From Tahibacter amnicola (GTDB lineage: Bacteria > Pseudomonadota > Gammaproteobacteria > Xanthomonadales > Rhodanobacteraceae): a stretch of 64,000 nt of DNA. The notes under the pieces were generated by a model that was not told where the DNA came from, made no database searches, and saw only the letters and a list, made by a program, of their open reading frames with translations. The position numbers were made by a program, and so were the translations under genes. The stretch is from the NCBI RefSeq assembly GCF_025398735.1, contig NZ_CP104694.1, positions 124,001 through 188,000 of the forward strand, in the 5' to 3' direction. Below are positions 1-64,000 of this stretch, in pieces (positions within the stretch are counted from its first letter, which is position 1; each line of letters starts with the position of its first letter).

Positions 1-1138
1 CGACGCCGTAGCCCAGCTGGACCGGATCGATGCCCTCGCTGCGCAGGACCTGCACCATCGTGGGCAGCGGAGCGGTGTCGTCGTAATCCTCGGCTTCTTC
101 GTCCATGCCCGGCAGCGGCCGCGGCGCGGTCGATTCCAGGCTCAACGCCATCGGCGTGCCGTTGAAGGTGAACTGGCCGCGCATGGCCGGCAGCCAGCTG
201 GACAGCGTGTCGCTTTCCTGCTGCTGGACAGTGATCGGCGGGTCGTACTTGAGGTTGAGCGCGATCTTGCCGCCCTTGGTGGCGAACTCGCGATAAGCGT
301 TGACCAGATTCTCGTGACCGGCGACGCCGACGGCGGCGAGGGCGCGGCTGACCGATGCAACGTGGCGGGCGACCACCTGGTCGGGCGTCACCTTGTCCTT
401 CTTGGCGCAATGCTGGTTGCGCGCGGCGACGAAACCGCGGTCTTCGATTTCCCACTCGTCCTGGACAATGTCAGCATCGCCGCTGCCGCGCAGGCTCAGC
501 AGCGCCGAGGTATCGCGCAGCGTCATCGACCCGCGGTAAGCCACGCGCGCTACGCCGGGCGTATCAATGGACTTGATGATGTTGAGCGTGTCGCCGTCAC
601 GGTGATATTCGACGATCACTTCGGTGGGGCCAGGCGTAAGCCCCATGTCCTTGAGTTCGTCGGTGCTCCAGAGCGAATCCTCCGCGCAACCGAAGGCTTC
701 AAACAGTGCGCCGGACGAGCCGCCGAAGGCGGCCAGCTCGTAGCCGAACGGGCTGTCCTTGGTGCCCTGCCCCCCGGTCAGCACGATCTTCACGTCGCTG
801 ATCGCGTTGAACATCTTGCGTTCCTTGCGCGACAGCAGGCTGCGGAAGTACTGCCAGAAGGGGATCTCGATCCGCACCTTCTCGAACACGAAGTCGTCCG
901 AGCTGCCGTCCATGAGCGGGAAGTGCACGTTCTTGGCGCTGATCGTGCCGGTGAAGCCCGGCCAGCTGGCCTGGTAGGTCGTGTCGTCGCCATCGAAGGC
1001 GACCAGCATGACGCGGCCAAGAACCCGATTGGAGTGGAATGCCACGTAAGCAACCAGCAGCGCGATGGTGAATACCGTGCTCAGCACGCGCTTGATAGAC
1101 ACACCCGACTGGCGGGCGCGGAACAGACGAACCCTCAT
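1..1138 (-). CDS. Membrane-anchored hypothetical protein, C-terminus cut by window edge
   Basis: An open frame starts at ATG 1138 (M-R-V-R-L-F-R-A-R) and stays open to the left edge, giving about 379 residues without a stop. A basic N-terminus is followed by one hydrophobic segment at about residues 17-38 (VLSTVFTIALLVAYVAF), so the protein is probably a single-pass inner-membrane protein with a large periplasmic part. The rest is soluble, with predicted beta-rich stretches and an acidic segment (DEEAEDYDD) near the edge. Codon use matches the neighbouring genes, and overlapping frames on the other strand look like shadows. It is divergent from nothing close by and shares its strand with comF, 68 bp upstream. 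I do not recognise the family. Confidence 0.75.
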   Translation of the reverse strand, partial: MRVRLFRARQSGVSIKRVLSTVFTIALLVAYVAFHSNRVLGRVMLVAFDGDDTTYQASWPGFTGTISAKNVHFPLMDGSSDDFVFEKVRIEIPFWQYFRSLLSRKERKMFNAISDVKIVLTGGQGTKDSPFGYELAAFGGSSGALFEAFGCAEDSLWSTDELKDMGLTPGPTEVIVEYHRDGDTLNIIKSIDTPGVARVAYRGSMTLRDTSALLSLRGSGDADIVQDEWEIEDRGFVAARNQHCAKKDKVTPDQVVARHVASVSRALAAVGVAGHENLVNAYREFATKGGKIALNLKYDPPITVQQQESDTLSSWLPAMRGQFTFNGTPMALSLESTAPRPLPGMDEEAEDYDDTAPLPTMVQVLRSEGIDPVQLGYGV

Positions 1139-1206
1139 GCGAAATCACCCTGATGACCCCGAGAGCCATCATACCGGCACTTTTCCGGCCGTGCCGGAGC
1201 CAGGTC

Positions 1207-1971
1207 TCAGTCGGGCGACGGGACGGGCGCCGGGCCGCCGGACCGAGGCGCGCGGGCGAGGGCCCAGGCGCTGACCCGCGCCACGCCGGCCGTGCGCAGC
1301 GCACCGGCGCAGGCGGCCAAGGTCGAGCCGGTGGTCATCACGTCATCGACGAGGGCCACGTGGGCCGGCCAGCGCAGCCCGGCGGCCGGGGCGAATGCGC
1401 CGCGCAGGTTGCGCCGCCGGGCGAGTGCGGCCAGGCCGGCCTGGGCGGGCGTTTCGCGGATCCGGTCCAGGCCGCCGGCGAGCACGGGTATTCCCAGGGT
1501 CTGTCCCAGGTGACGCGCCAGTTCCAGCGACTGGTTGAATCCCCGCTCGCGCAGGCGTTGCCGGTGCAGCGGCACAGGCACCAGCGCCTCGGGCCGGTCG
1601 CCGGGCGGGACGGCAGCCATCGTCTCGGCCAGGACGCGGCCGCAGGCAAGGTCGCCGGAGAACTTGAACCGGGTCAGCAATTGATCAAGCGGCGCGGCGT
1701 AGACAAAGGGCGCCCAGGCCGCATCGTACGGCGGCGGCCGCTTCAGGCACGGGCCGCATACGCCATTGCCGCTTTCCAGGGGAATCGCGCAGCGCGTGCA
1801 GGCACGGTGGTTGGGCGTGAAATCCCGTCGGCAGCCGGTGCACAGGTCCTGCGACGGTGCTCCCCGGTCCCCGCAGAGGACGCAGCGGGACGGCAGCCAA
1901 CGGAATCCCCACCGGCGCAGGCCGTCAACCCAAGCGATTCCCTTCAAGTTGACAGTCTCCGGATCGATCAC
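1207..1971 (-). CDS. comF: ComF family phosphoribosyltransferase-like protein
   Basis: This 254-residue protein has the ComF layout. An N-terminal zinc-finger-like part carries four CxxC pairs (CVLCGD, CTGC, CTRC, CGPC, residues ~35-75). A type I phosphoribosyltransferase domain follows, with the PRPP loop [14 protein letters not shown] near residue 205 and the family motif RGFNQ near residue 145. ComF proteins are linked to DNA uptake, or to handling the single-stranded DNA that enters, but the enzymatic reaction is not settled. The frame opens with GTG at 1971. An in-frame TTG at 1947 has a better Shine-Dalgarno (GGAG, 9 bases upstream) and may be the real start. The gene is divergent from bioB, and the likely bio promoter lies inside its first codons. 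Confidence 0.9.
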
Positions 1972-1977
1972 GACACT
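1949..1977 (+). promoter_or_regulatory. Predicted sigma-70 promoter of the bio operon
   Basis: A perfect TTGACA at 1949-1954 is followed after 17 bases by GACACT (1972-1977), which matches three of six -10 positions. Transcription would begin near 1984 and give a ~22-base leader that includes the GGAAGG ribosome-binding site (1995-2000) of bioB. The element overlaps the 5' codons of the divergent comF gene. I did not find a clear BirA/BioR operator. Confidence 0.5.
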
Positions 1978-2005
1978 CGCCCGACTTTACGACCGGAAGG
2001 CCGCC

Positions 2006-3040
2006 ATGACACCCATCCGCCACGACTGGACGCGCCAGGAAGTGCTCGCCCTGTTCGATCTGCCCTTTGCCGACCTGATCCACCGCGCACAGGTCACGCA
2101 CCGCGAGCGCCACGACGCCAACGCCGTGCAGGTGTCGACCCTGCTGTCGATCAAGACAGGCGGTTGCCCCGAGGACTGCGCCTACTGCCCGCAGAGCGCG
2201 CGCTACGCGACCGGGCTCAAGGCCGAAAAGCTGATGGCCGTGGAAACCGTGCTCGAACGTGCCCGCCAGGCCAAGGCGGCCGGTGCGACCCGCTTCTGCA
2301 TGGGCGCCGCCTGGCGTTCACCGAAAGATCGCGACGTGGAGAAGGTCGCCGCCATGGTCGGCGCCGTGAAGGCGCTGGGCATGGAGACCTGCGCCACCCT
2401 CGGCATGCTGAGCGGTCCGCAGGCGCAAACGCTCAAGCAGGCGGGCCTGGACTACTACAACCACAACCTCGATACCGCGCCGGAGTTCTACGGCGAGATC
2501 ATCCAGACCCGCGAATACCAGGATCGCCTGGACACGCTCGAGAACGTGCGCCAGGCCGGCATGAAAACCTGCTGCGGCGGCATCGTCGGCATGGGCGAGA
2601 CGCGCGAGCAGCGCGCCGGGCTCTTGCAGACCCTGGCCAACCTGCCCGAACACCCGACCTCGGTGCCGATCAATCGGCTGGTGCAGGTGGAAGGCACGCC
2701 GCTGGCCGGCACCGCCCTGCTCGATCCGTTCGAATTCGTGCGCACGGTGGCGGTGGCGCGGCTGCTGATGCCGGCGTCCGTGGTGCGCCTGTCGGCGGGC
2801 CGCGCGGAGATGAACGATGAGCTGCAGTCGCTGTGCTTCCTGGCCGGCGCCAACTCGATCTTCTACGGCGAGAAGCTCCTGACCACGGGCAATCCGGATG
2901 TGGAGCACGACCAGGCCTTGTTCCGTCGCCTGGGCATCCATCCGATGGAAGTCGTGCTGGAACCGGGCACCGTGCACGCGGATATCTGCGAGCCGGCGGC
3001 CGACGGCGAGCGCGGCTGCGGCCGCGCCGCCGCGGCCTGA
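2006..3040 (+). CDS. bioB: Biotin synthase
   Basis: BioB is the radical-SAM enzyme that inserts sulfur into dethiobiotin, the last step of biotin synthesis. The 344-residue product carries the CxxxCxxC cluster motif ([10 protein letters not shown], Cys54, Cys58, Cys61) that holds the SAM-bound [4Fe-4S] cluster. It also has the typical core segments [16 protein letters not shown] and LSAGR that line the active site and the [2Fe-2S] site. The ATG at 2006 is chosen because it has GGAAGG 6 bases upstream and gives the family's usual N-terminus; the longer open frame upstream is not BioB-like. It is the first gene of bioB-bioF-bioH-bioC. bioA and bioD are not in the window. Confidence 0.98.
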
Positions 3041-3068
3041 TCCACCGTACGTACCCGACACAGCAGCG

Positions 3069-4247
3069 ATGCGCCGCCCCCACCCGATCGAACGCCTGGC
3101 CCGCGTCCAGGCCGAGCGGGCGGCGGCCGGGACGCTGCGGCGCGTGCGCGCGGTGCAGGCCGCCGAAGGGGCCTGGCTGCAGATCGACGGGCGACGCCTC
3201 CTGGGTTTTGCCAGCAACGACTATCTGGGCCTGGCGCAGCATCCGCGCCTACGCGAGGCGCTGTGGCGGGCGGCATCGCGCTGGGGCGTGGGCGCGACGG
3301 CGGCACACCTGCTCGGTGGCCATCGCGGCGAGCACGAGGCGCTGGAGCAGGACCTGGCCCGCTGGACCGGACGCGACCGTGCCCTGCTGTTCTCCACCGG
3401 CTATATGGCCAACATCGGTGTGCTAGCGGCGCTCCTGGACGAAGGCGACAGTGCGGTCCAGGACAAGCTCAATCACGCCAGCCTGATCGACGGAGCCCGC
3501 CTGGCGGGAGCCTGTCTGCGGCGCTACGTGCATGGCGATGTGGACAGTGCCCGGCGCCAGCTGGCGGCCGATCCATCGAAAGCAGCCGTGTTGTCCACCG
3601 ACGGCGTGTTCAGCATGGATGGCGACATTGCCCCGCTCGGCGCGCTGGCCCGACTGTGCCGCGAGGAGGGTGCGGTGCTGCACGTGGATGACGCCCACGG
3701 CCTGGGCGTGGTCGGGCCGGAAGGCGCCGGCTGTGTCGCACAGGCCGGGCTGTCAGCCGGGGACGTGCCGGTATTGATGGGCACGCTGGGCAAGGCGCTC
3801 GGGGTTGCCGGTGCCTTTGTCGCGGGCGATGCCACGATGATCGACGGCCTGGTGCAGCGGGCGCGCAGCTATGTGTATACGACCGCCATGCCGCCGGCGC
3901 TGGCCGCCGCGGCGCGCGTGGCTGTGGAGATCGCCCGGTTCGAATCCTGGCGGCGCGAGCGGCTGGCCCACCTGGTGGCGCATTTCCGCCACGGCGCCGC
4001 GGCGCGCGGCCTGGAATTGGTGCCATCCACCACACCGATCCAGCCGGTACTGGCCGGTTCGGCGGAAACCGCTGTCGCGCTGTCCCGGGGTTTGCTGGAG
4101 CTGGGCTTCTATGTGCCGGCAATCCGACCACCGACGGTACCGTCGGGCAAGTCGCGCCTGCGCGTGACGTTTTCGGTGCACCACGGCGAAGCGGACGTCG
4201 AAGCGCTGCTCGACGCTATCAGCCACGTGCGGCAGAGGCTTTCCTGA
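3069..4247 (+). CDS. bioF: 8-amino-7-oxononanoate synthase
   Basis: BioF is a PLP-dependent alpha-oxoamine synthase that condenses pimeloyl-ACP (or -CoA) with L-alanine to give KAPA. The 392-residue protein shows NHASLIDG, the cofactor-binding DDAHGLGVVG, and the PLP-lysine loop in MGTLGKALGVAG near residue 243. FASNDYLGLA near residue 45 is a hallmark of the family. It starts 28 bp after bioB in the same operon. Size and motifs match the E. coli enzyme (384 residues). Confidence 0.97.
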   Translation: MRRPHPIERLARVQAERAAAGTLRRVRAVQAAEGAWLQIDGRRLLGFASNDYLGLAQHPRLREALWRAASRWGVGATAAHLLGGHRGEHEALEQDLARWTGRDRALLFSTGYMANIGVLAALLDEGDSAVQDKLNHASLIDGARLAGACLRRYVHGDVDSARRQLAADPSKAAVLSTDGVFSMDGDIAPLGALARLCREEGAVLHVDDAHGLGVVGPEGAGCVAQAGLSAGDVPVLMGTLGKALGVAGAFVAGDATMIDGLVQRARSYVYTTAMPPALAAAARVAVEIARFESWRRERLAHLVAHFRHGAAARGLELVPSTTPIQPVLAGSAETAVALSRGLLELGFYVPAIRPPTVPSGKSRLRVTFSVHHGEADVEALLDAISHVRQRLS

Positions 4248-4293
4248 AGATTCCAGGCGGTGCGTTCCCGTGCTGCCGCCATCGACCGACATC

Positions 4294-5058
4294 ATGCATA
4301 TCGAAACCCTGGGCCACGGCCCTGATCTTGTCCTGATCCATGGCTGGGCGATGCACAGCGGCATTTTCGCCCCCCTGACCGAACGGTTGTCGGCCGCGTT
4401 CCGGCTCCATCTCGTGGACCTGCCCGGCCATGGCCGCAGCGCCGATCGCGAGGCAAGCCTGGACCCGACGGCGTTCGCGCGGGAGGTGGCCGCCGCTGTG
4501 CCACCGGCCCTGTGGATCGGCTGGTCCCTGGGTGGCCTGGTCTGCCTGGAAGCGGCGCGCCTGATGCCTGGCACCGTCCGGGGTGTCTGCCTGATCGCCG
4601 CCAGTCCGCGCTTTGTCGTTGCCGATGACTGGCCCCATGCGGTGTCCGCCGATGTCTTCCGCCAGTTCGCCGAAGGCCTGCGCAAGGACTACCACCGCAC
4701 CATCGACCGATTCCTGGCCCTGGAAGCGCACGGCTCGGACCACGCCCAGTCGGAGCTGCGCGAGCTGAAGGCGCACGTGTTCGACCGCGGCGAACCGGCG
4801 CTGCAGGTACTGTGCGAGGGCCTGGGCGTGCTGGAGCAGACGGATCTTCGCGGCGACCTGCCGGACCTTCGCGTCCCGAGCCTGTGGATTGCCGGGCGCC
4901 GCGACCGCCTGATTCCCGCCGCGGCAATGCGCTGGTCCGCGCAGACCAGCCCGCAGGGACGCTACCTGGAAACCGCCGCCGGCCACGCGCCCTTCATCGC
5001 CCACGGCGACGAGGTGGCTGCCGCCATCCGGTCCTTTCATGCGGAGATCAGCGCATGA
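4294..5058 (+). CDS. bioH: Pimeloyl-[ACP] methyl ester esterase BioH
   Basis: BioH is an alpha/beta hydrolase that removes the methyl ester from pimeloyl-ACP methyl ester and so ends the BioC-primed pimelate synthesis. The nucleophile elbow GWSLGG, the acid in AGRRDRLIP and the histidine in AAGHAPFIAH form the catalytic triad; LIHGWAMHSG is the oxyanion region. ATG 4294 gives 254 residues and aligns with the start of E. coli BioH (256 residues). A GTG at 4270 would add eight residues and cannot be excluded. Its stop overlaps the bioC start by four bases (ATGA), which indicates translational coupling. Confidence 0.95.
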   Translation: MHIETLGHGPDLVLIHGWAMHSGIFAPLTERLSAAFRLHLVDLPGHGRSADREASLDPTAFAREVAAAVPPALWIGWSLGGLVCLEAARLMPGTVRGVCLIAASPRFVVADDWPHAVSADVFRQFAEGLRKDYHRTIDRFLALEAHGSDHAQSELRELKAHVFDRGEPALQVLCEGLGVLEQTDLRGDLPDLRVPSLWIAGRRDRLIPAAAMRWSAQTSPQGRYLETAAGHAPFIAHGDEVAAAIRSFHAEISA

Positions 5059-5933
5059 CGCCTCCCTTCGATATCCGCCATGTGCGCCAGGCCTTCGGCC
5101 GCGCGGCAGCGAGCTACGCCAGCCATGCCGTGCTGCAGAAAGTGGTGGAAGACCGCCTGCTGGAACGCCTGGAATACCTGCAGACCGCGCCGCTGCGCGT
5201 GATCGACCTGGGCTGCGGACCGGGCCGTGCTTCCGGCCTGCTGCGCAAACGCTGGAAACAGGCCCAGGTGATCGGCATGGATCTGGCCCTGCCGATGCTG
5301 CGCCAGGCCAGGCGCCAGGGCAGCTGGTTGCGGCCACTGCCGCGGATCTGCGCCGATGCGCGCGCCCTGCCCCTGGCCGATGCCAGCGTCGATGTGCTGT
5401 TCTCGAACCTGTGCATCCAGTGGATCGACGACCTGCCGGCCCTGTTCGATGAGTTCCGGCGTGTGTTGCGCCCCAAGGGAATGCTCGCGCTGTCGACTTT
5501 CGGCCCGATGACGCTGCACGAATTGCGCGCAGCCTGGGCGGAAGTGGATCGGGCGCCACACGTGAGCCGGTTTGCGGATATCCAGCGCGTCGGCGATGCG
5601 CTGCTGGCTGCCGGGTTTCGTGATCCGGTGCTCGACGGCGAGGATTTCACCCTCACCTACCCGGACACCATGGGACTGATGCGCGACCTCAAGGCGATCG
5701 GCGCGACCAACGCCGACAGCGGCCGCAGCCGTACCCTCACCGGCAAATCGCGCCTGGCCGCCGTCGCGGCCGCCTACGAGCCCTTCCGGCGCGACGGCGT
5801 GCTGCCGGCCACCTACGAGGTGATCTATGCGCATGCCTGGGGCCCGGAAGCCGGGCAACCACGCCGCAGCCGCGGCGTGGATATCGCCACCTTCCCGGTC
5901 GACCAGCTCAAGATTCGCCGGCGCGAAACCTGA
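5055..5933 (+). CDS. bioC: Malonyl-[ACP] O-methyltransferase BioC
   Basis: BioC methylates malonyl-ACP so that fatty-acid synthase can elongate it to a pimeloyl ester. The 292-residue protein has the class I SAM-binding motif VIDLGCGPGRASG near residue 51, the acidic post-II segment (IGMDLALPML) and a family-typical FDIRHVRQAFGRAAASY N-terminus. With bioH it completes the E. coli-type BioC-BioH route. It is the last bio gene here; the converging VWA gene ends only 8 bp beyond, so no dedicated terminator is visible. Confidence 0.95.
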   Translation: MTPPFDIRHVRQAFGRAAASYASHAVLQKVVEDRLLERLEYLQTAPLRVIDLGCGPGRASGLLRKRWKQAQVIGMDLALPMLRQARRQGSWLRPLPRICADARALPLADASVDVLFSNLCIQWIDDLPALFDEFRRVLRPKGMLALSTFGPMTLHELRAAWAEVDRAPHVSRFADIQRVGDALLAAGFRDPVLDGEDFTLTYPDTMGLMRDLKAIGATNADSGRSRTLTGKSRLAAVAAAYEPFRRDGVLPATYEVIYAHAWGPEAGQPRRSRGVDIATFPVDQLKIRRRET

Positions 5934-5941
5934 CGCGGCCG

Positions 5942-7119
5942 CTAGCGGCCGCGTAGCGCGTCGACGGCCTTGTTGAGGCCCGCGAGGGTGAGCGGAAACA
6001 TGCGGCCGTCCATCAGTTCGCGCGTGATGCCGATCGACGGTGTCCAGTTCCAGCGCGATTCGTCCACCGGATTGAGCCAGATGGCACGCCGGTAGACGTC
6101 GGTCAGACGCTTGAGCCACACCGCGCCGGCTTCCTCGTTCATGTGCTCGATGCTGCCGCCGGGCTCGGTGATTTCGTAGGGACTCATGCTGGCATCGCCG
6201 ACGATCACCAGCTTGTAGTCGGCCGGATAGGTATGCAGCAGGTCGAGCGTGCGCTGGTGCACGTCCCAGCGCCGCGCGTTGTCGCGCCAGACCCGCTCGT
6301 ACACGAAATTGTGGAAGTAGTAGTGCTGCAGGTGCTTGAACTCCGCACGTGCAGCGGAGAAGACCTCCTCGCAGATCCGCACGTGATCGTCCATCGAGCC
6401 GCCGATATCCAGGAGCAGCAGCACCTTGACCGCGTTGTGCCGTTCCGGGCGCAGCTTCAGGTCGAGCCATCCGGCATTGCGCGCCGTGGCGCGGATGGTG
6501 CCGTCCAGGTCCAGCTCGTTCTCGGCGCCCGTGCGCGCCAGCCGGCGCAGGGCGCGCAGGGCCAGCTTGATGTCGCGTGTGCCGAGCTCGCGCGTGTCAT
6601 CAAGGTTGCGGAACTCGCGCTTGTCCCAGACCTTCACCGCGCGGCGCTGGCCCGACCGGCCCCCGATGCGGACGCCCTCCGGGTTGTATCCGGAATTGCC
6701 GAACGGCGAGGTGCCGCCGGTTCCGATCCAGCGCGATCCGCCGCGATGCACGCCATCCTGTTCCGCCAGGCGCTGCTGCAATTGCTCCATCAGCCGTTGC
6801 AGGCCGCCCAGGGCCTCGACCTGGGCCTTTTCCTCGTCGGTGAAGACGCGGTCGAACTCGCGCCGCAACCATTCCTCGGGAATACGACCGTAGAGTTCGA
6901 CCGCCGCGGCATCCACCCCGGCGAAGAAGCCGCCGAAGGCCCGGTCGAAGCGGTCGAACTGGGTTTCATCCTTGACCAGGCAAAGGCGGGCCAGGTGGTA
7001 GAACTCGTCCAGCGATAACCGGGCAAAACCGGCCTGGAGCGCCCCCAGCAAGGCAAGCAACTCATTGAGGCTGGGTTTGAGCCCCTGGCTGCGCAGCCAG
7101 AGAAAAATCGGATCAACAT
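5942..7119 (-). CDS. VWA domain (CoxE-like) protein, frameshifted at its 5' end
   Basis: This is the VWA partner of MoxR ATPases. A helical N-terminal part is followed by a C-terminal von Willebrand A domain with a CoxE-type metal site (LLLLDIGGSMDDH) near residue 250 and a second conserved segment VIVGDASMSPYE. The long frame begins at ATG 7162 with a non-family leader. ATG 7119 has an AGGA 8 bases upstream and opens as M-L-I-R-F-F, the usual start of this family, but falls out of frame after a run of five T (five A on the plus strand, about 7103-7107). One extra T would give MLIRFFLWLRSQGLKPSLNE and 392 residues. Either the base is missing from the assembly or the gene is broken. The ATPase partner lies at 9406-10248. 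Confidence 0.85.
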
Positions 7120-7302
7120 ACGTCAAGTCCTGTCCATTCGCGCAGGCATCGGCCCAGAGCACGCGCCGGGCCGCGGGTTGATGGCATTATTCGACTTTCG
7201 ATGCCAGGACAGCGTCGGCAAAAATCGCTAGGCTGTCGGGCCCTCTCAGTCGGCCGCGCTCGCTGCGCCCGGCCAGAATTCTACGTTTGCGGAGATCCAC
7301 CC

Positions 7303-8145
7303 GTGCACAAGCTTGCCCTTCCGTTGCTCATTGCCAGTGTCGGCCTGGTTGCCTGCGGTCCGTCGACCGATGCCAACAAGCCCGCGGCCCAGGCCAGCCA
7401 GGCGGCGATCGCCTCCGCGGTGACGGGCCAGGTGGCGCTCAAGGTCCCTGCCCAGCTGTCGCCCGCCGCCACGCTGACCCTGGAACTGTTCAACGTCTCG
7501 GCCAAGCCCAAGGTGCAGGTCGCCTCCTCGACGACGAATGTGGCCGCGATGCCGATGCCGTTCAAGCTGGACGTCGAGCCGGGCAAGATCGACCCGAACT
7601 CGTTCTACATACTGATCGCCCGCGTCAAGGACGGCGAACGCAGCTACCTGGCCCCGCGCGAATACCCGGTCCTGACCAAGGGCTCGCCGGCCAAGGTGGA
7701 AATCCAGCTCGCGCCCGAACCGACGGCGTCGGAAAAGCTGGAATCCGAATACGGCATGCTCGAACGCGCCATCGGCGGCATGAAGGTCGCCAAGGGCGCC
7801 AGCGAAGACGAAACCAGCACCACCGCGTGGGATGGCTTCTTCGACAAGAACGGCCTGCGCTACATCCGCGAGATCACCGATTACGGCGACAAGGGCCGCG
7901 TCAATATCTACTTTGCCTACCACGAGAACGGCAAGCCGATGGCCGTGGTGCAGGAACGCGTCGCCGCGATGGCCGAAAAACCCAATTCGGTGACCCGCCT
8001 GGGTTGGGACGCCCAGGGCCTGTTCGTGCTGCATACCAAGAAGGAAGGCGGCGCCGTCACCGACGTGAGCGAAGCCGACGCCAAGCCGCTGCATGACCGC
8101 GCCGTTGCGCGCTTCGATACGGTTTCGAAGAAAAAGCCGAACTGA
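7303..8145 (+). CDS. YbaY/YscW-type lipoprotein
   Basis: A GTG start at 7303 with GGAG 8 bases upstream gives 280 residues. The N-terminus (MHKLALPLLIASVGLVACG) is a lipoprotein signal peptide with lipobox L-V-A-C, so the mature protein should be lipid-anchored. Residues ~40-135 (VTGQVALKVPAQLSPAATL and the strands after it) resemble the YbaY/YscW beta-sandwich, which occurs in envelope lipoproteins and type III pilotin-like proteins. The C-terminal half, with repeated YFAYHENGKP-like strands, is not recognised. It lies between the two halves of the MoxR/VWA pair, on the opposite strand. Function unknown; family resemblance moderate. Confidence 0.75.
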   Translation: MHKLALPLLIASVGLVACGPSTDANKPAAQASQAAIASAVTGQVALKVPAQLSPAATLTLELFNVSAKPKVQVASSTTNVAAMPMPFKLDVEPGKIDPNSFYILIARVKDGERSYLAPREYPVLTKGSPAKVEIQLAPEPTASEKLESEYGMLERAIGGMKVAKGASEDETSTTAWDGFFDKNGLRYIREITDYGDKGRVNIYFAYHENGKPMAVVQERVAAMAEKPNSVTRLGWDAQGLFVLHTKKEGGAVTDVSEADAKPLHDRAVARFDTVSKKKPN

Positions 8146-8160
8146 TCCCGCCTCGCGCCA

Positions 8161-8184
8161 CTGGACGGCCCACGAGCCGTCCAG
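8161..8184 (+). terminator. Hairpin downstream of the lipoprotein gene
   Basis: CTGGACGGC (8161-8169) pairs perfectly with GCCGTCCAG (8176-8184). The loop is short and only a weak T-rich tail (TTCGTGT) follows. It starts 16 bases after the lipoprotein stop codon and is probably its terminator or an RNA 3'-end stabiliser. Confidence 0.45.
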
Positions 8185-8331
8185 TTCGTGTCAGCTCCTG
8201 CTTCATCGGCGATGATCATCGCCGCCACGGTTTCACGTAGGGCAGGACGGCGCCGTAACCGGGAAGGCAACGACGAACGTTGAAGTCGACGCCTCCCGCC
8301 GGTGACGTACCTCTCGCCTGGAGCCTGACGC

Positions 8332-9384
8332 ATGCTTTTCATTCCCGGAACCTTCTCCGCCCGCCGCATCACAGCCCTTCTTGTCGGCTTGGTCGGGACG
8401 ACTGCCGCGCATGCCGCCGCCTATGTCGGGCCCGACGGCGGCAGCTGGAATGTGGCGTCCAACTGGTCACCACAGATCGTTCCCGACTCAGCAACAGCTG
8501 ACGTTTCACTTTCCTGCAGCGGCGGCCAGGGCTTCCACATCGATCTTGGTGGAACGGTTACAGTAAACCGAATTGTCGATAGCTGCGCTGGCGCTGGCGA
8601 GGCGTGGAATTTGGAGAATGGAACCGTACGGTTTGCTGGAACGGCACCCTACTTTGAATCCGCCGGCCATCATCCGACGACTGCCCCGGCATTACCCGCC
8701 GTGATCCTCGATGCCTCCACGCATTTCCATATCGTGGAGGCTAGCAATAGCCACGTCGTGGTCGGCGGAGGAATCAGCGGCAGCGGCTCACTTACCAAGA
8801 CGGGACCCGGTGCCCTGGGCATGGTTGGAACGCAGTCGCTGACGGGCGCTATTACTGTCCGCGATGGCATGGTTTGGCTACCCGCGGGCTCTACAATTCC
8901 TAACGCCACAACAACGCTGGAAAGTACCGGACTACCAGCGGTGCCATATTTGATGGGCGGCGGGCACTTCGGCAATGCCGTACTTGCTCGATACGCCGTA
9001 CTGCGTCCTGGCGATTCGCCATTCGAGCTGCAATGGGTACCCGGGACGATGACCTTCAGTAGTCTGGCGGTCAACAGCGAAGCATATGTTCACTTCGATT
9101 TGACGGAACAAGGCGAGAGGGATCTGGTCGCGGTACAAGGCGAGCTGCAGCGTGGGCAGGACGGCATTCTCCATTTTGTCTTTAAGACTGGCTTCCACGT
9201 CATCGGCAGCAGCTTTACGCTCATGACGTTCTCGCAGCAAACGGGATTTGACCTTTCGCATTTCCGATTCACGGTCACCGGGCACACGGGAGGTTTCGGC
9301 GGACATTTTGTCCTCACACCGACATCCTTGCAGTTTGTCATCGACAACCTGCCCGTGACGCTCCAATCGTTCCAGGTCGATTAA
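8332..9384 (+). CDS. Secreted autotransporter-passenger-like protein without barrel
   Basis: This 350-residue protein begins with a signal peptide (cleavage likely after TTAAHA, near residue 28). It continues as Gly/Ser/Thr-rich beta strands. Residues ~145-185 (GGGISGSGSLTKTGPGAL, then a TGAITVRDG turn) match the passenger-associated strand repeat seen in autotransporters. There is no C-terminal beta-barrel, no PEP-CTERM and no LPXTG. Two Cys early in the mature protein could form a disulfide. Base composition is visibly lower in GC than the neighbours, with more A/T-ending codons, which suggests recent acquisition. Function unknown. Confidence 0.7.
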   Translation: MLFIPGTFSARRITALLVGLVGTTAAHAAAYVGPDGGSWNVASNWSPQIVPDSATADVSLSCSGGQGFHIDLGGTVTVNRIVDSCAGAGEAWNLENGTVRFAGTAPYFESAGHHPTTAPALPAVILDASTHFHIVEASNSHVVVGGGISGSGSLTKTGPGALGMVGTQSLTGAITVRDGMVWLPAGSTIPNATTTLESTGLPAVPYLMGGGHFGNAVLARYAVLRPGDSPFELQWVPGTMTFSSLAVNSEAYVHFDLTEQGERDLVAVQGELQRGQDGILHFVFKTGFHVIGSSFTLMTFSQQTGFDLSHFRFTVTGHTGGFGGHFVLTPTSLQFVIDNLPVTLQSFQVD

Positions 9385-9405
9385 ACGTTCGGCCGGCGCG
9401 GTGTC

Positions 9406-10248
9406 TCAGCCGCCGCGCCGCGCCAGAAACGCAATCTTCTCAAACAGCTGCACGTCCGCTTCGTTCTTGAGCAGCGCGCCGTAGAGCGGCGGAATCGATT
9501 TACGCTGGTTACGCTCGCGCAGCGTTTCGACGCCGATATCCTCAGCCAGCAGCAGCTTCAGCCAGTCGAGCAGTTCCGAGGTACTGGGCTTCTTCTTGAG
9601 ACCCGGCGCTTCGCGCAAGGCGAAGAATGCCGTCAGTGCCTCGTGCACGAGTTCCTTCTTGATGCCCGGGTAATGCACGTCAACGATCGCGCTGAGCGTT
9701 TCGGCATCGGGAAAGCGGATGTAGTGGAAGAAGCAGCGGCGCAGGAAGGCGTCCGGCAGTTCCTTTTCATTGTTGGAGGTGATGATCACGATCGGCCGGT
9801 GCAGGGCCGTGATGGTCTGGCGCGTTTCGTAGACGTGGAAATCCATGCGATCGAGTTCGCGCAGCAGATCGTTCGGAAATTCAATATCGGCCTTGTCGAT
9901 CTCGTCGATCAGCACGACCGCGCGCTGATCGCTCACAAAGGCCTGCCACAGCTTGCCTGGCACCACGTAGTTGGCGATCTCCGACGCACGCGCCTCGCCC
10001 AGCTGCGAATCGCGCAGCCGCGCTACGGCGTCGTACTCATAGAGGCCGTGCTGGGCCTTTGTGGTCGATTTGATGTGCCATTCGAACAGTGGCGCGCCGA
10101 GTGAGCGGGCCACCTCTTCGGCGAGCAAGGTCTTGCCGGTGCCCGGCTCGCCCTTGATCAGGAGGGGTCGCTGCAGGGTGATTGCGGCGTTGACGGCGAG
10201 CTTGAGCTCATCCGTGGCCACGTAACGATCGGTGCCTTCAAAACGCAT
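9406..10248 (-). CDS. MoxR family AAA+ ATPase
   Basis: MoxR ATPases act as chaperone-like machines, usually together with a VWA protein, in assembling or activating other proteins. The 280-residue protein shows Walker A GEPGTGKT near residue 43, Walker B VVLIDEIDKAD near residue 105, sensor 1 IITSNNEKELPDAFLRRC and an arginine finger. ATG 10248 (MRFEGTDRYVATDELK) is the family start. The in-frame extension to 10314 is not conserved-looking. Its VWA partner is 2.3 kb downstream on the same strand, separated by two opposite-strand genes. Confidence 0.93.
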   Translation of the reverse strand: MRFEGTDRYVATDELKLAVNAAITLQRPLLIKGEPGTGKTLLAEEVARSLGAPLFEWHIKSTTKAQHGLYEYDAVARLRDSQLGEARASEIANYVVPGKLWQAFVSDQRAVVLIDEIDKADIEFPNDLLRELDRMDFHVYETRQTITALHRPIVIITSNNEKELPDAFLRRCFFHYIRFPDAETLSAIVDVHYPGIKKELVHEALTAFFALREAPGLKKKPSTSELLDWLKLLLAEDIGVETLRERNQRKSIPPLYGALLKNEADVQLFEKIAFLARRGG

Positions 10249-10366
10249 GGGAGTGCCGTGGAGGATCGGACGGCAGAGGATAGCCCGCGTCGCCGGCGGC
10301 TCCAACGGCCGCACGCGCCGGACCCGAGGTGACGCGCGCCAGCCGATGGACCGGCCGCATTCACGC

Positions 10367-11584
10367 TCAGTCCGCCGGTGCCTCGCTCAGTTGCGCGGCA
10401 CGCAGCTGTGGCTGGCCATCGGTCACCGTTGTCCAGACGAGGAAGGCGCCATCTCCGTGGGGCGCCAGGCGCGGAACGCCCGTTCCGCGGCCACGGGGCA
10501 AGGTCGCGATCTGGGTGGTATCCACTGTCGACAAATCGCTGGTGTAACGGGCTGCCATGAGGAAGGCGCCCTCGTCCGTTTCTTCCAGCCAGCTCACCCA
10601 GACGGCGTCCTTCACCAGGGCCAGGTCCACCCGCCCGCTGACTGACCGCCGCGCGGGCAAAGTCACCGGCGCGGCGAAGGAGGCGCCGCCGTCCGTAGAA
10701 CGCGCCAGGCGCAACGTAGGCTGGTCGCCTGGCGCCGTGTACCAGGCGACGTAGACATCATCGCCCCGGGCGGCGACGGCCGGGCCATTTACCGGACATC
10801 CCGGCATCGTCCAGTTATCGGCATGGACGGGCCGCGGCGTACTCCAGCGGCTGCCGTCCCAGCGCACCACGGCAATGTCGCGAATTTCCTTCTCGCTCCG
10901 GTCGCGGAATACGACGACCGGCCCCTGGCGGGCCAGCGCCACGTCGGTCTGGCAGCAGTCGCACACACGGGCGTCGATCAGCGATTCACCCGCTGCCTGC
11001 ATCGCACTGGAGAAGACCGCCGTCCGCAGCCCGGTGGCGCCTTCGCCGCCGTGGTCATGGGCGTCCTCGGACGGCGCGTCGCGGCCATCGAGCCAGACCA
11101 GGGCGAACCGGTGTGCGTCCATTGGCCAGAGCGAAACGAAACCGTGTTCGGCGGGGCTGCTGTCGGCGTGCGCCGATACGGCGTCGGACCAGGTCCTGCC
11201 GCCATCGGCCGAGCGCGTCAGGCGGACGCCGTAGGCATAGGTGCCCGGCGCCGTCTTCTCCAGCCACCAGGCCACCAGGGCGCCGTCGGGCATGACGCGC
11301 AGGCCAGGCACATCGGCCCAGTTCACGAACCACCGCGTGCCCTGGGCGACGGTGGCCGACACGGTGAAGCCCTTGCCGTCCCAGCGGCTGAAGCGCAGTT
11401 GGTGACCTTTCGCGGCCGTCGCGATCCAGCTCAGGTAGATGTCGCCCTTGGCGTCCGTATCGAGGCCGGGCTGCGCCGCGTGACCCTGCATGGGCAGGGG
11501 CACGGGCGTTGAGCGGATGGCGGCACCGGCTGGCGCCACCGCCAGCCCGAGGGCCACGATGACTGCAATGCCGGGCCGCAGCAT
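10367..11584 (-). CDS. Secreted BNR/sialidase-like beta-propeller protein
   Basis: The protein has 405 residues. A signal peptide (LGLAVAPAGAA) is followed by repeated Asp-box (BNR) turns of the type S-x-D-G-G-x-x-W/F (RSADGGRTW, RSTDGGASF), as in sialidases and other six-bladed propellers. A Cys cluster CDCCQTD and a second Cys in MPGCPVNGP suggest a disulfide-stabilised or metal-binding site. The catalytic Arg triad and Tyr/Glu pair of true sialidases cannot be confirmed by eye, so an enzymatic role is not claimed. Its start lies 3 bp after the stop of tex, which implies co-transcription. Confidence 0.75.
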   Translation of the reverse strand: MLRPGIAVIVALGLAVAPAGAAIRSTPVPLPMQGHAAQPGLDTDAKGDIYLSWIATAAKGHQLRFSRWDGKGFTVSATVAQGTRWFVNWADVPGLRVMPDGALVAWWLEKTAPGTYAYGVRLTRSADGGRTWSDAVSAHADSSPAEHGFVSLWPMDAHRFALVWLDGRDAPSEDAHDHGGEGATGLRTAVFSSAMQAAGESLIDARVCDCCQTDVALARQGPVVVFRDRSEKEIRDIAVVRWDGSRWSTPRPVHADNWTMPGCPVNGPAVAARGDDVYVAWYTAPGDQPTLRLARSTDGGASFAAPVTLPARRSVSGRVDLALVKDAVWVSWLEETDEGAFLMAARYTSDLSTVDTTQIATLPRGRGTGVPRLAPHGDGAFLVWTTVTDGQPQLRAAQLSEAPAD

Positions 11585-11587
11585 CGG

Positions 11588-13921
11588 TCAGTTTCGCTTG
11601 GCGCGCGCGAACGCGTCGGCGAAGGCGTTGTTGGTCGGCGCCGGCGCACTGCCGGGCCGCGCACCGCCGGGACGCGACGCGCCGTCACGACGCGGCCCGC
11701 GGTCATCCTTGCGGGCTGCCGCGGCACCCGGCGCGCTGGTGCGGGTATCGCCGAGCGGGTCGTCCAGGCGCATGGTCAGGGCGATGCGCTTGCGCGGGAT
11801 ATCGACCTCCAGCACCTTCACCTTGACCACATCGCCCGCCTTCACCACCTCGCGCGGGTCTTTCACGAACTTGGTCGACAGCGCGGACACATGCACGAGG
11901 CCGTCCTGGTGCACGCCGATATCGACGAAGGCACCGAACGCCGCGACGTTGGACACGCGGCCTTCCAGCACCATGCCGGGCTTGAGGTCCTTGAGATCTT
12001 CCACGCCCTCGGCGAAAGCCGCGGTGACGAACTCCGGGCGCGGGTCGCGGCCGGGTTTTTCCAGTTCACGCAGGATGTCGCGCACGGTCGGCAGGCCGAA
12101 GGTGTCGTCGGTGAACTGCTCGGCCCGCAGCGTCTTGAGGAAGCTGGTGTCGCCGATGATCTGGCGCACCTCGCGGCCACAGGCCTTGATGATGCGCTCG
12201 ACCACCGGGTAGGCCTCCGGATGGACAGACGAGGCGTCGAGCGGATTGTCACCGGCCGGAATACGCAGGAAGCCGGCGCACTGTTCGAACGCCTTGTCGC
12301 CCAGCCGCGGTACTTTCTTGAGTGCGTCGCGCGTCTTGAACGGGCCGTTGGCATCGCGGAATTTCACGACGTTCTCCGCCACCGAGGCGGACAGGCCGGC
12401 GACGCGGGCCAGCAGTGGCGCGGACGCCGTGTTGACGTCGACGCCCACCGCGTTCACGCAGTCTTCCACGCGGGCATCCAGCGCGCGCGCCAGCTTCACC
12501 TGGTTCACGTCGTGCTGGTACTGGCCCACACCAATGGCTTTGGGTTCGATCTTCACCAGTTCGGCCAGTGGATCCTGCAGACGGCGCGCAATCGACACCG
12601 CGCCGCGCAGGCTCACGTCGAGTTCCGGGAATTCCCTGGCGGCCATTTCCGAGGCGGAATACACCGAGGCGCCGGCCTCGCTGACCACGACCTTCGCGAG
12701 CTTGATATCCGGATGCTTCTTGAGCATGTCGCCGACGAGCTTGTCGGTTTCACGCGAGGCCGTGCCATTGCCGATGGCGATCAGGTTCACGCCCAGCTGC
12801 TTGCACATGGCCGCGAGCTGCGCGATGGACTGGTCCCACTGGTTCTTCGGTTCGTGCGGGTAAACGGTGTGGGTCGTCAGAAGCTTGCCGGTGCCATCGA
12901 CCACCGCCACCTTGACGCCGGTACGGATGCCCGGATCAAGCCCCATGACGACTTTCGGGCCCGCAGGGGCCGCCAGCAACAGGTCCTTCAGGTTGTCGCC
13001 AAAGACGCGGATCGCCTCGTCCTCGGCGCCTTCACGGCTCTTGCCGAAGAGGTCCAGCGCCAGGTGCAGGTGCAGCTTCACGCGCCAGGTCTGGCGGCAG
13101 GTTTCCAGCAACCAGGTATCCGCCGCACGGCCGCGCTGGGCGATACCGAAGTGCGCGGCAACGCGGCCTTCGGCCTCGGCGTGGCCCTGGTCGGGCTCGA
13201 TGGTCGGCTCCAGTTCCAGGTCCAGAATACCCTCGTTGCGCGCCCGGAACAGGGCAAGCAGGCGATGCGAAGGAATCGACTTGATCGCTTCGGCGTGGTC
13301 GAAGTAGTCGCGGAATTTGGCGCCTTCGGCTTCCTTGCCGGCGACGACTTTCGCGCGGATCTGGCCACGCTCGGTCAGCCATTCACGCAGCTGGCCGACC
13401 AGTGCGGCGTCTTCCGAGAACTCTTCCAGGAGAATCGAACGCGCACCGTCGAGCGCGCCCTTGATGTCGTTGATGCCCTTCTCGGCGTTGATGAATGCCT
13501 TGGCTGCTTCCTCGGGGGCTTGCGTGGGGTCGCTGCGCAGGCCGTCGGCCAGGGGCTGCAGGCCGGCCTCGCGGGCGATCTGCGCCTTGGTGCGGCGCTT
13601 CGGCTTGTAGGGAAGGTATAGATCTTCCAGACGCGCCTTTGTATCGGCTTCTACAATTTCTTTTTTCAGCTCGTCGCTCAGCTTGCCCTGTTCGGCGATG
13701 CTGGCCAGGATGGCGCTGCGGCGCTCTTCCAGCTCGCGCAGATAGCGCAGGCGCTCTTCCAGATTGCGCAGCTGGGTATCATCCAGGCCGCCGGTGACTT
13801 CCTTGCGGTAACGGGCAATGAAGGGAACCGTCGCGCCGCCGTCGAGCAATTCGATCGCGGCATTCACCTGCACGGATTTTGCGCCGATCTCCTCGGCAAT
13901 CTTCTGTTCGATTGTGAGCAT
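11588..13921 (-). CDS. tex: Tex family RNA-binding transcription accessory protein
   Basis: Tex (YhgF) binds nucleic acid, affects transcription and is broadly conserved. The 777 residues follow the standard order: helical N-terminal HTH region, a YqgF/RuvC-like RNase-H fold ([19 protein letters not shown] near residue 325), a helix-hairpin-helix region ([22 protein letters not shown], about 510) and a C-terminal S1 domain ([20 protein letters not shown], about 655-725). A low-complexity Arg/Gly/Pro tail ends the protein. Length matches the family (770-785). It is followed immediately by the BNR protein gene. Confidence 0.96.
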
Positions 13922-14121
13922 GAGGGTGTTCTGTTCAGTCCTGCGGATACGCGCACGGCCACCGCTTTCGCGACCGTGTCAGCGGCGGAGTCTAGCAGTC
14001 TTGCAGGCCGATTCCGTGTGCAGGTCGACCGCCCGCGCAGACGGCCGGCGTTCATGCCGGCAATGCCGGCGGAACGGTCAATGTCAAGGTTCGGCGCCGC
14101 AGAGCGTGCAGCGCCGGCGTC

Positions 14122-16008
14122 TCAGGCGACGCGACGACCCTTGCTGCGCTTGAGGTGCACCAGCAGTAGCGAAATCGCCGCCGGTGTCACGCCGGCGATG
14201 CGCATCGCCTGCCCGACGGTCTGCGGCAGGGATCGCTTGAGTTTCTGCGCCACCTCGGCGGAAAGGCCGCTGACCTGGTCGTAGTCGAACGGGTCAGGGA
14301 TCGGCGTTTCCTCATGCCGGCGTGCACGCTCGATCTCTTCGCGCTGGCGCTCGAGATACCCCGAATACTTTGCCGAAATTTCCACCTGTTCAGAAACTCG
14401 CACATCATCGACCACCGGCCCCAGCCCGGGCACGCGCGCGATGTGGCTGTAGTCCACTTCCGGCCGGCGCAGCAGATCCAGCGCACTGGTTTCGCGCGAC
14501 AGCGTAATGCCGAGCTCGGCTTCGATCTGGCGTCCGAGCGCGTTGCCGGGTGCAGCCCACAGCCCGCGCAGGCGCTCTGTCTCACGTTCGACGGCATCGC
14601 GCTTGCGCCGGAACGCGTCGTGACGCGGCGCATCCACGCAGCCGAGCTGGAAGCCGGTTTCGGTGAGGCGAAGATCGGCATTGTCTTCGCGCAACTGCAG
14701 GCGGTACTCGGCTCGCGAGGTGAACATGCGGTACGGCTCGGTGGTGCCGTTGGTGATGAGGTCGTCCACCAGCACGCCGAGGTAGGCCTCATCGCGACGT
14801 GGCGTCCACGGCGCCTTGCCCTGGGTGGCGAGCGCGGCATTCAGCCCCGCCAGCAGCCCTTGTGCCGCCGCTTCCTCATAACCGGTGGTGCCGTTGATCT
14901 GGCCGGCGAAATACAGCCCCTCGATGGCCTTGGTTTCCAGCGAGGCCTTGAGGCCGCGCGGATCGAAATAGTCGTACTCGATCGCATAACCCGGCCGCGT
15001 GATGTGCGCGTTCTCGAACCCCTTGATCGAACGCACCAGCGCCAGCTGCACGTCGAACGGCAGGCTGGTGGAAATGCCGTTGGGATAGATCTCGACGGTG
15101 TCCAGGCCTTCGGGCTCGATGAAGATCTGGTGTGTCTCCTTTTCGGCGAACCGCACCACCTTGTCTTCAATCGATGGACAGTAGCGCGGGCCGACGCCTT
15201 CGATCTTACCGGTGTAGAGCGGCGAGCGGTCCAGCGCGCCGCGGATGATGTCGTGGGTGTGCTGGCTGGTGTGGGTGATCCAGCAGCTGACCTGGCGCGG
15301 ATGTTCGCTGACATCGCCCAGGAAAGAGAACACCGGCATCGGATCGTCGCCCGGCTGCGCCTCCAGCCCCGAGTAATCGATGGTTCGGCCGTCGATGCGC
15401 GGCGGAGTGCCGGTCTTGAGGCGGTCGGTACCCAGCTTGAGTTCGCGCAGGCGCGAGGCCAGCGTGGCGGCCGGCGGGTCGCCCGCCCGGCCACCGGCGT
15501 AGTTGGCAAAGCCAATGTGGATCTTGCCGGCGAGGAAGGTACCCGCCGTCAGCACGATGGCGCGCGCGCGGAAGCGCAGGCCCATCTGGGTGATGACACC
15601 GGCGACGCGGTCGCCCTCGAGGATCAGGTCGTCCACGGCCTGTTGGAACAATGCCAGGTTTGCCTGTTGTTCCACCATGCCGCGAATGGCTGCCTTATAG
15701 CGGACGCGATCGGCCTGGCAGCGCGTGGCGCGCACCGCGGCGCCCTTGGAGGCGTTGAGGACGCGCCACTGGATGCCGGCCTGGTCGGCCGCACGCGCCA
15801 TCGCGCCACCGAGGGCATCGATCTCCTTGACCAGGTGGCCCTTGCCGATGCCACCGATGGCCGGATTGCAGCTCATCTGCCCGATCGTTTCGATGTTGTG
15901 GGACAGCAACAGTGTCTGTGCGCCACTGCGCGCCGCCGCGAGTGCCGCTTCGGTACCGGCGTGGCCGCCGCCGATGACGATGACGTCGAAATGTCGGGAG
16001 TAATCCAT
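14122..16008 (-). CDS. mnmG: tRNA uridine-34 carboxymethylaminomethyl modification enzyme MnmG
   Basis: MnmG (GidA) works with MnmE to install the cmnm5 group on U34 of certain tRNAs, using FAD and NADH. The 628-residue protein (E. coli 629) has the FAD dinucleotide fold [19 protein letters not shown] at residues 11-29. Conserved [32 protein letters not shown] and [16 protein letters not shown] segments and the C-terminal helical domain ([21 protein letters not shown]) are all present. It is transcribed away from the sigma-54 region at 16.2 kb. Confidence 0.98.
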
Positions 16009-16250
16009 GGGTGCTGCAGTGACTGAAAAACCAGGGCGGCGATTCTACCAGGGTATTGACAAGCCGCTGGCAAAGCTGCCCGGAGCAAGGCACGTCGGGA
16101 ATCGGTCATCTGTGACAACCGGTGACGCCGGGCCGTCGCCGGATGACGAGATGGTGGCGGCCCGGCGATGGGTTTTTGTCACCCGGCGGATCATGGCGCA
16201 CCGTAAAACACCGAAGATCAGGGCCAGCAGACCCGGTGGGCGTCGGTCTC
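16009..16250. other. Non-coding region upstream of mnmG with a large inverted repeat
   Basis: No credible gene is seen. The 5' part should hold the mnmG promoter on the minus strand. CGCCGGGCC at 16126-16134 pairs with GGCCCGGCG at 16159-16167, and a T run (16173-16177) follows, so on the plus strand this looks like a terminator although no plus-strand gene precedes it. It could instead be a regulatory structure in the mnmG leader. Confidence 0.4.
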
Positions 16251-16255
16251 AAGGA

Positions 16256-16272
16256 TTGGCACAGCTCGTGCT
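16256..16272 (+). promoter_or_regulatory. Sigma-54 (RpoN) promoter of predicted sRNA
   Basis: TTGGCACAGCTCGTGCT matches the -24/-12 consensus YTGGCACGRNNNTTGCW at all but two positions. The invariant GG (16258-16259) and GC (16270-16271) are exactly 12 bases apart, as sigma-54 requires. The predicted start of transcription is near 16283. Confidence 0.75.
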
Positions 16273-16282
16273 TTATAAAACT

Positions 16283-16497
16283 CGCACTCCCACCGACGCA
16301 CGGCGTTTGCGAGCACGTCGATAGTCGGAATTCAGGGGCCGGCTCTGCGTCGGTGGGAGGACGCACCACGATCGAGGGGCGACGCCAGATAAGGCTGGCG
16401 CCCGGCGGTCGTAGGAACAGGGGGAATCCAAGAGGACCGTATGCCGGGCGCCAGTAACCGGTATGACGCCGCGACGCGTAGCGCCGCGGCGTTTTTG
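16283..16497 (+). ncRNA. Predicted sigma-54-dependent structured small RNA
   Basis: The ~215-base interval runs from the predicted sigma-54 start to a Rho-independent terminator and has no credible reading frame. Almost at the first base a perfect 14-bp stem forms: CTCCCACCGACGCA (16287-16300) with 16346-16359. A second perfect 12-bp stem pairs CTGGCGCCCGGC (16395-16406) with GCCGGGCGCCAG (16443-16454), extended by GGTC/GACC inside. The terminator is the third hairpin. Six GGA triplets (for example in the loop 16411-16437: TAGGAAC, GGGGAAT, GAGGACC) sit in or near predicted loops, as in CsrA/RsmA-sequestering RNAs. It does not look like 6S RNA, SRP RNA, tmRNA or RNase P. Identity unknown. Confidence 0.55.
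16466..16497 (+). terminator. Rho-independent terminator of the predicted sRNA
   Basis: ACGCCGCG (16466-16473) pairs with CGCGGCGT (16485-16492), followed by a run of T (16492-16496). This is a strong intrinsic terminator ending the small RNA before the next promoter. Confidence 0.8.
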
Positions 16498-16573
16498 TAT
16501 TCACGGCTAAGAGTAGCGCTCGTACACATTAGTAAACCGTGAAGGTCTTCGTAGATTCCGGTTGCGTGCAAGG

Positions 16574-16629
16574 TCTGTCAGCTCCGGTCACTATCCGACA
16601 GACGTCGTCACTCTCGCGACGAACGTGAC
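16574..16629 (+). promoter_or_regulatory. Candidate activator (enhancer) sites upstream of the second sigma-54 promoter
   Basis: Two interrupted palindromes lie about 60-110 bases before the predicted start of the small gene: TCTGTC (16574-16579) with GACAGA (16597-16602), and GTCAC (16607-16611) with GTGAC (16625-16629). Sigma-54 promoters need an upstream-bound AAA activator, so these are reasonable binding sites, but the activator is unknown. An A/T-rich stretch (16649-16656) between them and the promoter could help DNA bending. Confidence 0.4.
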
Positions 16630-16659
16630 TACCGTGACAGATCCCGCAATTTTTTGATC

Positions 16660-16676
16660 CTGGCACGCGAACTGCA
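16660..16676 (+). promoter_or_regulatory. Sigma-54 (RpoN) promoter of the 66-residue protein gene
   Basis: CTGGCACGCGAACTGCA matches the -24/-12 consensus with two mismatches. GG (16662-16663) and GC (16674-16675) have the obligatory 12-base spacing. The predicted start is near 16687, giving a leader of about 32 bases before the ATG at 16719. Confidence 0.8.
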
Positions 16677-16718
16677 TCACAGATCACGCACCTCGAAGAT
16701 CGGTTACGGAGCAGTTCG

Positions 16719-16919
16719 ATGAACCTCGCCAACGACACCCTCATGCGCGTCAATCCGCTGTTCCTGCGCCAGGACCTGATGATCGAAGTCGGCCGCCTGG
16801 AGTTGGCGATCGAAGATATCCGCAGTCACAAGTCCGCGAATGAGGCCGAAAGCCTGGTGGCACCGCTCCTGTCGCGCATTGCGCGTCTCAACGAAGCCCT
16901 GGGACGCCTGCTGGCCTGA
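16719..16919 (+). CDS. Small helical protein (66 aa) under sigma-54 control
   Basis: ATG 16719 has GGAG 7 bases upstream. The product (MNLANDTLMRVNPLFLRQDL...) is charged, leucine-rich and predicted almost fully alpha-helical. It has no signal peptide or membrane segment, so it is cytoplasmic and may form a helical hairpin or coiled-coil dimer. It has its own strong sigma-54 promoter and is closed by a strong terminator, so it is a monocistronic, tightly regulated unit. I do not recognise the family; a regulator or adaptor role is possible but unproven. Confidence 0.75.
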   Translation: MNLANDTLMRVNPLFLRQDLMIEVGRLELAIEDIRSHKSANEAESLVAPLLSRIARLNEALGRLLA

Positions 16920-16975
16920 TCGACCGATCTCACACCCTCTCTCTCCCTCCGCGCGTTCATTGCGCGGTTAGCCCC

Positions 16976-17006
16976 CGACCTCGCGCCCACGCGAGGTCGC
17001 TTTTTT
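16976..17006 (+). terminator. Rho-independent terminator after the small gene
   Basis: CGACCTCGCG (16976-16985) pairs perfectly with CGCGAGGTCG (16990-16999) around a 4-base loop, followed by C and six T (17001-17006). A textbook intrinsic terminator. Confidence 0.9.
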
Positions 17007-17041
17007 CCAGGGTTCGCTACCGGTTGCGAAGCGCGCCGGTT

Positions 17042-17860
17042 TCAGCGGTCCGGATCGGCCTCGCGCTGGCGCGAAGGTGCCGGCGGCGGCATCGACCGCG
17101 GCGCTGAAGGCATCGAGGGGGCACTGCGGACCGGCGACGGCATCGCGTCAGCCTGGCGGATCCGGGGTTCCCGCACCGGCGTCGGCGTGCGCACCGGCGC
17201 CCCTTCGTCGATCGGCATCCGCGTGATCCGGCCGCCCCGCGTCACGTCGCCGGGGATCGGTGGATCACCATACGGACGGGGACGCGTTGTCCGACGTGGA
17301 CCGACTGTGTCCTCCCGTGTCGGGAACGGCATGGACGTGTCAGCCCTGCGCACGGATTGTTCGGCATCGACGCGCGTGCGCCGGCCGCTCTCCGCCGGCA
17401 TACGCGCCTCATCCAAGGGCATCCGGGGCGGCGCCGAAGTCCGCTGCAGGCCTGCCACCGCCGCACGTTCGTTCGCGACGCTGCCGAAGCGCTGCCAGTA
17501 CGCCTGTCGCGCGTGCTGCTGCTCCCACCAGGCCCAGTCGTAGTAACCGTCCCACCAGCTGCCATACCAGGGCGAGTAGGACCAGTAGGGTCCGCCCCAA
17601 CCGCCGCCAAAACCGAACAGGTTCGTCGGGTACCAGGTGACGCCGTAGTAAAAGGACGACGACCAGAACGGATCGTAGTAGCCGTGGTAAGCCGGCCACA
17701 GCGCGGAGTAGTAGCGGCTGTAGGCGATGTAGTCCGGCCGGTAGGAATCGTCCCGGTCGTAGTAGTAATCGGCCTCACCGGTGCGGTAACGGTATTCGGG
17801 GACCTGCGCGCAGCCGGCCACGGCTGCGACGACGACAAAGGATGACAGGAAGCGACGCAT
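17042..17860 (-). CDS. Tyr/Trp-rich lipoprotein with disordered Pro/Arg tail
   Basis: From ATG 17860 the product has 272 residues; a GTG at 17869 would add three. The signal peptide ends in lipobox V-A-G-C, so the protein should be lipid-anchored. Residues ~25-125 are extraordinarily rich in Tyr, Trp, Gly and Phe (for example YYYDRDDSY and GGWGGPYWSYSPWYGSWW). After about residue 130 it becomes Arg/Pro/Ser-rich and is probably disordered. No known domain is seen. Such aromatic-rich envelope lipoproteins are often surface-layer or stress-related, but this is only a guess. Confidence 0.7.
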   Translation of the reverse strand: MRRFLSSFVVVAAVAGCAQVPEYRYRTGEADYYYDRDDSYRPDYIAYSRYYSALWPAYHGYYDPFWSSSFYYGVTWYPTNLFGFGGGWGGPYWSYSPWYGSWWDGYYDWAWWEQQHARQAYWQRFGSVANERAAVAGLQRTSAPPRMPLDEARMPAESGRRTRVDAEQSVRRADTSMPFPTREDTVGPRRTTRPRPYGDPPIPGDVTRGGRITRMPIDEGAPVRTPTPVREPRIRQADAMPSPVRSAPSMPSAPRSMPPPAPSRQREADPDR

Positions 17861-17951
17861 GCTGATCACCGGGCGCGTGCGGGGCTCTGAGTGTAGTCCC
17901 GCACGGTTGAGGAAGCGTTAGAAAACGATGCAATCCTGCGCAAAGACGACG

Positions 17952-20591
17952 TCAGGCAAGCGTACGTCGCAGGATGTCGGCAAGGTCCGGCGATGTCGCC
18001 GCCGCGGCGAGGCGCTCGACGCTCGCCTGCAGCAAGACCCGGCGCGTCGGTTCCAGGCGTTTCCAGTCCTTGAGGGTGGCCGCCAGGCGCGAGGCCGTGG
18101 TGGGATTGATCGCATCCAGTTCGACCAGGCAATCCTCGATCAGCGCATAGCCGGCACCGTCGGGCCGGTGGAAGGCGACGAGGTTGCGCGCCGCGAAGGC
18201 GCGCAGCAGCGCATAGACCCGGTTGGGATTGCGCAGGTTGAAACGGCTGTCAGCGCGCAGCGCGGCAACGCGTTCCACCGCCGCTTCGGCGGGGATCTGC
18301 GCCTGCAAGGCGAACCATTTGTCCAGGGTGATCGGATCGTCGGCGTAGCGCGCGGCGAAGTCGCCCAGCGCCGCCTCGGCCTGGGGGGCGCCGTGATGCG
18401 CCAGGAGGGTCAGCGCCGCCAGCCGCTCGGTCATGTTCGGCGCCTGCGCCGCGCGCCGCGCTGCTACTTCTGCGGCAGCAGTGGGATCGGCGCGCATCCA
18501 CAGGCCCAGGCATCGGCCGGCAAGGCGACGCCGCGACTGGCTGGCGCCGTCGAGCGCACCCTGCTCCGCCTCCACGAGTTGGCCGTGGCGCGCCGCCACG
18601 CGCGCTCCGGTCACCTGGGCCAGGCTCTTTTCCAGGAATTCGCGTGCGCGGTACACCGCGGCGGGATCAAACGGCTCGCAGCGCTCCGCCAGTTCCAGCG
18701 CGTCCGGTGGCGTCAGCAGTTCGGCCAGGAGGGCCGGTTCGACGCGGTTGTCATCGAGCAGGGCGGAAACCGTGCTGACCCATACGCCAATCTCCGCGGC
18801 ACGCAGGTCGCCCGCCAGGACGCGGTCGAAGGCCAGCCGCGCGAGCTGTTGCGCCGCTTCCCAGCGGTTGAACCCGTCGGACTCATGACGCACGAGGAAA
18901 GCCAGGTCATCGGCGCCAAATCCCGCTTCCACGCGCACCGGCGCGGAGAATCCCCGCAGCAGTGACGCGGCGCGCGGTCGATCAATATCCACGAACGTGA
19001 ATGCGGCCTGCGCGTCACGCAACTCCACGACGCATTCGGACACCGCCGCCTGCGCACTGGCACCGCGCAATGGCAGGGGCTGCCCGCCGGCGTCGAGCAG
19101 AGCCAGCCGCACCGGAACTGGCAGGGGTTGCTTCACGTCCTGGCCCGGCGTGGGCGCGGTGTGCTGGCGCAATTCCAGGGTATAGGTGCGATGGGCGGCG
19201 TCGTAGCGGCCGCTGGCAAGCAGTTGTGGCGTGCCCGCCTGCGCGTACCAGACAAGGTACCCGCGCAAGTCGACCTCGTTGGCCTCCCCCAGCGCGGCGA
19301 GAAAGTCCTCGACGGTGGCCGCCTCGCCATCATGGCGCGCAAAGTATTCGTCCATGCCGCGGCGCCAGCCCGCCGGACCCAGGCGGCCGGCCAGCATGCG
19401 CACCAGCTCGGCGCCCTTGTCGTACACGGTGGCGGTGTAGAAATTGTCGATCGCGCTGTAGCGGTCGGGACGGACCGGATGCGCCAGGGGCCCGGCGTCC
19501 TCGGGAAACTGCGCGCGACGCAGCAGCTGCACGTCCTCGATACGCTTGAGCACGTGAGATCCCATGTCAGCGCTGAACTGCTGCTCGCGGAACACCGTGA
19601 GGCCTTCCTTGAGCGACAGCTGGAACCAGTCGCGACAGGTCACGCGATTACCGGTCCAGTTGTGGAAATACTCGTGCGCGACGATCGCTTCGACGTGGCG
19701 GTAATCATCGTCGGTGGAGCGGGCCGGGTCCGCCAACAGGTACTTGGCGTTGAAGATGTTCAGGCCCTTGTTCTCCATGGCCCCCATGTTGAAATCGTGC
19801 GTGGCGACGATGTGGAAAACGTCCAGGTCGTAGCATCGGCCATAGTGCTCCTCATCCCAGCGCATGGCGCGCTCGAGCGCATCCATCGCGTAGCCGCAGC
19901 GGTCGATGGCATCGGCCTCGGCGTAGATGCGCAGCGTCACCGCCCGTCCCTCGGCCGTGACGAAAGCCCGCTCCAGGACTTCCAGGCGCCCGGCCACCAG
20001 CGCGAACAGGTAACACGGCTTGGGATGCGGATCGTCCCAGCGGGCCCAGAGGCGGCCGTCGTCCAGCAATCCGGTGCCGGCGGGGTTGCCGTTGGCCAGG
20101 AGAATCGGGAAGCGCGCCGGATCCGCACGCAGCGTCGTGGTGTAGCGGGCCAGTACGTCGGGCCGGTCCGGGAAGAAGGTGATGCGGCGAAACCCCTCGG
20201 CTTCGCATTGCGTCAGCAGGAAACCGTGCTCCGGCGTACCCGACAGGTATAGCCCCTGCAACGCGGAATTGGTCGATGGATCCAGTTCAACGCAGGTATG
20301 CAACACCGCGCCGTCGGGCATCTGCGCGATCGTCAGGCCGTGCTCGTCCAGCCGGTATTCCGTGACATCCAGCGGTCGGCCATCCAGGGCGATCGACACC
20401 AGGCGCAGGCCTTCGCCATCCAGGAACAGCGGCTCTCCGGCCGGGCCTGCACGCCGCAGCGTCAGGCGCGCATCGACCCGGGTACGGTGGATGCCGAGGT
20501 CAAATTCCAGGTCGACATGGTCGACGCGCCAGGCCGGTGGACGGTACTCACGCAACAGGACGGGCAGTTCGCGATCGGGCTTGGCGGGCAT
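17952..20591 (-). CDS. pepN: Aminopeptidase N (M1 family)
   Basis: PepN is a zinc aminopeptidase that removes N-terminal residues from peptides in the cytoplasm. The 879-residue protein (E. coli 870) has the substrate motif GAMEN near residue 270 and the zinc site HEYFH (about 305-309) followed by the third ligand Glu in LKEGLTVFRE 19 residues later. The N-terminal beta-sandwich starts MPAKPDRELPVLLREYRPP, and the long C-terminal helical ARM-like domain is complete. It is divergent from the dehydratase gene, with 70 bp between them that should hold both promoters. Confidence 0.97.
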   Translation of the reverse strand: MPAKPDRELPVLLREYRPPAWRVDHVDLEFDLGIHRTRVDARLTLRRAGPAGEPLFLDGEGLRLVSIALDGRPLDVTEYRLDEHGLTIAQMPDGAVLHTCVELDPSTNSALQGLYLSGTPEHGFLLTQCEAEGFRRITFFPDRPDVLARYTTTLRADPARFPILLANGNPAGTGLLDDGRLWARWDDPHPKPCYLFALVAGRLEVLERAFVTAEGRAVTLRIYAEADAIDRCGYAMDALERAMRWDEEHYGRCYDLDVFHIVATHDFNMGAMENKGLNIFNAKYLLADPARSTDDDYRHVEAIVAHEYFHNWTGNRVTCRDWFQLSLKEGLTVFREQQFSADMGSHVLKRIEDVQLLRRAQFPEDAGPLAHPVRPDRYSAIDNFYTATVYDKGAELVRMLAGRLGPAGWRRGMDEYFARHDGEAATVEDFLAALGEANEVDLRGYLVWYAQAGTPQLLASGRYDAAHRTYTLELRQHTAPTPGQDVKQPLPVPVRLALLDAGGQPLPLRGASAQAAVSECVVELRDAQAAFTFVDIDRPRAASLLRGFSAPVRVEAGFGADDLAFLVRHESDGFNRWEAAQQLARLAFDRVLAGDLRAAEIGVWVSTVSALLDDNRVEPALLAELLTPPDALELAERCEPFDPAAVYRAREFLEKSLAQVTGARVAARHGQLVEAEQGALDGASQSRRRLAGRCLGLWMRADPTAAAEVAARRAAQAPNMTERLAALTLLAHHGAPQAEAALGDFAARYADDPITLDKWFALQAQIPAEAAVERVAALRADSRFNLRNPNRVYALLRAFAARNLVAFHRPDGAGYALIEDCLVELDAINPTTASRLAATLKDWKRLEPTRRVLLQASVERLAAAATSPDLADILRRTLA

Positions 20592-20661
20592 GTCAGGGGT
20601 GGGCGGATGTCGGCAGCGCAGGCTAGCATGCCCGTTTTACCGCCTGTATCGTCACGAGGAT

Positions 20662-21633
20662 ATGAACAATCCTGACTGCGTCACACTCGACACCATTCGT
20701 GACGCGGCGGCGCGCATCGCGCCGCACGCGCACATTACGCCGGTCCTGCAGTCGCGCAGCCTGGATGAACTGACGGGCGCGCGCCTCTATTTCAAGTGCG
20801 AAAACCTCCAGCGCGTGGGCGCGTTCAAGTTCCGTGGCGCCTGCAATGCGGTGTGGTCGCTGGATGAATCCATGGCCGCGGCCGGCGTCGTCACTCATTC
20901 ATCCGGCAACCACGGCGCCGCACTGGCTCTGGCCGCGAAGACGCGCGGCATTCCCGCGCACGTGGTCGTGCCGGAAGGGGCGAACCGTTCGAAGGTTGCC
21001 GCCATTCAGGCCAACGGCGCCACCCTGCACTACTGCGCGCCCACCATCGCCGCGCGGGAAGCCACCGCCGAGTCGGTTCGGCGCGACACCGGTGCCGAAC
21101 TTGTGCACCCGTATACGGATGTGCGCGTCATTGCAGGCCAGGGCACGGCGGCACTGGAACTGATGCACCAGAGCGGCGGCCTGGACATTCTGGTCACGCC
21201 CGTGGGCGGCGGCGGCCTGGTGAGCGGCTGCGCCATCGCGGCGCGGGGACTGGATCCCGCCGTCACTGTCTACGCAGCAGAGCCGGAAGGCGCGCCCGAC
21301 GCGTACGAATCGTTCCGGCGCGGTGAGCGCTTCACGGCCATCACGCCCGACACCATCGCCGACGGTCTGCGCGGCACGATCGGCGAGATCAATTTCGCCA
21401 TCATGCGCCAGCACGTGCGTGACGTGCTGCCCGTATCCGATGCGCAGATCATCGCCGCGATGCGTCTGGCCTGGGAACGCCTCAAGCAGGTGATCGAGCC
21501 GTCCAGCGCCACGGTGCTGGCCGCGGTGCTGCGCTACCCGGACCGCTTCGCCGGAAAGCGCGTCGGCCTGGTGCTCACCGGCGGCAACGTTGACCCGGAC
21601 GCACTGCCCTGGATGACGCCCCGCGCGGGCTGA
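20662..21633 (+). CDS. Serine/threonine dehydratase family PLP enzyme
   Basis: This fold-type II PLP enzyme of 323 residues has the cofactor lysine in GAFKFRGA (Lys56), the substrate loop SSGNHGAALA and the phosphate-binding Gly-rich loop TPVGGGGLVSG. The C-terminal Ser/Thr-rich end (VLTGGNVD) is typical. There is no ACT regulatory domain, so it resembles catabolic threonine/serine dehydratases or eukaryote-type serine racemases rather than biosynthetic IlvA. Start at 20662, with AGGA 4 bases upstream. Exact substrate cannot be read from sequence. Confidence 0.9.
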   Translation: MNNPDCVTLDTIRDAAARIAPHAHITPVLQSRSLDELTGARLYFKCENLQRVGAFKFRGACNAVWSLDESMAAAGVVTHSSGNHGAALALAAKTRGIPAHVVVPEGANRSKVAAIQANGATLHYCAPTIAAREATAESVRRDTGAELVHPYTDVRVIAGQGTAALELMHQSGGLDILVTPVGGGGLVSGCAIAARGLDPAVTVYAAEPEGAPDAYESFRRGERFTAITPDTIADGLRGTIGEINFAIMRQHVRDVLPVSDAQIIAAMRLAWERLKQVIEPSSATVLAAVLRYPDRFAGKRVGLVLTGGNVDPDALPWMTPRAG

Positions 21634-21637
21634 TCCG

Positions 21638-22522
21638 CTATTCCTCGGGTTGGCGCGCCGGTCGCGTGATGCCGACCAGCGCCGCGGCGACCAGCGCGAT
21701 GCCGCCGGCCTCGATCGGCAGCGGGCGCTCGCCGAGCAGCACCCAGGCAAAGACAAAACCCGTCAGCGGCACGGCCAGGCTGGTAATGCCGGCCACGGTG
21801 GCCGGCAATCGCTGCACCACCATCGCCCACAGCACCCATGCCAGCCCCGAGGCCAGTACCGCGTTGTAGGCAAGGCCGGCGATGAAGCCGGGTGTCCAGG
21901 CAATGGCCCGTTCGGGCACCAGCAGCGCGATCAGGACCAGTCCAATCGCGCCGAACCCCATCTGCCACGTGGTGAGCGACAACGCCGATACCTCACCGCC
22001 AGCGGACATGCGCTTGGAGATCACGACGCTGATCGACCAGGCCAGGCCCGCTGCCAGCGCCAGCAACGCGCTACCCAGCCCGCCAAGGCCCCGCCAGGGC
22101 TGCAGCACCAGCACCAGTCCGGCACCGGCCAGCGCGGTCCAGGCCAGCTGCGCGCGTCGCGGACGTTCGTGCAACAGCCACCAGGCCGGCAGGATCAGCC
22201 AGAACGGCATGGTGTAGACCAGCAGCGCGGTCTTTCCGGCCGCGCCCTCTACCAGCGCCCACTGCACCAGCCCCTGGAACGCGGTCGTCTGGAACAGGCC
22301 CAGGGCCGCGGTGCCCAACAGCGGCGGCGGCTTCAGTGGCACGCCGCGCAGCGCCATCGCGATAACCAGCACCAGCGTGGCGAGCACGGCGCGGATCGCC
22401 GCGAAATGAAACGGCCCGCAATCGCGCAGCACCTGTTTCATCACGATCCAGTTGTAGCCCCACACCAGGGTGAGCAACAACAGGGCCACCAGGGCTGATC
22501 GGCGCGCGGAATCTGTGGTCAT
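21638..22522 (-). CDS. EamA/DMT family exporter
   Basis: This 294-residue inner-membrane protein has about ten hydrophobic segments in two EamA halves. The first starts ALLLLTLVWGYNWIVMK and the second follows residue ~145. These drug/metabolite transporters commonly export amino acids or other small metabolites; the substrate is unknown. ATG 22522 (MTTDSARR) places the first membrane helix correctly. The longer frame to 22606 would add an Arg-rich leader and is rejected. It converges with the dehydratase gene, 4 bp apart. Confidence 0.9.
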   Translation of the reverse strand: MTTDSARRSALVALLLLTLVWGYNWIVMKQVLRDCGPFHFAAIRAVLATLVLVIAMALRGVPLKPPPLLGTAALGLFQTTAFQGLVQWALVEGAAGKTALLVYTMPFWLILPAWWLLHERPRRAQLAWTALAGAGLVLVLQPWRGLGGLGSALLALAAGLAWSISVVISKRMSAGGEVSALSLTTWQMGFGAIGLVLIALLVPERAIAWTPGFIAGLAYNAVLASGLAWVLWAMVVQRLPATVAGITSLAVPLTGFVFAWVLLGERPLPIEAGGIALVAAALVGITRPARQPEE

Positions 22523-22673
22523 TCGTCGTCGCTGGCGAGAACGCGGTTGTCGATGATACCGGCGATCTGGCGCCGCGACCGGCCCTGCGCCATGATCCGC
22601 CGCCACGGACAGGGCGTGTCCCGCCTACAGGTTCCGCGCAGGAACCCCGATATCGAACAGGATGGAGAACGGC

Positions 22674-23102
22674 ATGATCGTCGACGGCGTACGTTCCATG
22701 GATCGCGCGACGGAGCTTCTGCTCCGCTACTACACCGCCTTCAACAAGGGCGACTGGGAAGGCATGCTGAGCTGCCTGTCGGATGATGTGCGCCATGCCA
22801 TCAACCAGGGTGGTGAAGAGATCGGCGTGGAAGCCTTCCGCAGCTTCCTGGGGCGGATGAACCGCTGCTACAAGGAACAACTAAGAGATATCGTGGTGAT
22901 GGCCAATGCCGACGGCAGTCGCGGCGCGGCCGAGTACGTCGTTCACGGCCAGTACCTGCAGACCGACGAAGGCCTTCCGGCGGCGGCCGGGCAACGCTAC
23001 GTGCTGCCCGGCGGCGCGTTCTTTGCCATCGAGGATGGCCTCATCACGCGCGTGACCAACTACTACAACCTCAACGACTGGCTGCGCCAGGTGGCCCCAT
23101 GA
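22674..23102 (+). CDS. NTF2-like (SnoaL-type) protein
   Basis: From ATG 22674 (GGAG 6 bases upstream; an alternative ATG at 22662 has no such site) the product has 142 residues. The sequence fits the cone-shaped NTF2 fold: RATELLLRYYTAFNKGDWEGMLSCLSDDV is the helical start, followed by curved strands ending in VTNYYNLNDWLRQV. This superfamily includes ketosteroid isomerases and many proteins of unknown role. Its stop overlaps the tag start by 4 bases (ATGA), so the two are translated together. Confidence 0.85.
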   Translation: MIVDGVRSMDRATELLLRYYTAFNKGDWEGMLSCLSDDVRHAINQGGEEIGVEAFRSFLGRMNRCYKEQLRDIVVMANADGSRGAAEYVVHGQYLQTDEGLPAAAGQRYVLPGGAFFAIEDGLITRVTNYYNLNDWLRQVAP

Positions 23103-23683
23103 CGACGCGTTGCGCCTGGGCCGAAAACAGCGACATCGAGCGCGACTACCACGACACCGAGTGGGGCCGCCCGCTACGCGATGAGCAGCGCCTGTTCGAA
23201 TTCCTCTGCCTGGAAGGCGCCCAGGCGGGCCTGTCCTGGCGCACGGTGCTGGCCAAGCGCGACAACTACCGCCGTGTTTTCCACGATTTCGCTATCGCCC
23301 GTTGCGCGGCGATGACCGATGCGGAACTGGAAACCGTCCTGGCCGATCCGGGTATCGTGCGCAACCGGCTCAAAGTGTATTCGGTGCGCAAGAACGCCCG
23401 CGCGGCGCTGGAAGTGATCCGCACCGAAGGCAGTCTGTCGACGTTCCTCTGGCGCTTTGTCGGCGGCGAGCCGATCGACAACCGACCGCGCGAACGCGGT
23501 GACGTGCCCGCGACCACGCCGGCATCCGACCAGATGAGCAAGGCACTGCAGAAGCGGGGCTTTACATTTGTCGGCTCCACCATCTGCTACGCGCTGATGC
23601 AGGCCACGGGGATGGTCAACGACCACCAGATCGACTGCATCGCCCGCCAGGCGCCGGGCCGCGCGCGCCGGAAGACGGCGTGA
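23099..23683 (+). CDS. tag: DNA-3-methyladenine glycosylase I
   Basis: Tag removes 3-methyladenine from alkylated DNA as the first step of base-excision repair. The 194-residue protein (E. coli 187) keeps the zinc ligands Cys5 and His18 near the N-terminus and the C-terminal His/Cys pair in VNDHQIDC. The Trp/Glu active-site region appears as LCLEGAQAGLSW. It sits in an overlapping trio with the NTF2-like gene before it and the cytochrome b561 gene after it. Confidence 0.96.
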   Translation: MTTRCAWAENSDIERDYHDTEWGRPLRDEQRLFEFLCLEGAQAGLSWRTVLAKRDNYRRVFHDFAIARCAAMTDAELETVLADPGIVRNRLKVYSVRKNARAALEVIRTEGSLSTFLWRFVGGEPIDNRPRERGDVPATTPASDQMSKALQKRGFTFVGSTICYALMQATGMVNDHQIDCIARQAPGRARRKTA

Positions 23684-24228
23684 TCGTCGAGCCGGCAGCC
23701 CCACGGGAACGCCACACGCGCCTGCTGCGCTGGCTTCACTGGCTCAGCGCGGTGCTGGTGGTGGCCGCGAGCGTCCTGGCGGAAATCCGCGAGTTCATCC
23801 CGCGCGGCGTGCCGGTGCGGGCGGCGCTGATGCAATGGCACATGGCCACGGGTCTTGCGCTCCTGGCGCTGTACCTGCCGCGCGTCGCCGCGCGGCTGCT
23901 CGGCAACGCGCCCGCCGCACCGCCCGAGGCATTTGCCGGAGCGCGCCAGCTGGAACGGCTGCTGCACGGATTGATCTATGGGGTCCTGCTGGTGCAGCCG
24001 CTGCTGGGGTTGGCCGCCGCGCAGGCAGCGGGTCGCACGATCACGCTACCCCTGGTCAGCGCGATCGTGCCCGCTTTGCCCGGTATCGGCGGCGCCTGGG
24101 AAGGCGCACTGGAAAACGCCCACAGTCTGCTGGGACGCCTCTTCTACGGCCTGATCGCGCTGCATGTGGGCGCGGCTCTGTGGCATCACCTCGTCAGGCG
24201 CGACGCCACCCTTCGGCGCATGCTCTAG
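23680..24228 (+). CDS. Cytochrome b561 family protein
   Basis: A GTG start at 23680 overlaps the tag stop by four bases. The 182-residue protein has four membrane helices, with His residues placed to ligate two hemes (RWLHWLSA, MQWHMATGL, LERLLHGL and ALHVGAALWHH). Family members pass electrons across the inner membrane, often quinol to a periplasmic acceptor such as superoxide. It converges with the FHA-GGDEF gene, which ends 8 bp downstream. Confidence 0.9.
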   Translation: MIVEPAAPRERHTRLLRWLHWLSAVLVVAASVLAEIREFIPRGVPVRAALMQWHMATGLALLALYLPRVAARLLGNAPAAPPEAFAGARQLERLLHGLIYGVLLVQPLLGLAAAQAAGRTITLPLVSAIVPALPGIGGAWEGALENAHSLLGRLFYGLIALHVGAALWHHLVRRDATLRRML

Positions 24229-24235
24229 CGCCGGC

Positions 24236-25132
24236 TCAGGTGTTGTCGTCACCGTGGCAGACGCGGTTGCGGCCGGTTCGCTTGGCGCGGTAGAGCTCGG
24301 AGTCCGCCGCACGCAACAGGCCGGGCAATCCACTCATCGCCCCGCTCCACTGCGCCACCCCGATGCTGACCGTGACGGCCGTCGGCCCGTTGCCCAGCTC
24401 GAAATGGTGCGCCTGCACGGCCGCGCGCACGCGTTCGGCGCCCTCGGCGGCTTCGGCCAGCACCTGCTCGGCGTAGACCAGGGCGAATTCCTCCCCGCCG
24501 ATGCGCGCGACCAGCTGGTCCGAACGCACCGTGCGCCGCAGGATGTCGGCGACGCCGCGAATCACCGTATCGCCCATCGGGTGGCCGAAGCGATCGTTGA
24601 TCGCCTTGAAGTGATCGATGTCCACCAGCGCCAGGCAAAGGCTCCGGTGATGCCGCGCCGCGCGCAGGATCTCCTTCTCGATCAGTTCCTGGAACTGGCG
24701 CCGGTTGTACAGGCCCGTCAGCGGATCGGAGGTGGCAAGCTGGTAGAGCTCTTCGTGGTAGCGCGCCTCGAGCGAACCCTGCTCCATGAACTTGAGCACG
24801 CTGTCGCCTACGCCGATGTGATCGCCGTCCTGGAGCGTTGCTTCCTGGACAGCCTTGTCGTTGATGTAAGTGCGGTTGGTCGAATCCAGGTCGCGGATGC
24901 GGTACTCGCCGTTCTCGCGCCAGATACGGCAATGCTGGCGCGACACGCTGCGATGGTTGATCTGGAATTCCACATCCGGCGAGCGGCCGACAATCACGAT
25001 CTGGTCGCCCAGCTGCACGCGCCGTCCCATCCCTTCGCCGTGGATCACCACCACGCAGGCGGCGCTGCTCCGACCCGGGCGGTCGTCCAGGGGCCGCAGG
25101 GCACGGCGCTGGGTCGTATTGCTGTTGCGCAT
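24236..25132 (-). CDS. FHA-GGDEF diguanylate cyclase
   Basis: The 298-residue cytoplasmic protein has an N-terminal forkhead-associated domain (VGRSPDVEFQI, SRQHCRIWR, DSTNRTYIN; residues ~45-120) and a C-terminal GGDEF domain from ~145. The active site is GGEEF, preceded by the metal-binding Asp in LALVDIDHFKAIND, so the enzyme should make cyclic di-GMP from two GTP. An RxxD inhibitory site is seen as RTVRSDQ, only loosely similar. FHA domains bind phosphothreonine, which suggests control by a Ser/Thr kinase; none is in the window. The ATG at 25132 is chosen over an unconserved extension. Confidence 0.92.
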   Translation of the reverse strand: MRNSNTTQRRALRPLDDRPGRSSAACVVVIHGEGMGRRVQLGDQIVIVGRSPDVEFQINHRSVSRQHCRIWRENGEYRIRDLDSTNRTYINDKAVQEATLQDGDHIGVGDSVLKFMEQGSLEARYHEELYQLATSDPLTGLYNRRQFQELIEKEILRAARHHRSLCLALVDIDHFKAINDRFGHPMGDTVIRGVADILRRTVRSDQLVARIGGEEFALVYAEQVLAEAAEGAERVRAAVQAHHFELGNGPTAVTVSIGVAQWSGAMSGLPGLLRAADSELYRAKRTGRNRVCHGDDNT

Positions 25133-25262
25133 GAGGTCAGTGTACCGGTTGGCCGGGCCCAGGACAGCGTTGCACCAGTGGATTGCCGTGACCTTGGGAC
25201 CTTGGCAGCCCACATCGCCCGGGCTAACGTCGGAGGGATCGCCGTCCGAACGGAGTACCCGA

Positions 25263-28200
25263 ATGCCCACCCCCTCCTGCGCCCGGTCGCAGCGGCCTGC
25301 CTCGTGCTGTTGGCCGGTGCCGTGACTGCCCGTCCTGAACCCCATGCTGCCACCACCACCGCCCAGCGGTGGGCCGCATGGGAAGCACACCAGAAGCTGG
25401 TCGCCCAGTCGCCGTTCAACGGCCTGAAGTGGCGCGACATCGGCCCGGTCGTGCAGGGCGGTCGCGTCGTCGACATCGCGTCCGTACCCGGCGCGCCATA
25501 CACCTTCTACGTGGCCTACGCCTCGGGCGGGGTGTGGAAGACAACCAACAACGGCGTCAGCTTCGAACCGCTGTCTGACCGCCTCCCGACCATGGTCACC
25601 GGCGCCATCGCGGTCGATCCGCAGAAGACCGACACGCTCTGGGTCGGCAGTGGCGAACCCAACTCGTCGCGTTCGTCCTACGGCGGGCTGGGTGTATTCC
25701 GCTCGGACGATGGCGGCAAGTCCTTCCGTCCCATGGGCCTGGACGACACGGACCGCATCTCGCGCATCCTGGTGCATCCGGGCGACTCCGACACCGTGTA
25801 CGTGGCGGCGATCGGCAAGCTGTACACCGAGGGCGGCTCACGCGGCATCTTCCGCACGCGCGACGGCGGCAAGACCTGGCAGCACGTGCTCAAGGGCGAG
25901 TCGCCCTGGACCGGCGCCATCGACCTGGCGATGGATCCGCGCGATCCCAACGTGCTCTACGCCGCCCAGTGGGAGCGGGAGCGCAAACCGTGGAAATTCG
26001 TCGAAAGCGGCAAAGGTTCCGGAATTTACAAATCCACGGACGGCGGCGAAACCTGGACGCGCCTGGCCGGCGGATTTCCCACCGGCGCCAAGGTCGGCCG
26101 TATCGGCCTGTCCATTGCCGCCAGCCAGCCCGATACGCTCTATGCCAGCGTCGACAACTGGGACGAACTGCCAGCCGACCAGCAGGAGAAGAGCGACCGT
26201 TCGCTCTCGGCCGCGAGCCTGCGCACGATGAGCAAGGAGGAGTTCCTGCGCCAGGATCCGGAAGAGATTGAAACCTTCATCCGCAACAACGACCTGGATA
26301 CCGCGCTCGATGCCACCGCGCTGATCGACAAGGTCAGGAAGGACGAGGTCACGCTGGCCGACCTGGTGCGCAAGCTCGATGCCTCCAGCACCGGATTTGA
26401 CGCCGACAAGATCCGCGGCCTCGAGATCTACCGGTCCGACGACGCCGGCAAGACCTGGCGCCGCACCAACCAGCACCCGCTGCGCGAGGTCAATTACAGC
26501 TACGGCTACTACTTCGGCGTCGTGCGCGTATCGCCAACCGATCCGGAACACGTGTATGCGCAGGGCCTGCCGATGATCGAGTCCACCGACGGCGGCAAGA
26601 CCTGGCACGGCCTGAATGATCCCCAGGTGCACGTGGACTACCACGAGCTGCTGATCGATCCGAACTACCCGCAGCGGTTGATCGCCGGCAATGACGGCGG
26701 CGTGGACATGAGCTACGACGGTGGCAAGACCTGGATCAAGCTCGACGCACAACCGGTCGGACAGCTCTACACCATCAACGTCGACATGGCTGACCCGTAC
26801 AACGTCTGCGGCGGATTCCAGGACAACGGCACCCTCAAGGGTTCGAGCCGCACGAAATGGCGCCAGCATGAAGACTGGTCGGAAGTGGGTGGCGGCGACG
26901 GCATGTGGTGCGCATTCGATCTGCGCGACGGGCAGACCTTCTACTCGGGCTACCAGTTCGGCAACTATTCGCGCTCCGGCGGTCCGGGCGGCGCGCAGGA
27001 AGTGCGCGCGCGCGCGGCGTTGAAAGATCCGCCACTGCGCTACAACTGGCTTTCACCGCTGGTGCTCTCCACGCACAATCCCGACGTGGTGTACCTGGCC
27101 GCCAACCGCCTGTTCCGCTCGTTCGACGAAGGGGAAACCTGGAGCGCGATCAGCCCGGACCTCACCACCAGCAAGCAGCGCGGCAACGTCCCCTTCGCCA
27201 CCATCAGCACGGTCAGCGAATCGCCGCGCCAGTTCGGCCTGATCTGGGCCGGCACGGACGACGGCAACGTCTGGGTGACCGATACGGCCGGCACGCACTG
27301 GAAGAATGTCGCCGATACCCTGCCGGCCGACCGCTGGGTCAGCCGCGTCGAAGCCTCGCATCACGAAACACGCCGCGCCTACGTCAGCCTCAACGGCTAT
27401 CGCAATGACGACGGTACGCCCTATCTTTACCGCACTGACGATCTCGGCCAACGCTGGACGTCCATCGGCAAGGGCCTGCCCGATGAACCGATCAACGTCG
27501 TGCGCGAAGATCCGGTGAATGCCGACGTGCTTTACGTGGGCACCGACCGCGGCGTCTATGTGAGCCGCGACCGGGGCAATTCGTGGGAATCACTCCAGGC
27601 CAACCTTCCCAACGTGCCGGTGCATGACCTCATCGTGCACCCGCGCGAGCGCGAACTGGTCGCCGCCACTCACGGCCGCAGCGCCTGGGTGGTGGATGTG
27701 CTGCCGGTGCAGGAGCTCACGCCGGTGCTGGCGAAAGAAGCGCTCAAGCTGTTCCCGCTCGAATCCGTGCAGGGCAGCCGCGACTGGCGTTCAAGGCCGT
27801 CCGAGTGGTTCGACGAGAAGCCCTACCTGCCGCAAATCGAGGGCGCCTACTGGGTGAAGTCGGCAGGCACGGTCACGCTCAGTGTCGTCGACAGCAACGG
27901 CAATCCGGTGCAGAAACTCACCTTCGAGGCCGGCGCCGGCGTCAATGCCTGGCAATGGGACCTGTCGATCGACAAGGATCTGGCACTAAAGGCCGAGCAG
28001 GCTGCGCTGGCGAAGGATGCCGGGACCGAAAAGGACGGCAAGCCGAATCTGTCCAAGACCCCGGTGGCGGAATCAGTGCGGCTGGGACATCGCCTGCTGG
28101 CCACGCCCGGCAAATACACCGTGCGCCTGGAACAGGGCAGCGCCAGCAGCGAAACGGCGCTGGAAATCAAGGCACCCGAAGCGCGCAAGCCGCGCGCCAA

Positions 28201-28305
28201 GGCGCCCCCAAGCTGCGCGGCAAGGACAAATGGACACGTCCTCAACCGGCGGCAGGCGCCAATCCGCTGGCCGAGGAACGCCAGCGCGAGTCCGCCGGCA
28301 AATAA
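25263..28305 (+). CDS. Secreted sortilin/VPS10-like beta-propeller protein, two frameshifts
   Basis: The main frame (about 25277-28200) encodes a large BNR/YVTN-type double propeller with many S-x-D-G-G-K-x-W turns (RSDDGGKSF, KSTDGGETW, YDGGKTW). It is the protein often annotated as glycosyl hydrolase or sortilin-like. In that frame there is no good start codon. ATG 25263 has GGAG 7 bases upstream but shifts out at a run of five C (25270-25274); six C would give the signal peptide MPTPLLRPVAAACLVLLAGA. At the 3' end a second run of five C (28205-28209) breaks the frame; six C would end at TAA 28305 with NPLAEERQRESAGK, just before a terminator. Corrected length is 1,014 residues. Enzymatic activity is unproven. 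Confidence 0.85.
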
Positions 28306-28314
28306 GGCCGTACA

Positions 28315-28343
28315 GGCCGGCGCTGCGCAAGGCAGCGCCGGCC
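28315..28343. terminator. Bidirectional terminator hairpin
   Basis: GGCCGGCGCTGC (28315-28326) pairs perfectly with GCAGCGCCGGCC (28332-28343). It lies between the corrected stop of the propeller gene (28305) and the stop of the converging PAP2 gene (28349), so it can serve both. T tracts are weak. Confidence 0.6.
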
Positions 28344-28348
28344 GTTGC

Positions 28349-29656
28349 TCAGCGCGATTCGCGCCAGCGCAGCACTTCGTCGGCGATCTTGCGGCCCAGG
28401 GCCAGGCCGTCTTCGTTGTCGTGCCGGAAATGGATGCCACCGTACAGCCGTGACGCGGCGGCCTCCTCGGCCATCGTGTCCAGTCGCTCCGCCTCCTGCG
28501 GAAAATAGTTGCCCAGGATGCGCGCCGCGGCCCCGCTGAAGCCGGCGTGGCCGGAAACGTACGAGGGAAACGGCGGTGTCAGGATCGGCAGTTTCAGCTC
28601 CTGGCCCAGCAGCTTCTTCGCCGCCGTGATCGGCCGCATTGTCCAATAGTGGTATTTGGTATCCCACACGGCGATGAAGGTGTCGGCCATCGCGATATTG
28701 ATCTCGGCGAAGAGGCGCGCGGTGGTGGCGTCATCGAGCCGGGCCTTCTTCACCTCGTCCATCGCAATCTGGTTCCAGTGCCCCGGCGGCGTGACCGACC
28801 CATGGCCGTCGACCCAGAACTTGGCGATGCGCAGCTGCTCGTCGGTGCGCGAGGTGTGGATGGCGACGACTTCCTGCACGTCCTTGAGATACCGCTCGGA
28901 GCCGAAGGGCGGCGGAGTCGGGCGGAACTGGTCGGCGCGCTTGAGCACCCAGGTCTTCCAGCCCGGCGCGAAGGGCTCGTCGGGCGGATAGTAGAAGTAC
29001 GGCGGCGTGGGCTCCCACGAACCAGGACCGTAGTAGCGATCATCGCCGTACCACTGCAGGCGCGATCCGTTCCAGCCGCGCTGGGCCCCGTCGGTTTCCG
29101 CGCGGGCCACCACTTTCTCACCGACGCCGTAGCCCAGGCGAAGAGCGTCGAGCGCGGCGGGCGGCAGGGTCTCGCGTGTCGTGCCACTCAGCTGTGCGGC
29201 GACCGAATAGGCAATGCGGTCAAAGGCGCGTTCCTCGGCCGTGAACTGATAGCCCAGCACCCGCGCCGCTGCGGCGGATACCACGAGCTTTGCGTCGAGT
29301 TTGCGCGCGATCGCCAGCTGGTGGCCGTCGTACATCGCCACGTGCATCAGCGCCAGGCCGCGCGCGCCGCGCGTGGGCATGGCCTTGTGCTTGATGTAGC
29401 GCGCCAGCTGGAGGCGGGTCCAGGGCAGCGTCACCGGCTCGGTTTTCCAGGCTTCGACGAGCGTCGCCGCTTCGGATTCCGCGGCCTGCCAGTCGTGAAA
29501 AGCCGTCTGCGGAACGGCGATCGTGGTATCGCGCCCCGTTGAGCGGGGGTAGTCGAGCAGGGTGCCGGCCGAAGCCACGCCGGCGACCATCACCACCATG
29601 AAGCCGACGAAGCGGCGGAATGACGCGCGCGGCGAACAATGACGCAACATCATCAC
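28349..29656 (-). CDS. Secreted PAP2/vanadium haloperoxidase-like enzyme
   Basis: This 435-residue protein has a signal peptide (VMVAGVASA). The C-terminal third carries the three phosphate/vanadate-binding motifs of the PAP2 superfamily in order: KYHYWTMRP, PSYVSGHAGFSGA and SRLYGGIHFRHDNEDG. The long helical N-terminal part is typical of vanadium-dependent haloperoxidase-like members rather than small lipid phosphatases. It could therefore be an acid phosphatase or a haloperoxidase in the periplasm; sequence alone does not decide. Its ATG overlaps the stop of the ankyrin gene by 4 bases. Confidence 0.88.
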   Translation of the reverse strand: MMMLRHCSPRASFRRFVGFMVVMVAGVASAGTLLDYPRSTGRDTTIAVPQTAFHDWQAAESEAATLVEAWKTEPVTLPWTRLQLARYIKHKAMPTRGARGLALMHVAMYDGHQLAIARKLDAKLVVSAAAARVLGYQFTAEERAFDRIAYSVAAQLSGTTRETLPPAALDALRLGYGVGEKVVARAETDGAQRGWNGSRLQWYGDDRYYGPGSWEPTPPYFYYPPDEPFAPGWKTWVLKRADQFRPTPPPFGSERYLKDVQEVVAIHTSRTDEQLRIAKFWVDGHGSVTPPGHWNQIAMDEVKKARLDDATTARLFAEINIAMADTFIAVWDTKYHYWTMRPITAAKKLLGQELKLPILTPPFPSYVSGHAGFSGAAARILGNYFPQEAERLDTMAEEAAASRLYGGIHFRHDNEDGLALGRKIADEVLRWRESR

Positions 29657-30255
29657 GGCTGACCTCCCGGTGTCGCTGCCAGGCGCGCCGCTATCTCCTT
29701 GCGACCCGTCCGTTCTGCGACGGCAAGCGGCGTATGTCCCGCCGCATCGCCCTGTCGCGCATCGGCGCCTGCGGCGAGCAATTTCTCCACAACCGGCAAT
29801 GATCCACTGTGAACGGCAGCGATCAATGCCGTCGGACCGTTGTCGGGACGCACATCCGTGCGCGCTTTCTGGCCCAACAGGATGTCCACGATAGCGGCAC
29901 GCCCGTGGTAGGACGCGTTGATCAGCGGTGTATTGCCCTGCCAGTCGGTCGCGTTGACATCGGCCCCCAGTTCCAGGAACCGGCGAACGAGGCGCTCATG
30001 CCCCTGGGCCGCCGCGTTGTGGAGCGGCGTGACGCGGCGCTTGGGTTCGGCGTCCCTGGGCGATACGCCCGCGGCGATCAGCAATTCGACCGTCGCCGCG
30101 TCGCCGTCCGCCGAATACTGCACCAGGCGTTCGATGGACACGTCGACATTCGTCGCCTTGAGCTGCTTGCGCGCCTCGCTGCGCGACGGCGTGTCCGCCG
30201 CCTGAGCTGCACCGCCCAGCAGCACGAGTGCGACTGCTGCGATGAGCCGCCTCAT
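29653..30255 (-). CDS. Secreted ankyrin-repeat protein
   Basis: The protein has 200 residues. A signal peptide (MRRLIAAVALVLLGGAAQA) precedes four ankyrin repeats (TPLHNAAAQGHERLVRRFLE, GNTPLINASYHGRAAIVDIL, TALIAAVHSGSLPVVEKLLA, HTPLAVAERTGRKEIAARL). Bacterial periplasmic ankyrin proteins usually bind and protect a partner enzyme. Here the partner may be the PAP2 enzyme translated from the overlapping next gene, similar to the catalase-AnkB arrangement. It overlaps both neighbours by 4 bases. Confidence 0.9.
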   Translation of the reverse strand: MRRLIAAVALVLLGGAAQAADTPSRSEARKQLKATNVDVSIERLVQYSADGDAATVELLIAAGVSPRDAEPKRRVTPLHNAAAQGHERLVRRFLELGADVNATDWQGNTPLINASYHGRAAIVDILLGQKARTDVRPDNGPTALIAAVHSGSLPVVEKLLAAGADARQGDAAGHTPLAVAERTGRKEIAARLAATPGGQP

Positions 30256-30842
30256 GGCGCACCGCCTGCGGGCACTTCCGGCCTGATCGAATCGCTCGCC
30301 AGCTGGTGGTCGATGATCTGGGTGAACACGTCAATGTTGTGCAGGCCTTCGAGCTTGAAGCCCTGCACGTAGAAGGTCGGCGTCACCTTCACCCCGAATC
30401 CTTCGGCCTCCCGCCGGTCTGCATCGATCCTGGCGCGACCGGCATGGCGGTCCAGATCGTCACGGAACCGGCCCAGATCCAGCTTGAGTTCCGCAGCCAG
30501 TTTCTCGATGCCACGACGGTCACGCGGGCTGCCCTTGGCAAACAACGCATCGTGCATGGCGATGAACTGCCCCTGCTCCGCCGCCGCCAGCGCCGCCTCG
30601 TGCGGCAGCACGCCGGTCTCCGACAGATCGACGGGAAAATGCTTGAACGCGATCGACAGCTTGCCGGCATATTTTTGCTTGAGCGTGTCGAGCATCGCCT
30701 GGGACTGCGCGCAGTAGCCGCAGTCGAAGGCCGCGAAGACGACGATGGAAACAGCGGGATCCTTCACCGGCGGCACCAGCGACTGGGCCGATGCCGTGAA
30801 GGGCAGCAACGCAAGGAAGGAACACAGAAGCGGTCTGAGCAT
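30252..30842 (-). CDS. DsbA-like thiol-disulfide oxidoreductase
   Basis: ATG 30842 gives 196 residues with a signal peptide (FLALLPFTASA). The thioredoxin fold has the active-site motif CGYC after FAAFD near residue 40 and the cis-proline loop VTPTFYVQG near residue 155, so it should work in the periplasm as an oxidase or isomerase. The family resembles DsbA/DsbG-like single-domain proteins; no dimerisation domain is present. An extension to 30935 lacks a signal peptide at its start and is rejected. It sits in the same run of genes as the giant secreted protein, so it may fold cysteine-containing partners made there. Confidence 0.9.
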   Translation of the reverse strand: MLRPLLCSFLALLPFTASAQSLVPPVKDPAVSIVVFAAFDCGYCAQSQAMLDTLKQKYAGKLSIAFKHFPVDLSETGVLPHEAALAAAEQGQFIAMHDALFAKGSPRDRRGIEKLAAELKLDLGRFRDDLDRHAGRARIDADRREAEGFGVKVTPTFYVQGFKLEGLHNIDVFTQIIDHQLASDSIRPEVPAGGAP

Positions 30843-30891
30843 CACGGGTGAACTCGCTGCAGCGAAGCTGGGGAAGAGAATGTGCGGGTGA

Positions 30892-31470
30892 TCATCGCAG
30901 CCGGACGTTCCAGAACCAGCCGGTTTCCGGCGCAATCTGCTTGCGCTGGCGCTCTTCCTTGCGCGTCAGATAAGCCTTGCCCTGCGGCTCGTCCATGGTG
31001 CGGTAGACATAGCCTTCGTTCAGCGCGACGGAATAGACGGGCCCTTCACGCACCGCTTCGGTCAGGTGATCGGTGAAACGGTAGGTCATCTCGTACGACT
31101 CACCCGGCGCCAGGTGATGAAAGGTGAACAGCGGTCCATCCGTCTCCCCGCTGTCCTCTCTGGGGGCGTACAACTTGCTGACATGATCCGAACCGGCGTA
31201 GACCGCGATACTGAATCGCGCCGCGGGATGGCCGTTGAGTTGCACCTCGATCGGCCGTGACGACACGTTCGTCAGCGTCTGCCGCACCGCAATGGCGATG
31301 GGTGGGTCATCCTTGGCGGCAGGATCGGCAGGAACCAGGCAGCTGGACGTCTTGAGCGTCTCCAGCAGCACCGTCTCGTGCGTCTGCAGGCAGCCGGCCG
31401 ACGACGTTGGTACATCCGCGGCGGCCAGCAGGGACGTGACCGCCATGACGAGCGATTGAGCGATAGTCAT
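30892..31470 (-). CDS. Secreted hypothetical protein
   Basis: This 192-residue protein has a short signal peptide (MTIAQSLVMAVTSLLAAADV) followed by two Cys (GCLQTHE, SSCLV) and one predicted beta-sandwich (AIAVRQTLTNVSSRPIEVQL, LAPGESYEMTYRF). The LTNVSSRPIEV and LAPGES strands resemble immunoglobulin-like inhibitor folds such as BsuPI, but the match is weak. Ten bases separate it from the Ig-like protein upstream and 49 from the DsbA-like gene downstream. Function unknown. Confidence 0.7.
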   Translation of the reverse strand: MTIAQSLVMAVTSLLAAADVPTSSAGCLQTHETVLLETLKTSSCLVPADPAAKDDPPIAIAVRQTLTNVSSRPIEVQLNGHPAARFSIAVYAGSDHVSKLYAPREDSGETDGPLFTFHHLAPGESYEMTYRFTDHLTEAVREGPVYSVALNEGYVYRTMDEPQGKAYLTRKEERQRKQIAPETGWFWNVRLR

Positions 31471-31480
31471 TGCGCAGCTC

Positions 31481-34400
31481 CTAGTTCGGGCACGAAGCAG
31501 CCGGACGGCTCACGGCCGGACAGCCATGCGTGACGCGCAGATAGTCGAGCAAGGTGAACGCGCCAGCCATCGCCCCCAGCGAGCAGCCGTAGAACGCATT
31601 TTCCGGCGTGTGATCACCGCTTCCGCCGATGGCGTTGCGTCGGGCGACCGTATCGTTCTGCAGCTCGATCTGCGCATTCTTGAACAGCACCTTGATGTGC
31701 TGCGCGTTCTTGGCCTGTTCCTTGGTCGGGAAGTGGTACATGTGCGCCTCCAGGGCATCGATCTTGCGCTTGAAGTCGGCCCAGCCGTGGCGCATGTAGT
31801 GCTTGAAGCGCGAATAGTGCTGATTCTCGTGCGCCAGCACCTCTTCCCACCGGTCATAGACCTTTCCGTCCGCACCAACATTCATGCCGGCCGCGTTCAT
31901 GGCGGCGACATCCGGATTGCCGGCGGGTCCGCCGGGGTAATGGCTCGAGGCAGAGCGACGCAGCTCGTACTCATCGTGGTTGTAGTGCGTGCAATAGCCA
32001 GCCGGCGTCGAGGCCGTGTGGCCGTTGATCATGGCATCGGTCAGCTCGACATAGGGAGCCGTTGCGGGGCGGATGATCGTTCCGGTGACTTCCGCCTTGG
32101 TCAGCTTGAACTTCCATTTGCCTTCCGGCGTGCAGTAGGGCTCGATGTCGAACTCCCAGTCCGCCGGATGTGCCGGTGCGGGGTTACCGAACTCGTAGCC
32201 ACTGAATTCCGCCTTATTGGGCGTTGCGCCGATCACGACGTTCGCATCCTTGAAGGTGATGTCGGTGACAACGCCTGTGACAGTTTCCGGGAAACGTGCC
32301 GGGTCCGGCCCGCAACTGCCATTGCCCTTGCAGCGCCGGCAGTAGTTGCTCGTGGTGCATTCCTTGCCGACCTTCGCGATGTTCACGGTGCAGGACGGAC
32401 ACTGCTGGCCCTGCGCCTGCGACTGCTGCTTGCATGGCCCACAGGGGCCGCATTGTCCGCCCCGGCAGCTTTCCGCGGGCGGATTGGTGCCGCAATTGGG
32501 TGGCGTTGGCGGCGGGCCGCCGCCCCAGCCGGCCTTGGTGATGCCTGAACCCGGATCACTGACGACACGCGTGCCGTCTTCGCTCACCGTTCCGCGCCCC
32601 ATCGGTACGAAGGTCGCCAGGTCGTGGTCCCACTGCACGATCGGCAGCGTCTCACCGGGCTTCATGCCGGCAAGATTGGGCATGGACACCTCTACCGGTG
32701 GATCAAATCGCGTGCCGGTGGGCTGAATCGTCCAGGCAATCGCACCGAAAGTGCCGAAGCCGCCCGGCGGCACCATGGGCAGGCGGTCGCCATTGACCGG
32801 CGTCACCACCAATGGGCCCGTGGTGGAACCATCCGGGAAGGTCACGCTGTGCGCCTTCACCCGCATCGCGAAGCCGTCGAGGCCGGGAATGGTCAGGGTC
32901 ACGTCGCTGTCGCCACCAACGATCTGCGCCTGGCCCAGGTTGATCGGCGGCAGGTAGATCGGGTGCGGCAACTGGTTCACCTGGCCCTGGATGACCGCCG
33001 TCTCGAAGTGCAGTCCCGGGTATTGCACGGTCTGCCCCCGACGGGTCTGGCGGATCGCCGTGCCGTCGACGAACAGGTCGATCTTGCCGGGCGGAACCTG
33101 GTCATCGAAGCGGAACCGGCCTTCCGCATTGCTCACGGTCGACAGGCTGGTGCGGCTGATGGAAAGGCGCACGCCGGGCAGCGGCGCGCCGGTGTGATCG
33201 AGCACCACGCCCGAGAAGGCCGTCGGGCCGTCCTTGCGTTCGAGCACCAGCAGCTGGAAATCCGCCGCGCCAAACGGTGCGCCGGCCACGATCGCCTGGG
33301 CACGCACATGCACATTCCCGGCGATAGCGCCGGTGATCGGGCGCACGCTGGCCATGCCGTTCTTGTCGGCCGTGACGGTGATCTGGCGGCCGTCCGCGCT
33401 GACGCTGCCGCCGGCCGCCGACTGCGCCGTGAAATGCGCATCGCCGTCTTCGATGGTGAACTGCACCGGGGTGCCGGTCATCGGATTGCGGTCCGCGTCG
33501 ATCACGACGGCCGACAGGGGTTCCACCGGCTGGCTGTGCGTCGACACGTACTGGCTGCCCGACAGGCCGCTGACCAGCACCCATGCCGGCGTACCGCGCA
33601 GCCCGGTGGCGGTGAACACGACATCTTCGGCCAGGTCCTCGCTCCAGGCGCGCACCATGTTTCCGGATTCCGCCGCCTCGGTGCCGAGCGTCAGCCAGAC
33701 TTTGGCCTGCCCGCTGGCATCGGTCCGCACGGCGATATTCCGGGCCGCGTTAACGCCGTCGGGCGTATCGGGCTGGGATTCAACCGTGCGGATCGTGCCG
33801 GCACCGCGCAGCACGTCGAAATGCACCGGCACGTCCGCCAGCGGCAGGCCATCCGCATCGATGGCAACGATGCGCAACGGCGCGCTCAGGGACTGCTTGA
33901 CGGGACCGGTCTGGCGGTCGCCCGACAGCAGGGTCAGGCGCCGCGAACCGGCGGCAATGCGCGTGACCGTCACCGCCTGGCTGCGCGCATTTCCGTGCAC
34001 GTCCGTGGCGGTCACGCTGACGGTGTTGCTGCCCACTTCCAGGGGGACGTTACGCGCGAGGTAGTAGCGATCGGCCACCGTCGCCGTCACCGTGTGGCCG
34101 TTGGCACTCACTTTCACCGCAGGCTCCGGCGCGTTGAGCCCGGCCTCCACCGCGTCGTTGACCACGCCACGCACGTCGATGCGCACGGCCGAGGTCACCG
34201 CGCCGGGCAGTGGTCCTTCGACGGTGAGCAGCGGTGCCGTCTGGTCGACGTAGACGGTGATCTGGGCCGTACCGGTGCGACCGTGGCTGTCCGTCGCGTT
34301 CGCACTGAGCAGGTTGGTGCCTTCGTGCAGGAAATACCGTTCGAAGGTGAAGCTGCGGCCGTCCGCGGACAGCTGCGCCTGCTGCTGGTTGATGGTCACG

Positions 34401-35569
34401 CCGGTCACCGGCTTGTTCAGCGTGCCGGTGATCGTGACCGGCCGCTGCACCGCACCGGTCAGGTCGGTGGAACCGCCCGGCGTCACGCCGCCGGTGGCCG
34501 CGACCGGTCCCAGCGCGGCCCAGTCCTGCGGGCTGGTGAAGGTCACGACGGGCGGGGCATCGTAGGTCAACGTGGTGGTGGTCGTCCGTGACTGGCCATC
34601 GGCGAACATTGCCACGGCGGTCAAGGTGTTCTCGCCGGGCTGCAGCATCACCTCGCCGTCGAATGGTCGTGGCTGCTCCAGGAACGAACCGACGGCCGTG
34701 GGCTGGTCGTTAAGGGTCACGGATACCGCATCGCTGCGATTGGAACCTGCCAGCAACCGCACCGGCACCTTCGGTTCGAGCACGGTGCTGCCGGGCGCCG
34801 GCTGCGCAAACTCCAGCGAGTACGACGGCGCGTCCTCGACGCGGAAGACCGTAGTGGCCCTGCGCACCGCACCGGCACGATTGGCGATCGACAGGTCCGC
34901 CGTGTGCTGGCCGGCTGGCAGCGGCGTGCCAGTGGTGTACTGGAGCGTGCCCTGGCCCGGCGTGGTCATCTGCACCGCCACCTGGGACGTGACCTCGGCA
35001 TCATCGAGTGACAGGCGGATGCTGTCCGGGTCGATCGGACTGCCGGCGTCGTCGAAGTGCGCGGTAATCACCGTGGGACTGCCGGCGGCCAGGCTGACAT
35101 TGGAGGGCGTGAACACCGCGATGCGTGGGCCTTCAACCGCACGGAAAGTCCAGCTGACACGCGCGGAACCGACCGTCAGCTCCGCCCGGTGTTCGCCGGC
35201 GGTCAACGGCTTGACGGAATCGCGTGCGATGGCCGACTCCGTGACGTGCGACTCGGGCGTGATGTTCATGCCATCCAGCCGCAACGTGACAGCGCCGGCA
35301 CCGGTGCCTGCCGGCAGCGTGTAGCGCGCACCGACGGAATAATGCTGCCCCGCGGACAGCACGGCGCCGTCGCGCGGCGTCAGGCTGTCCAGATCGATCG
35401 TGCCGGCGACGACAGGCTCGAACGTGCCCGCAAAAATCAGGTCATCGTCGAGCGCGCCGGCCCGTGCCGTCGGCGGCGGTGAGGCCGCGGCCGGACTTCG
35501 CGCGCCGGTTGCGGCAGCAGAAAGGCCCAGCGCAGCCGTCAGCAGAATGAGCTTAATGGACGTTTTCAT
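31481..35569 (-). CDS. Large secreted Ig-like protein with C-terminal HExxH metallopeptidase-like region
   Basis: The 1,362 residues begin with a signal peptide. From ~50 to ~530 there are repeated Ig-like strands. Two Big_1-like (invasin-type) domains follow (about 535-650 and 655-770), then one carboxypeptidase-regulatory domain (about 783-840, VVLDHTGAPLPGVRLSIS). A ZU5/GPI-like stretch continues with PVEVSMPNLAGMKPGETLP. A Cys-rich segment (about 1025-1090) has more than a dozen Cys in CxxC pairs (CGPCGPCKQQ, CRRCKGNGSC). The last ~200 residues carry LAHENQHYSRF, a perfect HExxH motif at ~1246-1250, with further His and Glu after it. The C-terminus is therefore a candidate zinc protease or toxin-like domain. 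Third gene after the giant in the same run. Confidence 0.85.
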   Translation of the reverse strand: MKTSIKLILLTAALGLSAAATGARSPAAASPPPTARAGALDDDLIFAGTFEPVVAGTIDLDSLTPRDGAVLSAGQHYSVGARYTLPAGTGAGAVTLRLDGMNITPESHVTESAIARDSVKPLTAGEHRAELTVGSARVSWTFRAVEGPRIAVFTPSNVSLAAGSPTVITAHFDDAGSPIDPDSIRLSLDDAEVTSQVAVQMTTPGQGTLQYTTGTPLPAGQHTADLSIANRAGAVRRATTVFRVEDAPSYSLEFAQPAPGSTVLEPKVPVRLLAGSNRSDAVSVTLNDQPTAVGSFLEQPRPFDGEVMLQPGENTLTAVAMFADGQSRTTTTTLTYDAPPVVTFTSPQDWAALGPVAATGGVTPGGSTDLTGAVQRPVTITGTLNKPVTGVTINQQQAQLSADGRSFTFERYFLHEGTNLLSANATDSHGRTGTAQITVYVDQTAPLLTVEGPLPGAVTSAVRIDVRGVVNDAVEAGLNAPEPAVKVSANGHTVTATVADRYYLARNVPLEVGSNTVSVTATDVHGNARSQAVTVTRIAAGSRRLTLLSGDRQTGPVKQSLSAPLRIVAIDADGLPLADVPVHFDVLRGAGTIRTVESQPDTPDGVNAARNIAVRTDASGQAKVWLTLGTEAAESGNMVRAWSEDLAEDVVFTATGLRGTPAWVLVSGLSGSQYVSTHSQPVEPLSAVVIDADRNPMTGTPVQFTIEDGDAHFTAQSAAGGSVSADGRQITVTADKNGMASVRPITGAIAGNVHVRAQAIVAGAPFGAADFQLLVLERKDGPTAFSGVVLDHTGAPLPGVRLSISRTSLSTVSNAEGRFRFDDQVPPGKIDLFVDGTAIRQTRRGQTVQYPGLHFETAVIQGQVNQLPHPIYLPPINLGQAQIVGGDSDVTLTIPGLDGFAMRVKAHSVTFPDGSTTGPLVVTPVNGDRLPMVPPGGFGTFGAIAWTIQPTGTRFDPPVEVSMPNLAGMKPGETLPIVQWDHDLATFVPMGRGTVSEDGTRVVSDPGSGITKAGWGGGPPPTPPNCGTNPPAESCRGGQCGPCGPCKQQSQAQGQQCPSCTVNIAKVGKECTTSNYCRRCKGNGSCGPDPARFPETVTGVVTDITFKDANVVIGATPNKAEFSGYEFGNPAPAHPADWEFDIEPYCTPEGKWKFKLTKAEVTGTIIRPATAPYVELTDAMINGHTASTPAGYCTHYNHDEYELRRSASSHYPGGPAGNPDVAAMNAAGMNVGADGKVYDRWEEVLAHENQHYSRFKHYMRHGWADFKRKIDALEAHMYHFPTKEQAKNAQHIKVLFKNAQIELQNDTVARRNAIGGSGDHTPENAFYGCSLGAMAGAFTLLDYLRVTHGCPAVSRPAASCPN

Positions 35570-35578
35570 TCAGTAACT

Positions 35579-37150
35579 CTATTCAGTGACTTGTCTTGTA
35601 CGGCCGCCAGACGGCGAGGCCAGGGAATCCGGGAGCACGCCGCGCCGGCATCGCGCCAGAACATCGGCTGACGCGCGCTGCGCGGCCGGCGGCGGCGTCG
35701 CACCGGGCCACCCCGGCGGCATCGCTTCACCACACGCCACAGACGCGTTCAGCTGCGCCGCCAGCCGCAACCAGGGATCTTCCGCCGCCAGCGCCTCGCG
35801 CCAGGCCGACGCACTGCGCCGGAGCGGAAACACGGAGGGATGGCGCGCGGCCAGCGCCGTCTGCTGCAGGGCCGGCATCTGAGCATAGGCGTTTTCGAGC
35901 AGGCGGCGGCCCGCGCCCGGCGCGTGCGTGATGAGTTGACCGCCCAGGGCGGCGCGCAACGCAGGATCCGCCTGCACCGCACTGACGTTCTGCAGGAGCA
36001 GCCGCTTGGCGGGAAGATCCCGCGGCGAAGGTTCCTGCCGGTTGTCGCTGGCGGCGTGGAGGAATTCAAACGCCCCTTCCACCGTCAGCTCGGCCGCTGC
36101 GGTGCGCCAGACCGCGTCGGCGGGCATCGCCAGCAGCCACTCGATCTGATCACGTCGAGGCGGGCCGCTGATGACTTCCACCCGCTCGTACGCCGTGGCC
36201 CATTGGGGATCCCCGGGTACGAACGGCTGCGCCAGCAGGGCTTGCGCGACGGCGCCGCGGTTGGCGGCGACCCAGTCCGATTCGTCCGCTGTTGCCGCGG
36301 CGCGCACCAGGTCGGACGCCTTTGCGTCACGGTCGGGCAGACGCAGCAACCAACGCGCCGCCAGCGCCTGGCCACGACGTTGCTGGTGTGCGTCATCTGC
36401 TTTCAGCAGATCGTCCACGTGGCGCTGTGCCGCGTCAGCGACTGCGTCGCCCAGCAGCTGCCAGTGCCGCTCAACCGCATCTTCCACGCACGGCGCCTGC
36501 CGGGCGGTGGAATCCACCAGGCGGTCCAGCAAAGCCTGGCGGAAGCGCTGGGCCAGGGGAGCGTCTGACCGGATGAAGGGATCACTGAGTCTGGCCGCAT
36601 TGCAGACATCGCCCGGGGCTGCACCTCCCAGCGCGTCCAGCGCTACGGAATCGAAAGCATGGTCCCCACCCATGGCCAGGGCCCATGCCTGGACCAGTCC
36701 AGGAGAGGCTTCCAGCCGGGCTTTCAGCCGCGCGCCATCGCCACCAATGGCCAGTACATGGTGGGCCGTGCCGGCGTCCGATCCGTCCAGGGAGGTGCGC
36801 GCCGCTGCCAGACGCGCCAGGGATTTGAGCGGCCGGATATCCATGCGCGCCTGCAGCATCCACAGGGCATCGATCTCGGTGCGATTGCAGTCCGTACCGG
36901 GCTTCAGGCAGGCCGCGAGGGTATCGAGCACGTTCCTGGACCCGTCCATTGCCGTCTGCGCCAATTCGAACGCCGGCCAGGTCCAGTCCGGCGGACGGCG
37001 CGAGGACGCCAGTCCGGTTGTCGTAAAGGCCAGGAGAAGGCCTCCGAGCAATGCCGGAAATGCGGCACGCCTCCGCGCGTTGCTACCGGCTCCGACAGCA
37101 CGGACGCGGCACAGCAACGCGGCAAAGGTCATCTGAAGTCGGTTCGACAT
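35579..37150 (-). CDS. Secreted helical hypothetical protein (523 aa)
   Basis: A long basic leader is followed by a hydrophobic stretch (LLGGLLLAFTTTGLA, about 34-48), so the protein is exported or anchored. The mature part is Ala/Leu/Arg-rich and appears almost entirely alpha-helical, with scattered Cys (CLKPGTDC, VCNAARL, APCVEDA, VACGEAM, ARCRRG). Repeated-helix (solenoid/TPR-like) folding is plausible, but no repeat consensus is clear. Thirty bases separate it from the thioredoxin-like gene, nine from the Ig-like gene. I do not recognise the family. Confidence 0.75.
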   Translation of the reverse strand: MSNRLQMTFAALLCRVRAVGAGSNARRRAAFPALLGGLLLAFTTTGLASSRRPPDWTWPAFELAQTAMDGSRNVLDTLAACLKPGTDCNRTEIDALWMLQARMDIRPLKSLARLAAARTSLDGSDAGTAHHVLAIGGDGARLKARLEASPGLVQAWALAMGGDHAFDSVALDALGGAAPGDVCNAARLSDPFIRSDAPLAQRFRQALLDRLVDSTARQAPCVEDAVERHWQLLGDAVADAAQRHVDDLLKADDAHQQRRGQALAARWLLRLPDRDAKASDLVRAAATADESDWVAANRGAVAQALLAQPFVPGDPQWATAYERVEVISGPPRRDQIEWLLAMPADAVWRTAAAELTVEGAFEFLHAASDNRQEPSPRDLPAKRLLLQNVSAVQADPALRAALGGQLITHAPGAGRRLLENAYAQMPALQQTALAARHPSVFPLRRSASAWREALAAEDPWLRLAAQLNASVACGEAMPPGWPGATPPPAAQRASADVLARCRRGVLPDSLASPSGGRTRQVTE

Positions 37151-37179
37151 GGAGGGTCCTGGTCGGCGGAATCGTCGAC

Positions 37180-37692
37180 TTACGGCGCCTGGCGCCGCGC
37201 CGCAGTGCGATGCGACAGCCAGTCGGACATCCGTACGGCCACATCGCCTGGTTGCTTGCGCAGTCCCAGCTCCTGCCAGGCCACCTTCGAACCGGCTTCC
37301 AGACCGATGATGGCCGGCGTTCCGGGAAGGTCGAGCCCTTCGAGCACCTTTGCGCTGCGGCCGGTGATCCAGCGGGCCTGTGGCAGCAGTGTCTTCTGCC
37401 CGGCCACCACCGTCGCTGACGCGGCATCGCCGACGACCAGCACGATGGCGTTGCGGCCCTCGTAACCGGCTTCGCGCAGGCTGTCTGCGAATGGCATGAG
37501 ATCTGGATCGTTGGCATCGAGCACGACCAGGATCCAGCGATCCTTGGGACGGATGTCGCCGGAGGATTCATTGACTGCGCGATCAGCCAGCGTCACCGGG
37601 TCGATGACCTGCCCGACCGGAACGCGGGCCGCAGCCGGGAGGAACGCGCTGCTTGCGAGGAGCAGCGCGGTGATAAACGTCCTGCTTGGCAT
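37180..37692 (-). CDS. Secreted thioredoxin-like protein lacking the CxxC pair
   Basis: The product has 170 residues with a signal peptide (ITALLLASSAFLPAAAR). The body fits a thioredoxin-like fold: strand WILVVLDANDPD, and a later GTPAIIGLEAGSKVAWQELG that matches the cis-proline strand and hairpin of thioredoxins. There is no Cys in the mature protein, so it cannot be a redox enzyme and may be a binding or chaperone variant. Its ATG overlaps the stop of the giant gene by one base (TGATG), which indicates translational coupling. Confidence 0.75.
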   Translation of the reverse strand: MPSRTFITALLLASSAFLPAAARVPVGQVIDPVTLADRAVNESSGDIRPKDRWILVVLDANDPDLMPFADSLREAGYEGRNAIVLVVGDAASATVVAGQKTLLPQARWITGRSAKVLEGLDLPGTPAIIGLEAGSKVAWQELGLRKQPGDVAVRMSDWLSHRTAARRQAP

Positions 37693-40600
37693 CAGTGCGT
37701 CACCGTGAAGTTTCGAATACTGGCCTTTTCGGCCGTGGAAAGACCGTCGAACAGGCCCGGCAGCGACTGGGCGGCGACCTGCTCCGCCACGTTCTGCACG
37801 TCGCCAGCGCCCTGCGGACCACGCACCACGACCACCGACAGGAAGCTGACGGTCTGGCCGGCCGGAACAGTCACCGTCCAGCCCCAGCTGACGTCCGGAT
37901 CGCCGCTGGCGAAGTGACGGGAGGTCGGCGCAAGCCCGTCCGCGCTACTCATGACATAGCCCGCTGCGCCCCTCGCGTCCGCGGCGGCCGGATCGTGCGC
38001 GCGCTGCACCGCGTAGCGGCCGCCGTTCGTATCCGGCGTCACCGCCAGGACACCCTGGGGATCGGCATAGCGGCCGACCAGGCGCACCGTCACGGTGACA
38101 TCCGACGCACCTTCGTTAGTGAAACTGTCGAGCTGGCGTACCAGGCCGAACTGCGTCGGTACGAAGGTCCGTCGTCCGACGCGCAGGCCGGACAGGCTGG
38201 CCGGCACCTGCTGCAGTTCACGGCCACCCTGCAGCTGGCGGGCCGCGGGTGCCGACGGGAAACGGCGACCGTCCACTTCCAGCCGCAGGGTCAGGTCGTC
38301 GAACGGATGGCTCCCGCCCGTCTCGGCCATCGCAAAGATCGAGGCATCGCCATGAACCTGGATGGTGTAGCCGGCGATCGTGTCCTGCAGGTAGATCGGC
38401 AGGAGCGCTGCGTTTCCAGCCTGCACGTCTTGCGTGGTCGTACCGCCGGGCACCGACAGCGTGTCGATCACACCCGTCGGTTCTTCCCAGCACGGCGCCT
38501 GCAGGGCCACCGGCCCCGGCGTCACTTCGGGGAAGGTGTACCGGCCCTGCGCATCCGTGTAACCGAAGAAGTAGCGGTAGTCGTAGCTGGCCGACGGGGC
38601 CGTCGACCACAGACGCACGCACGCGTTCGGAACCGTATCGCCCTGGGCGTTCTTCACGACGCCCGTAATGGCACCGGGTTGTCCCAGCTGCAGGTTCAGC
38701 GTCTGGGTCTGGCCCAGCGTGGTCAGCGTGATCACGTCGGACACGACATTCTGCGATTCCGGTGCGGTCGCCGTCACCACCACCTGGCCCAGCGGCAGGC
38801 GATTGAGCGTGTACTGGCCGTTCGAATCAGTCTGGGCGTGACGCTCGAACCCGGCATCGACATGGCTGGCGATGGTCGTTGCATGGGGCACGGGCTGGCC
38901 GCCCGCATCGGTCACCGTACCGCGGACGCCCGAGGTCGGCGCGAAGGTGAGATCCATCACCACCGGCGTCTGCACGTCCGTCAGCGTTCCGGTGGCGGTG
39001 ACGGTCATGCCGCTGTCGTTGTCCTGCGCACGCAACTCGAACGGACCCGGCGGGACGTCTTCCAGGCGATAGCTGCCCTGCCAGGAGGTTTGCGCATCGT
39101 AGGTCTGGCCCTGCGAATCGGTCAGCGTCACCGACGGATAGCTCGCCGCTTCGCCGTCGGCATGGCGCACCGTGCCCTTGACCACCGAGATGTCGAACAC
39201 GATGTGTTCGGCGTGGTCGCTGGTGACCGTGACGCTACGACGGCCGATCAGGTTGTTGGCACTGCCACCGCGCGTCTCGCCGGCCGGGCGCGCTCCCTGT
39301 CCCTGGTCGTAGACCGACAGCGTTGCCGGGCCCGCCGGCAGGCCATGGAAGCGGGCGGTGTGATCGCAGCGCAGATAGCGCGAGACCTCATAGGCACCCG
39401 TATCGCTCACGAGCTCGTGAACGCAGTAGTTCCACGTTTCCGCCTCGTCGGCAACACGGACGCGGGAAGTGACTGTGCCGCCCGCGATGTCGAATACCAG
39501 GTCAGCCAGCCGGTCGAGGTTGCCCTCGGCCAAGGTGACTTCAGCCGTTGCCGTGTGCTCGCCGTCCTGCGCATGGACCTGGGCAATCAGCGTGATGGCA
39601 ACGCCCGACGGCAGGTTTTCGATCCGATAGCTGCCATCGGCGGCCGATTCCGCATTGCGGTTCGTCGTGGCCCCGCTGGCGCTGTCATTGACGTAGCGCG
39701 CGACGATCTCCACGCCGCTGATGCCATCCCCCCAGTCATGACGGACCTTGCCGTGGACCGCACCGCGGGCCGGGAAGCGCAGGTCCCGCGTCGTCGTCTG
39801 GCCCGTAACCAGCGTCACCGTCTCGTTCACCATGACGTCGGTGACCGGATCGCTCACGCGCAGGCGGGCGTTCGCACCGCCCGGCAGGCGTTCGAAGCGG
39901 AAGGCGCCCTGCGCATCGGTGATCTGCGCCGACGCGAGCGATTCGCCGGTTTCCGGACGTTCGATGCGCACGTACGCATCCGGCACCGGTACCTGGGCCG
40001 CATCGTAGACGTGACCTTCGACGACCGTCGGACCAATGCGGATGGCGATATCCAGTGTCTGGCCGTCGGCCGGCTGCACGACGGCTTCGCCGGTCGACTG
40101 CCAGTCGTTCGGATCGCGCAACATGATCACGCCCGGCAGGTTGCTCACATAGGTGAATGTCGCCCGGCCTTCCTCGTTCGTGGAGCTCGACAGGTAGTGG
40201 CCCTGGGCGTTGGTCACCCCGTAAGACACCGACTGCGTGAATGGCGCGCCATCGACACGCAGGGCGCGCAGATTGACCGTCGTGTACGCCGGCAGGATCA
40301 GGTCCTGCTGCCAGGTGGTACCCGGGCTGACGGCACCCGTCAGCTGTACCTGCCCATTGACACCCGGCTCTTCAAGCGCCGTCAGGCGGACGCTGGTGGA
40401 GGGCACATTGTCGAACGCGAAGCTGCCGTCAGCGGCCGAGATCCGCTGCACGTGCAGGACCGGCGAGGTCTGCGTGCGCAGGCGCACCTTCACGCCCGGC
40501 TGCGGCGTGACCGAATCCGGACGCAGCACGCGCCCGTGCACGCTGCCGGCGTTCGGGTACGCACCGGGCGGCGACACCGCGCCGTTGCGTGTGGTGCGCA

Positions 40601-43600
40601 GCCGATAGCCGCTGTCGTAGCAGCCGAAATCTCGTGAAGTGACCGCAATCACGTAGGCGCCGCTGTTGGTCGCGCTGATGTTGGCCAGGTCGCCGATCAG
40701 GTTGACCGGATCACCCGTGTAGGCATAGCCACGCGCAATGATGCTGCCAAAGGGCGAATACACATCCACCTGGATATTGCAGCGCGCCTGTGAGTTGCCC
40801 ACTGGCGCACTGTTGATCCGCACACCGAGGTGGTCGCCCGCCGAGGCGGTAACGGCATACAGGTGGCTTTCTGTGTAGAACGACAGCTCACTGGCGACGC
40901 TGTTCTCGGCGCTGATGGCGATCGTCTGTTCGACAGTCTGGGCATCGTCGGCCGGTCGTATCGCCACCGTGCCGGTACCGATCAGCAGCTGCGGCGTTTC
41001 CACGCGCAGCTCGTAGCTGCCTTCCGGCATGGCGGGGAATTGCCCCCAGCCATCCGTGCCAGTGTCGACGTAACCGCGCCACTCGGCCGTGCCCGACGGG
41101 CGATAGCGCACGTTGGCGTCGGCAATCGGCGTATTGCCGGCGTCCGCGTCCACCACGCGCACGCGCAACAGCGCGCTGGCCTTGAGGATGGCGGTCAGGC
41201 TACCCAGTTCACCATCGTTCTGGACCGCGCCGTCGGTCACCGATTCGGCGCTGCTTTCCGGGTGGCGGGCGTGGATCTGGTACGGCCCCACGGCCAGCTG
41301 CACGGTGAGCGTGCCGTTGCCGTTGGTCGTGCCCAGGTAGAGGCGACCGTCGATCGTCGGCGAGGTCGCCCAGAGCGAAACGTTTGGTGCGATGGCGCCG
41401 CGTGCATAGCGCGTGGTGATCGTCACCGTGCCCAGTCCCGGCATCGCCAGGTCGCGCGAGGCCGTCTGGCTGGCCGTGACGGTCACCGGCGCCGAAACCC
41501 TCGATCCTGAGCGCGGATCGGTGGTCGAGACGGTATAGGTGCCCGCCGGCACGGCCGACAGCAGGTAGTTGCCCTGGCCGTCGGTGAAGCCGGCACGGGT
41601 CACGCCGCTGCCCGCCAGTTCGACCCACTGGTTCGGCAGCGCAGCGCCGGTGCCCGTGGTCAGGCGGCCGGACACCGCGCCGTTGGCTGGCAAGGTGACC
41701 ACCTGGGTCGTGCTCTGGCCTGCATTGACGGTGACCGAAGCCACCTCGGCCTCAAACGTCGAGCCGTACTGGATCGCGAATGCGACCTCCAGGCGATAAC
41801 TGCCCGGATCCAGGCCACCGATGACGTAGGAGCCGTCCGGATTGATCAGTGCCGAACTGCGTCGCTGCGAACCCACGTAGGCTTCCACACTGCCCGCGTA
41901 CGGCGGGTTGTAGCGGAAGGCGCCGATCACGGTGCCGCGGATGGTGCCGCCGGCGAAGACCAGGTCACGCGTGGCACTGGTGGTACCCGCATCGAAGGTC
42001 GCCTCGGCGACCGCGATCACGCCCGAACGCGGATGGTAGGCACGCAGCTCCACCGGCGCGTCGACCGGAATGGCGATGCTCTGGCTGTCGTCACGCAACA
42101 CGCCGGCCAGGCGGTAGACGCCCGTGGCATCCGTGTACAGGCCCGCTTCACTGCGGTAGCGGTAGCCGAACAGCGGATGACGGCTGTGCACCTCGACGCT
42201 GGCGTTTTCCACCAGCGTGGTGCCGTCACCTTCCAGGACGCGGCCGGAAATCTCGCCCGTGAGCGCCGGCAACGGCGGCAGCGTGCTCTGTCCGTCGGCC
42301 GGAACGGCGAAGTTGGCGACGGCGTCGAGCAGCGACACATCCAGGCCTTCCAGCGCTTCCGGCGGCAACTGCCGCAGGCGTTCGGCCGAGGCCCGCGCGC
42401 CGTTCGCGCTGAGCTGGTTGGCAGCAAAGTGAAGCAGGGCGACACGCTGACCCGCCGGCACGGTGACCGAGGGCCATCTGGCCACGGCCACATTGGTACC
42501 CAGGCTGCTGTCGTAGTGGTATCCCAGTTCCGGAGCCGCCAGGCGTGCGCCCGACGCCCAGGGCACCAGGCTCTGGGTGTGGATCTCCTCGCCCATGGCG
42601 CCCGACAGCGACAACCAGATATCGGACGGCGTGCCGGCGGCGTTGATCTGGTCGTCGCCGCTGCTCGTATCCACCACGCGCCGGCCGTTCGCCGACGTCT
42701 CCAGCGTCACGCCTACGGTGATCGGATTCGTGCCGCGGTTTTCCAGGATTTCCACATAGCGCGCAAAGTAACCATTGCGCGGCACGTAGACCATGCGGGT
42801 GACATCCAGCCCGGCCAGCGGCGTTTCCTGGTGCACGGTCACCTGGCGTTCGCCCAGCGACTGCACGGCCGTCGCCGCGCCGGTGAAAGCAACACCGGAG
42901 ATCTCAAGGCGCGGCAACGCAGCGCCGCCCGCATCTTCGTCGGTGTCGTAGTAGCTGCGATTGGCGTCGTAGAAGGACACCGGCAACGCCACCAGCGAGC
43001 GACGCAGGTCGAGCGTGACCGGACGCGTCTGCAGGTCATCCGGAGCCGCGACCGTACCGCTGGCCTGCGCCTCGCGCGTCAGGTTGCCCTGGCGGATCGT
43101 GGCGCGCACGGTGTAGCTGCCTTCCACCACCGGATCGGCGGTGATTCGCCCCTGCGCATTGGTCACGCCGATGTCGCGGCGTCCCAGTGCATCCTCGATC
43201 GCCACCGTCGCACCCGCCACGGCGACACCGCCGTTTTCGCCATCCACCACGGTGACGGCGAGTTTCGCCGCCGCCATCAGGCGGATCGTATGCGCGTCCT
43301 GCTGGCCGCCGGCGGCGATGCTGCCGGTGACGGTGCGGTCCATGCCCGCCGCGTTCGGATAGCGCGGATCACGCACCCGCAGGCGGTAGCTGCCCTCGGG
43401 GATATTGGCGACCGTGACACGGCCGTCGACATCGGTGCGGCCGGCGACTTCCTCCGGATCCGTCCCCGGCGTGAGGTAGACGTAGGCATCGATCATCGGC
43501 GCACCGCCGGCGCGCGTGACCGTGACGTTGGCCGATCCCACCGCCAGCAGCGTGACCGGCACGGTGACCGGGGTGGCGCCGATGGTGACCGGCACCGTAC

Positions 43601-46600
43601 GGCGTCCGCCCGACACCGGATCGACCGCCGTCAGCATGTACTCGCCCTGCGGCACTGCCACGAAGCGGTAGCGCCCCAGGCTGTCGGTGAGGACCTCGCG
43701 CTCCACCACGCGCTTGCCCTTGTGTTTCGGCAAGGCCGCGGGCGAGCAGCCCGTGGCGCACTGGTCATAGACCTGGCCTTCGGCCGCACCGCGCAAGGTC
43801 AGTCGTGCATTGCGCGACGGTTCCGCGTTGGAGGTGATGACCGCGCCGTCTAGCGTGCCGGTGGGCTGCACGTCAATGTCCGCCGTCCAGATGTCACCGA
43901 CGGTGACGCGGACCGCGGCGCGCGAGCCACGCAGGCCGCCGTCGTTCAGCGTGGGGTTCGGGGCGCGCGTGTCGAACAGGAAGTCGTACTCGCCGGCGGG
44001 CAGGCCGGCGTAGACAAACGTGGCGTCGCTGGCGATCGGCACGTACACCGGTTCATAGGCGTCCGGATCGTCGATCGAGCGATAGACGCGGCCGCTGGTG
44101 ATCGAATGGTTGCCGTCACCAACCGCCCTGCCGGTGATGATGCCGGTGTCGTAGATCACATTCTGCGTCGCCGTCACGGGCACGTTCACCACCCGCGAGG
44201 GATAGCGCGTGAACGGATGGCCCGCGTAGTAGCCGTAGCACGGCCGCGCACGCTGCGCCGTCAGGGTGATATCCACGCCCTCGGGCAACGCGATGGAATC
44301 GGCCGCCGTGAGCTGGCCCTGCAGCACGAAGCTGCCCAGCGGCGGCGGGTTCTGCGTACCGCCGGCAACCGTCGCCACGCTGACCAGAGTACCGACCGGT
44401 GTACCACGCGGACACCAGGGATTCGGATCACCGTTCATGCCCCACACGCGGTTGAACAGCGGGTGGTCGGATTGCACCGTGACAGAGGCGCGAAGCACCG
44501 GCGTGCGCACATCGCCCTCGTAGGCGACGCCACGCACGGAAGCGGTGAGCGACGGCAACGGCTCAATCGGGCTGGAAAGATCGGCCGGGACCGGGAAGTT
44601 GCGCACGGTCGCGGCTTCCGCGCCGGTCAGGTCGGTCAGCACTTCCGGCGGCAATGCCACCAGGCGCTCGGCCGCCGCGCGGATACCACGGCGATTGATC
44701 TGCTGCGCCACGAAGTGCATCAGCGTGACACGCCCGCCCGCCGGCACCACGAGGGCATTCCAGCGCTGGGTCAGCACCGGCTTGCCGGCGTTGGTCACGA
44801 CATTCACCGAGTCCGGCGGCGCCGTTGCACCCGACGCACTGGCAAACACATGCGTCACCGGTGCCATCTGGTCCGGATCAATCGCAATATCGTCATCGAC
44901 GGTATCGTCGACGATCACCCACTGGTCTGCGGCCGTCACGGCCGTGTCACCCGACGAGGTCGTCAGCACGCCGCCGCCGGCGAACTGGGTGGCCAGGCTC
45001 ACGTCGACGGTGATGGGCGCAGCCGAAGGGTTGTCGAACACTTCCAGGTAGCGCGCGAAATGCGCACCGCGCGGCACGTAGATGCGTCGCGTGACATTCA
45101 GGCCGGCGACCAGCGTCGGCTGGGTAATCGCAAACTGACGGCGCGTCGCCTCCAGGCGCGCGCTGCTGTCGCCCGTGTAGGCCTGGTCGTTGATCGACAA
45201 CGTCACGCCGCCGTTGCTGAACACGCCACTGCCGGTCGCCAGCTGGCCAGACTTCTGCACGTCGAAGACGAAACGGTTGGCGTCGTGCAGCGTTGCGGGC
45301 AACGCGATGCGGTTGTCGAGCAGGGTGAGGTTGAGTTCGACTTCCTCGCCATCGCTCTCGATGCTGAATTCGGCGTCGGCGAAACGATCCTGCTGCGCGT
45401 CATAGGCGGTGAAGACATAGCCACCCACCGGCAGCCCGCCAACCCGGAAATTGCCCGTGTTGGTGGTGTTGCCGCTGCGCGAACCGCCACCCGTGCCGCG
45501 GATCTGCGTCACGGTGAACGGGAAGCCGCCTGCCAGGGTGGAGCCATCCGGGCGCACGATCTTGCCATGCACGGTGCCCGCCGGGCCGAGCGTCAGGGTG
45601 ATCTCCACCGGCTGGCCACTCTGCGTGACGTTCACCGTACCGTGTCCGTGCAGCACGCTGCCGCTGAATTCCGGATGCGCCGCAGTGATCTCGTAGGTGC
45701 CCTGGGCGACCTGGAAGCGCGCCACGCCGTTGGTATCGGTGCGTGCAGTGCCGTAGCCGGGCACGTAGACCGGCGCCCCTGCCGCCGCGCCGCCACGTGC
45801 GTACTGCACGTTGACCGTGATCGCGCCGAAGCCGCGCAGGGTGATGTTCGCGGGCGTGTCGACGTCAACGGAAACGCTCGCATCCGCCCAGCCTTCGGCG
45901 TGCGAAATGGCATCGCGCGCCACCACGCGGTGCGGGCCGAGGGGCAGGTCGTACAGGCGGTAGCGTCCCGCCGTGTCGGTGACGGTCGCGCGCTGCACGC
46001 CGCCGTTGCCGTTCGCGCCCATGTGCAGCTCGACACGTGCATTCACCACGACCTGGCCATCCGAATCACGCACGATGCCGGAAATCGAGCCGGTCTCCTC
46101 CATGAAGACATCCTGCGTCCACGTGTCACCTGCGGTCACGGTGGCGGTGGCGCGGCCGAGGATGGCGCGGCCGCCGCCCGATCCCTGTGGATGCGGAAAA
46201 TCGGCGAAGAGGAAGTAGTCGCGCGGCGTGATGCCGGTCATGAGGTAGCGGCCACCCTCCGCGCTCTGGGCGTAATTGTCCGGATTGGGCAGCTGGTCGG
46301 TACAGGTAAAGCGGTCGTCCAGGCGGCACAGACGGACGCGGGCGCCGTCGAGCGGCGATCCGTTGTGACGTTTTACAATACCGCGCACATTACCCTTGGA
46401 TACAAAGATGAGGTCCTGCTGCTCGTGGACCTGGCCCGCGTCGAAATCGCCCGGCGTCAACGCCGTGGCGGCGCCGCTGCGCGGATGCGTGGCGATGAGC
46501 TCGAACGCATAGACCGGAATGACGTAGTTGTTGATCGTACCGTCCAGCGTCGAACGGTACTCGAAGGCCCCATCCGGGTTTGTGGTGGCGAAGCGATGGC

Positions 46601-49600
46601 GCGTGAACAGCGGGTGCAGGCTCTTGAACTGGACGCGCGCACCCGGCACCGGCGTTGTGCCGTCGCCCGAGAGAACGCGGCCACTGACCTTGCCGGCATC
46701 CAGGTTGGGCAGCGGCGCGACGCTGGAGGTTTCCGGCACCGCGAAGTTGGCGATGGCCTGGCGCTCGTCGGTGGTGAGGTCGTCGATCGCTTCCGGCGGA
46801 AGCTGCGACAGACGCATCGCCGCCTCGCGCGCCGCCTGGCGGTCCAGCTGGTTGAACGCAAAGTGCATCAGTGAAACCTGGCCGCCAGCCGGAACGGTGA
46901 TATCGCTCCAGGTATAGCTGAGGCGTCCGGTCGGCCCGATCAGTTCGTAACCGGCGCTGCTGACACGCTGCGCGGCGCCGGTGCCATCGAACAGATGGCC
47001 GGTTGCGGCGATCGAGCCGGTGGCAAACGGGTCGGCGTCCTGCTGGTCATCGACGACGACCCAGCGGTCCGGCGCTGCCGCATTGCTGACGGACAACACC
47101 TGGTCGCCGTCGGAGCTGTCGACGACGCGCGGATTCGCGTTCGACGAGCGGTGATGCGAGCGCACCCGCACCTTGACCGTGATCGGCTGGTCGGAGTCGT
47201 TGCGCAGCACTTCGATGTAGCGCGTGAAGTAGCCGGCGCGTGGCGTGTAGATGCGTCGCGTGACAAACAGGCCCGAGGGCGTGGCGTCGTCCACTTCGAC
47301 CATCTGGCCGTTCTGGCTGACGCGTCCGATCGTGCCGTTGCCGTTGGTGAACGGCACTTCGGCATCGTTGCTGCCGATGATCGAAAGCCGCATGCCGGCG
47401 TTATCCGGCGCCGGGGCGCCGAAGATGCCCAGGTGGCCGTTGCCGATCGCGCCATTGCCGGTGATGTCGAACGGGAAACCGTTGGCGTCGTAGTAGGTCT
47501 GCGGCATCGTCACGGCGCTGTCGACCAGCACCATGTTCACCTCGACCACATCGCCATCCGAATCCACGCGATCGGCCGCCTCCGCGCGCAGCGTGCGCGT
47601 GGCATTCTCCGCCGTGATGGTGAAGTTGCCGGGCGGGGCATCGTCGATGCGGTAGTTACCCTGCGCATCGGTAATGCGATCGTAAGTCGTGCGGCGGTTG
47701 CAGGTGACATTCGCGCCGTAGACCGGGTCCGGATTGGTCATCCGCACCTCGATGCCCGCCATGGGCTGACCCTGCGCATTGGTCACCTGGCCGAAAACGC
47801 GGCCCTGGCCAATCAGCTGGATGTTCGCCACCGCCTCGGGCTCGGTCGCCGAAACGGTCACCGCGGTGGCGCGGCCGCGCACGCGGTCGATCGCGGGACA
47901 GGCAAGCGGGTTGTAGAAATTCACCGCATCAACCGTGTAGCTGCCCGCTTCGACGGAGTTGAAGCTGTAGTCGCCGTTCGCATCCGTGACGGTGACGAAG
48001 GCGTTGGCGAAGGGCTCAGGCAGCATGCGCACGACCATCCCCGCGCCCACGGGCGTGACGCCGTCGGGACGCAGCACCTTGCCGCGGACACGACCGATCG
48101 GCAGCGCCTGCAGGGTGATTTCCACCGACTTCACGTCGCCCGGCAGCAGCGTGCCACTGGCCGATCCGCTCAGGGCGCCGACCGGCGCCGGCTTGCTCGC
48201 GCTGATGCTGTAGTCACCGGCGAACACGCGCGGGAACACGGCGTTGCCATTGGCATCGGAAGTGACTTCCGTGCTGGTGGGGAACGGACTGCTCGTGCTG
48301 ACCGTGACGCGTGCGCCGGCCACCGGGGCCGATTGCGCATCCACCAGGTGCACACGCAGTTCGCCCTGGCCGACCAGGCGCACGTCGAGGTTGCGCGTTT
48401 CGCCGGCGGTGGCCAGGCGCGTGGTGGCCACGCCCTTGTCGCCCGTTTCGATCGCTTCGGCCGCGACCACGACATTGCCCATTGGCACCAGCTCGAACAC
48501 GTAGGATTCGCCGGCATCGAACTCACGCGTGGCGAAGGCCACGCCGTTGGCCTGCAGACTGACACGCGTCGCGCCGCTGACCGCTCCGCCGTCGCGCTGG
48601 ATCACCCGGCCGCGGACGGTGCCGCTGGCCGCCAGGCGCACGTCGAGCATGATCGATTCGCCTTCATTGTTCAGGCGGCCGGAATTGGTGCCGGCCAGAT
48701 GCGTGGTCGGATTCACTGCAACGACGGAGATATCGCCGACGAAGACGCCATCGATCGCGTAGCGGCCCTGTGCATCCGTCTGCACGGTGCGTTCGGCATC
48801 AAACGCGCCGCGCGTGATCACCTTGACCGGCACGTCGGCCTGGATCGCACCGGCCGAATCGCGCACCGTGCCGTTGACCGTCCCCTTGGCCAGGAAGACC
48901 ACGCGCGATTCCAGCGGCTGGCTCGGATCCAGGTTGACGATGACCACCTGGCTGCGCCCGCGCTCCAGCGCCTGCTCGGCCTGGACGTAGTAGGTATCGG
49001 GCGCCGGCACGCGGAAACCGAACCGACCATTCTCATCGGTCGTCGTGCGCAGGATGCCGCTGCCCGGCGTGGGCGAATACAGGGGTTCGTAGCTGTAATG
49101 CACGCCACGACTGCGCGGCGCGAGGTAGACGGTGATGCCGGCGCCAACCGGCGTCTGGCCGTCGCGCTGGTAGACCGTGCCGACCAGGGTGTTGTCGGCG
49201 AGGATGACATCCAGCGGGACCGTATCGCCGTCGTTCTGCACGACACCGCGCGCACGGCCGCTGCGGCCTTCCGGGGTAACGGCGGTCAATTCGAAGTCGC
49301 CGACCGGAACAGCCGGCAGCACGAACTTGCCGGTGGTGTCGGTGCGGGCGTCGAAGGTCAGGCGCAGTCCGACCAGCGACTGCATCGTGACGCGCGCGTT
49401 CGCGTAGACCGCTCCGGCCGGATCCTTGACGTAGCCCGTGACGGTGCCGACCGGGCCGAGAATGATATTGCGCGGTACGGTCTGGTTCGGCTGCGAAATC
49501 ACGATGCCGGGCACGCGGGCGCGCAGGCGGCCGTCCACGAAGGCATCGAGCGTGAACGGACCATCGGAAATCGGCAGGGTGTCAAAGCGGAACGCGCCAT

Positions 49601-50843
49601 CGGCGGCGGTGACGCTCTGGGTCAGGATGCCGCGTTCGCGGCTGAGGATGCGGACCTGCACGCCCTCGCGCAGCACGGTGCCGCCCACGTCATAGACGAC
49701 GCCCTCGATCTGGCCCACGGGCTGCAACGTGAGGGTTACAGCCTGGGTCTGGCCGATCGCCAGCTTGCCGACGGCGGCGCCGATCAGGCGGGTCGCCGGA
49801 TCGCGCGTGGAAACCGTGAAATCACCGGCCGGCACCGCGGTGAAACTGGTCACGCCCTGGGCCGACGTCGCCTGGGTGCGCACGTCGCGGTTGCCGCCCA
49901 GCGCCGTGAAGGTGACCTGGGCATCGGCCACCGGCGCGTCGGTCGGCCCGACGACGGTGACGTTGACGGTGCCCTGTCCGTTCAGGCGCAGAGTGACGTC
50001 GGCTGTCTGCCCCTCGTTCTCGATGCGCGCCGAACCCAGCGCGCGATCACCCGTGGCTGGATCGATTGCCGAAATCAGGAAATTGCCCGCGCTGACATCG
50101 TCCAGCGAAAAGGCGCCGGAGAGATTCGTGACCGCCGTACCGCCCTGCTCCATCGGCTGCAGACGCAGCACCGAGACCTGCGCGCCGGCGACAGTCGTGC
50201 CGTCAGCGCGCTGCACCTGGCCGGTCAGCCGGCCGCGCGGTCCGAGGATGTACATGAAGGTGGACGACACGCCGCCTTCGGTGACCGCTCCCGCGACCAC
50301 GCGGGCGGAGGATCCGCTGGCAAACTGGGGATAGATCCGGATCAGGCCATCGTCAGTCACCGTGGCCATCAGGGCATTGGACACCGAATACACGGTGCCG
50401 GCGCTGCGCAGGGTCGCATCGTGCGAAGAGCCGTCAGCGCCGACCGCCATCAGCTTCAGCTGGGAAGTGTCGCCGGTCGTCAGATAGCGCGTCGGGGCCG
50501 ACAAGGTCGCCGCGATCGGCACCGGATCAATATGACCAAAGGTGATGGGGCCCAGCTCGATCGTCGCCGGCTGGAACGGGTTGGTGAACCCGGCCTCGCT
50601 CTGCCCGACCGACCCATCCGAACAGGTGACGCGGGCGCGGATGGCGCCCAGGTTCCCGGGAATGCCGAAGACGGTATAGGTGCCGTCCGGCGCTAACGGC
50701 GCGTTGCGGTTGCCCGCCGTGACGACGCACGAGGCACCGGCCGGCGGGACGCCGACGGACTGTGCGGTGGCAGAAACGGCCGAAATGGCCAGCACGATCC
50801 CGGCGAATGCGCGAAGCATCCGCCGCCCAAGAGTGTTAGTCAT
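37692..50843 (-). CDS. Giant secreted repetitive beta-sandwich protein (~4,383 aa)
   Basis: ATG 50843 (MTNTLGRRMLRAFAG, AGGG 8 bases upstream) gives a signal peptide ending near ATAQS; the frame stays open for 13.1 kb. Most of the protein is a string of ~70-95-residue carboxypeptidase-regulatory/Cna-B-like domains of pattern GxVxxxxGxPVxGAxV...TDAxGxYxxxxxPxGxYxxxA. Four copies of another ~240-residue module (about residues 1110-1370, 1845-2085, 2617-2848 and the C-terminus 4145-4383) interrupt them. Its hallmarks are YDAN near the start, TRRIYxPRxGxFxRYxEV, SSGD, VPAGGxVxLMHF and LPPExLxxLTxxExxxxxNFxVP. The first three are each followed by a domain with HPLF. There are few Cys, no LPXTG and no barrel, so it is released or held non-covalently. 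Likely an adhesin or matrix scaffold; function inferred only. Confidence 0.9.
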   Translation of the reverse strand: MTNTLGRRMLRAFAGIVLAISAVSATAQSVGVPPAGASCVVTAGNRNAPLAPDGTYTVFGIPGNLGAIRARVTCSDGSVGQSEAGFTNPFQPATIELGPITFGHIDPVPIAATLSAPTRYLTTGDTSQLKLMAVGADGSSHDATLRSAGTVYSVSNALMATVTDDGLIRIYPQFASGSSARVVAGAVTEGGVSSTFMYILGPRGRLTGQVQRADGTTVAGAQVSVLRLQPMEQGGTAVTNLSGAFSLDDVSAGNFLISAIDPATGDRALGSARIENEGQTADVTLRLNGQGTVNVTVVGPTDAPVADAQVTFTALGGNRDVRTQATSAQGVTSFTAVPAGDFTVSTRDPATRLIGAAVGKLAIGQTQAVTLTLQPVGQIEGVVYDVGGTVLREGVQVRILSRERGILTQSVTAADGAFRFDTLPISDGPFTLDAFVDGRLRARVPGIVISQPNQTVPRNIILGPVGTVTGYVKDPAGAVYANARVTMQSLVGLRLTFDARTDTTGKFVLPAVPVGDFELTAVTPEGRSGRARGVVQNDGDTVPLDVILADNTLVGTVYQRDGQTPVGAGITVYLAPRSRGVHYSYEPLYSPTPGSGILRTTTDENGRFGFRVPAPDTYYVQAEQALERGRSQVVIVNLDPSQPLESRVVFLAKGTVNGTVRDSAGAIQADVPVKVITRGAFDAERTVQTDAQGRYAIDGVFVGDISVVAVNPTTHLAGTNSGRLNNEGESIMLDVRLAASGTVRGRVIQRDGGAVSGATRVSLQANGVAFATREFDAGESYVFELVPMGNVVVAAEAIETGDKGVATTRLATAGETRNLDVRLVGQGELRVHLVDAQSAPVAGARVTVSTSSPFPTSTEVTSDANGNAVFPRVFAGDYSISASKPAPVGALSGSASGTLLPGDVKSVEITLQALPIGRVRGKVLRPDGVTPVGAGMVVRMLPEPFANAFVTVTDANGDYSFNSVEAGSYTVDAVNFYNPLACPAIDRVRGRATAVTVSATEPEAVANIQLIGQGRVFGQVTNAQGQPMAGIEVRMTNPDPVYGANVTCNRRTTYDRITDAQGNYRIDDAPPGNFTITAENATRTLRAEAADRVDSDGDVVEVNMVLVDSAVTMPQTYYDANGFPFDITGNGAIGNGHLGIFGAPAPDNAGMRLSIIGSNDAEVPFTNGNGTIGRVSQNGQMVEVDDATPSGLFVTRRIYTPRAGYFTRYIEVLRNDSDQPITVKVRVRSHHRSSNANPRVVDSSDGDQVLSVSNAAAPDRWVVVDDQQDADPFATGSIAATGHLFDGTGAAQRVSSAGYELIGPTGRLSYTWSDITVPAGGQVSLMHFAFNQLDRQAAREAAMRLSQLPPEAIDDLTTDERQAIANFAVPETSSVAPLPNLDAGKVSGRVLSGDGTTPVPGARVQFKSLHPLFTRHRFATTNPDGAFEYRSTLDGTINNYVIPVYAFELIATHPRSGAATALTPGDFDAGQVHEQQDLIFVSKGNVRGIVKRHNGSPLDGARVRLCRLDDRFTCTDQLPNPDNYAQSAEGGRYLMTGITPRDYFLFADFPHPQGSGGGRAILGRATATVTAGDTWTQDVFMEETGSISGIVRDSDGQVVVNARVELHMGANGNGGVQRATVTDTAGRYRLYDLPLGPHRVVARDAISHAEGWADASVSVDVDTPANITLRGFGAITVNVQYARGGAAAGAPVYVPGYGTARTDTNGVARFQVAQGTYEITAAHPEFSGSVLHGHGTVNVTQSGQPVEITLTLGPAGTVHGKIVRPDGSTLAGGFPFTVTQIRGTGGGSRSGNTTNTGNFRVGGLPVGGYVFTAYDAQQDRFADAEFSIESDGEEVELNLTLLDNRIALPATLHDANRFVFDVQKSGQLATGSGVFSNGGVTLSINDQAYTGDSSARLEATRRQFAITQPTLVAGLNVTRRIYVPRGAHFARYLEVFDNPSAAPITVDVSLATQFAGGGVLTTSSGDTAVTAADQWVIVDDTVDDDIAIDPDQMAPVTHVFASASGATAPPDSVNVVTNAGKPVLTQRWNALVVPAGGRVTLMHFVAQQINRRGIRAAAERLVALPPEVLTDLTGAEAATVRNFPVPADLSSPIEPLPSLTASVRGVAYEGDVRTPVLRASVTVQSDHPLFNRVWGMNGDPNPWCPRGTPVGTLVSVATVAGGTQNPPPLGSFVLQGQLTAADSIALPEGVDITLTAQRARPCYGYYAGHPFTRYPSRVVNVPVTATQNVIYDTGIITGRAVGDGNHSITSGRVYRSIDDPDAYEPVYVPIASDATFVYAGLPAGEYDFLFDTRAPNPTLNDGGLRGSRAAVRVTVGDIWTADIDVQPTGTLDGAVITSNAEPSRNARLTLRGAAEGQVYDQCATGCSPAALPKHKGKRVVEREVLTDSLGRYRFVAVPQGEYMLTAVDPVSGGRRTVPVTIGATPVTVPVTLLAVGSANVTVTRAGGAPMIDAYVYLTPGTDPEEVAGRTDVDGRVTVANIPEGSYRLRVRDPRYPNAAGMDRTVTGSIAAGGQQDAHTIRLMAAAKLAVTVVDGENGGVAVAGATVAIEDALGRRDIGVTNAQGRITADPVVEGSYTVRATIRQGNLTREAQASGTVAAPDDLQTRPVTLDLRRSLVALPVSFYDANRSYYDTDEDAGGAALPRLEISGVAFTGAATAVQSLGERQVTVHQETPLAGLDVTRMVYVPRNGYFARYVEILENRGTNPITVGVTLETSANGRRVVDTSSGDDQINAAGTPSDIWLSLSGAMGEEIHTQSLVPWASGARLAAPELGYHYDSSLGTNVAVARWPSVTVPAGQRVALLHFAANQLSANGARASAERLRQLPPEALEGLDVSLLDAVANFAVPADGQSTLPPLPALTGEISGRVLEGDGTTLVENASVEVHSRHPLFGYRYRSEAGLYTDATGVYRLAGVLRDDSQSIAIPVDAPVELRAYHPRSGVIAVAEATFDAGTTSATRDLVFAGGTIRGTVIGAFRYNPPYAGSVEAYVGSQRRSSALINPDGSYVIGGLDPGSYRLEVAFAIQYGSTFEAEVASVTVNAGQSTTQVVTLPANGAVSGRLTTGTGAALPNQWVELAGSGVTRAGFTDGQGNYLLSAVPAGTYTVSTTDPRSGSRVSAPVTVTASQTASRDLAMPGLGTVTITTRYARGAIAPNVSLWATSPTIDGRLYLGTTNGNGTLTVQLAVGPYQIHARHPESSAESVTDGAVQNDGELGSLTAILKASALLRVRVVDADAGNTPIADANVRYRPSGTAEWRGYVDTGTDGWGQFPAMPEGSYELRVETPQLLIGTGTVAIRPADDAQTVEQTIAISAENSVASELSFYTESHLYAVTASAGDHLGVRINSAPVGNSQARCNIQVDVYSPFGSIIARGYAYTGDPVNLIGDLANISATNSGAYVIAVTSRDFGCYDSGYRLRTTRNGAVSPPGAYPNAGSVHGRVLRPDSVTPQPGVKVRLRTQTSPVLHVQRISAADGSFAFDNVPSTSVRLTALEEPGVNGQVQLTGAVSPGTTWQQDLILPAYTTVNLRALRVDGAPFTQSVSYGVTNAQGHYLSSSTNEEGRATFTYVSNLPGVIMLRDPNDWQSTGEAVVQPADGQTLDIAIRIGPTVVEGHVYDAAQVPVPDAYVRIERPETGESLASAQITDAQGAFRFERLPGGANARLRVSDPVTDVMVNETVTLVTGQTTTRDLRFPARGAVHGKVRHDWGDGISGVEIVARYVNDSASGATTNRNAESAADGSYRIENLPSGVAITLIAQVHAQDGEHTATAEVTLAEGNLDRLADLVFDIAGGTVTSRVRVADEAETWNYCVHELVSDTGAYEVSRYLRCDHTARFHGLPAGPATLSVYDQGQGARPAGETRGGSANNLIGRRSVTVTSDHAEHIVFDISVVKGTVRHADGEAASYPSVTLTDSQGQTYDAQTSWQGSYRLEDVPPGPFELRAQDNDSGMTVTATGTLTDVQTPVVMDLTFAPTSGVRGTVTDAGGQPVPHATTIASHVDAGFERHAQTDSNGQYTLNRLPLGQVVVTATAPESQNVVSDVITLTTLGQTQTLNLQLGQPGAITGVVKNAQGDTVPNACVRLWSTAPSASYDYRYFFGYTDAQGRYTFPEVTPGPVALQAPCWEEPTGVIDTLSVPGGTTTQDVQAGNAALLPIYLQDTIAGYTIQVHGDASIFAMAETGGSHPFDDLTLRLEVDGRRFPSAPAARQLQGGRELQQVPASLSGLRVGRRTFVPTQFGLVRQLDSFTNEGASDVTVTVRLVGRYADPQGVLAVTPDTNGGRYAVQRAHDPAAADARGAAGYVMSSADGLAPTSRHFASGDPDVSWGWTVTVPAGQTVSFLSVVVVRGPQGAGDVQNVAEQVAAQSLPGLFDGLSTAEKASIRNFTVTH
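37695..38410 (-). repeat. Giant protein: interrupting module, C-terminal copy
   Basis: Begins LLPIYLQDTIAGYTIQV, with core RRTFVPTQFGLVRQLDSFTN and VTVPAGQTVSFLSVVVV, and ends LFDGLSTAEKASIRNFTVTH at the stop codon. The protein therefore ends exactly at the module boundary. Confidence 0.7.
40570..40905 (-). repeat. Giant protein: module position with a replaced body (PPC-like)
   Basis: At about residue 3314, where a fourth module would be expected, the head strand is still recognisable (ELSFYTESHLYAV against PVSFYDANRSYYD). The body is a different, shorter beta-sandwich with two Cys (RCNIQVDV, RDFGCYDSGYRL) that resembles bacterial pre-peptidase C-terminal domains. Confidence 0.5.
42298..42995 (-). 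repeat. Giant protein: interrupting module copy 3
   Basis: Begins VALPVSFYDANRSYYD, with core TRMVYVPRNGYFARYVEILE and end LPPEALEGLDVSLLDAVANF. It is followed by a sandwich containing SRHPLFGY. Confidence 0.75.
44585..45310 (-). repeat. Giant protein: interrupting module copy 2
   Basis: Begins IALPATLHDANRFVFD, with core TRRIYVPRGAHFARYLEVFD and end LPPEVLTDLTGAEAATVRNF. It is followed by a sandwich containing SDHPLFNR. Confidence 0.75.
46735..47515 (-). repeat. Giant protein: interrupting module copy 1
   Basis: Begins at VTMPQTYYDANGFPFD, with core TRRIYTPRAGYFTRYIEVLR and end LPPEAIDDLTTDERQAIANF. The similarity to the other copies is at protein level, not as tandem DNA. Confidence 0.75.
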
Positions 50844-51192
50844 CTGCAGCCCTGGTGGCGCCCCAAACGCCACATGAAATTGTCGCCGCCAGCCCTGCTT
50901 ACCCGTCGGGTCGAGGCATGGCGGACCTGACTTCCCTACAAAAGCATAACGTTTTAGCCGGCGCCCACGACCCGCAGAGACGGTGTTGAGACAATCTGCA
51001 ACAGGATCCAGGAGGCCCGAAAGCGGCGCCGTTCACGGATTCACCGCTATTTCTCCGTTGCACCATCGCCATTTGCGAACTGGATCGCGCCGCGCCGGCC
51101 ATCCACCCGTTACCACCAATCGACGCGCGCAGACGCACCACGCGGTCCCATCGACACCGCTTCGTGTAGTGGTTACGGAAATTGGCGCCGGG
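50844..51192. other. Non-coding region upstream of the giant gene
   Basis: No credible gene is seen in these 349 bases. They separate frmB from the giant gene on the same strand and must hold the promoter of the 22.5-kb run. A TATGCT on the minus strand near 50945 is a possible -10, without a good -35. No sigma-54 element, c-di-GMP riboswitch or strong terminator was found. Confidence 0.5.
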
Positions 51193-52029
51193 TCAGCTCA
51201 TGGCCGCGGCGTGCCAGGCAATGTGCTCGCCGATGAAGCTGGCAATGAAGTAGTAGCTGTGGTCGTAACCGGCGTGGCGGCGCAGATCGAGGGGGTATCC
51301 GGCAGCACGACAGGCCGCTTCGAGGCGTTCGGGCTGGAGCTGGGTCTGCAGGAACTCATCCGCGTCGCCCTGGTCGACCCGGAGCGGCAGGCGCGCCGTC
51401 GCCAGGCGCACCTGCTCGCAGGCGTCCCAGGCCCGCCATGCGACGCGGTCAGCGCCGAGGTAAGCGGTCAGTGCCTTCTGGCCCCAGGGCACTTCGGAGG
51501 GCGCGACGATGGGGGAAAAGGCAGAGACTGATGCGTACCTGTCCGGCCGGCGCAAGGCGATCACCAGGGCGCCATGGCCGCCCATGGAATGACCGAAGAT
51601 GCCGCGGCGCCCACTCGACGAAACGGACGACTCCACCACTTGCGGCAGTTCATCGACGATGTAGTCGAACATGCAGTAGTGCGACGACCACGGTGCCTGC
51701 GTGGCATTGACATAAAAGCCGGCGCCCTGGCCGAGGTCATAGGCGGGGTCATCGGGCACGGCGGCACCGCGGGGGCTGGTGTCGGGCGCGACAAGAATCA
51801 CCCCGTGTTCAGCCGCGTAACGCTGCGCGCCCGCCTTGGTGATGAAGTTCTGCTCGGTGCAGGTCAGGCCGGAAAGCCAGTACAGCACCGGGCAGGGGCG
51901 TTCCGACGCTTGCGGCGGAAGGTAGACGCCAAAACGCATGGTGCAATCAAGAACGGCCGAGCGGTGCTCGCGCACTTCCTGCCACCCATCGAAGCAACGC
52001 TGGCGCGACAGGACCGACGTGGTTGTCAT
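51193..52029 (-). CDS. frmB: S-formylglutathione hydrolase
   Basis: FrmB/FghA hydrolyses S-formylglutathione to formate and glutathione, the second step of formaldehyde detoxification. The 278-residue alpha/beta hydrolase (esterase D family) shows the nucleophile motif GHSMGGHGALV near residue 150, the conserved LSGLTCTEQNF near residue 54 and a C-terminal His in GYDHSYYFIASFI. It follows frmA by 11 bp in one operon. Confidence 0.96.
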   Translation of the reverse strand: MTTTSVLSRQRCFDGWQEVREHRSAVLDCTMRFGVYLPPQASERPCPVLYWLSGLTCTEQNFITKAGAQRYAAEHGVILVAPDTSPRGAAVPDDPAYDLGQGAGFYVNATQAPWSSHYCMFDYIVDELPQVVESSVSSSGRRGIFGHSMGGHGALVIALRRPDRYASVSAFSPIVAPSEVPWGQKALTAYLGADRVAWRAWDACEQVRLATARLPLRVDQGDADEFLQTQLQPERLEAACRAAGYPLDLRRHAGYDHSYYFIASFIGEHIAWHAAAMS

Positions 52030-52040
52030 GATCGCGCGAC

Positions 52041-53177
<1,137 letters not shown>

Positions 53178-53282
53178 TCACGGCAATCGCGCGAACCATC
53201 CGCCGATCATAATCAGTCCCTTCCCCACAGGGTACCGTCACACCGGAACCGGCGTCCGTCCGTTCCATCCACGGGAGCTATT

Positions 53283-54059
53283 GTGTTTGACATCCGCACC
53301 ACCGACCTGACGCGACTGAACTCGCTGACCAAATACCCGTCGATCCCGACCTACCACGCACTCGACCCCCGCAACGGCGGACTGCTGCCCGAAACGGTGC
53401 CGTTTGACGGGCCCGTCGTGCTGACCGAGAAGGTCGACGGCACCAACACGCGCCTGATCAGCCTGCCGGATGGCAGCTACCTGCTCGGTAGCCGCGAGGA
53501 ACTGCTCTACGCGCGCGGCGACCTGATCGGCAATCCGGCGCTGGGCATCGTCGAGGCGCTCAAGCCTTTCGCCGAACGCCTGCGCCATCCGCACACGGCC
53601 GATGCCGTGACCGTGCTCTTCGTCGAACTCTACGGCGGGAAGATCACGGCCGCGAGCAAGCACTACACGACGGACCAGTCGGTGGCCTACCGCCTCTTCG
53701 ACGTGGCGGTCATCGCCGATTACGCGCAGCTCCTCGTGCGCGACACGCGCGAGATTTCCAGCTGGCGCGACAGCGGCGGCCAGGTGTTCCTCGAGGAAAC
53801 CGCGCTCGTCGCCACGGCAGACGCACTGGGACTTCAGCTGACGCCGCGTATCGGCACGCTCGACGGCAGCGCCATGCCAAAGGATATTGAGGCTGCGCAC
53901 GCCTTTCTCGGCGAACACATCGCTCGCAGCCTGAGTACCCTGGATGCGGCCGCCAGCGGCAAGCCCGAAGGGCTGGTGGTGCGCACGCCGGACAGGCGCG
54001 CCATCGCGAAGATGCGCTTTGAGGATTACGAGCACACGTTGCGGCGGCGAAAGGGCTGA
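53283..54059 (+). CDS. Standalone RNA ligase (Rnl2-like nucleotidyltransferase)
   Basis: A GTG start with GGGAG 7 bases upstream gives 258 residues. The protein has the nucleotidyltransferase motifs of ATP-dependent RNA ligases: motif I EKVDGTN with the adenylated Lys50, motif III-like VLFVELYGG, motif IV EGLVVRT and motif V AIAKMRFEDY. No extra C-terminal domain is present. Such proteins join or repair RNA ends; the cellular substrate in bacteria is mostly unknown. It is divergent from frmA and appears monocistronic. Confidence 0.85.
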   Translation: MFDIRTTDLTRLNSLTKYPSIPTYHALDPRNGGLLPETVPFDGPVVLTEKVDGTNTRLISLPDGSYLLGSREELLYARGDLIGNPALGIVEALKPFAERLRHPHTADAVTVLFVELYGGKITAASKHYTTDQSVAYRLFDVAVIADYAQLLVRDTREISSWRDSGGQVFLEETALVATADALGLQLTPRIGTLDGSAMPKDIEAAHAFLGEHIARSLSTLDAAASGKPEGLVVRTPDRRAIAKMRFEDYEHTLRRRKG

Positions 54060-54387
54060 TCCGTCCGCCACGGTCACCGTTTTTCCTTTTACTACATAGC
54101 ACCGCTGTATACGGAATCGTGGGATGGAAGCCCACGATGCCCCGCATCGCGATGCGCCATCGGATCGGCCACCCTGCCACGCGATAGTGTGTTGGCAACC
54201 GCTTTCCGCGCACCGTGTCGTATGGACGTCGCGGCAGGCCATGCCACGGCGTGTAATCGCGGTTACACAATCCTCCCCTAGCCTGCGCGGCCGATGGGGT
54301 ACGCAGCGCATCTGCCTGCGCCGCCCCGCTTTCAAATCCCGATAGCACCGCCAGCGCCGGGCCGCGCCGGCGTAGCGGAGCCATTCC
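54060..54387. other. Non-coding region between RNA ligase and secreted-protein genes
   Basis: No gene is seen. A weak terminator ACGG (54070-54073)/CCGT (54077-54080) with a following T tract ends the RNA ligase unit. The rest should contain the promoter of the next two genes, including the palindrome at 54251-54268. Confidence 0.5.
54251..54268. promoter_or_regulatory. Operator-like palindrome
   Basis: GTGTAA (54251-54256) and TTACAC (54263-54268) form a perfect inverted repeat with a 6-base spacer, about 120 bases before the next gene. The size and symmetry fit a dimeric repressor or activator site. TTACAC may also act as a -35 with TAGCCT ten bases later being too close, so the promoter itself is uncertain. 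Confidence 0.4.
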
Positions 54388-54942
54388 ATGTTTCACACCG
54401 CAGCAGCGTTCGCCCTCTGGGCCACCGCGTCCCTGGGCCTTTCCGATGCTACGCTTTCTGTACCAAAAGCCTTCGCGGTCAGCGTACCCGCCAGCGCCGC
54501 ACCGCGCGGTGTGAGCGACCTGAAGTTCCAGGACATCTTCCAGCGTCCCGTCGGCCCGGCCGGCCTGGCGCTGACCGACACCGTACGCGCGCTCGATGGC
54601 AAGCGCGTCCGCATGGTCGGCTACATGGTCAAGGGGGCAGCGAGCAGCCCGGGCCTGTTCCTGTTGTCACCGCTGCCGGTCATGGCCGGCGAGGAAGACG
54701 AAGGTCTCGCCGACGACGTGCCCGCCACCACCGTGGCCGTCGTCCTGCCCAATGCCGTCGACGTGCCCTATTTCGCCGGCCTGATCCAGGTCACCGGCAC
54801 GCTGCGCCTGGCGCCCCGCGAGGATGCGCGCAGCAGCCGGATCCTCAACCTTTCGCTGGAGCTGGACGAGAAGCTGGCGCGCCAGCTGACCCGCCTGGCG
54901 CGCAGGCACCCCCCGTCGCCGTCCACGCACGCCCACCCGTAA
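54388..54942 (+). CDS. Secreted hypothetical protein, possibly OB-fold
   Basis: This 184-residue protein has an N-terminal signal-like segment (FHTAAAFALWATASLGLS). The core (VRALDGKRVRMVGYMVKGAA, LFLLSPLP, VTGTLRL) resembles the DUF3299 type of periplasmic OB-fold proteins, although the usual Cys/His-rich CxHxPPP part is absent. A Pro/His-rich tail ends the protein. It lies 38 bp before the alkaline phosphatase gene and is probably co-transcribed with it. Confidence 0.7.
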   Translation: MFHTAAAFALWATASLGLSDATLSVPKAFAVSVPASAAPRGVSDLKFQDIFQRPVGPAGLALTDTVRALDGKRVRMVGYMVKGAASSPGLFLLSPLPVMAGEEDEGLADDVPATTVAVVLPNAVDVPYFAGLIQVTGTLRLAPREDARSSRILNLSLELDEKLARQLTRLARRHPPSPSTHAHP

Positions 54943-54980
54943 CGTCGTTTCGCCGCCCTCTGACTCCCATGGAGATGTTC

Positions 54981-57044
54981 ATGCGTTCCCGCACCTTCCC
55001 CGGCGGCACCGCCGCCACGCTGGCCCTGGCGCTGGCGAGTCTTTTCACCACGGCGCAGGCGGCTACCGTGTCGCGCCTGACGCCACCGAGCGAACTCTTC
55101 GCCAGCGGCCAGGCCGCACCGGTCATCGCGCGCTTCCTGCCGGGGCAGCGTTTCGACCTGCAGGCCACCGTGCAGCCGGATCCAGGCCAGACCATTACCT
55201 CGTTCGAGTTTCGCGTCGACGGCAAGCTGGCATTGCAGCCGATCTACGCCGGCAGCCGCCTGATCTTCGACCCGCGTCCGACCCGTGCCCGCAAGGTCAC
55301 CGAAACGGGCCCGGCCGAGACGTGCATCAATCCGGATACCGGCAAGACCAAGGGTGGCTCAGGCTGCGTGCTGGTGGCAGGCCTGCCGTCCAACACCGCC
55401 GTCCTGACCGAGCGCGCCTATTCCACCGGCGTCGTGGGCGTGCACACCTTCACGGTCACGGCACGCCAGTCCAACGGCGCGGTGATCGAAGCGTCGGGCA
55501 ATTTCGAAATCGTGGACATCACTGCCGGCAACGGCCAGAAGGCCAAGAACATCATCCTGCTGGTGGGCGATGGCATGGGTTCATCGCACCGCACCGCCGC
55601 GCGCATCATGGCCAAGGGCTACGCCCAGGGCAAAGCCAAGGGCAAGCTGGCAATGGACACCTTCCCGGCGACGGCGATGGTGATGACGGCGTCGCTCAAC
55701 TCCATCGTCACGGACTCCGCCCCCGGCATGGCCAACTACGTGTCGGGCAACAAGGCCGCCAACAACGAAGAAGGCGTGTTCCCCGACGACACGCTCAATG
55801 CGTTCGACAACCCCCGCATCGAGTACCTGGCCGAATACCTGCACACGCTGCAGGGCAAATCGCTGGGCATCGTGACCACTTCCGACGTGTTCGACGCCAC
55901 GCCGGCCGCCAATGCGATCCATACGTCCTCGCGCGGCAACGGCACCGGTATCGTCGACCAGTACCTGGATGACCGTCATCTCACCGGCCTGACGGTGCTG
56001 ATGGGCGGCGGCCGCAAGTGGTTCCTGCCCAATGCCTCCGCCTCGACCAGCCCACAGCCGGTGAACGGTTCGCAGCGAGTGGCCAAGAACGACTACGTAC
56101 TGCCGGACGACCTCGTCGCCGGCTGGGGCGCCACCAAGGGCGCAATCGATCCGCAGCGCGACCTGATCGCCGACTTCCAGGCCGCCGGCTATCGCTACGC
56201 GCCGACAAAGTCCGCGCTGGACGCCGCGTTCGCGGGCCCGACGCCGGACAAGCTGCTGGGCCTGTTCGCGTATTCGAACATGAATGTCGCTTTCGACAAG
56301 ATCAACGGCCGCCGCGGCGACCGCAGCGTCGTCGACGCCTTCGGTTTTCCCGACCAACCCATGCTCGACGAGATGACCGATCGCGCCCTGCAGGTGCTGT
56401 CGAAGAATCCCAAGGGTTTTGTCGCCATGATCGAAGCGGCGTCGATCGACAAGCAGTCGCATCTGATGGATACGGACCGCTGGATCCTCGAAGTGCTCGA
56501 GTTCGACCGCGCCGTCGCGGTGGCGCAGCGCTTCGCCCGCGAACATCCCGACACCCTGGTGATCGTCACCGCAGATCACGAGTGCTCTGGCGCCGCGATT
56601 ATCGGTGCGGCCACCGCCACTGCCGCGCAGCTGCAGACCAAGCTGGACGGCGGCCAGAGCGTGGTCGGCGTATACGATGATGCGAAGTTTCCGAAGTACA
56701 CCCTGGCAGAGGACGGCTACCCGGTCTCCACCGTCGTCGATCACAAGATGCTGATCGGCTACGGTGCGAACGCCGACCGCTACGAGACCTGGCTGCCGAC
56801 CGCATTCCCGACCAAGGATTCGCAGCAGCCGTTCCCGCCGTCGCAGTCCCCGGCCAACCCCAACGTGCGCAACCAGGGCACCGGATTCCTGATCACCGGC
56901 CAGGTGCCGGGCGACCAGGCCGTGCACACGGCGACCGACATTCCGCTCTCGGCCTACGGCCGCGGCGCGATGCGGTTCGGTGGCACGATCGACAACACCG
57001 ACGTGTTCTTCCAGTTGGCCCGGATCGCCGTCAGCGGCGAGTAG
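54981..57044 (+). CDS. Secreted alkaline phosphatase with N-terminal extra domain
   Basis: ATG 54981 has GGAG 6 bases upstream (two earlier in-frame ATGs lack it) and gives 687 residues with a signal peptide ending in TTAQA. Residues ~25-180 form an Ig-like strand-rich domain absent from E. coli PhoA. The catalytic part carries LLVGDGMGSSH, the phospho-serine motif VTDSAPG, MIEAASIDKQSH, TADHECSG and TATDIPLSAYG, which supply the two zinc and one magnesium sites. It releases phosphate from monoesters outside the cytoplasm. A pho box was not identified. Confidence 0.92.
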   Translation: MRSRTFPGGTAATLALALASLFTTAQAATVSRLTPPSELFASGQAAPVIARFLPGQRFDLQATVQPDPGQTITSFEFRVDGKLALQPIYAGSRLIFDPRPTRARKVTETGPAETCINPDTGKTKGGSGCVLVAGLPSNTAVLTERAYSTGVVGVHTFTVTARQSNGAVIEASGNFEIVDITAGNGQKAKNIILLVGDGMGSSHRTAARIMAKGYAQGKAKGKLAMDTFPATAMVMTASLNSIVTDSAPGMANYVSGNKAANNEEGVFPDDTLNAFDNPRIEYLAEYLHTLQGKSLGIVTTSDVFDATPAANAIHTSSRGNGTGIVDQYLDDRHLTGLTVLMGGGRKWFLPNASASTSPQPVNGSQRVAKNDYVLPDDLVAGWGATKGAIDPQRDLIADFQAAGYRYAPTKSALDAAFAGPTPDKLLGLFAYSNMNVAFDKINGRRGDRSVVDAFGFPDQPMLDEMTDRALQVLSKNPKGFVAMIEAASIDKQSHLMDTDRWILEVLEFDRAVAVAQRFAREHPDTLVIVTADHECSGAAIIGAATATAAQLQTKLDGGQSVVGVYDDAKFPKYTLAEDGYPVSTVVDHKMLIGYGANADRYETWLPTAFPTKDSQQPFPPSQSPANPNVRNQGTGFLITGQVPGDQAVHTATDIPLSAYGRGAMRFGGTIDNTDVFFQLARIAVSGE

Positions 57045-57061
57045 ACCTCATCCGTGCAACA

Positions 57062-57085
57062 CGGCGCCGTCCCCGGACGGCGCCG
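57062..57085. terminator. Terminator hairpin shared by phosphatase and ppc genes
   Basis: CGGCGCCGTC (57062-57071) pairs with GACGGCGCCG (57076-57085) around a 4-base loop, followed by TTGTCGTTTCTG on the plus strand. It lies in the 63-bp convergent gap and can act in both directions. Confidence 0.65.
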
Positions 57086-57107
57086 TTGTCGTTTCTGTCA
57101 TGCGGAA

Positions 57108-59831
57108 TCAGCCGGTGTTCTGTACGCCGGCGGCGATGCCGTTGACGGTCGCCGCCAGAGCCTGGAACAGATCGCCTTCCGGCCGCTCGGCAGCGCGCCA
57201 TTTCGCCAGCAGATCCACCTGCAACAGGCTGATGGGATCGACGTAGGGATTGCGCAGTCGGATGGATTCCCGCAGGCGCCGGTCGCCCGCCAGCAGCGTG
57301 TCGGATTGTTTGAGATCCAGCACTGCCTGGCGCGTGCGCTCGAACTCCGCCGCGATCGGCGGATGGAACACCGCATGCAGCGGACCGGCGAGCAGGGAAT
57401 AGCGGGCGTAGATCGCCATGTCGCACTTGGCCAGCACCATCTCGATGTCGTCGATCAGCGTGGCGAAGAAGGGCCAGTCCGCCGCCATTTCACGCAGGGC
57501 GTCGCGGCCGTACCGTTCGATTCCGCGACACAGTCCGGTTCCCACGCCATACCAGGCCGTCAGCCCCGCGCGGTTCTGCGACCAGGCAAATACCCAGGGA
57601 ATGGCGCGCAACCGGTCGATGCCGCCGGCCCCGCCGCGGCGCGGCGGCCGCGAACCGATGCGCAACCGCTCGATCACGTCGATGGGCGTTGCTGCACGGA
57701 AATAGTCGGCAAAGCCTTCCGTCTCGTGCACCAGGGCCCGGTAGTGCAGCCGTGCCGCTTCGGCCATGGTGGAGGCCATTTCGCGCCAGGCGGTCTCGCG
57801 CGGCTCCGGCGGGCGCGGCCGCAGCGAAGCCCGCAACACGGCGCCGGTTGTTTGCTCCAGGTTGCGTAGCGCAATCGCCTTGATGCCGTACTTGCGATGG
57901 ATGACTTCACCCTGCTCGGTCAGGCGCAGGAATCCATCCACCGAACCGCGCGGCGCGGCCACCACCGCACGTTCAGTCTTGCCGCCGCCGCGGCTGATCG
58001 AACCGCCGCGGCCGTGAAAGAATGCGATACGCACGCCGGTGCGGCGCGCCAGTTCGGTCAGGATCACCTGGGTCCGCTGCAACGCCCAGCGCGAGGCGAA
58101 CAATCCCCCATCCTTGGCGCTGTCCGAATAGCCCAGCATGACGATCTGCCGGTCGCCACGTCGCGCCAGGTGTGCCCGGTACACCGGATCAGCGAAGAGT
58201 TCGGCCAGGACATCCGGCGCGGCCTGCAGATCGGCGACCGTTTCAAACAACGGCGCGACATCCAGCGGAACGACCCTCTGGGCGTCGACGCAGCCCGCGA
58301 TTTGCGCCAGCACCAGCACCGAGAGCACGTCGACCGCGCTGCGGTTCATGCTGATGATGTAGGGCCCGATGGCCGCCGCACCGTAACGCTGCTGCGCCTG
58401 GGCGACGGTGCGGAACACCGCAAGGCAGGGGTCATCCAACGGGGCCAGCGCGCCGCCGTCGCCCTGCAGCCGCTGCACCAGCCGCGTGCGACGCTCGTCC
58501 AGTGGGCGCGCCGTCCAGTCGTCGTCCTGGAGGATCCGGCCAACCGCTGCCTCGTGCACGCTCGACTCCTGGCGCAGATCCAGCGTCGCCAGGTGAAATC
58601 CGAAGGTGTCGATCCGCAGCAGCAGGCGCTGCACCGCCAGCCACCCGGCATGACGTCCGCCGTGGGTGAGCAGGCTGTCGGCCACCAGCGCGATATCGCC
58701 GCGGAACTCCGCCACATCCGCGTAGCCCCCCTCGCGTTCAGCCGCGGTAGCGGCCAGCCGGGCGGCAATCAATTCCAGCAACAGGCGATAGGGCATGTCC
58801 GCATAGCGCGACTTCTGCCGCGCGGCTGCTCGTGGCAGGCGCTCGCGATAGTCCGCTAGTCGTTGCAGGATTGCCGGATCGACCGCCACGCGGGAGCCGG
58901 ATTGGCTCAACAGGCGCTCCAGCTGCGACACCTCGCGCCGGTACGCCGCGATCACCTGTGCCCGCTGCGCCGCCAGTGTCGCCGCGATGGTGTCGGCACC
59001 CACGTTGGGATTGCCGTCCATGTCACCGCCCACCCAGGTGCCGAACCGCAGCAGCGTGGACAGGGGAATTGCCGGCTGACCCGCTTCGTCCAGCACGTCG
59101 CGCAGGACTTCGTAGAACACCGGCACCACCGCGTACAGCACGTCAGCCAGGAAATAGCTCACATGCTCGGTTTCGTCGGCGACCGTCGGCCGCTCGCTCG
59201 CCGCATCCGCGGTCTGCCACCCGGCCGTTAGCGCCAGGCGCATGCGCTCCTGGTCTGCGCGTCGCTCGGCCGGCGTGCGTTGCCGGTCGATATCCGCAAT
59301 CAACGCCTGTACCAGCGCCTGCTCCTTGTCCAGCAGCGATCGACGCACCGCTTCGGTCGGATGCGCCGTGAAGACCGGCTCGACCCGCATGCGCCCCAGC
59401 AACTGCGCCAGGTCCTCGGCGCTCACGCCCTCGCGCAGAAGTGCGCCGATCACGGCGCGCAGTCCGCCCGGCTGGGGCTCGGCTCCGGCGCGCTCGTAGT
59501 CGCGCCGCCGTCGGATCCGGTGTACACGCTCGGCCACATTGATGGCCTGGAAATAGGTCGAGAACGCCCGCGCCAGATCCGCCGCCCGGTGCTGCGTCTG
59601 CGCCAGCAGATCCGCCAGCGCCTCCACCGGCGCCCCCGCCTCCCGCCGCCCGATCGCCGCCGCCCGCACCCGCTCGACTTCCGCCAGGAATTCCGGCCCG
59701 AGCTGGTCAGCCAGGATTTCCCCGACCAGGGCGCCAATTCGCTTCACGTCCTCCCGCAGAGGCTGATCCACCTTGGGGAAATCCACCGCACGCAAGCCGG
59801 CCCCACCTTCGACAGACACTGACTGACCCAT
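57108..59831 (-). CDS. ppc: Phosphoenolpyruvate carboxylase
   Basis: Ppc carboxylates PEP to oxaloacetate and refills the TCA cycle. From ATG 59831 it has 907 residues (E. coli 883). The catalytic His motif VFTAHPTEAVRRS, LGYSDSAKDGG and the flexible loop FFHGRGGSISRGGGKTERA are present; the last two differ slightly from the most common forms. The C-terminus is QNTG, the conserved end of the enzyme. ATG 59846 is an equally possible start. The plus-strand frames here are shadows. Confidence 0.97.
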   Translation of the reverse strand: MGQSVSVEGGAGLRAVDFPKVDQPLREDVKRIGALVGEILADQLGPEFLAEVERVRAAAIGRREAGAPVEALADLLAQTQHRAADLARAFSTYFQAINVAERVHRIRRRRDYERAGAEPQPGGLRAVIGALLREGVSAEDLAQLLGRMRVEPVFTAHPTEAVRRSLLDKEQALVQALIADIDRQRTPAERRADQERMRLALTAGWQTADAASERPTVADETEHVSYFLADVLYAVVPVFYEVLRDVLDEAGQPAIPLSTLLRFGTWVGGDMDGNPNVGADTIAATLAAQRAQVIAAYRREVSQLERLLSQSGSRVAVDPAILQRLADYRERLPRAAARQKSRYADMPYRLLLELIAARLAATAAEREGGYADVAEFRGDIALVADSLLTHGGRHAGWLAVQRLLLRIDTFGFHLATLDLRQESSVHEAAVGRILQDDDWTARPLDERRTRLVQRLQGDGGALAPLDDPCLAVFRTVAQAQQRYGAAAIGPYIISMNRSAVDVLSVLVLAQIAGCVDAQRVVPLDVAPLFETVADLQAAPDVLAELFADPVYRAHLARRGDRQIVMLGYSDSAKDGGLFASRWALQRTQVILTELARRTGVRIAFFHGRGGSISRGGGKTERAVVAAPRGSVDGFLRLTEQGEVIHRKYGIKAIALRNLEQTTGAVLRASLRPRPPEPRETAWREMASTMAEAARLHYRALVHETEGFADYFRAATPIDVIERLRIGSRPPRRGGAGGIDRLRAIPWVFAWSQNRAGLTAWYGVGTGLCRGIERYGRDALREMAADWPFFATLIDDIEMVLAKCDMAIYARYSLLAGPLHAVFHPPIAAEFERTRQAVLDLKQSDTLLAGDRRLRESIRLRNPYVDPISLLQVDLLAKWRAAERPEGDLFQALAATVNGIAAGVQNTG

Positions 59832-59980
59832 AGCAGACGTTCCCATCCCATGATGCAGCGCAGCATGCAGTGTCAGCGGTGAAGGGGGTGGTGCCAATAG
59901 CGGATGGTTAGAACGGGAGCCGAGGCGCCGGCAGGCTGGGCAGGGACTGCATTGGCCATGACAACGCCGCCCGGCCCGCC

Positions 59981-60015
59981 TTCTGTAGGTTGGCGCTGAG
60001 CGCCAACCTACAGAA
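59981..60015. repeat. REP-like perfect palindrome
   Basis: TTCTGTAGGTTGGCGCT (59981-59997) and its exact reverse complement (59999-60015) are separated by one base, giving a 17-bp stem. It lies in the ppc-gshA intergenic gap and looks like an intergenic REP-type element. Confidence 0.7.
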
Positions 60016-60100
60016 CCGCAAGACGCGAGGAGTCGGTTGGGCGCAGGACGAGCGAAACGACTTGGCCTTTCGACGCCCCCCGCACACCATGACGCCGGGC

Positions 60101-60180
60101 GATGTCGGGCTTCGCTGCGCTCAGCGCCAACCTACGCAAAGACGGTTCTGCGCCTGGCGATGTCGGGCTTCAGCCCACCT
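60101..60180. repeat. Degenerate REP-like units
   Basis: GATGTCGGGCTTC occurs twice (60101-60113 and 60159-60171). Between them AGCGCCAACCTAC (60123-60135) repeats one arm of the palindrome upstream. The whole 59.9-60.2 kb gap therefore consists of related, partly decayed repeat units with no credible gene. Confidence 0.6.
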
Positions 60181-60203
60181 GCGAGAGCAAGGTGGCCCGT
60201 CCG

Positions 60204-61568
60204 TCAGTACGCGAACTCCTTGAACACCCGATCAATATTCCCCTGCCATTTGCCGTGAAAGAGTTCGAGCTTCCGCTCTGCGGGCGTCTGATTCGCCTGC
60301 GCAAACTCGATCAGCGGTTCAAGGAAGACGGCTTCGTCGGCACCCGAGCCATTGCGGCGGGCGCGGCGGGCGAGGCCGTGGCCGGCGATCTTCAGGGTTT
60401 CCAGCGCCAGCTCACGCACCGTTCCCTGGCGGAACGGCAACTTGAATCCGTGCCGCGGCACCCCGTCGCGCAGGGCGTGGCGTTCGGCGAGCGTGAAGTC
60501 CTTGACCAGATCCCACGCGGCATCCAGCGCGGCGTCGTCGTACAGCAGGCCGACCCACAGCGCCGGCAGCGCGCACAGACGGTTCCAGGGGCCGCCGTCG
60601 GCGCCGCGCATTTCCAGGTATCGCTTCAGGCGCACCTCGGGGAAGGCCGTGGTCATGTGATCGGCCCAATCCTTGAGCGTGGGTACCGCACCAGGCAGGG
60701 CTTCCAGCTTGCCATCGAGGAAGCGCTTGAATGACTGGCCGGCCAGGTCGACGTATTCACCGTCGCGATAGCTGAAATACATGGGCACATCGAGCAAATA
60801 GTCGACATAGCGCTCGTAGCCGAAGCCGTCTTCGAACACGAAGTCGAGCATGCCGGTGCGGTCCGGATCGGTGTCGGTCCACACGTTGGAACGGAAGCTC
60901 TGGAATCCGTTGGGCTTGCCGTCGGTGAAGGGCGAATCGGCGAAGAGCGCAGTCGCGATGGGCTGCAGCGCCAGCGAAACGCGGAATTTCTTCACCATGT
61001 CGGCTTCACTTCCGAAATCGAGGTTCACCTGCACGGTGCAGGTGCGGGTCATCATGTCCAGACCCAGGCCGCCCTTGAGGGGCATGTAGCGCCGCATGAT
61101 GGCGTAGCGCCCCTTGGGCATCCACGGCATTTCTTCACGTTTCCACTTTGGGTTAAAGCCCATGCCGAGAAAGCCCACGCCCAGTTCGTCGGCGACGGCC
61201 TTCACCTCGCGCAGATGGCAGGCCACCTCGCAGCAGGTGTCGTGAATCGTTTCCAGCGGCGCGCCGGAGAGTTCGAGCTGGCCGGCAGGCTCCAGCGTGA
61301 TCGACGCATCACCCCGACTGAGCGCAATCAACGTGCCCTTTTCGGTGACCGGCGCCCAGCCAAAGCGCGTGAGCCCCTGCAGCAGCGCGCCGATACCGCG
61401 CTCGCCCTCATAGGGGGGTGGCCGCAGGTCGTCCAGGCGGAAACCGAATTTCTCGTGCTCGGTGCCGATGCGCCATTGCGCGGACGGCCGCGCGCCCTCG
61501 GCGATGTACTCCACCAGCTGCTCGCGGCGCGTAACGGGGACTTCCTTGACGGCGCTGGGACCGGACAT
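60204..61568 (-). CDS. gshA: Glutamate-cysteine ligase (GCS2/plant type)
   Basis: This enzyme makes gamma-glutamylcysteine, the first step of glutathione synthesis. The 454 residues match the GCS2 family of alphaproteobacteria, xanthomonads and plants, not E. coli GshA. Typical segments are [11 protein letters not shown] near residue 33, [20 protein letters not shown] near residue 89, [20 protein letters not shown], and [15 protein letters not shown]. It supplies the glutathione needed by the frmA/frmB route, although it is not linked to it. The start follows the family. Confidence 0.96.
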
Positions 61569-61680
61569 GCGTGTCTGCCTTTTTTCGAGTGCTGGTTCTA
61601 GGCGGGCCGAGTTGGGGGCGGGCCGGACAATTCAAAGGGGAGGCTTGCGCGACTTTGGTATAACCGAAAAACTGCCCCGC

Positions 61681-63264
61681 ATGCGACTGCCCACCCTTGT
61701 GTTCACTGTGCTGCTGACGTTATCGCCGGCGGCGAGTTCACGCGAACTGATTCGCGGAAACGGACCGGAACCGGCCACCCTCGACGTCCACCGCTGCCAG
61801 GAGGTGGCCTGCGGCAACCTGCTGCGCGATCTGTACGAGGGACTGGTCACCGAAGGTGCCGACGGCGCCATCATCGCCGGTGCCGCGCGATCCTGGCGAG
61901 TCTCAGACGATGGTCGCCAGTGGCAGTTCCGCCTGCGCGACGAACTGTGCTGGTCCAACGGTGAAGCGTTGACGGCGCAGGATTTCGTCGCCAGCCTGCG
62001 CCGCGCAGTGACGCCGCAGACCGCCGCTCCGATGGCGCAGCTGCTGCGGCCGATCGCCAATGCCTCGGCCATTCTGCGCGGCGAGGCCGCGCCCGAGTCG
62101 TTGGGCGTGACCGCGGTGGATGCGCACACGCTGCACATCAATCTCGACGAACCAGTCCCGTTGCTCGATCGCCTGGCCCTGCCGATCGCCATGCCTGTGT
62201 ACCTGCCCGCGATCGCCGTCCACGGCGTGGAACACACGCGCCCCGGCAGGCTGGTCGGCAACGGTGCGTACCGGCTTTCGGGCTGGACGCCGCATGCCAG
62301 CGTCGAGATGGAGAAAAATACTTTTTTCCACGCCGCGACAGACGTCGCCATCGCGCGCGTCCGCTATGTGGTGACCGAGGATGCCGGAAGCGAGCTGCAG
62401 CGGTTTCTCGCCGGCGACGTGCACATCACCGAGACGGTGCCGCCCAAGCCCTTGCCCGTGCTGCGCGCCCAGTTCGGCGAGCGCCTGCGCATCAGCCCCT
62501 ATGTCGGCAGCTTCTGGTTCGGACTGAACCTCACGCGCGAGCCGTTCCGCGACAATCCGGCCCTGCGCGAAGCACTCGTCCTGGCGGTGGACCGCGACAT
62601 CCTCACCCGCCACATCACCGGCCTGGGTGAACAACCGGCGTTTGGCATCGTTCCGCCGGGCACGCGCGGGCATGCGGCACCCGTGCTACCGATGGCGCAG
62701 CTGACCCCGGCGGCCCGCGTCGCGCGGGCGCGGGAGCGCTACGCTGCCGCGGGTTACTCGGCCGATCGGCCGGCACAGCTGGAGATCCGCTACAACACAT
62801 CCACCCTGCACCGGAAGCTCGCCCTGGCCGTCGCGGCCATGTGGCGGCAGACGCTCGGTGCCCAGGTGCGCCTGCGCAACGAGGAGTGGAAAGTGTTCGT
62901 GCAAAACCGGCGCGCACGCGTGATCACCCAGGTGTTCCGTGGCGGCTGGATCGCCGACGTGAACGATCCGCTGGATTTCCTCGCGACGTTTTCCGGACCG
63001 GACAATCCGCTCAATACCACGGGCTTTGCCGATCCCGAATTCGACGCCGCGCTGACGCGCGCCGCCCTCCTGCCTGACGGCACCGAGCGAACCGCGCTGC
63101 TGACTGCCGCCGAGGCGCGTGTGCTTTCGGCGCACGCCGTGGTGCCCTTGTACTTCTATTCGTCCAAGCATCTGGTCGATGACCGCCTGGAGGGTTTTGC
63201 AGGCAACCCGCTCGATCACCACGCCACGCGCTGGATGCGCTGGCGCGACGGGGAGGCGCCGTGA
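61681..63264 (+). CDS. Oligopeptide ABC transporter substrate-binding protein
   Basis: From ATG 61681 the product has 527 residues with a signal peptide (LVFTVLLTLSPAASS). It belongs to the SBP_bac_5 (OppA) family: NGPEPATLDVHRCQEVACGNLLRDLYEGL is the usual N-terminal lobe, WQFRLRDELCWSNGEALTAQDFVASLRR the conserved domain-I core and REALVLAVDRDIL the hinge region. No lipobox Cys is present, so the protein is soluble periplasmic. Its stop overlaps the permease start by one base (TGATG). Confidence 0.93.
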   Translation: MRLPTLVFTVLLTLSPAASSRELIRGNGPEPATLDVHRCQEVACGNLLRDLYEGLVTEGADGAIIAGAARSWRVSDDGRQWQFRLRDELCWSNGEALTAQDFVASLRRAVTPQTAAPMAQLLRPIANASAILRGEAAPESLGVTAVDAHTLHINLDEPVPLLDRLALPIAMPVYLPAIAVHGVEHTRPGRLVGNGAYRLSGWTPHASVEMEKNTFFHAATDVAIARVRYVVTEDAGSELQRFLAGDVHITETVPPKPLPVLRAQFGERLRISPYVGSFWFGLNLTREPFRDNPALREALVLAVDRDILTRHITGLGEQPAFGIVPPGTRGHAAPVLPMAQLTPAARVARARERYAAAGYSADRPAQLEIRYNTSTLHRKLALAVAAMWRQTLGAQVRLRNEEWKVFVQNRRARVITQVFRGGWIADVNDPLDFLATFSGPDNPLNTTGFADPEFDAALTRAALLPDGTERTALLTAAEARVLSAHAVVPLYFYSSKHLVDDRLEGFAGNPLDHHATRWMRWRDGEAP

Positions 63265-64000
63265 TGCGCTGGCTGGGGCTTTTCGCGACGCGCCTGGCCG
63301 GCGGCCTGTTGACCCTGTGGTTGCTGGTGACGCTGTGTTTTGCCCTGCTCCACGCCGCGCCGGGCGGTCCGTTCGACACGGAGAAGGCTGCACCGCCGGC
63401 AGTGCAAGCCCAGCTGGCGGCACGCTACCGGCTCGATCAGCCGCTGTCGCGGCAGTACCTGGCCTATCTCGGCGATCTCGCCCGCGGCGACCTGGGTCCC
63501 TCGTTCCAATACCCCGACTTCACCGTCAATGCCCTGATCGCGGCGAGCCTGCCCGTATCGGCAGGCCTGGGTGGCGCCGCGCTGCTGCTGGCGCTGCTGC
63601 TGGGTGTACCCATCGGCGTATTCGCGGCCGCGCACGAAGGCGGCCGTCTCGATCGCCTGCTGATGGCGTTGACGGCGACACTCAGCGCATTGCCGAAGTT
63701 CGTGCTGGCACCGATCCTGATCCTCCTGTTCGCGGTCACGCTGAAATGGCTGCCGGCCGGCGGATGGGTCGCCGGCGACTGGCGCTACCGGGTGTTGCCG
63801 ATCGTGGCACTGATGCTGCCCAACCTGGCCTGGTGCGCACGCCTCACGCGCGCCGGCGTGTGCGAGGCCCTGGGCAGCGAATGGGTCCGCGCGGCCCGCG
63901 GACGCGGCATCGGGCGGGCCCGGCTCCTGCTCGTTCACGCGCTGCCGGCGGCGTTGCTACCGGTAACGGCCTGGCTCAGTCCTGCCCTGATCGCAGTCAT
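63264..64000 (+). CDS. Oligopeptide ABC transporter permease (OppB-like), cut by right edge
   Basis: ATG 63264 overlaps the stop of the binding-protein gene. About 245 residues are visible: an N-terminal membrane helix (LAGGLLTLWLLVTLCFALLH), the family's PGGPFD turn and LDQPLSRQYLAYLGDLARGDLG segment, and further helices from about residue 92. The EAA-type loop RAARGRGIGRARLLLVHALP, which docks the ATPase, is present near the edge. OppC, OppD and OppF genes would be expected beyond the window. Confidence 0.93.
   Translation, partial: MRWLGLFATRLAGGLLTLWLLVTLCFALLHAAPGGPFDTEKAAPPAVQAQLAARYRLDQPLSRQYLAYLGDLARGDLGPSFQYPDFTVNALIAASLPVSAGLGGAALLLALLLGVPIGVFAAAHEGGRLDRLLMALTATLSALPKFVLAPILILLFAVTLKWLPAGGWVAGDWRYRVLPIVALMLPNLAWCARLTRAGVCEALGSEWVRAARGRGIGRARLLLVHALPAALLPVTAWLSPALIAV

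Follow-up and report, generated by a model that had tools for sequence, protein, structure and literature searches.

Gram-positive pilins and adhesins of the isopeptide type carry an intradomain Lys-Asn isopeptide bond in most of their domains and end in an LPXTG-type anchor. In polysaccharide lyase family 4 (PL4), the catalytic residues of the supersandwich are a lysine and a histidine. According to its abstract, a recent account of the lactic acid bacterium Apilactobacillus kunkeei describes Giant1-4 as proteins with an N-terminal beta-solenoid domain (PMC12863079). A hallmark of polymorphic toxins is a conserved N part followed by variable C-terminal tips and, in the available portion of the survey, giant proteins are named only as actinobacterial multi-toxin proteins (PMC3482391). 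A literature search by title and abstract start, with most subscription papers outside its scope, yielded no description of the giant family presented here.

The window (the whole analysed stretch of 64,000 nucleotides, from Tahibacter amnicola) encodes a giant protein of 4,383 amino acids at 37692-50843 on the minus strand. In agreement with the preliminary description, it is a single open frame with zero internal stops; a GTG lying 10 codons before this start would extend the frame to 4,393 amino acids. A signal-peptide-like stretch, recognized by eye from the sequence without a predictor (residues 1-28, 50760-50843), is followed by an N-terminal domain with a cysteine pair at 39/74 (29-203, 50235-50759) and by ten Cna-like (CarboxypepD_reg) domains (204-1097, 47553-50234) delimited by a self-derived HMM and by Pfam PF13620. 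Module M1 (1105-1372, 46728-47531; pairwise alignment, leave-one-out HMM and tree) then opens a series in which modules alternate with sets of five Cna-like domains: unit 1 (1378-1838, 45330-46712; self-derived HMM), M2 (1841-2086, 44586-45323; leave-one-out HMM), unit 2 (2092-2610, 43014-44570; self-derived HMM and hand placement, the HMM having missed domains 1 and 2, which were set by domain order), M3 (2616-2848, 42300-42998; leave-one-out HMM and tree) and unit 3 (2857-3310, 40914-42275; self-derived HMM). A PPC-like sandwich (3318-3425, 40569-40892; deduced by comparing relatives) and about eight further Cna-like domains, one matched in part only (3433-4116, 38496-40547; self-derived HMM), lead to the diverged C-terminal copy M4 (4140-4383, 37695-38426; leave-one-out HMM and tree). 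All these features lie on the minus strand, and the protein does end at the end of a module, as had been claimed.

The four modules, each of ~245 residues (M4 over ~4140-4381), are homologous. M1-M3 share 39 to 44% identity pairwise with Smith-Waterman z values of 50 to 62, and M4 matches them with z values of 12 to 15 (200 shuffles each). An HMM built from the other three copies recovers M1, M2, M3 and M4 at E = 9e-53, 1e-65, 7e-55 and 7e-17, respectively, in accordance with the homology proposed earlier, and the predicted head spacings (YDAN/HDAN) of 735 and 772 residues were found as well. Judged by sequence, the super-repeat is real, old and well kept. None of the 18 module copies scanned is covered by a Pfam or NCBIfam model (best stray matches at E 0.014 and 0.022, respectively), so the absence of a named domain holds at the level of sequence; the predicted fold (see below) is, however, a well-known one. 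A candidate family among PDB sequences was discarded, as its seven rows reached E values of only 0.92 to 0.95 and were absent on repeat search. Of the polar residues, R81, R93, N100 and N244 (numbered as in M2) alone are invariant across the 18 copies; histidines, lysines, tyrosines and acidic residues all vary, H205 being present in 16. An acidic loop, DDxxDxD, occurs in all 10 internal M1/M2-type copies of alignment A2 (eight found by regular expression; M1 of the window and the initial L010 copy read by eye) and in none of the other eight, namely M3, C-terminal and other copies; it is possibly a calcium-binding site.

The stretches between the modules are, as the preliminary description held, filled with Cna-B/carboxypeptidase-regulatory domains. 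PF13620 matches the giant at E 5e-170 over 28 stretches, none of them on a module, and our own profile finds 31 Cna-like stretches, of which two are short. The repeat unit consists of one module plus five Cna-like domains. The HPLF motif reported after the first three modules is indeed there (1410, 2127 and 2889), although the domain that carries it is simply the first Cna-like domain of each unit. When the Cna-like domains of units 1-3, with hand-set boundaries, were compared with each other, 22 of 30 comparisons gave the best match between domains of equal rank within their units, most strongly for the first and third domain and weakly for the fifth, which is consistent with the unit having been duplicated in one piece. 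Short relatives lack, by alignment, M3 together with nearly all of its five domains. A whole unit is thus present in some relatives and absent from others, which, together with the largely preserved positional identity of the copies across genera, makes the super-repeat a stronger one than the preliminary description could know.

That description spoke of a five-fold super-repeat, in which the fifth position kept the head strand of a module with its body swapped for a PPC-like sandwich. The sandwich is present; the module position is not. As a worn module the site was rejected, with Smith-Waterman z values of -0.7 to 0.8 and a profile-profile probability of 0.9%. The alleged head strand of the window, SELSFYTES, resembles the module head LPVSFYDAN, but this likeness looks accidental, because the relatives begin with GVLxFxGER-like sequences at this place, without any module head strand. 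A PPC-like domain stands at the matching place in nine of 10 other giant-type frames (the paralog in the same genome, G001, G004, G039, G050, L009, L010, L011 and L012), and was not found in L013, a fragment open at both ends. In Pfam the sole match of the site is PPC (PF04151), which stays below threshold with an E value of 0.036 and a score of 15.4 bits (cut-off 25.9), and two of five PPC-like members match this model at E<=1. Since the fifth site is unlike a module and PPC-like in relatives, the giant holds four module copies plus one fixed, different domain.

The genome of T. amnicola (6.46 Mb, one contig) has a second giant region at 2.88 Mb, which contains three modules and is read in two overlapping frames. 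Module matches were found in at least 8 of 61 genomes among relatives, at least 5 of 274 in a class sample and at least 2 of 398 in a phylum sample (each count including the own genome), and in at least three of 10 genomes of the family of G039; these counts are lower bounds, with up to nine (class) or six (phylum) candidates per genome scored for modules. A check against the named genome collection confirmed six module loci. Four of 72,556 plasmid records have module matches and none of 50,697 phage records does. Full-length proteins come in a long form of ~4,400 amino acids with four modules (G039, G050 and the window), the only form with M3, and a short form of ~3,650 amino acids with three modules (G001, L009, L011 from Methyloversatilis, and L012). 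In a module tree of 41 rows, midpoint-rooted for drawing only and leaving out the modules of G003, G044, G091, G235, G353, G715 and contig 39 of G050, M1, M3 and M4 each fall into their own starred cross-genus group, and M2 into two, one of near relatives and the other of L009, L011 and L012. Against a strict positional identity stands the Acidobacteria locus L010, whose two internal modules cluster together, beside M1. As the modules are largely grouped by position across genera, their order predates the split of the sampled proteobacterial genera. Identity between the window and G050 or G039 decreases from ~70% at the N-terminal domain (68% and 71%, respectively) to 30-35% at M4; with L009, L011 and L012 it is 44-52% at M1 and M2 and 41-45% at the N-terminal domain.

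The module is not confined to giants. Single copies occur in secreted-looking proteins of 417 and 799 (G022), 463 (G039) and 801 amino acids (G268), and also, without a rod, in a short Jannaschia protein and in a Skermanella S8 peptidase, the latter carrying, in our reading, RTX-like repeats. These lone copies indicate that the module is an accessory domain of secreted proteins, of which the giant is the most elaborate use among the proteins seen. Single-module secreted-looking proteins at L045:5420-12825 and L046:7282-12070 have a hydrophobic, arginine-containing C-terminus and adjoin TPR-sulfatase and sulfotransferase genes in two families (identified by Pfam in L045 and by look in L046). 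One module match, on contig 219 of G213 (L032/L048), is part of a 13,624-residue open frame.

The 16 cysteines of the giant fall into eight consecutive pairs (39/74, 982/1048, 1506/1514, 2144/2202, 2362/2366, 3355/3408, 3807/3826 and 4075/4118), with 4 to 66 residues between the partners. In the aligned mature parts of seven full-length proteins, cysteine columns appear and vanish pairwise, when an alignment shift of one or two columns is tolerated; a few cysteines lie before or within the signal-like starts, and L009 and L011 have one vicinal pair, which is atypical of a disulfide. Lysine makes up 0.3 to 1.1% of the full-length giants. With 28 lysines in 4,383 residues and a chain that ends at M4, the window protein was rejected as an isopeptide pilin or adhesin of the Gram-positive kind, and we read the cysteine pairs as putative intradomain disulfides that replace isopeptide bonds.

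The gene after the giant (37180-37692, minus strand), whose start codon overlaps the stop codon of the giant by one base (TGATG), encodes a secreted-looking, cysteine-free protein of 170 amino acids without a Pfam match, in which we read a thioredoxin-like fold from the alignment. Relatives were found by BLASTP downstream of the giant in the second locus of T. amnicola, G001, G050, L009, L011 and L012, and, judged from alignment alone, after the giant in L010 and L050; none was found in G039. No CxxC was seen in the aligned part of these proteins, the two CxxC motifs of the L009 and L050 relatives lying within the N-terminal extension or signal. A secreted-looking protein of 523 amino acids (35579-37150, minus strand), with neither a significant Pfam match nor a relative in the fetched loci, separates this gene from that of P0002 (31481-35569, minus strand), a secreted, polymorphic-toxin-like protein of 1,362 amino acids with a conserved Ig/glucodextranase-B/CarboxypepD region and a variable C-terminal tip containing HENQH. 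Its family has a conserved region of up to ~1,000 residues and, after a shared GSGITKAGW-like end, differing C-terminal tips: HENQH, HERLH or HESLH in the window, G001 and G039, and, also in G039, HELGH, which weakly matches matrixin (E 0.024). The copy at the second locus of the same genome (2.888-2.897 Mb), split over two frames, has RHS repeats and a part that we take to be HINT-like; the remaining tips gave no informative match. Further along the minus strand follow genes for a protein of 192 amino acids, immunity-like by position only (30892-31470), a DsbA/thioredoxin_4-type protein (30252-30935; Pfam E 7e-19), an ankyrin-repeat protein with a signal-peptide-like start that recurs beside the giant gene (29653-30255), and a PAP2-type protein (28349-29656) that G001 and G050 also have in this gene row. 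In G001 five tandem relatives of the 192-amino-acid gene stand behind the toxin-like gene (L044, ~8390-11998), in what looks like an immunity array.

In all eight proteobacterial loci with flanks, the window and its own paralog included, the toxin-like gene adjoins the giant or is a few genes away, either up- or downstream; the short flanks of L010, the Acidobacteria locus, yielded no such gene. Close relatives of P0002 (E below 1e-200) are present in five of six giant-bearing genomes (own included), the sixth, G003, being an 87% complete draft in 830 contigs, and in none of 55 genomes without the giant. More distant relatives were seen in two giant-less genomes among the 61, both weak, and, in the class sample of 274, where up to three candidates per genome were scored and counts are lower bounds, in at least nine without the giant, four at E ~1e-88 and five weak.

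The structure predicted for one copy, M2, with a pLDDT of 91.5, has the supersandwich topology of the galactose-mutarotase-like fold, so that the modelling of a single module suggested at the outset points to a beta-supersandwich as in GH15/GH94-type enzymes and mutarotases. The fold in itself tells no function, since supersandwiches serve as enzymes too. None of the 18 module copies matches the curated GH15, GH65 or GH94 models of Pfam at E<=1, and no GH15 barrel is present in the giant, every module being followed by Cna-like domains or by the protein end.

The alternation of modules and spacers and the toxin-like neighbour gene make it probable that the giant is a long extracellular stalk for holding sugars or other cells. 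From what was obtained directly (the architecture, the homology, the fold prediction of one copy, the cysteine pairing pattern and the gene linkage) we infer rod shape, anchoring, disulfides, glycan binding, a chaperone role and a partnership with the toxin-like protein. We give about an even chance to a secreted, rod-like giant that is stapled by disulfides and whose nodes bind glycans or hold partners without being enzymes. In such a protein, some thirty-odd Cna-like domains would form the rod, interrupted at fixed intervals by globular supersandwich nodes of the GH15-type pre-barrel fold devoid of the barrel; disulfides would staple single domains of the rod, the isopeptide bonds of Gram-positive pilins being ruled out because lysines are too few. 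The conserved N-terminal domain would be the likely anchor or secretion end, an argument weakened by the far relatives, which keep this domain less than M1 and M2, and the diverged M4 the likely exposed tip. The nodes would most likely bind glycans or hold partners in a non-enzymatic manner, and the pseudo-thioredoxin from the next gene may, with the DsbA-type protein, help the rod to fold in the periplasm. The toxin-like protein may share the site of the rod at the cell surface, in attachment to other cells or in their antagonism. For the giant, neither an export route across the outer membrane nor an anchor was found.

A doubtful though not far-fetched alternative is that the giant is only a large adhesin or matrix protein, its modules and Cna-like domains being mechanical spacers and the toxin-like neighbour an accident of an island of secreted proteins. 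That the toxin-like family occurs without the giant too is in line with this; however, the linkage recurs in eight loci and in either gene order, and the modules are largely positional, with M1 and M2 among the best-conserved parts, beyond what a spacer needs. We consider it unlikely that the giant is a display or delivery stalk carrying the polymorphic-toxin-like protein in an interbacterial weapon. The operon-like linkage, the variable tips and the restriction of the closest toxin-like relatives to giant-bearing genomes speak for such a weapon, yet the giant has neither a docking domain nor a known export pair, the toxicity of the tips is putative, and distant relatives of the toxin-like protein occur where there is no giant. 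Rather improbable, in our estimate, is a new kind of Gram-negative extracellular apparatus in which GH15-type N-domains freed of their barrel serve as repeated sugar-binding nodes on a very long disulfide-stapled rod, folded with the aid of a dedicated pseudo-thioredoxin, that presents or aims the polymorphic effector of the same operon. A scaffold bearing the modules as enzymes, whether of the polysaccharide lyase, epimerase or mutarotase type, is very improbable given that the four invariant polar residues include no histidine, lysine, tyrosine or acid, and that two of the 18 copies lack H205.

Whichever role the putative disulfide-stapled rod has, its module is a domain family unmodelled in the curated libraries searched, for which a predicted fold is now given, and the recurrent linkage of the giant to toxin-like genes opens a concrete way to test whether a long surface stalk takes part in interactions between bacteria. 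The protein encoded beside it resembles the polymorphic toxins in that its N part is conserved and its C-terminal tips vary (HExxH-like, RHS and others); the giant itself, set against the available portion of that survey, is not a polymorphic toxin (PMC3482391). It resembles Giant1-5 of A. kunkeei in its thousands of residues, its extracellular nature and its positional homologues in relatives, and differs in its supersandwich nodes, which the abstract on those proteins does not mention (PMC12863079). The rhamnogalacturonan lyase of PL4 (2xhn) is a single-copy enzyme, whereas the giant carries four modules, and the catalytic lysine and histidine have no invariant counterpart in the 18 copies. 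Among the closest known counterparts are domain N2 of a GH15 dextran dextrinase (PDB 9ju0) and glucodextranase (1ug9), with which the module shares 9% identity. Unlike these, it has no Pfam match, is not followed by an (alpha/alpha)6 catalytic barrel and occurs up to four times per chain: a carbohydrate-enzyme fold that, without its catalytic barrel, serves as a repeated building block.
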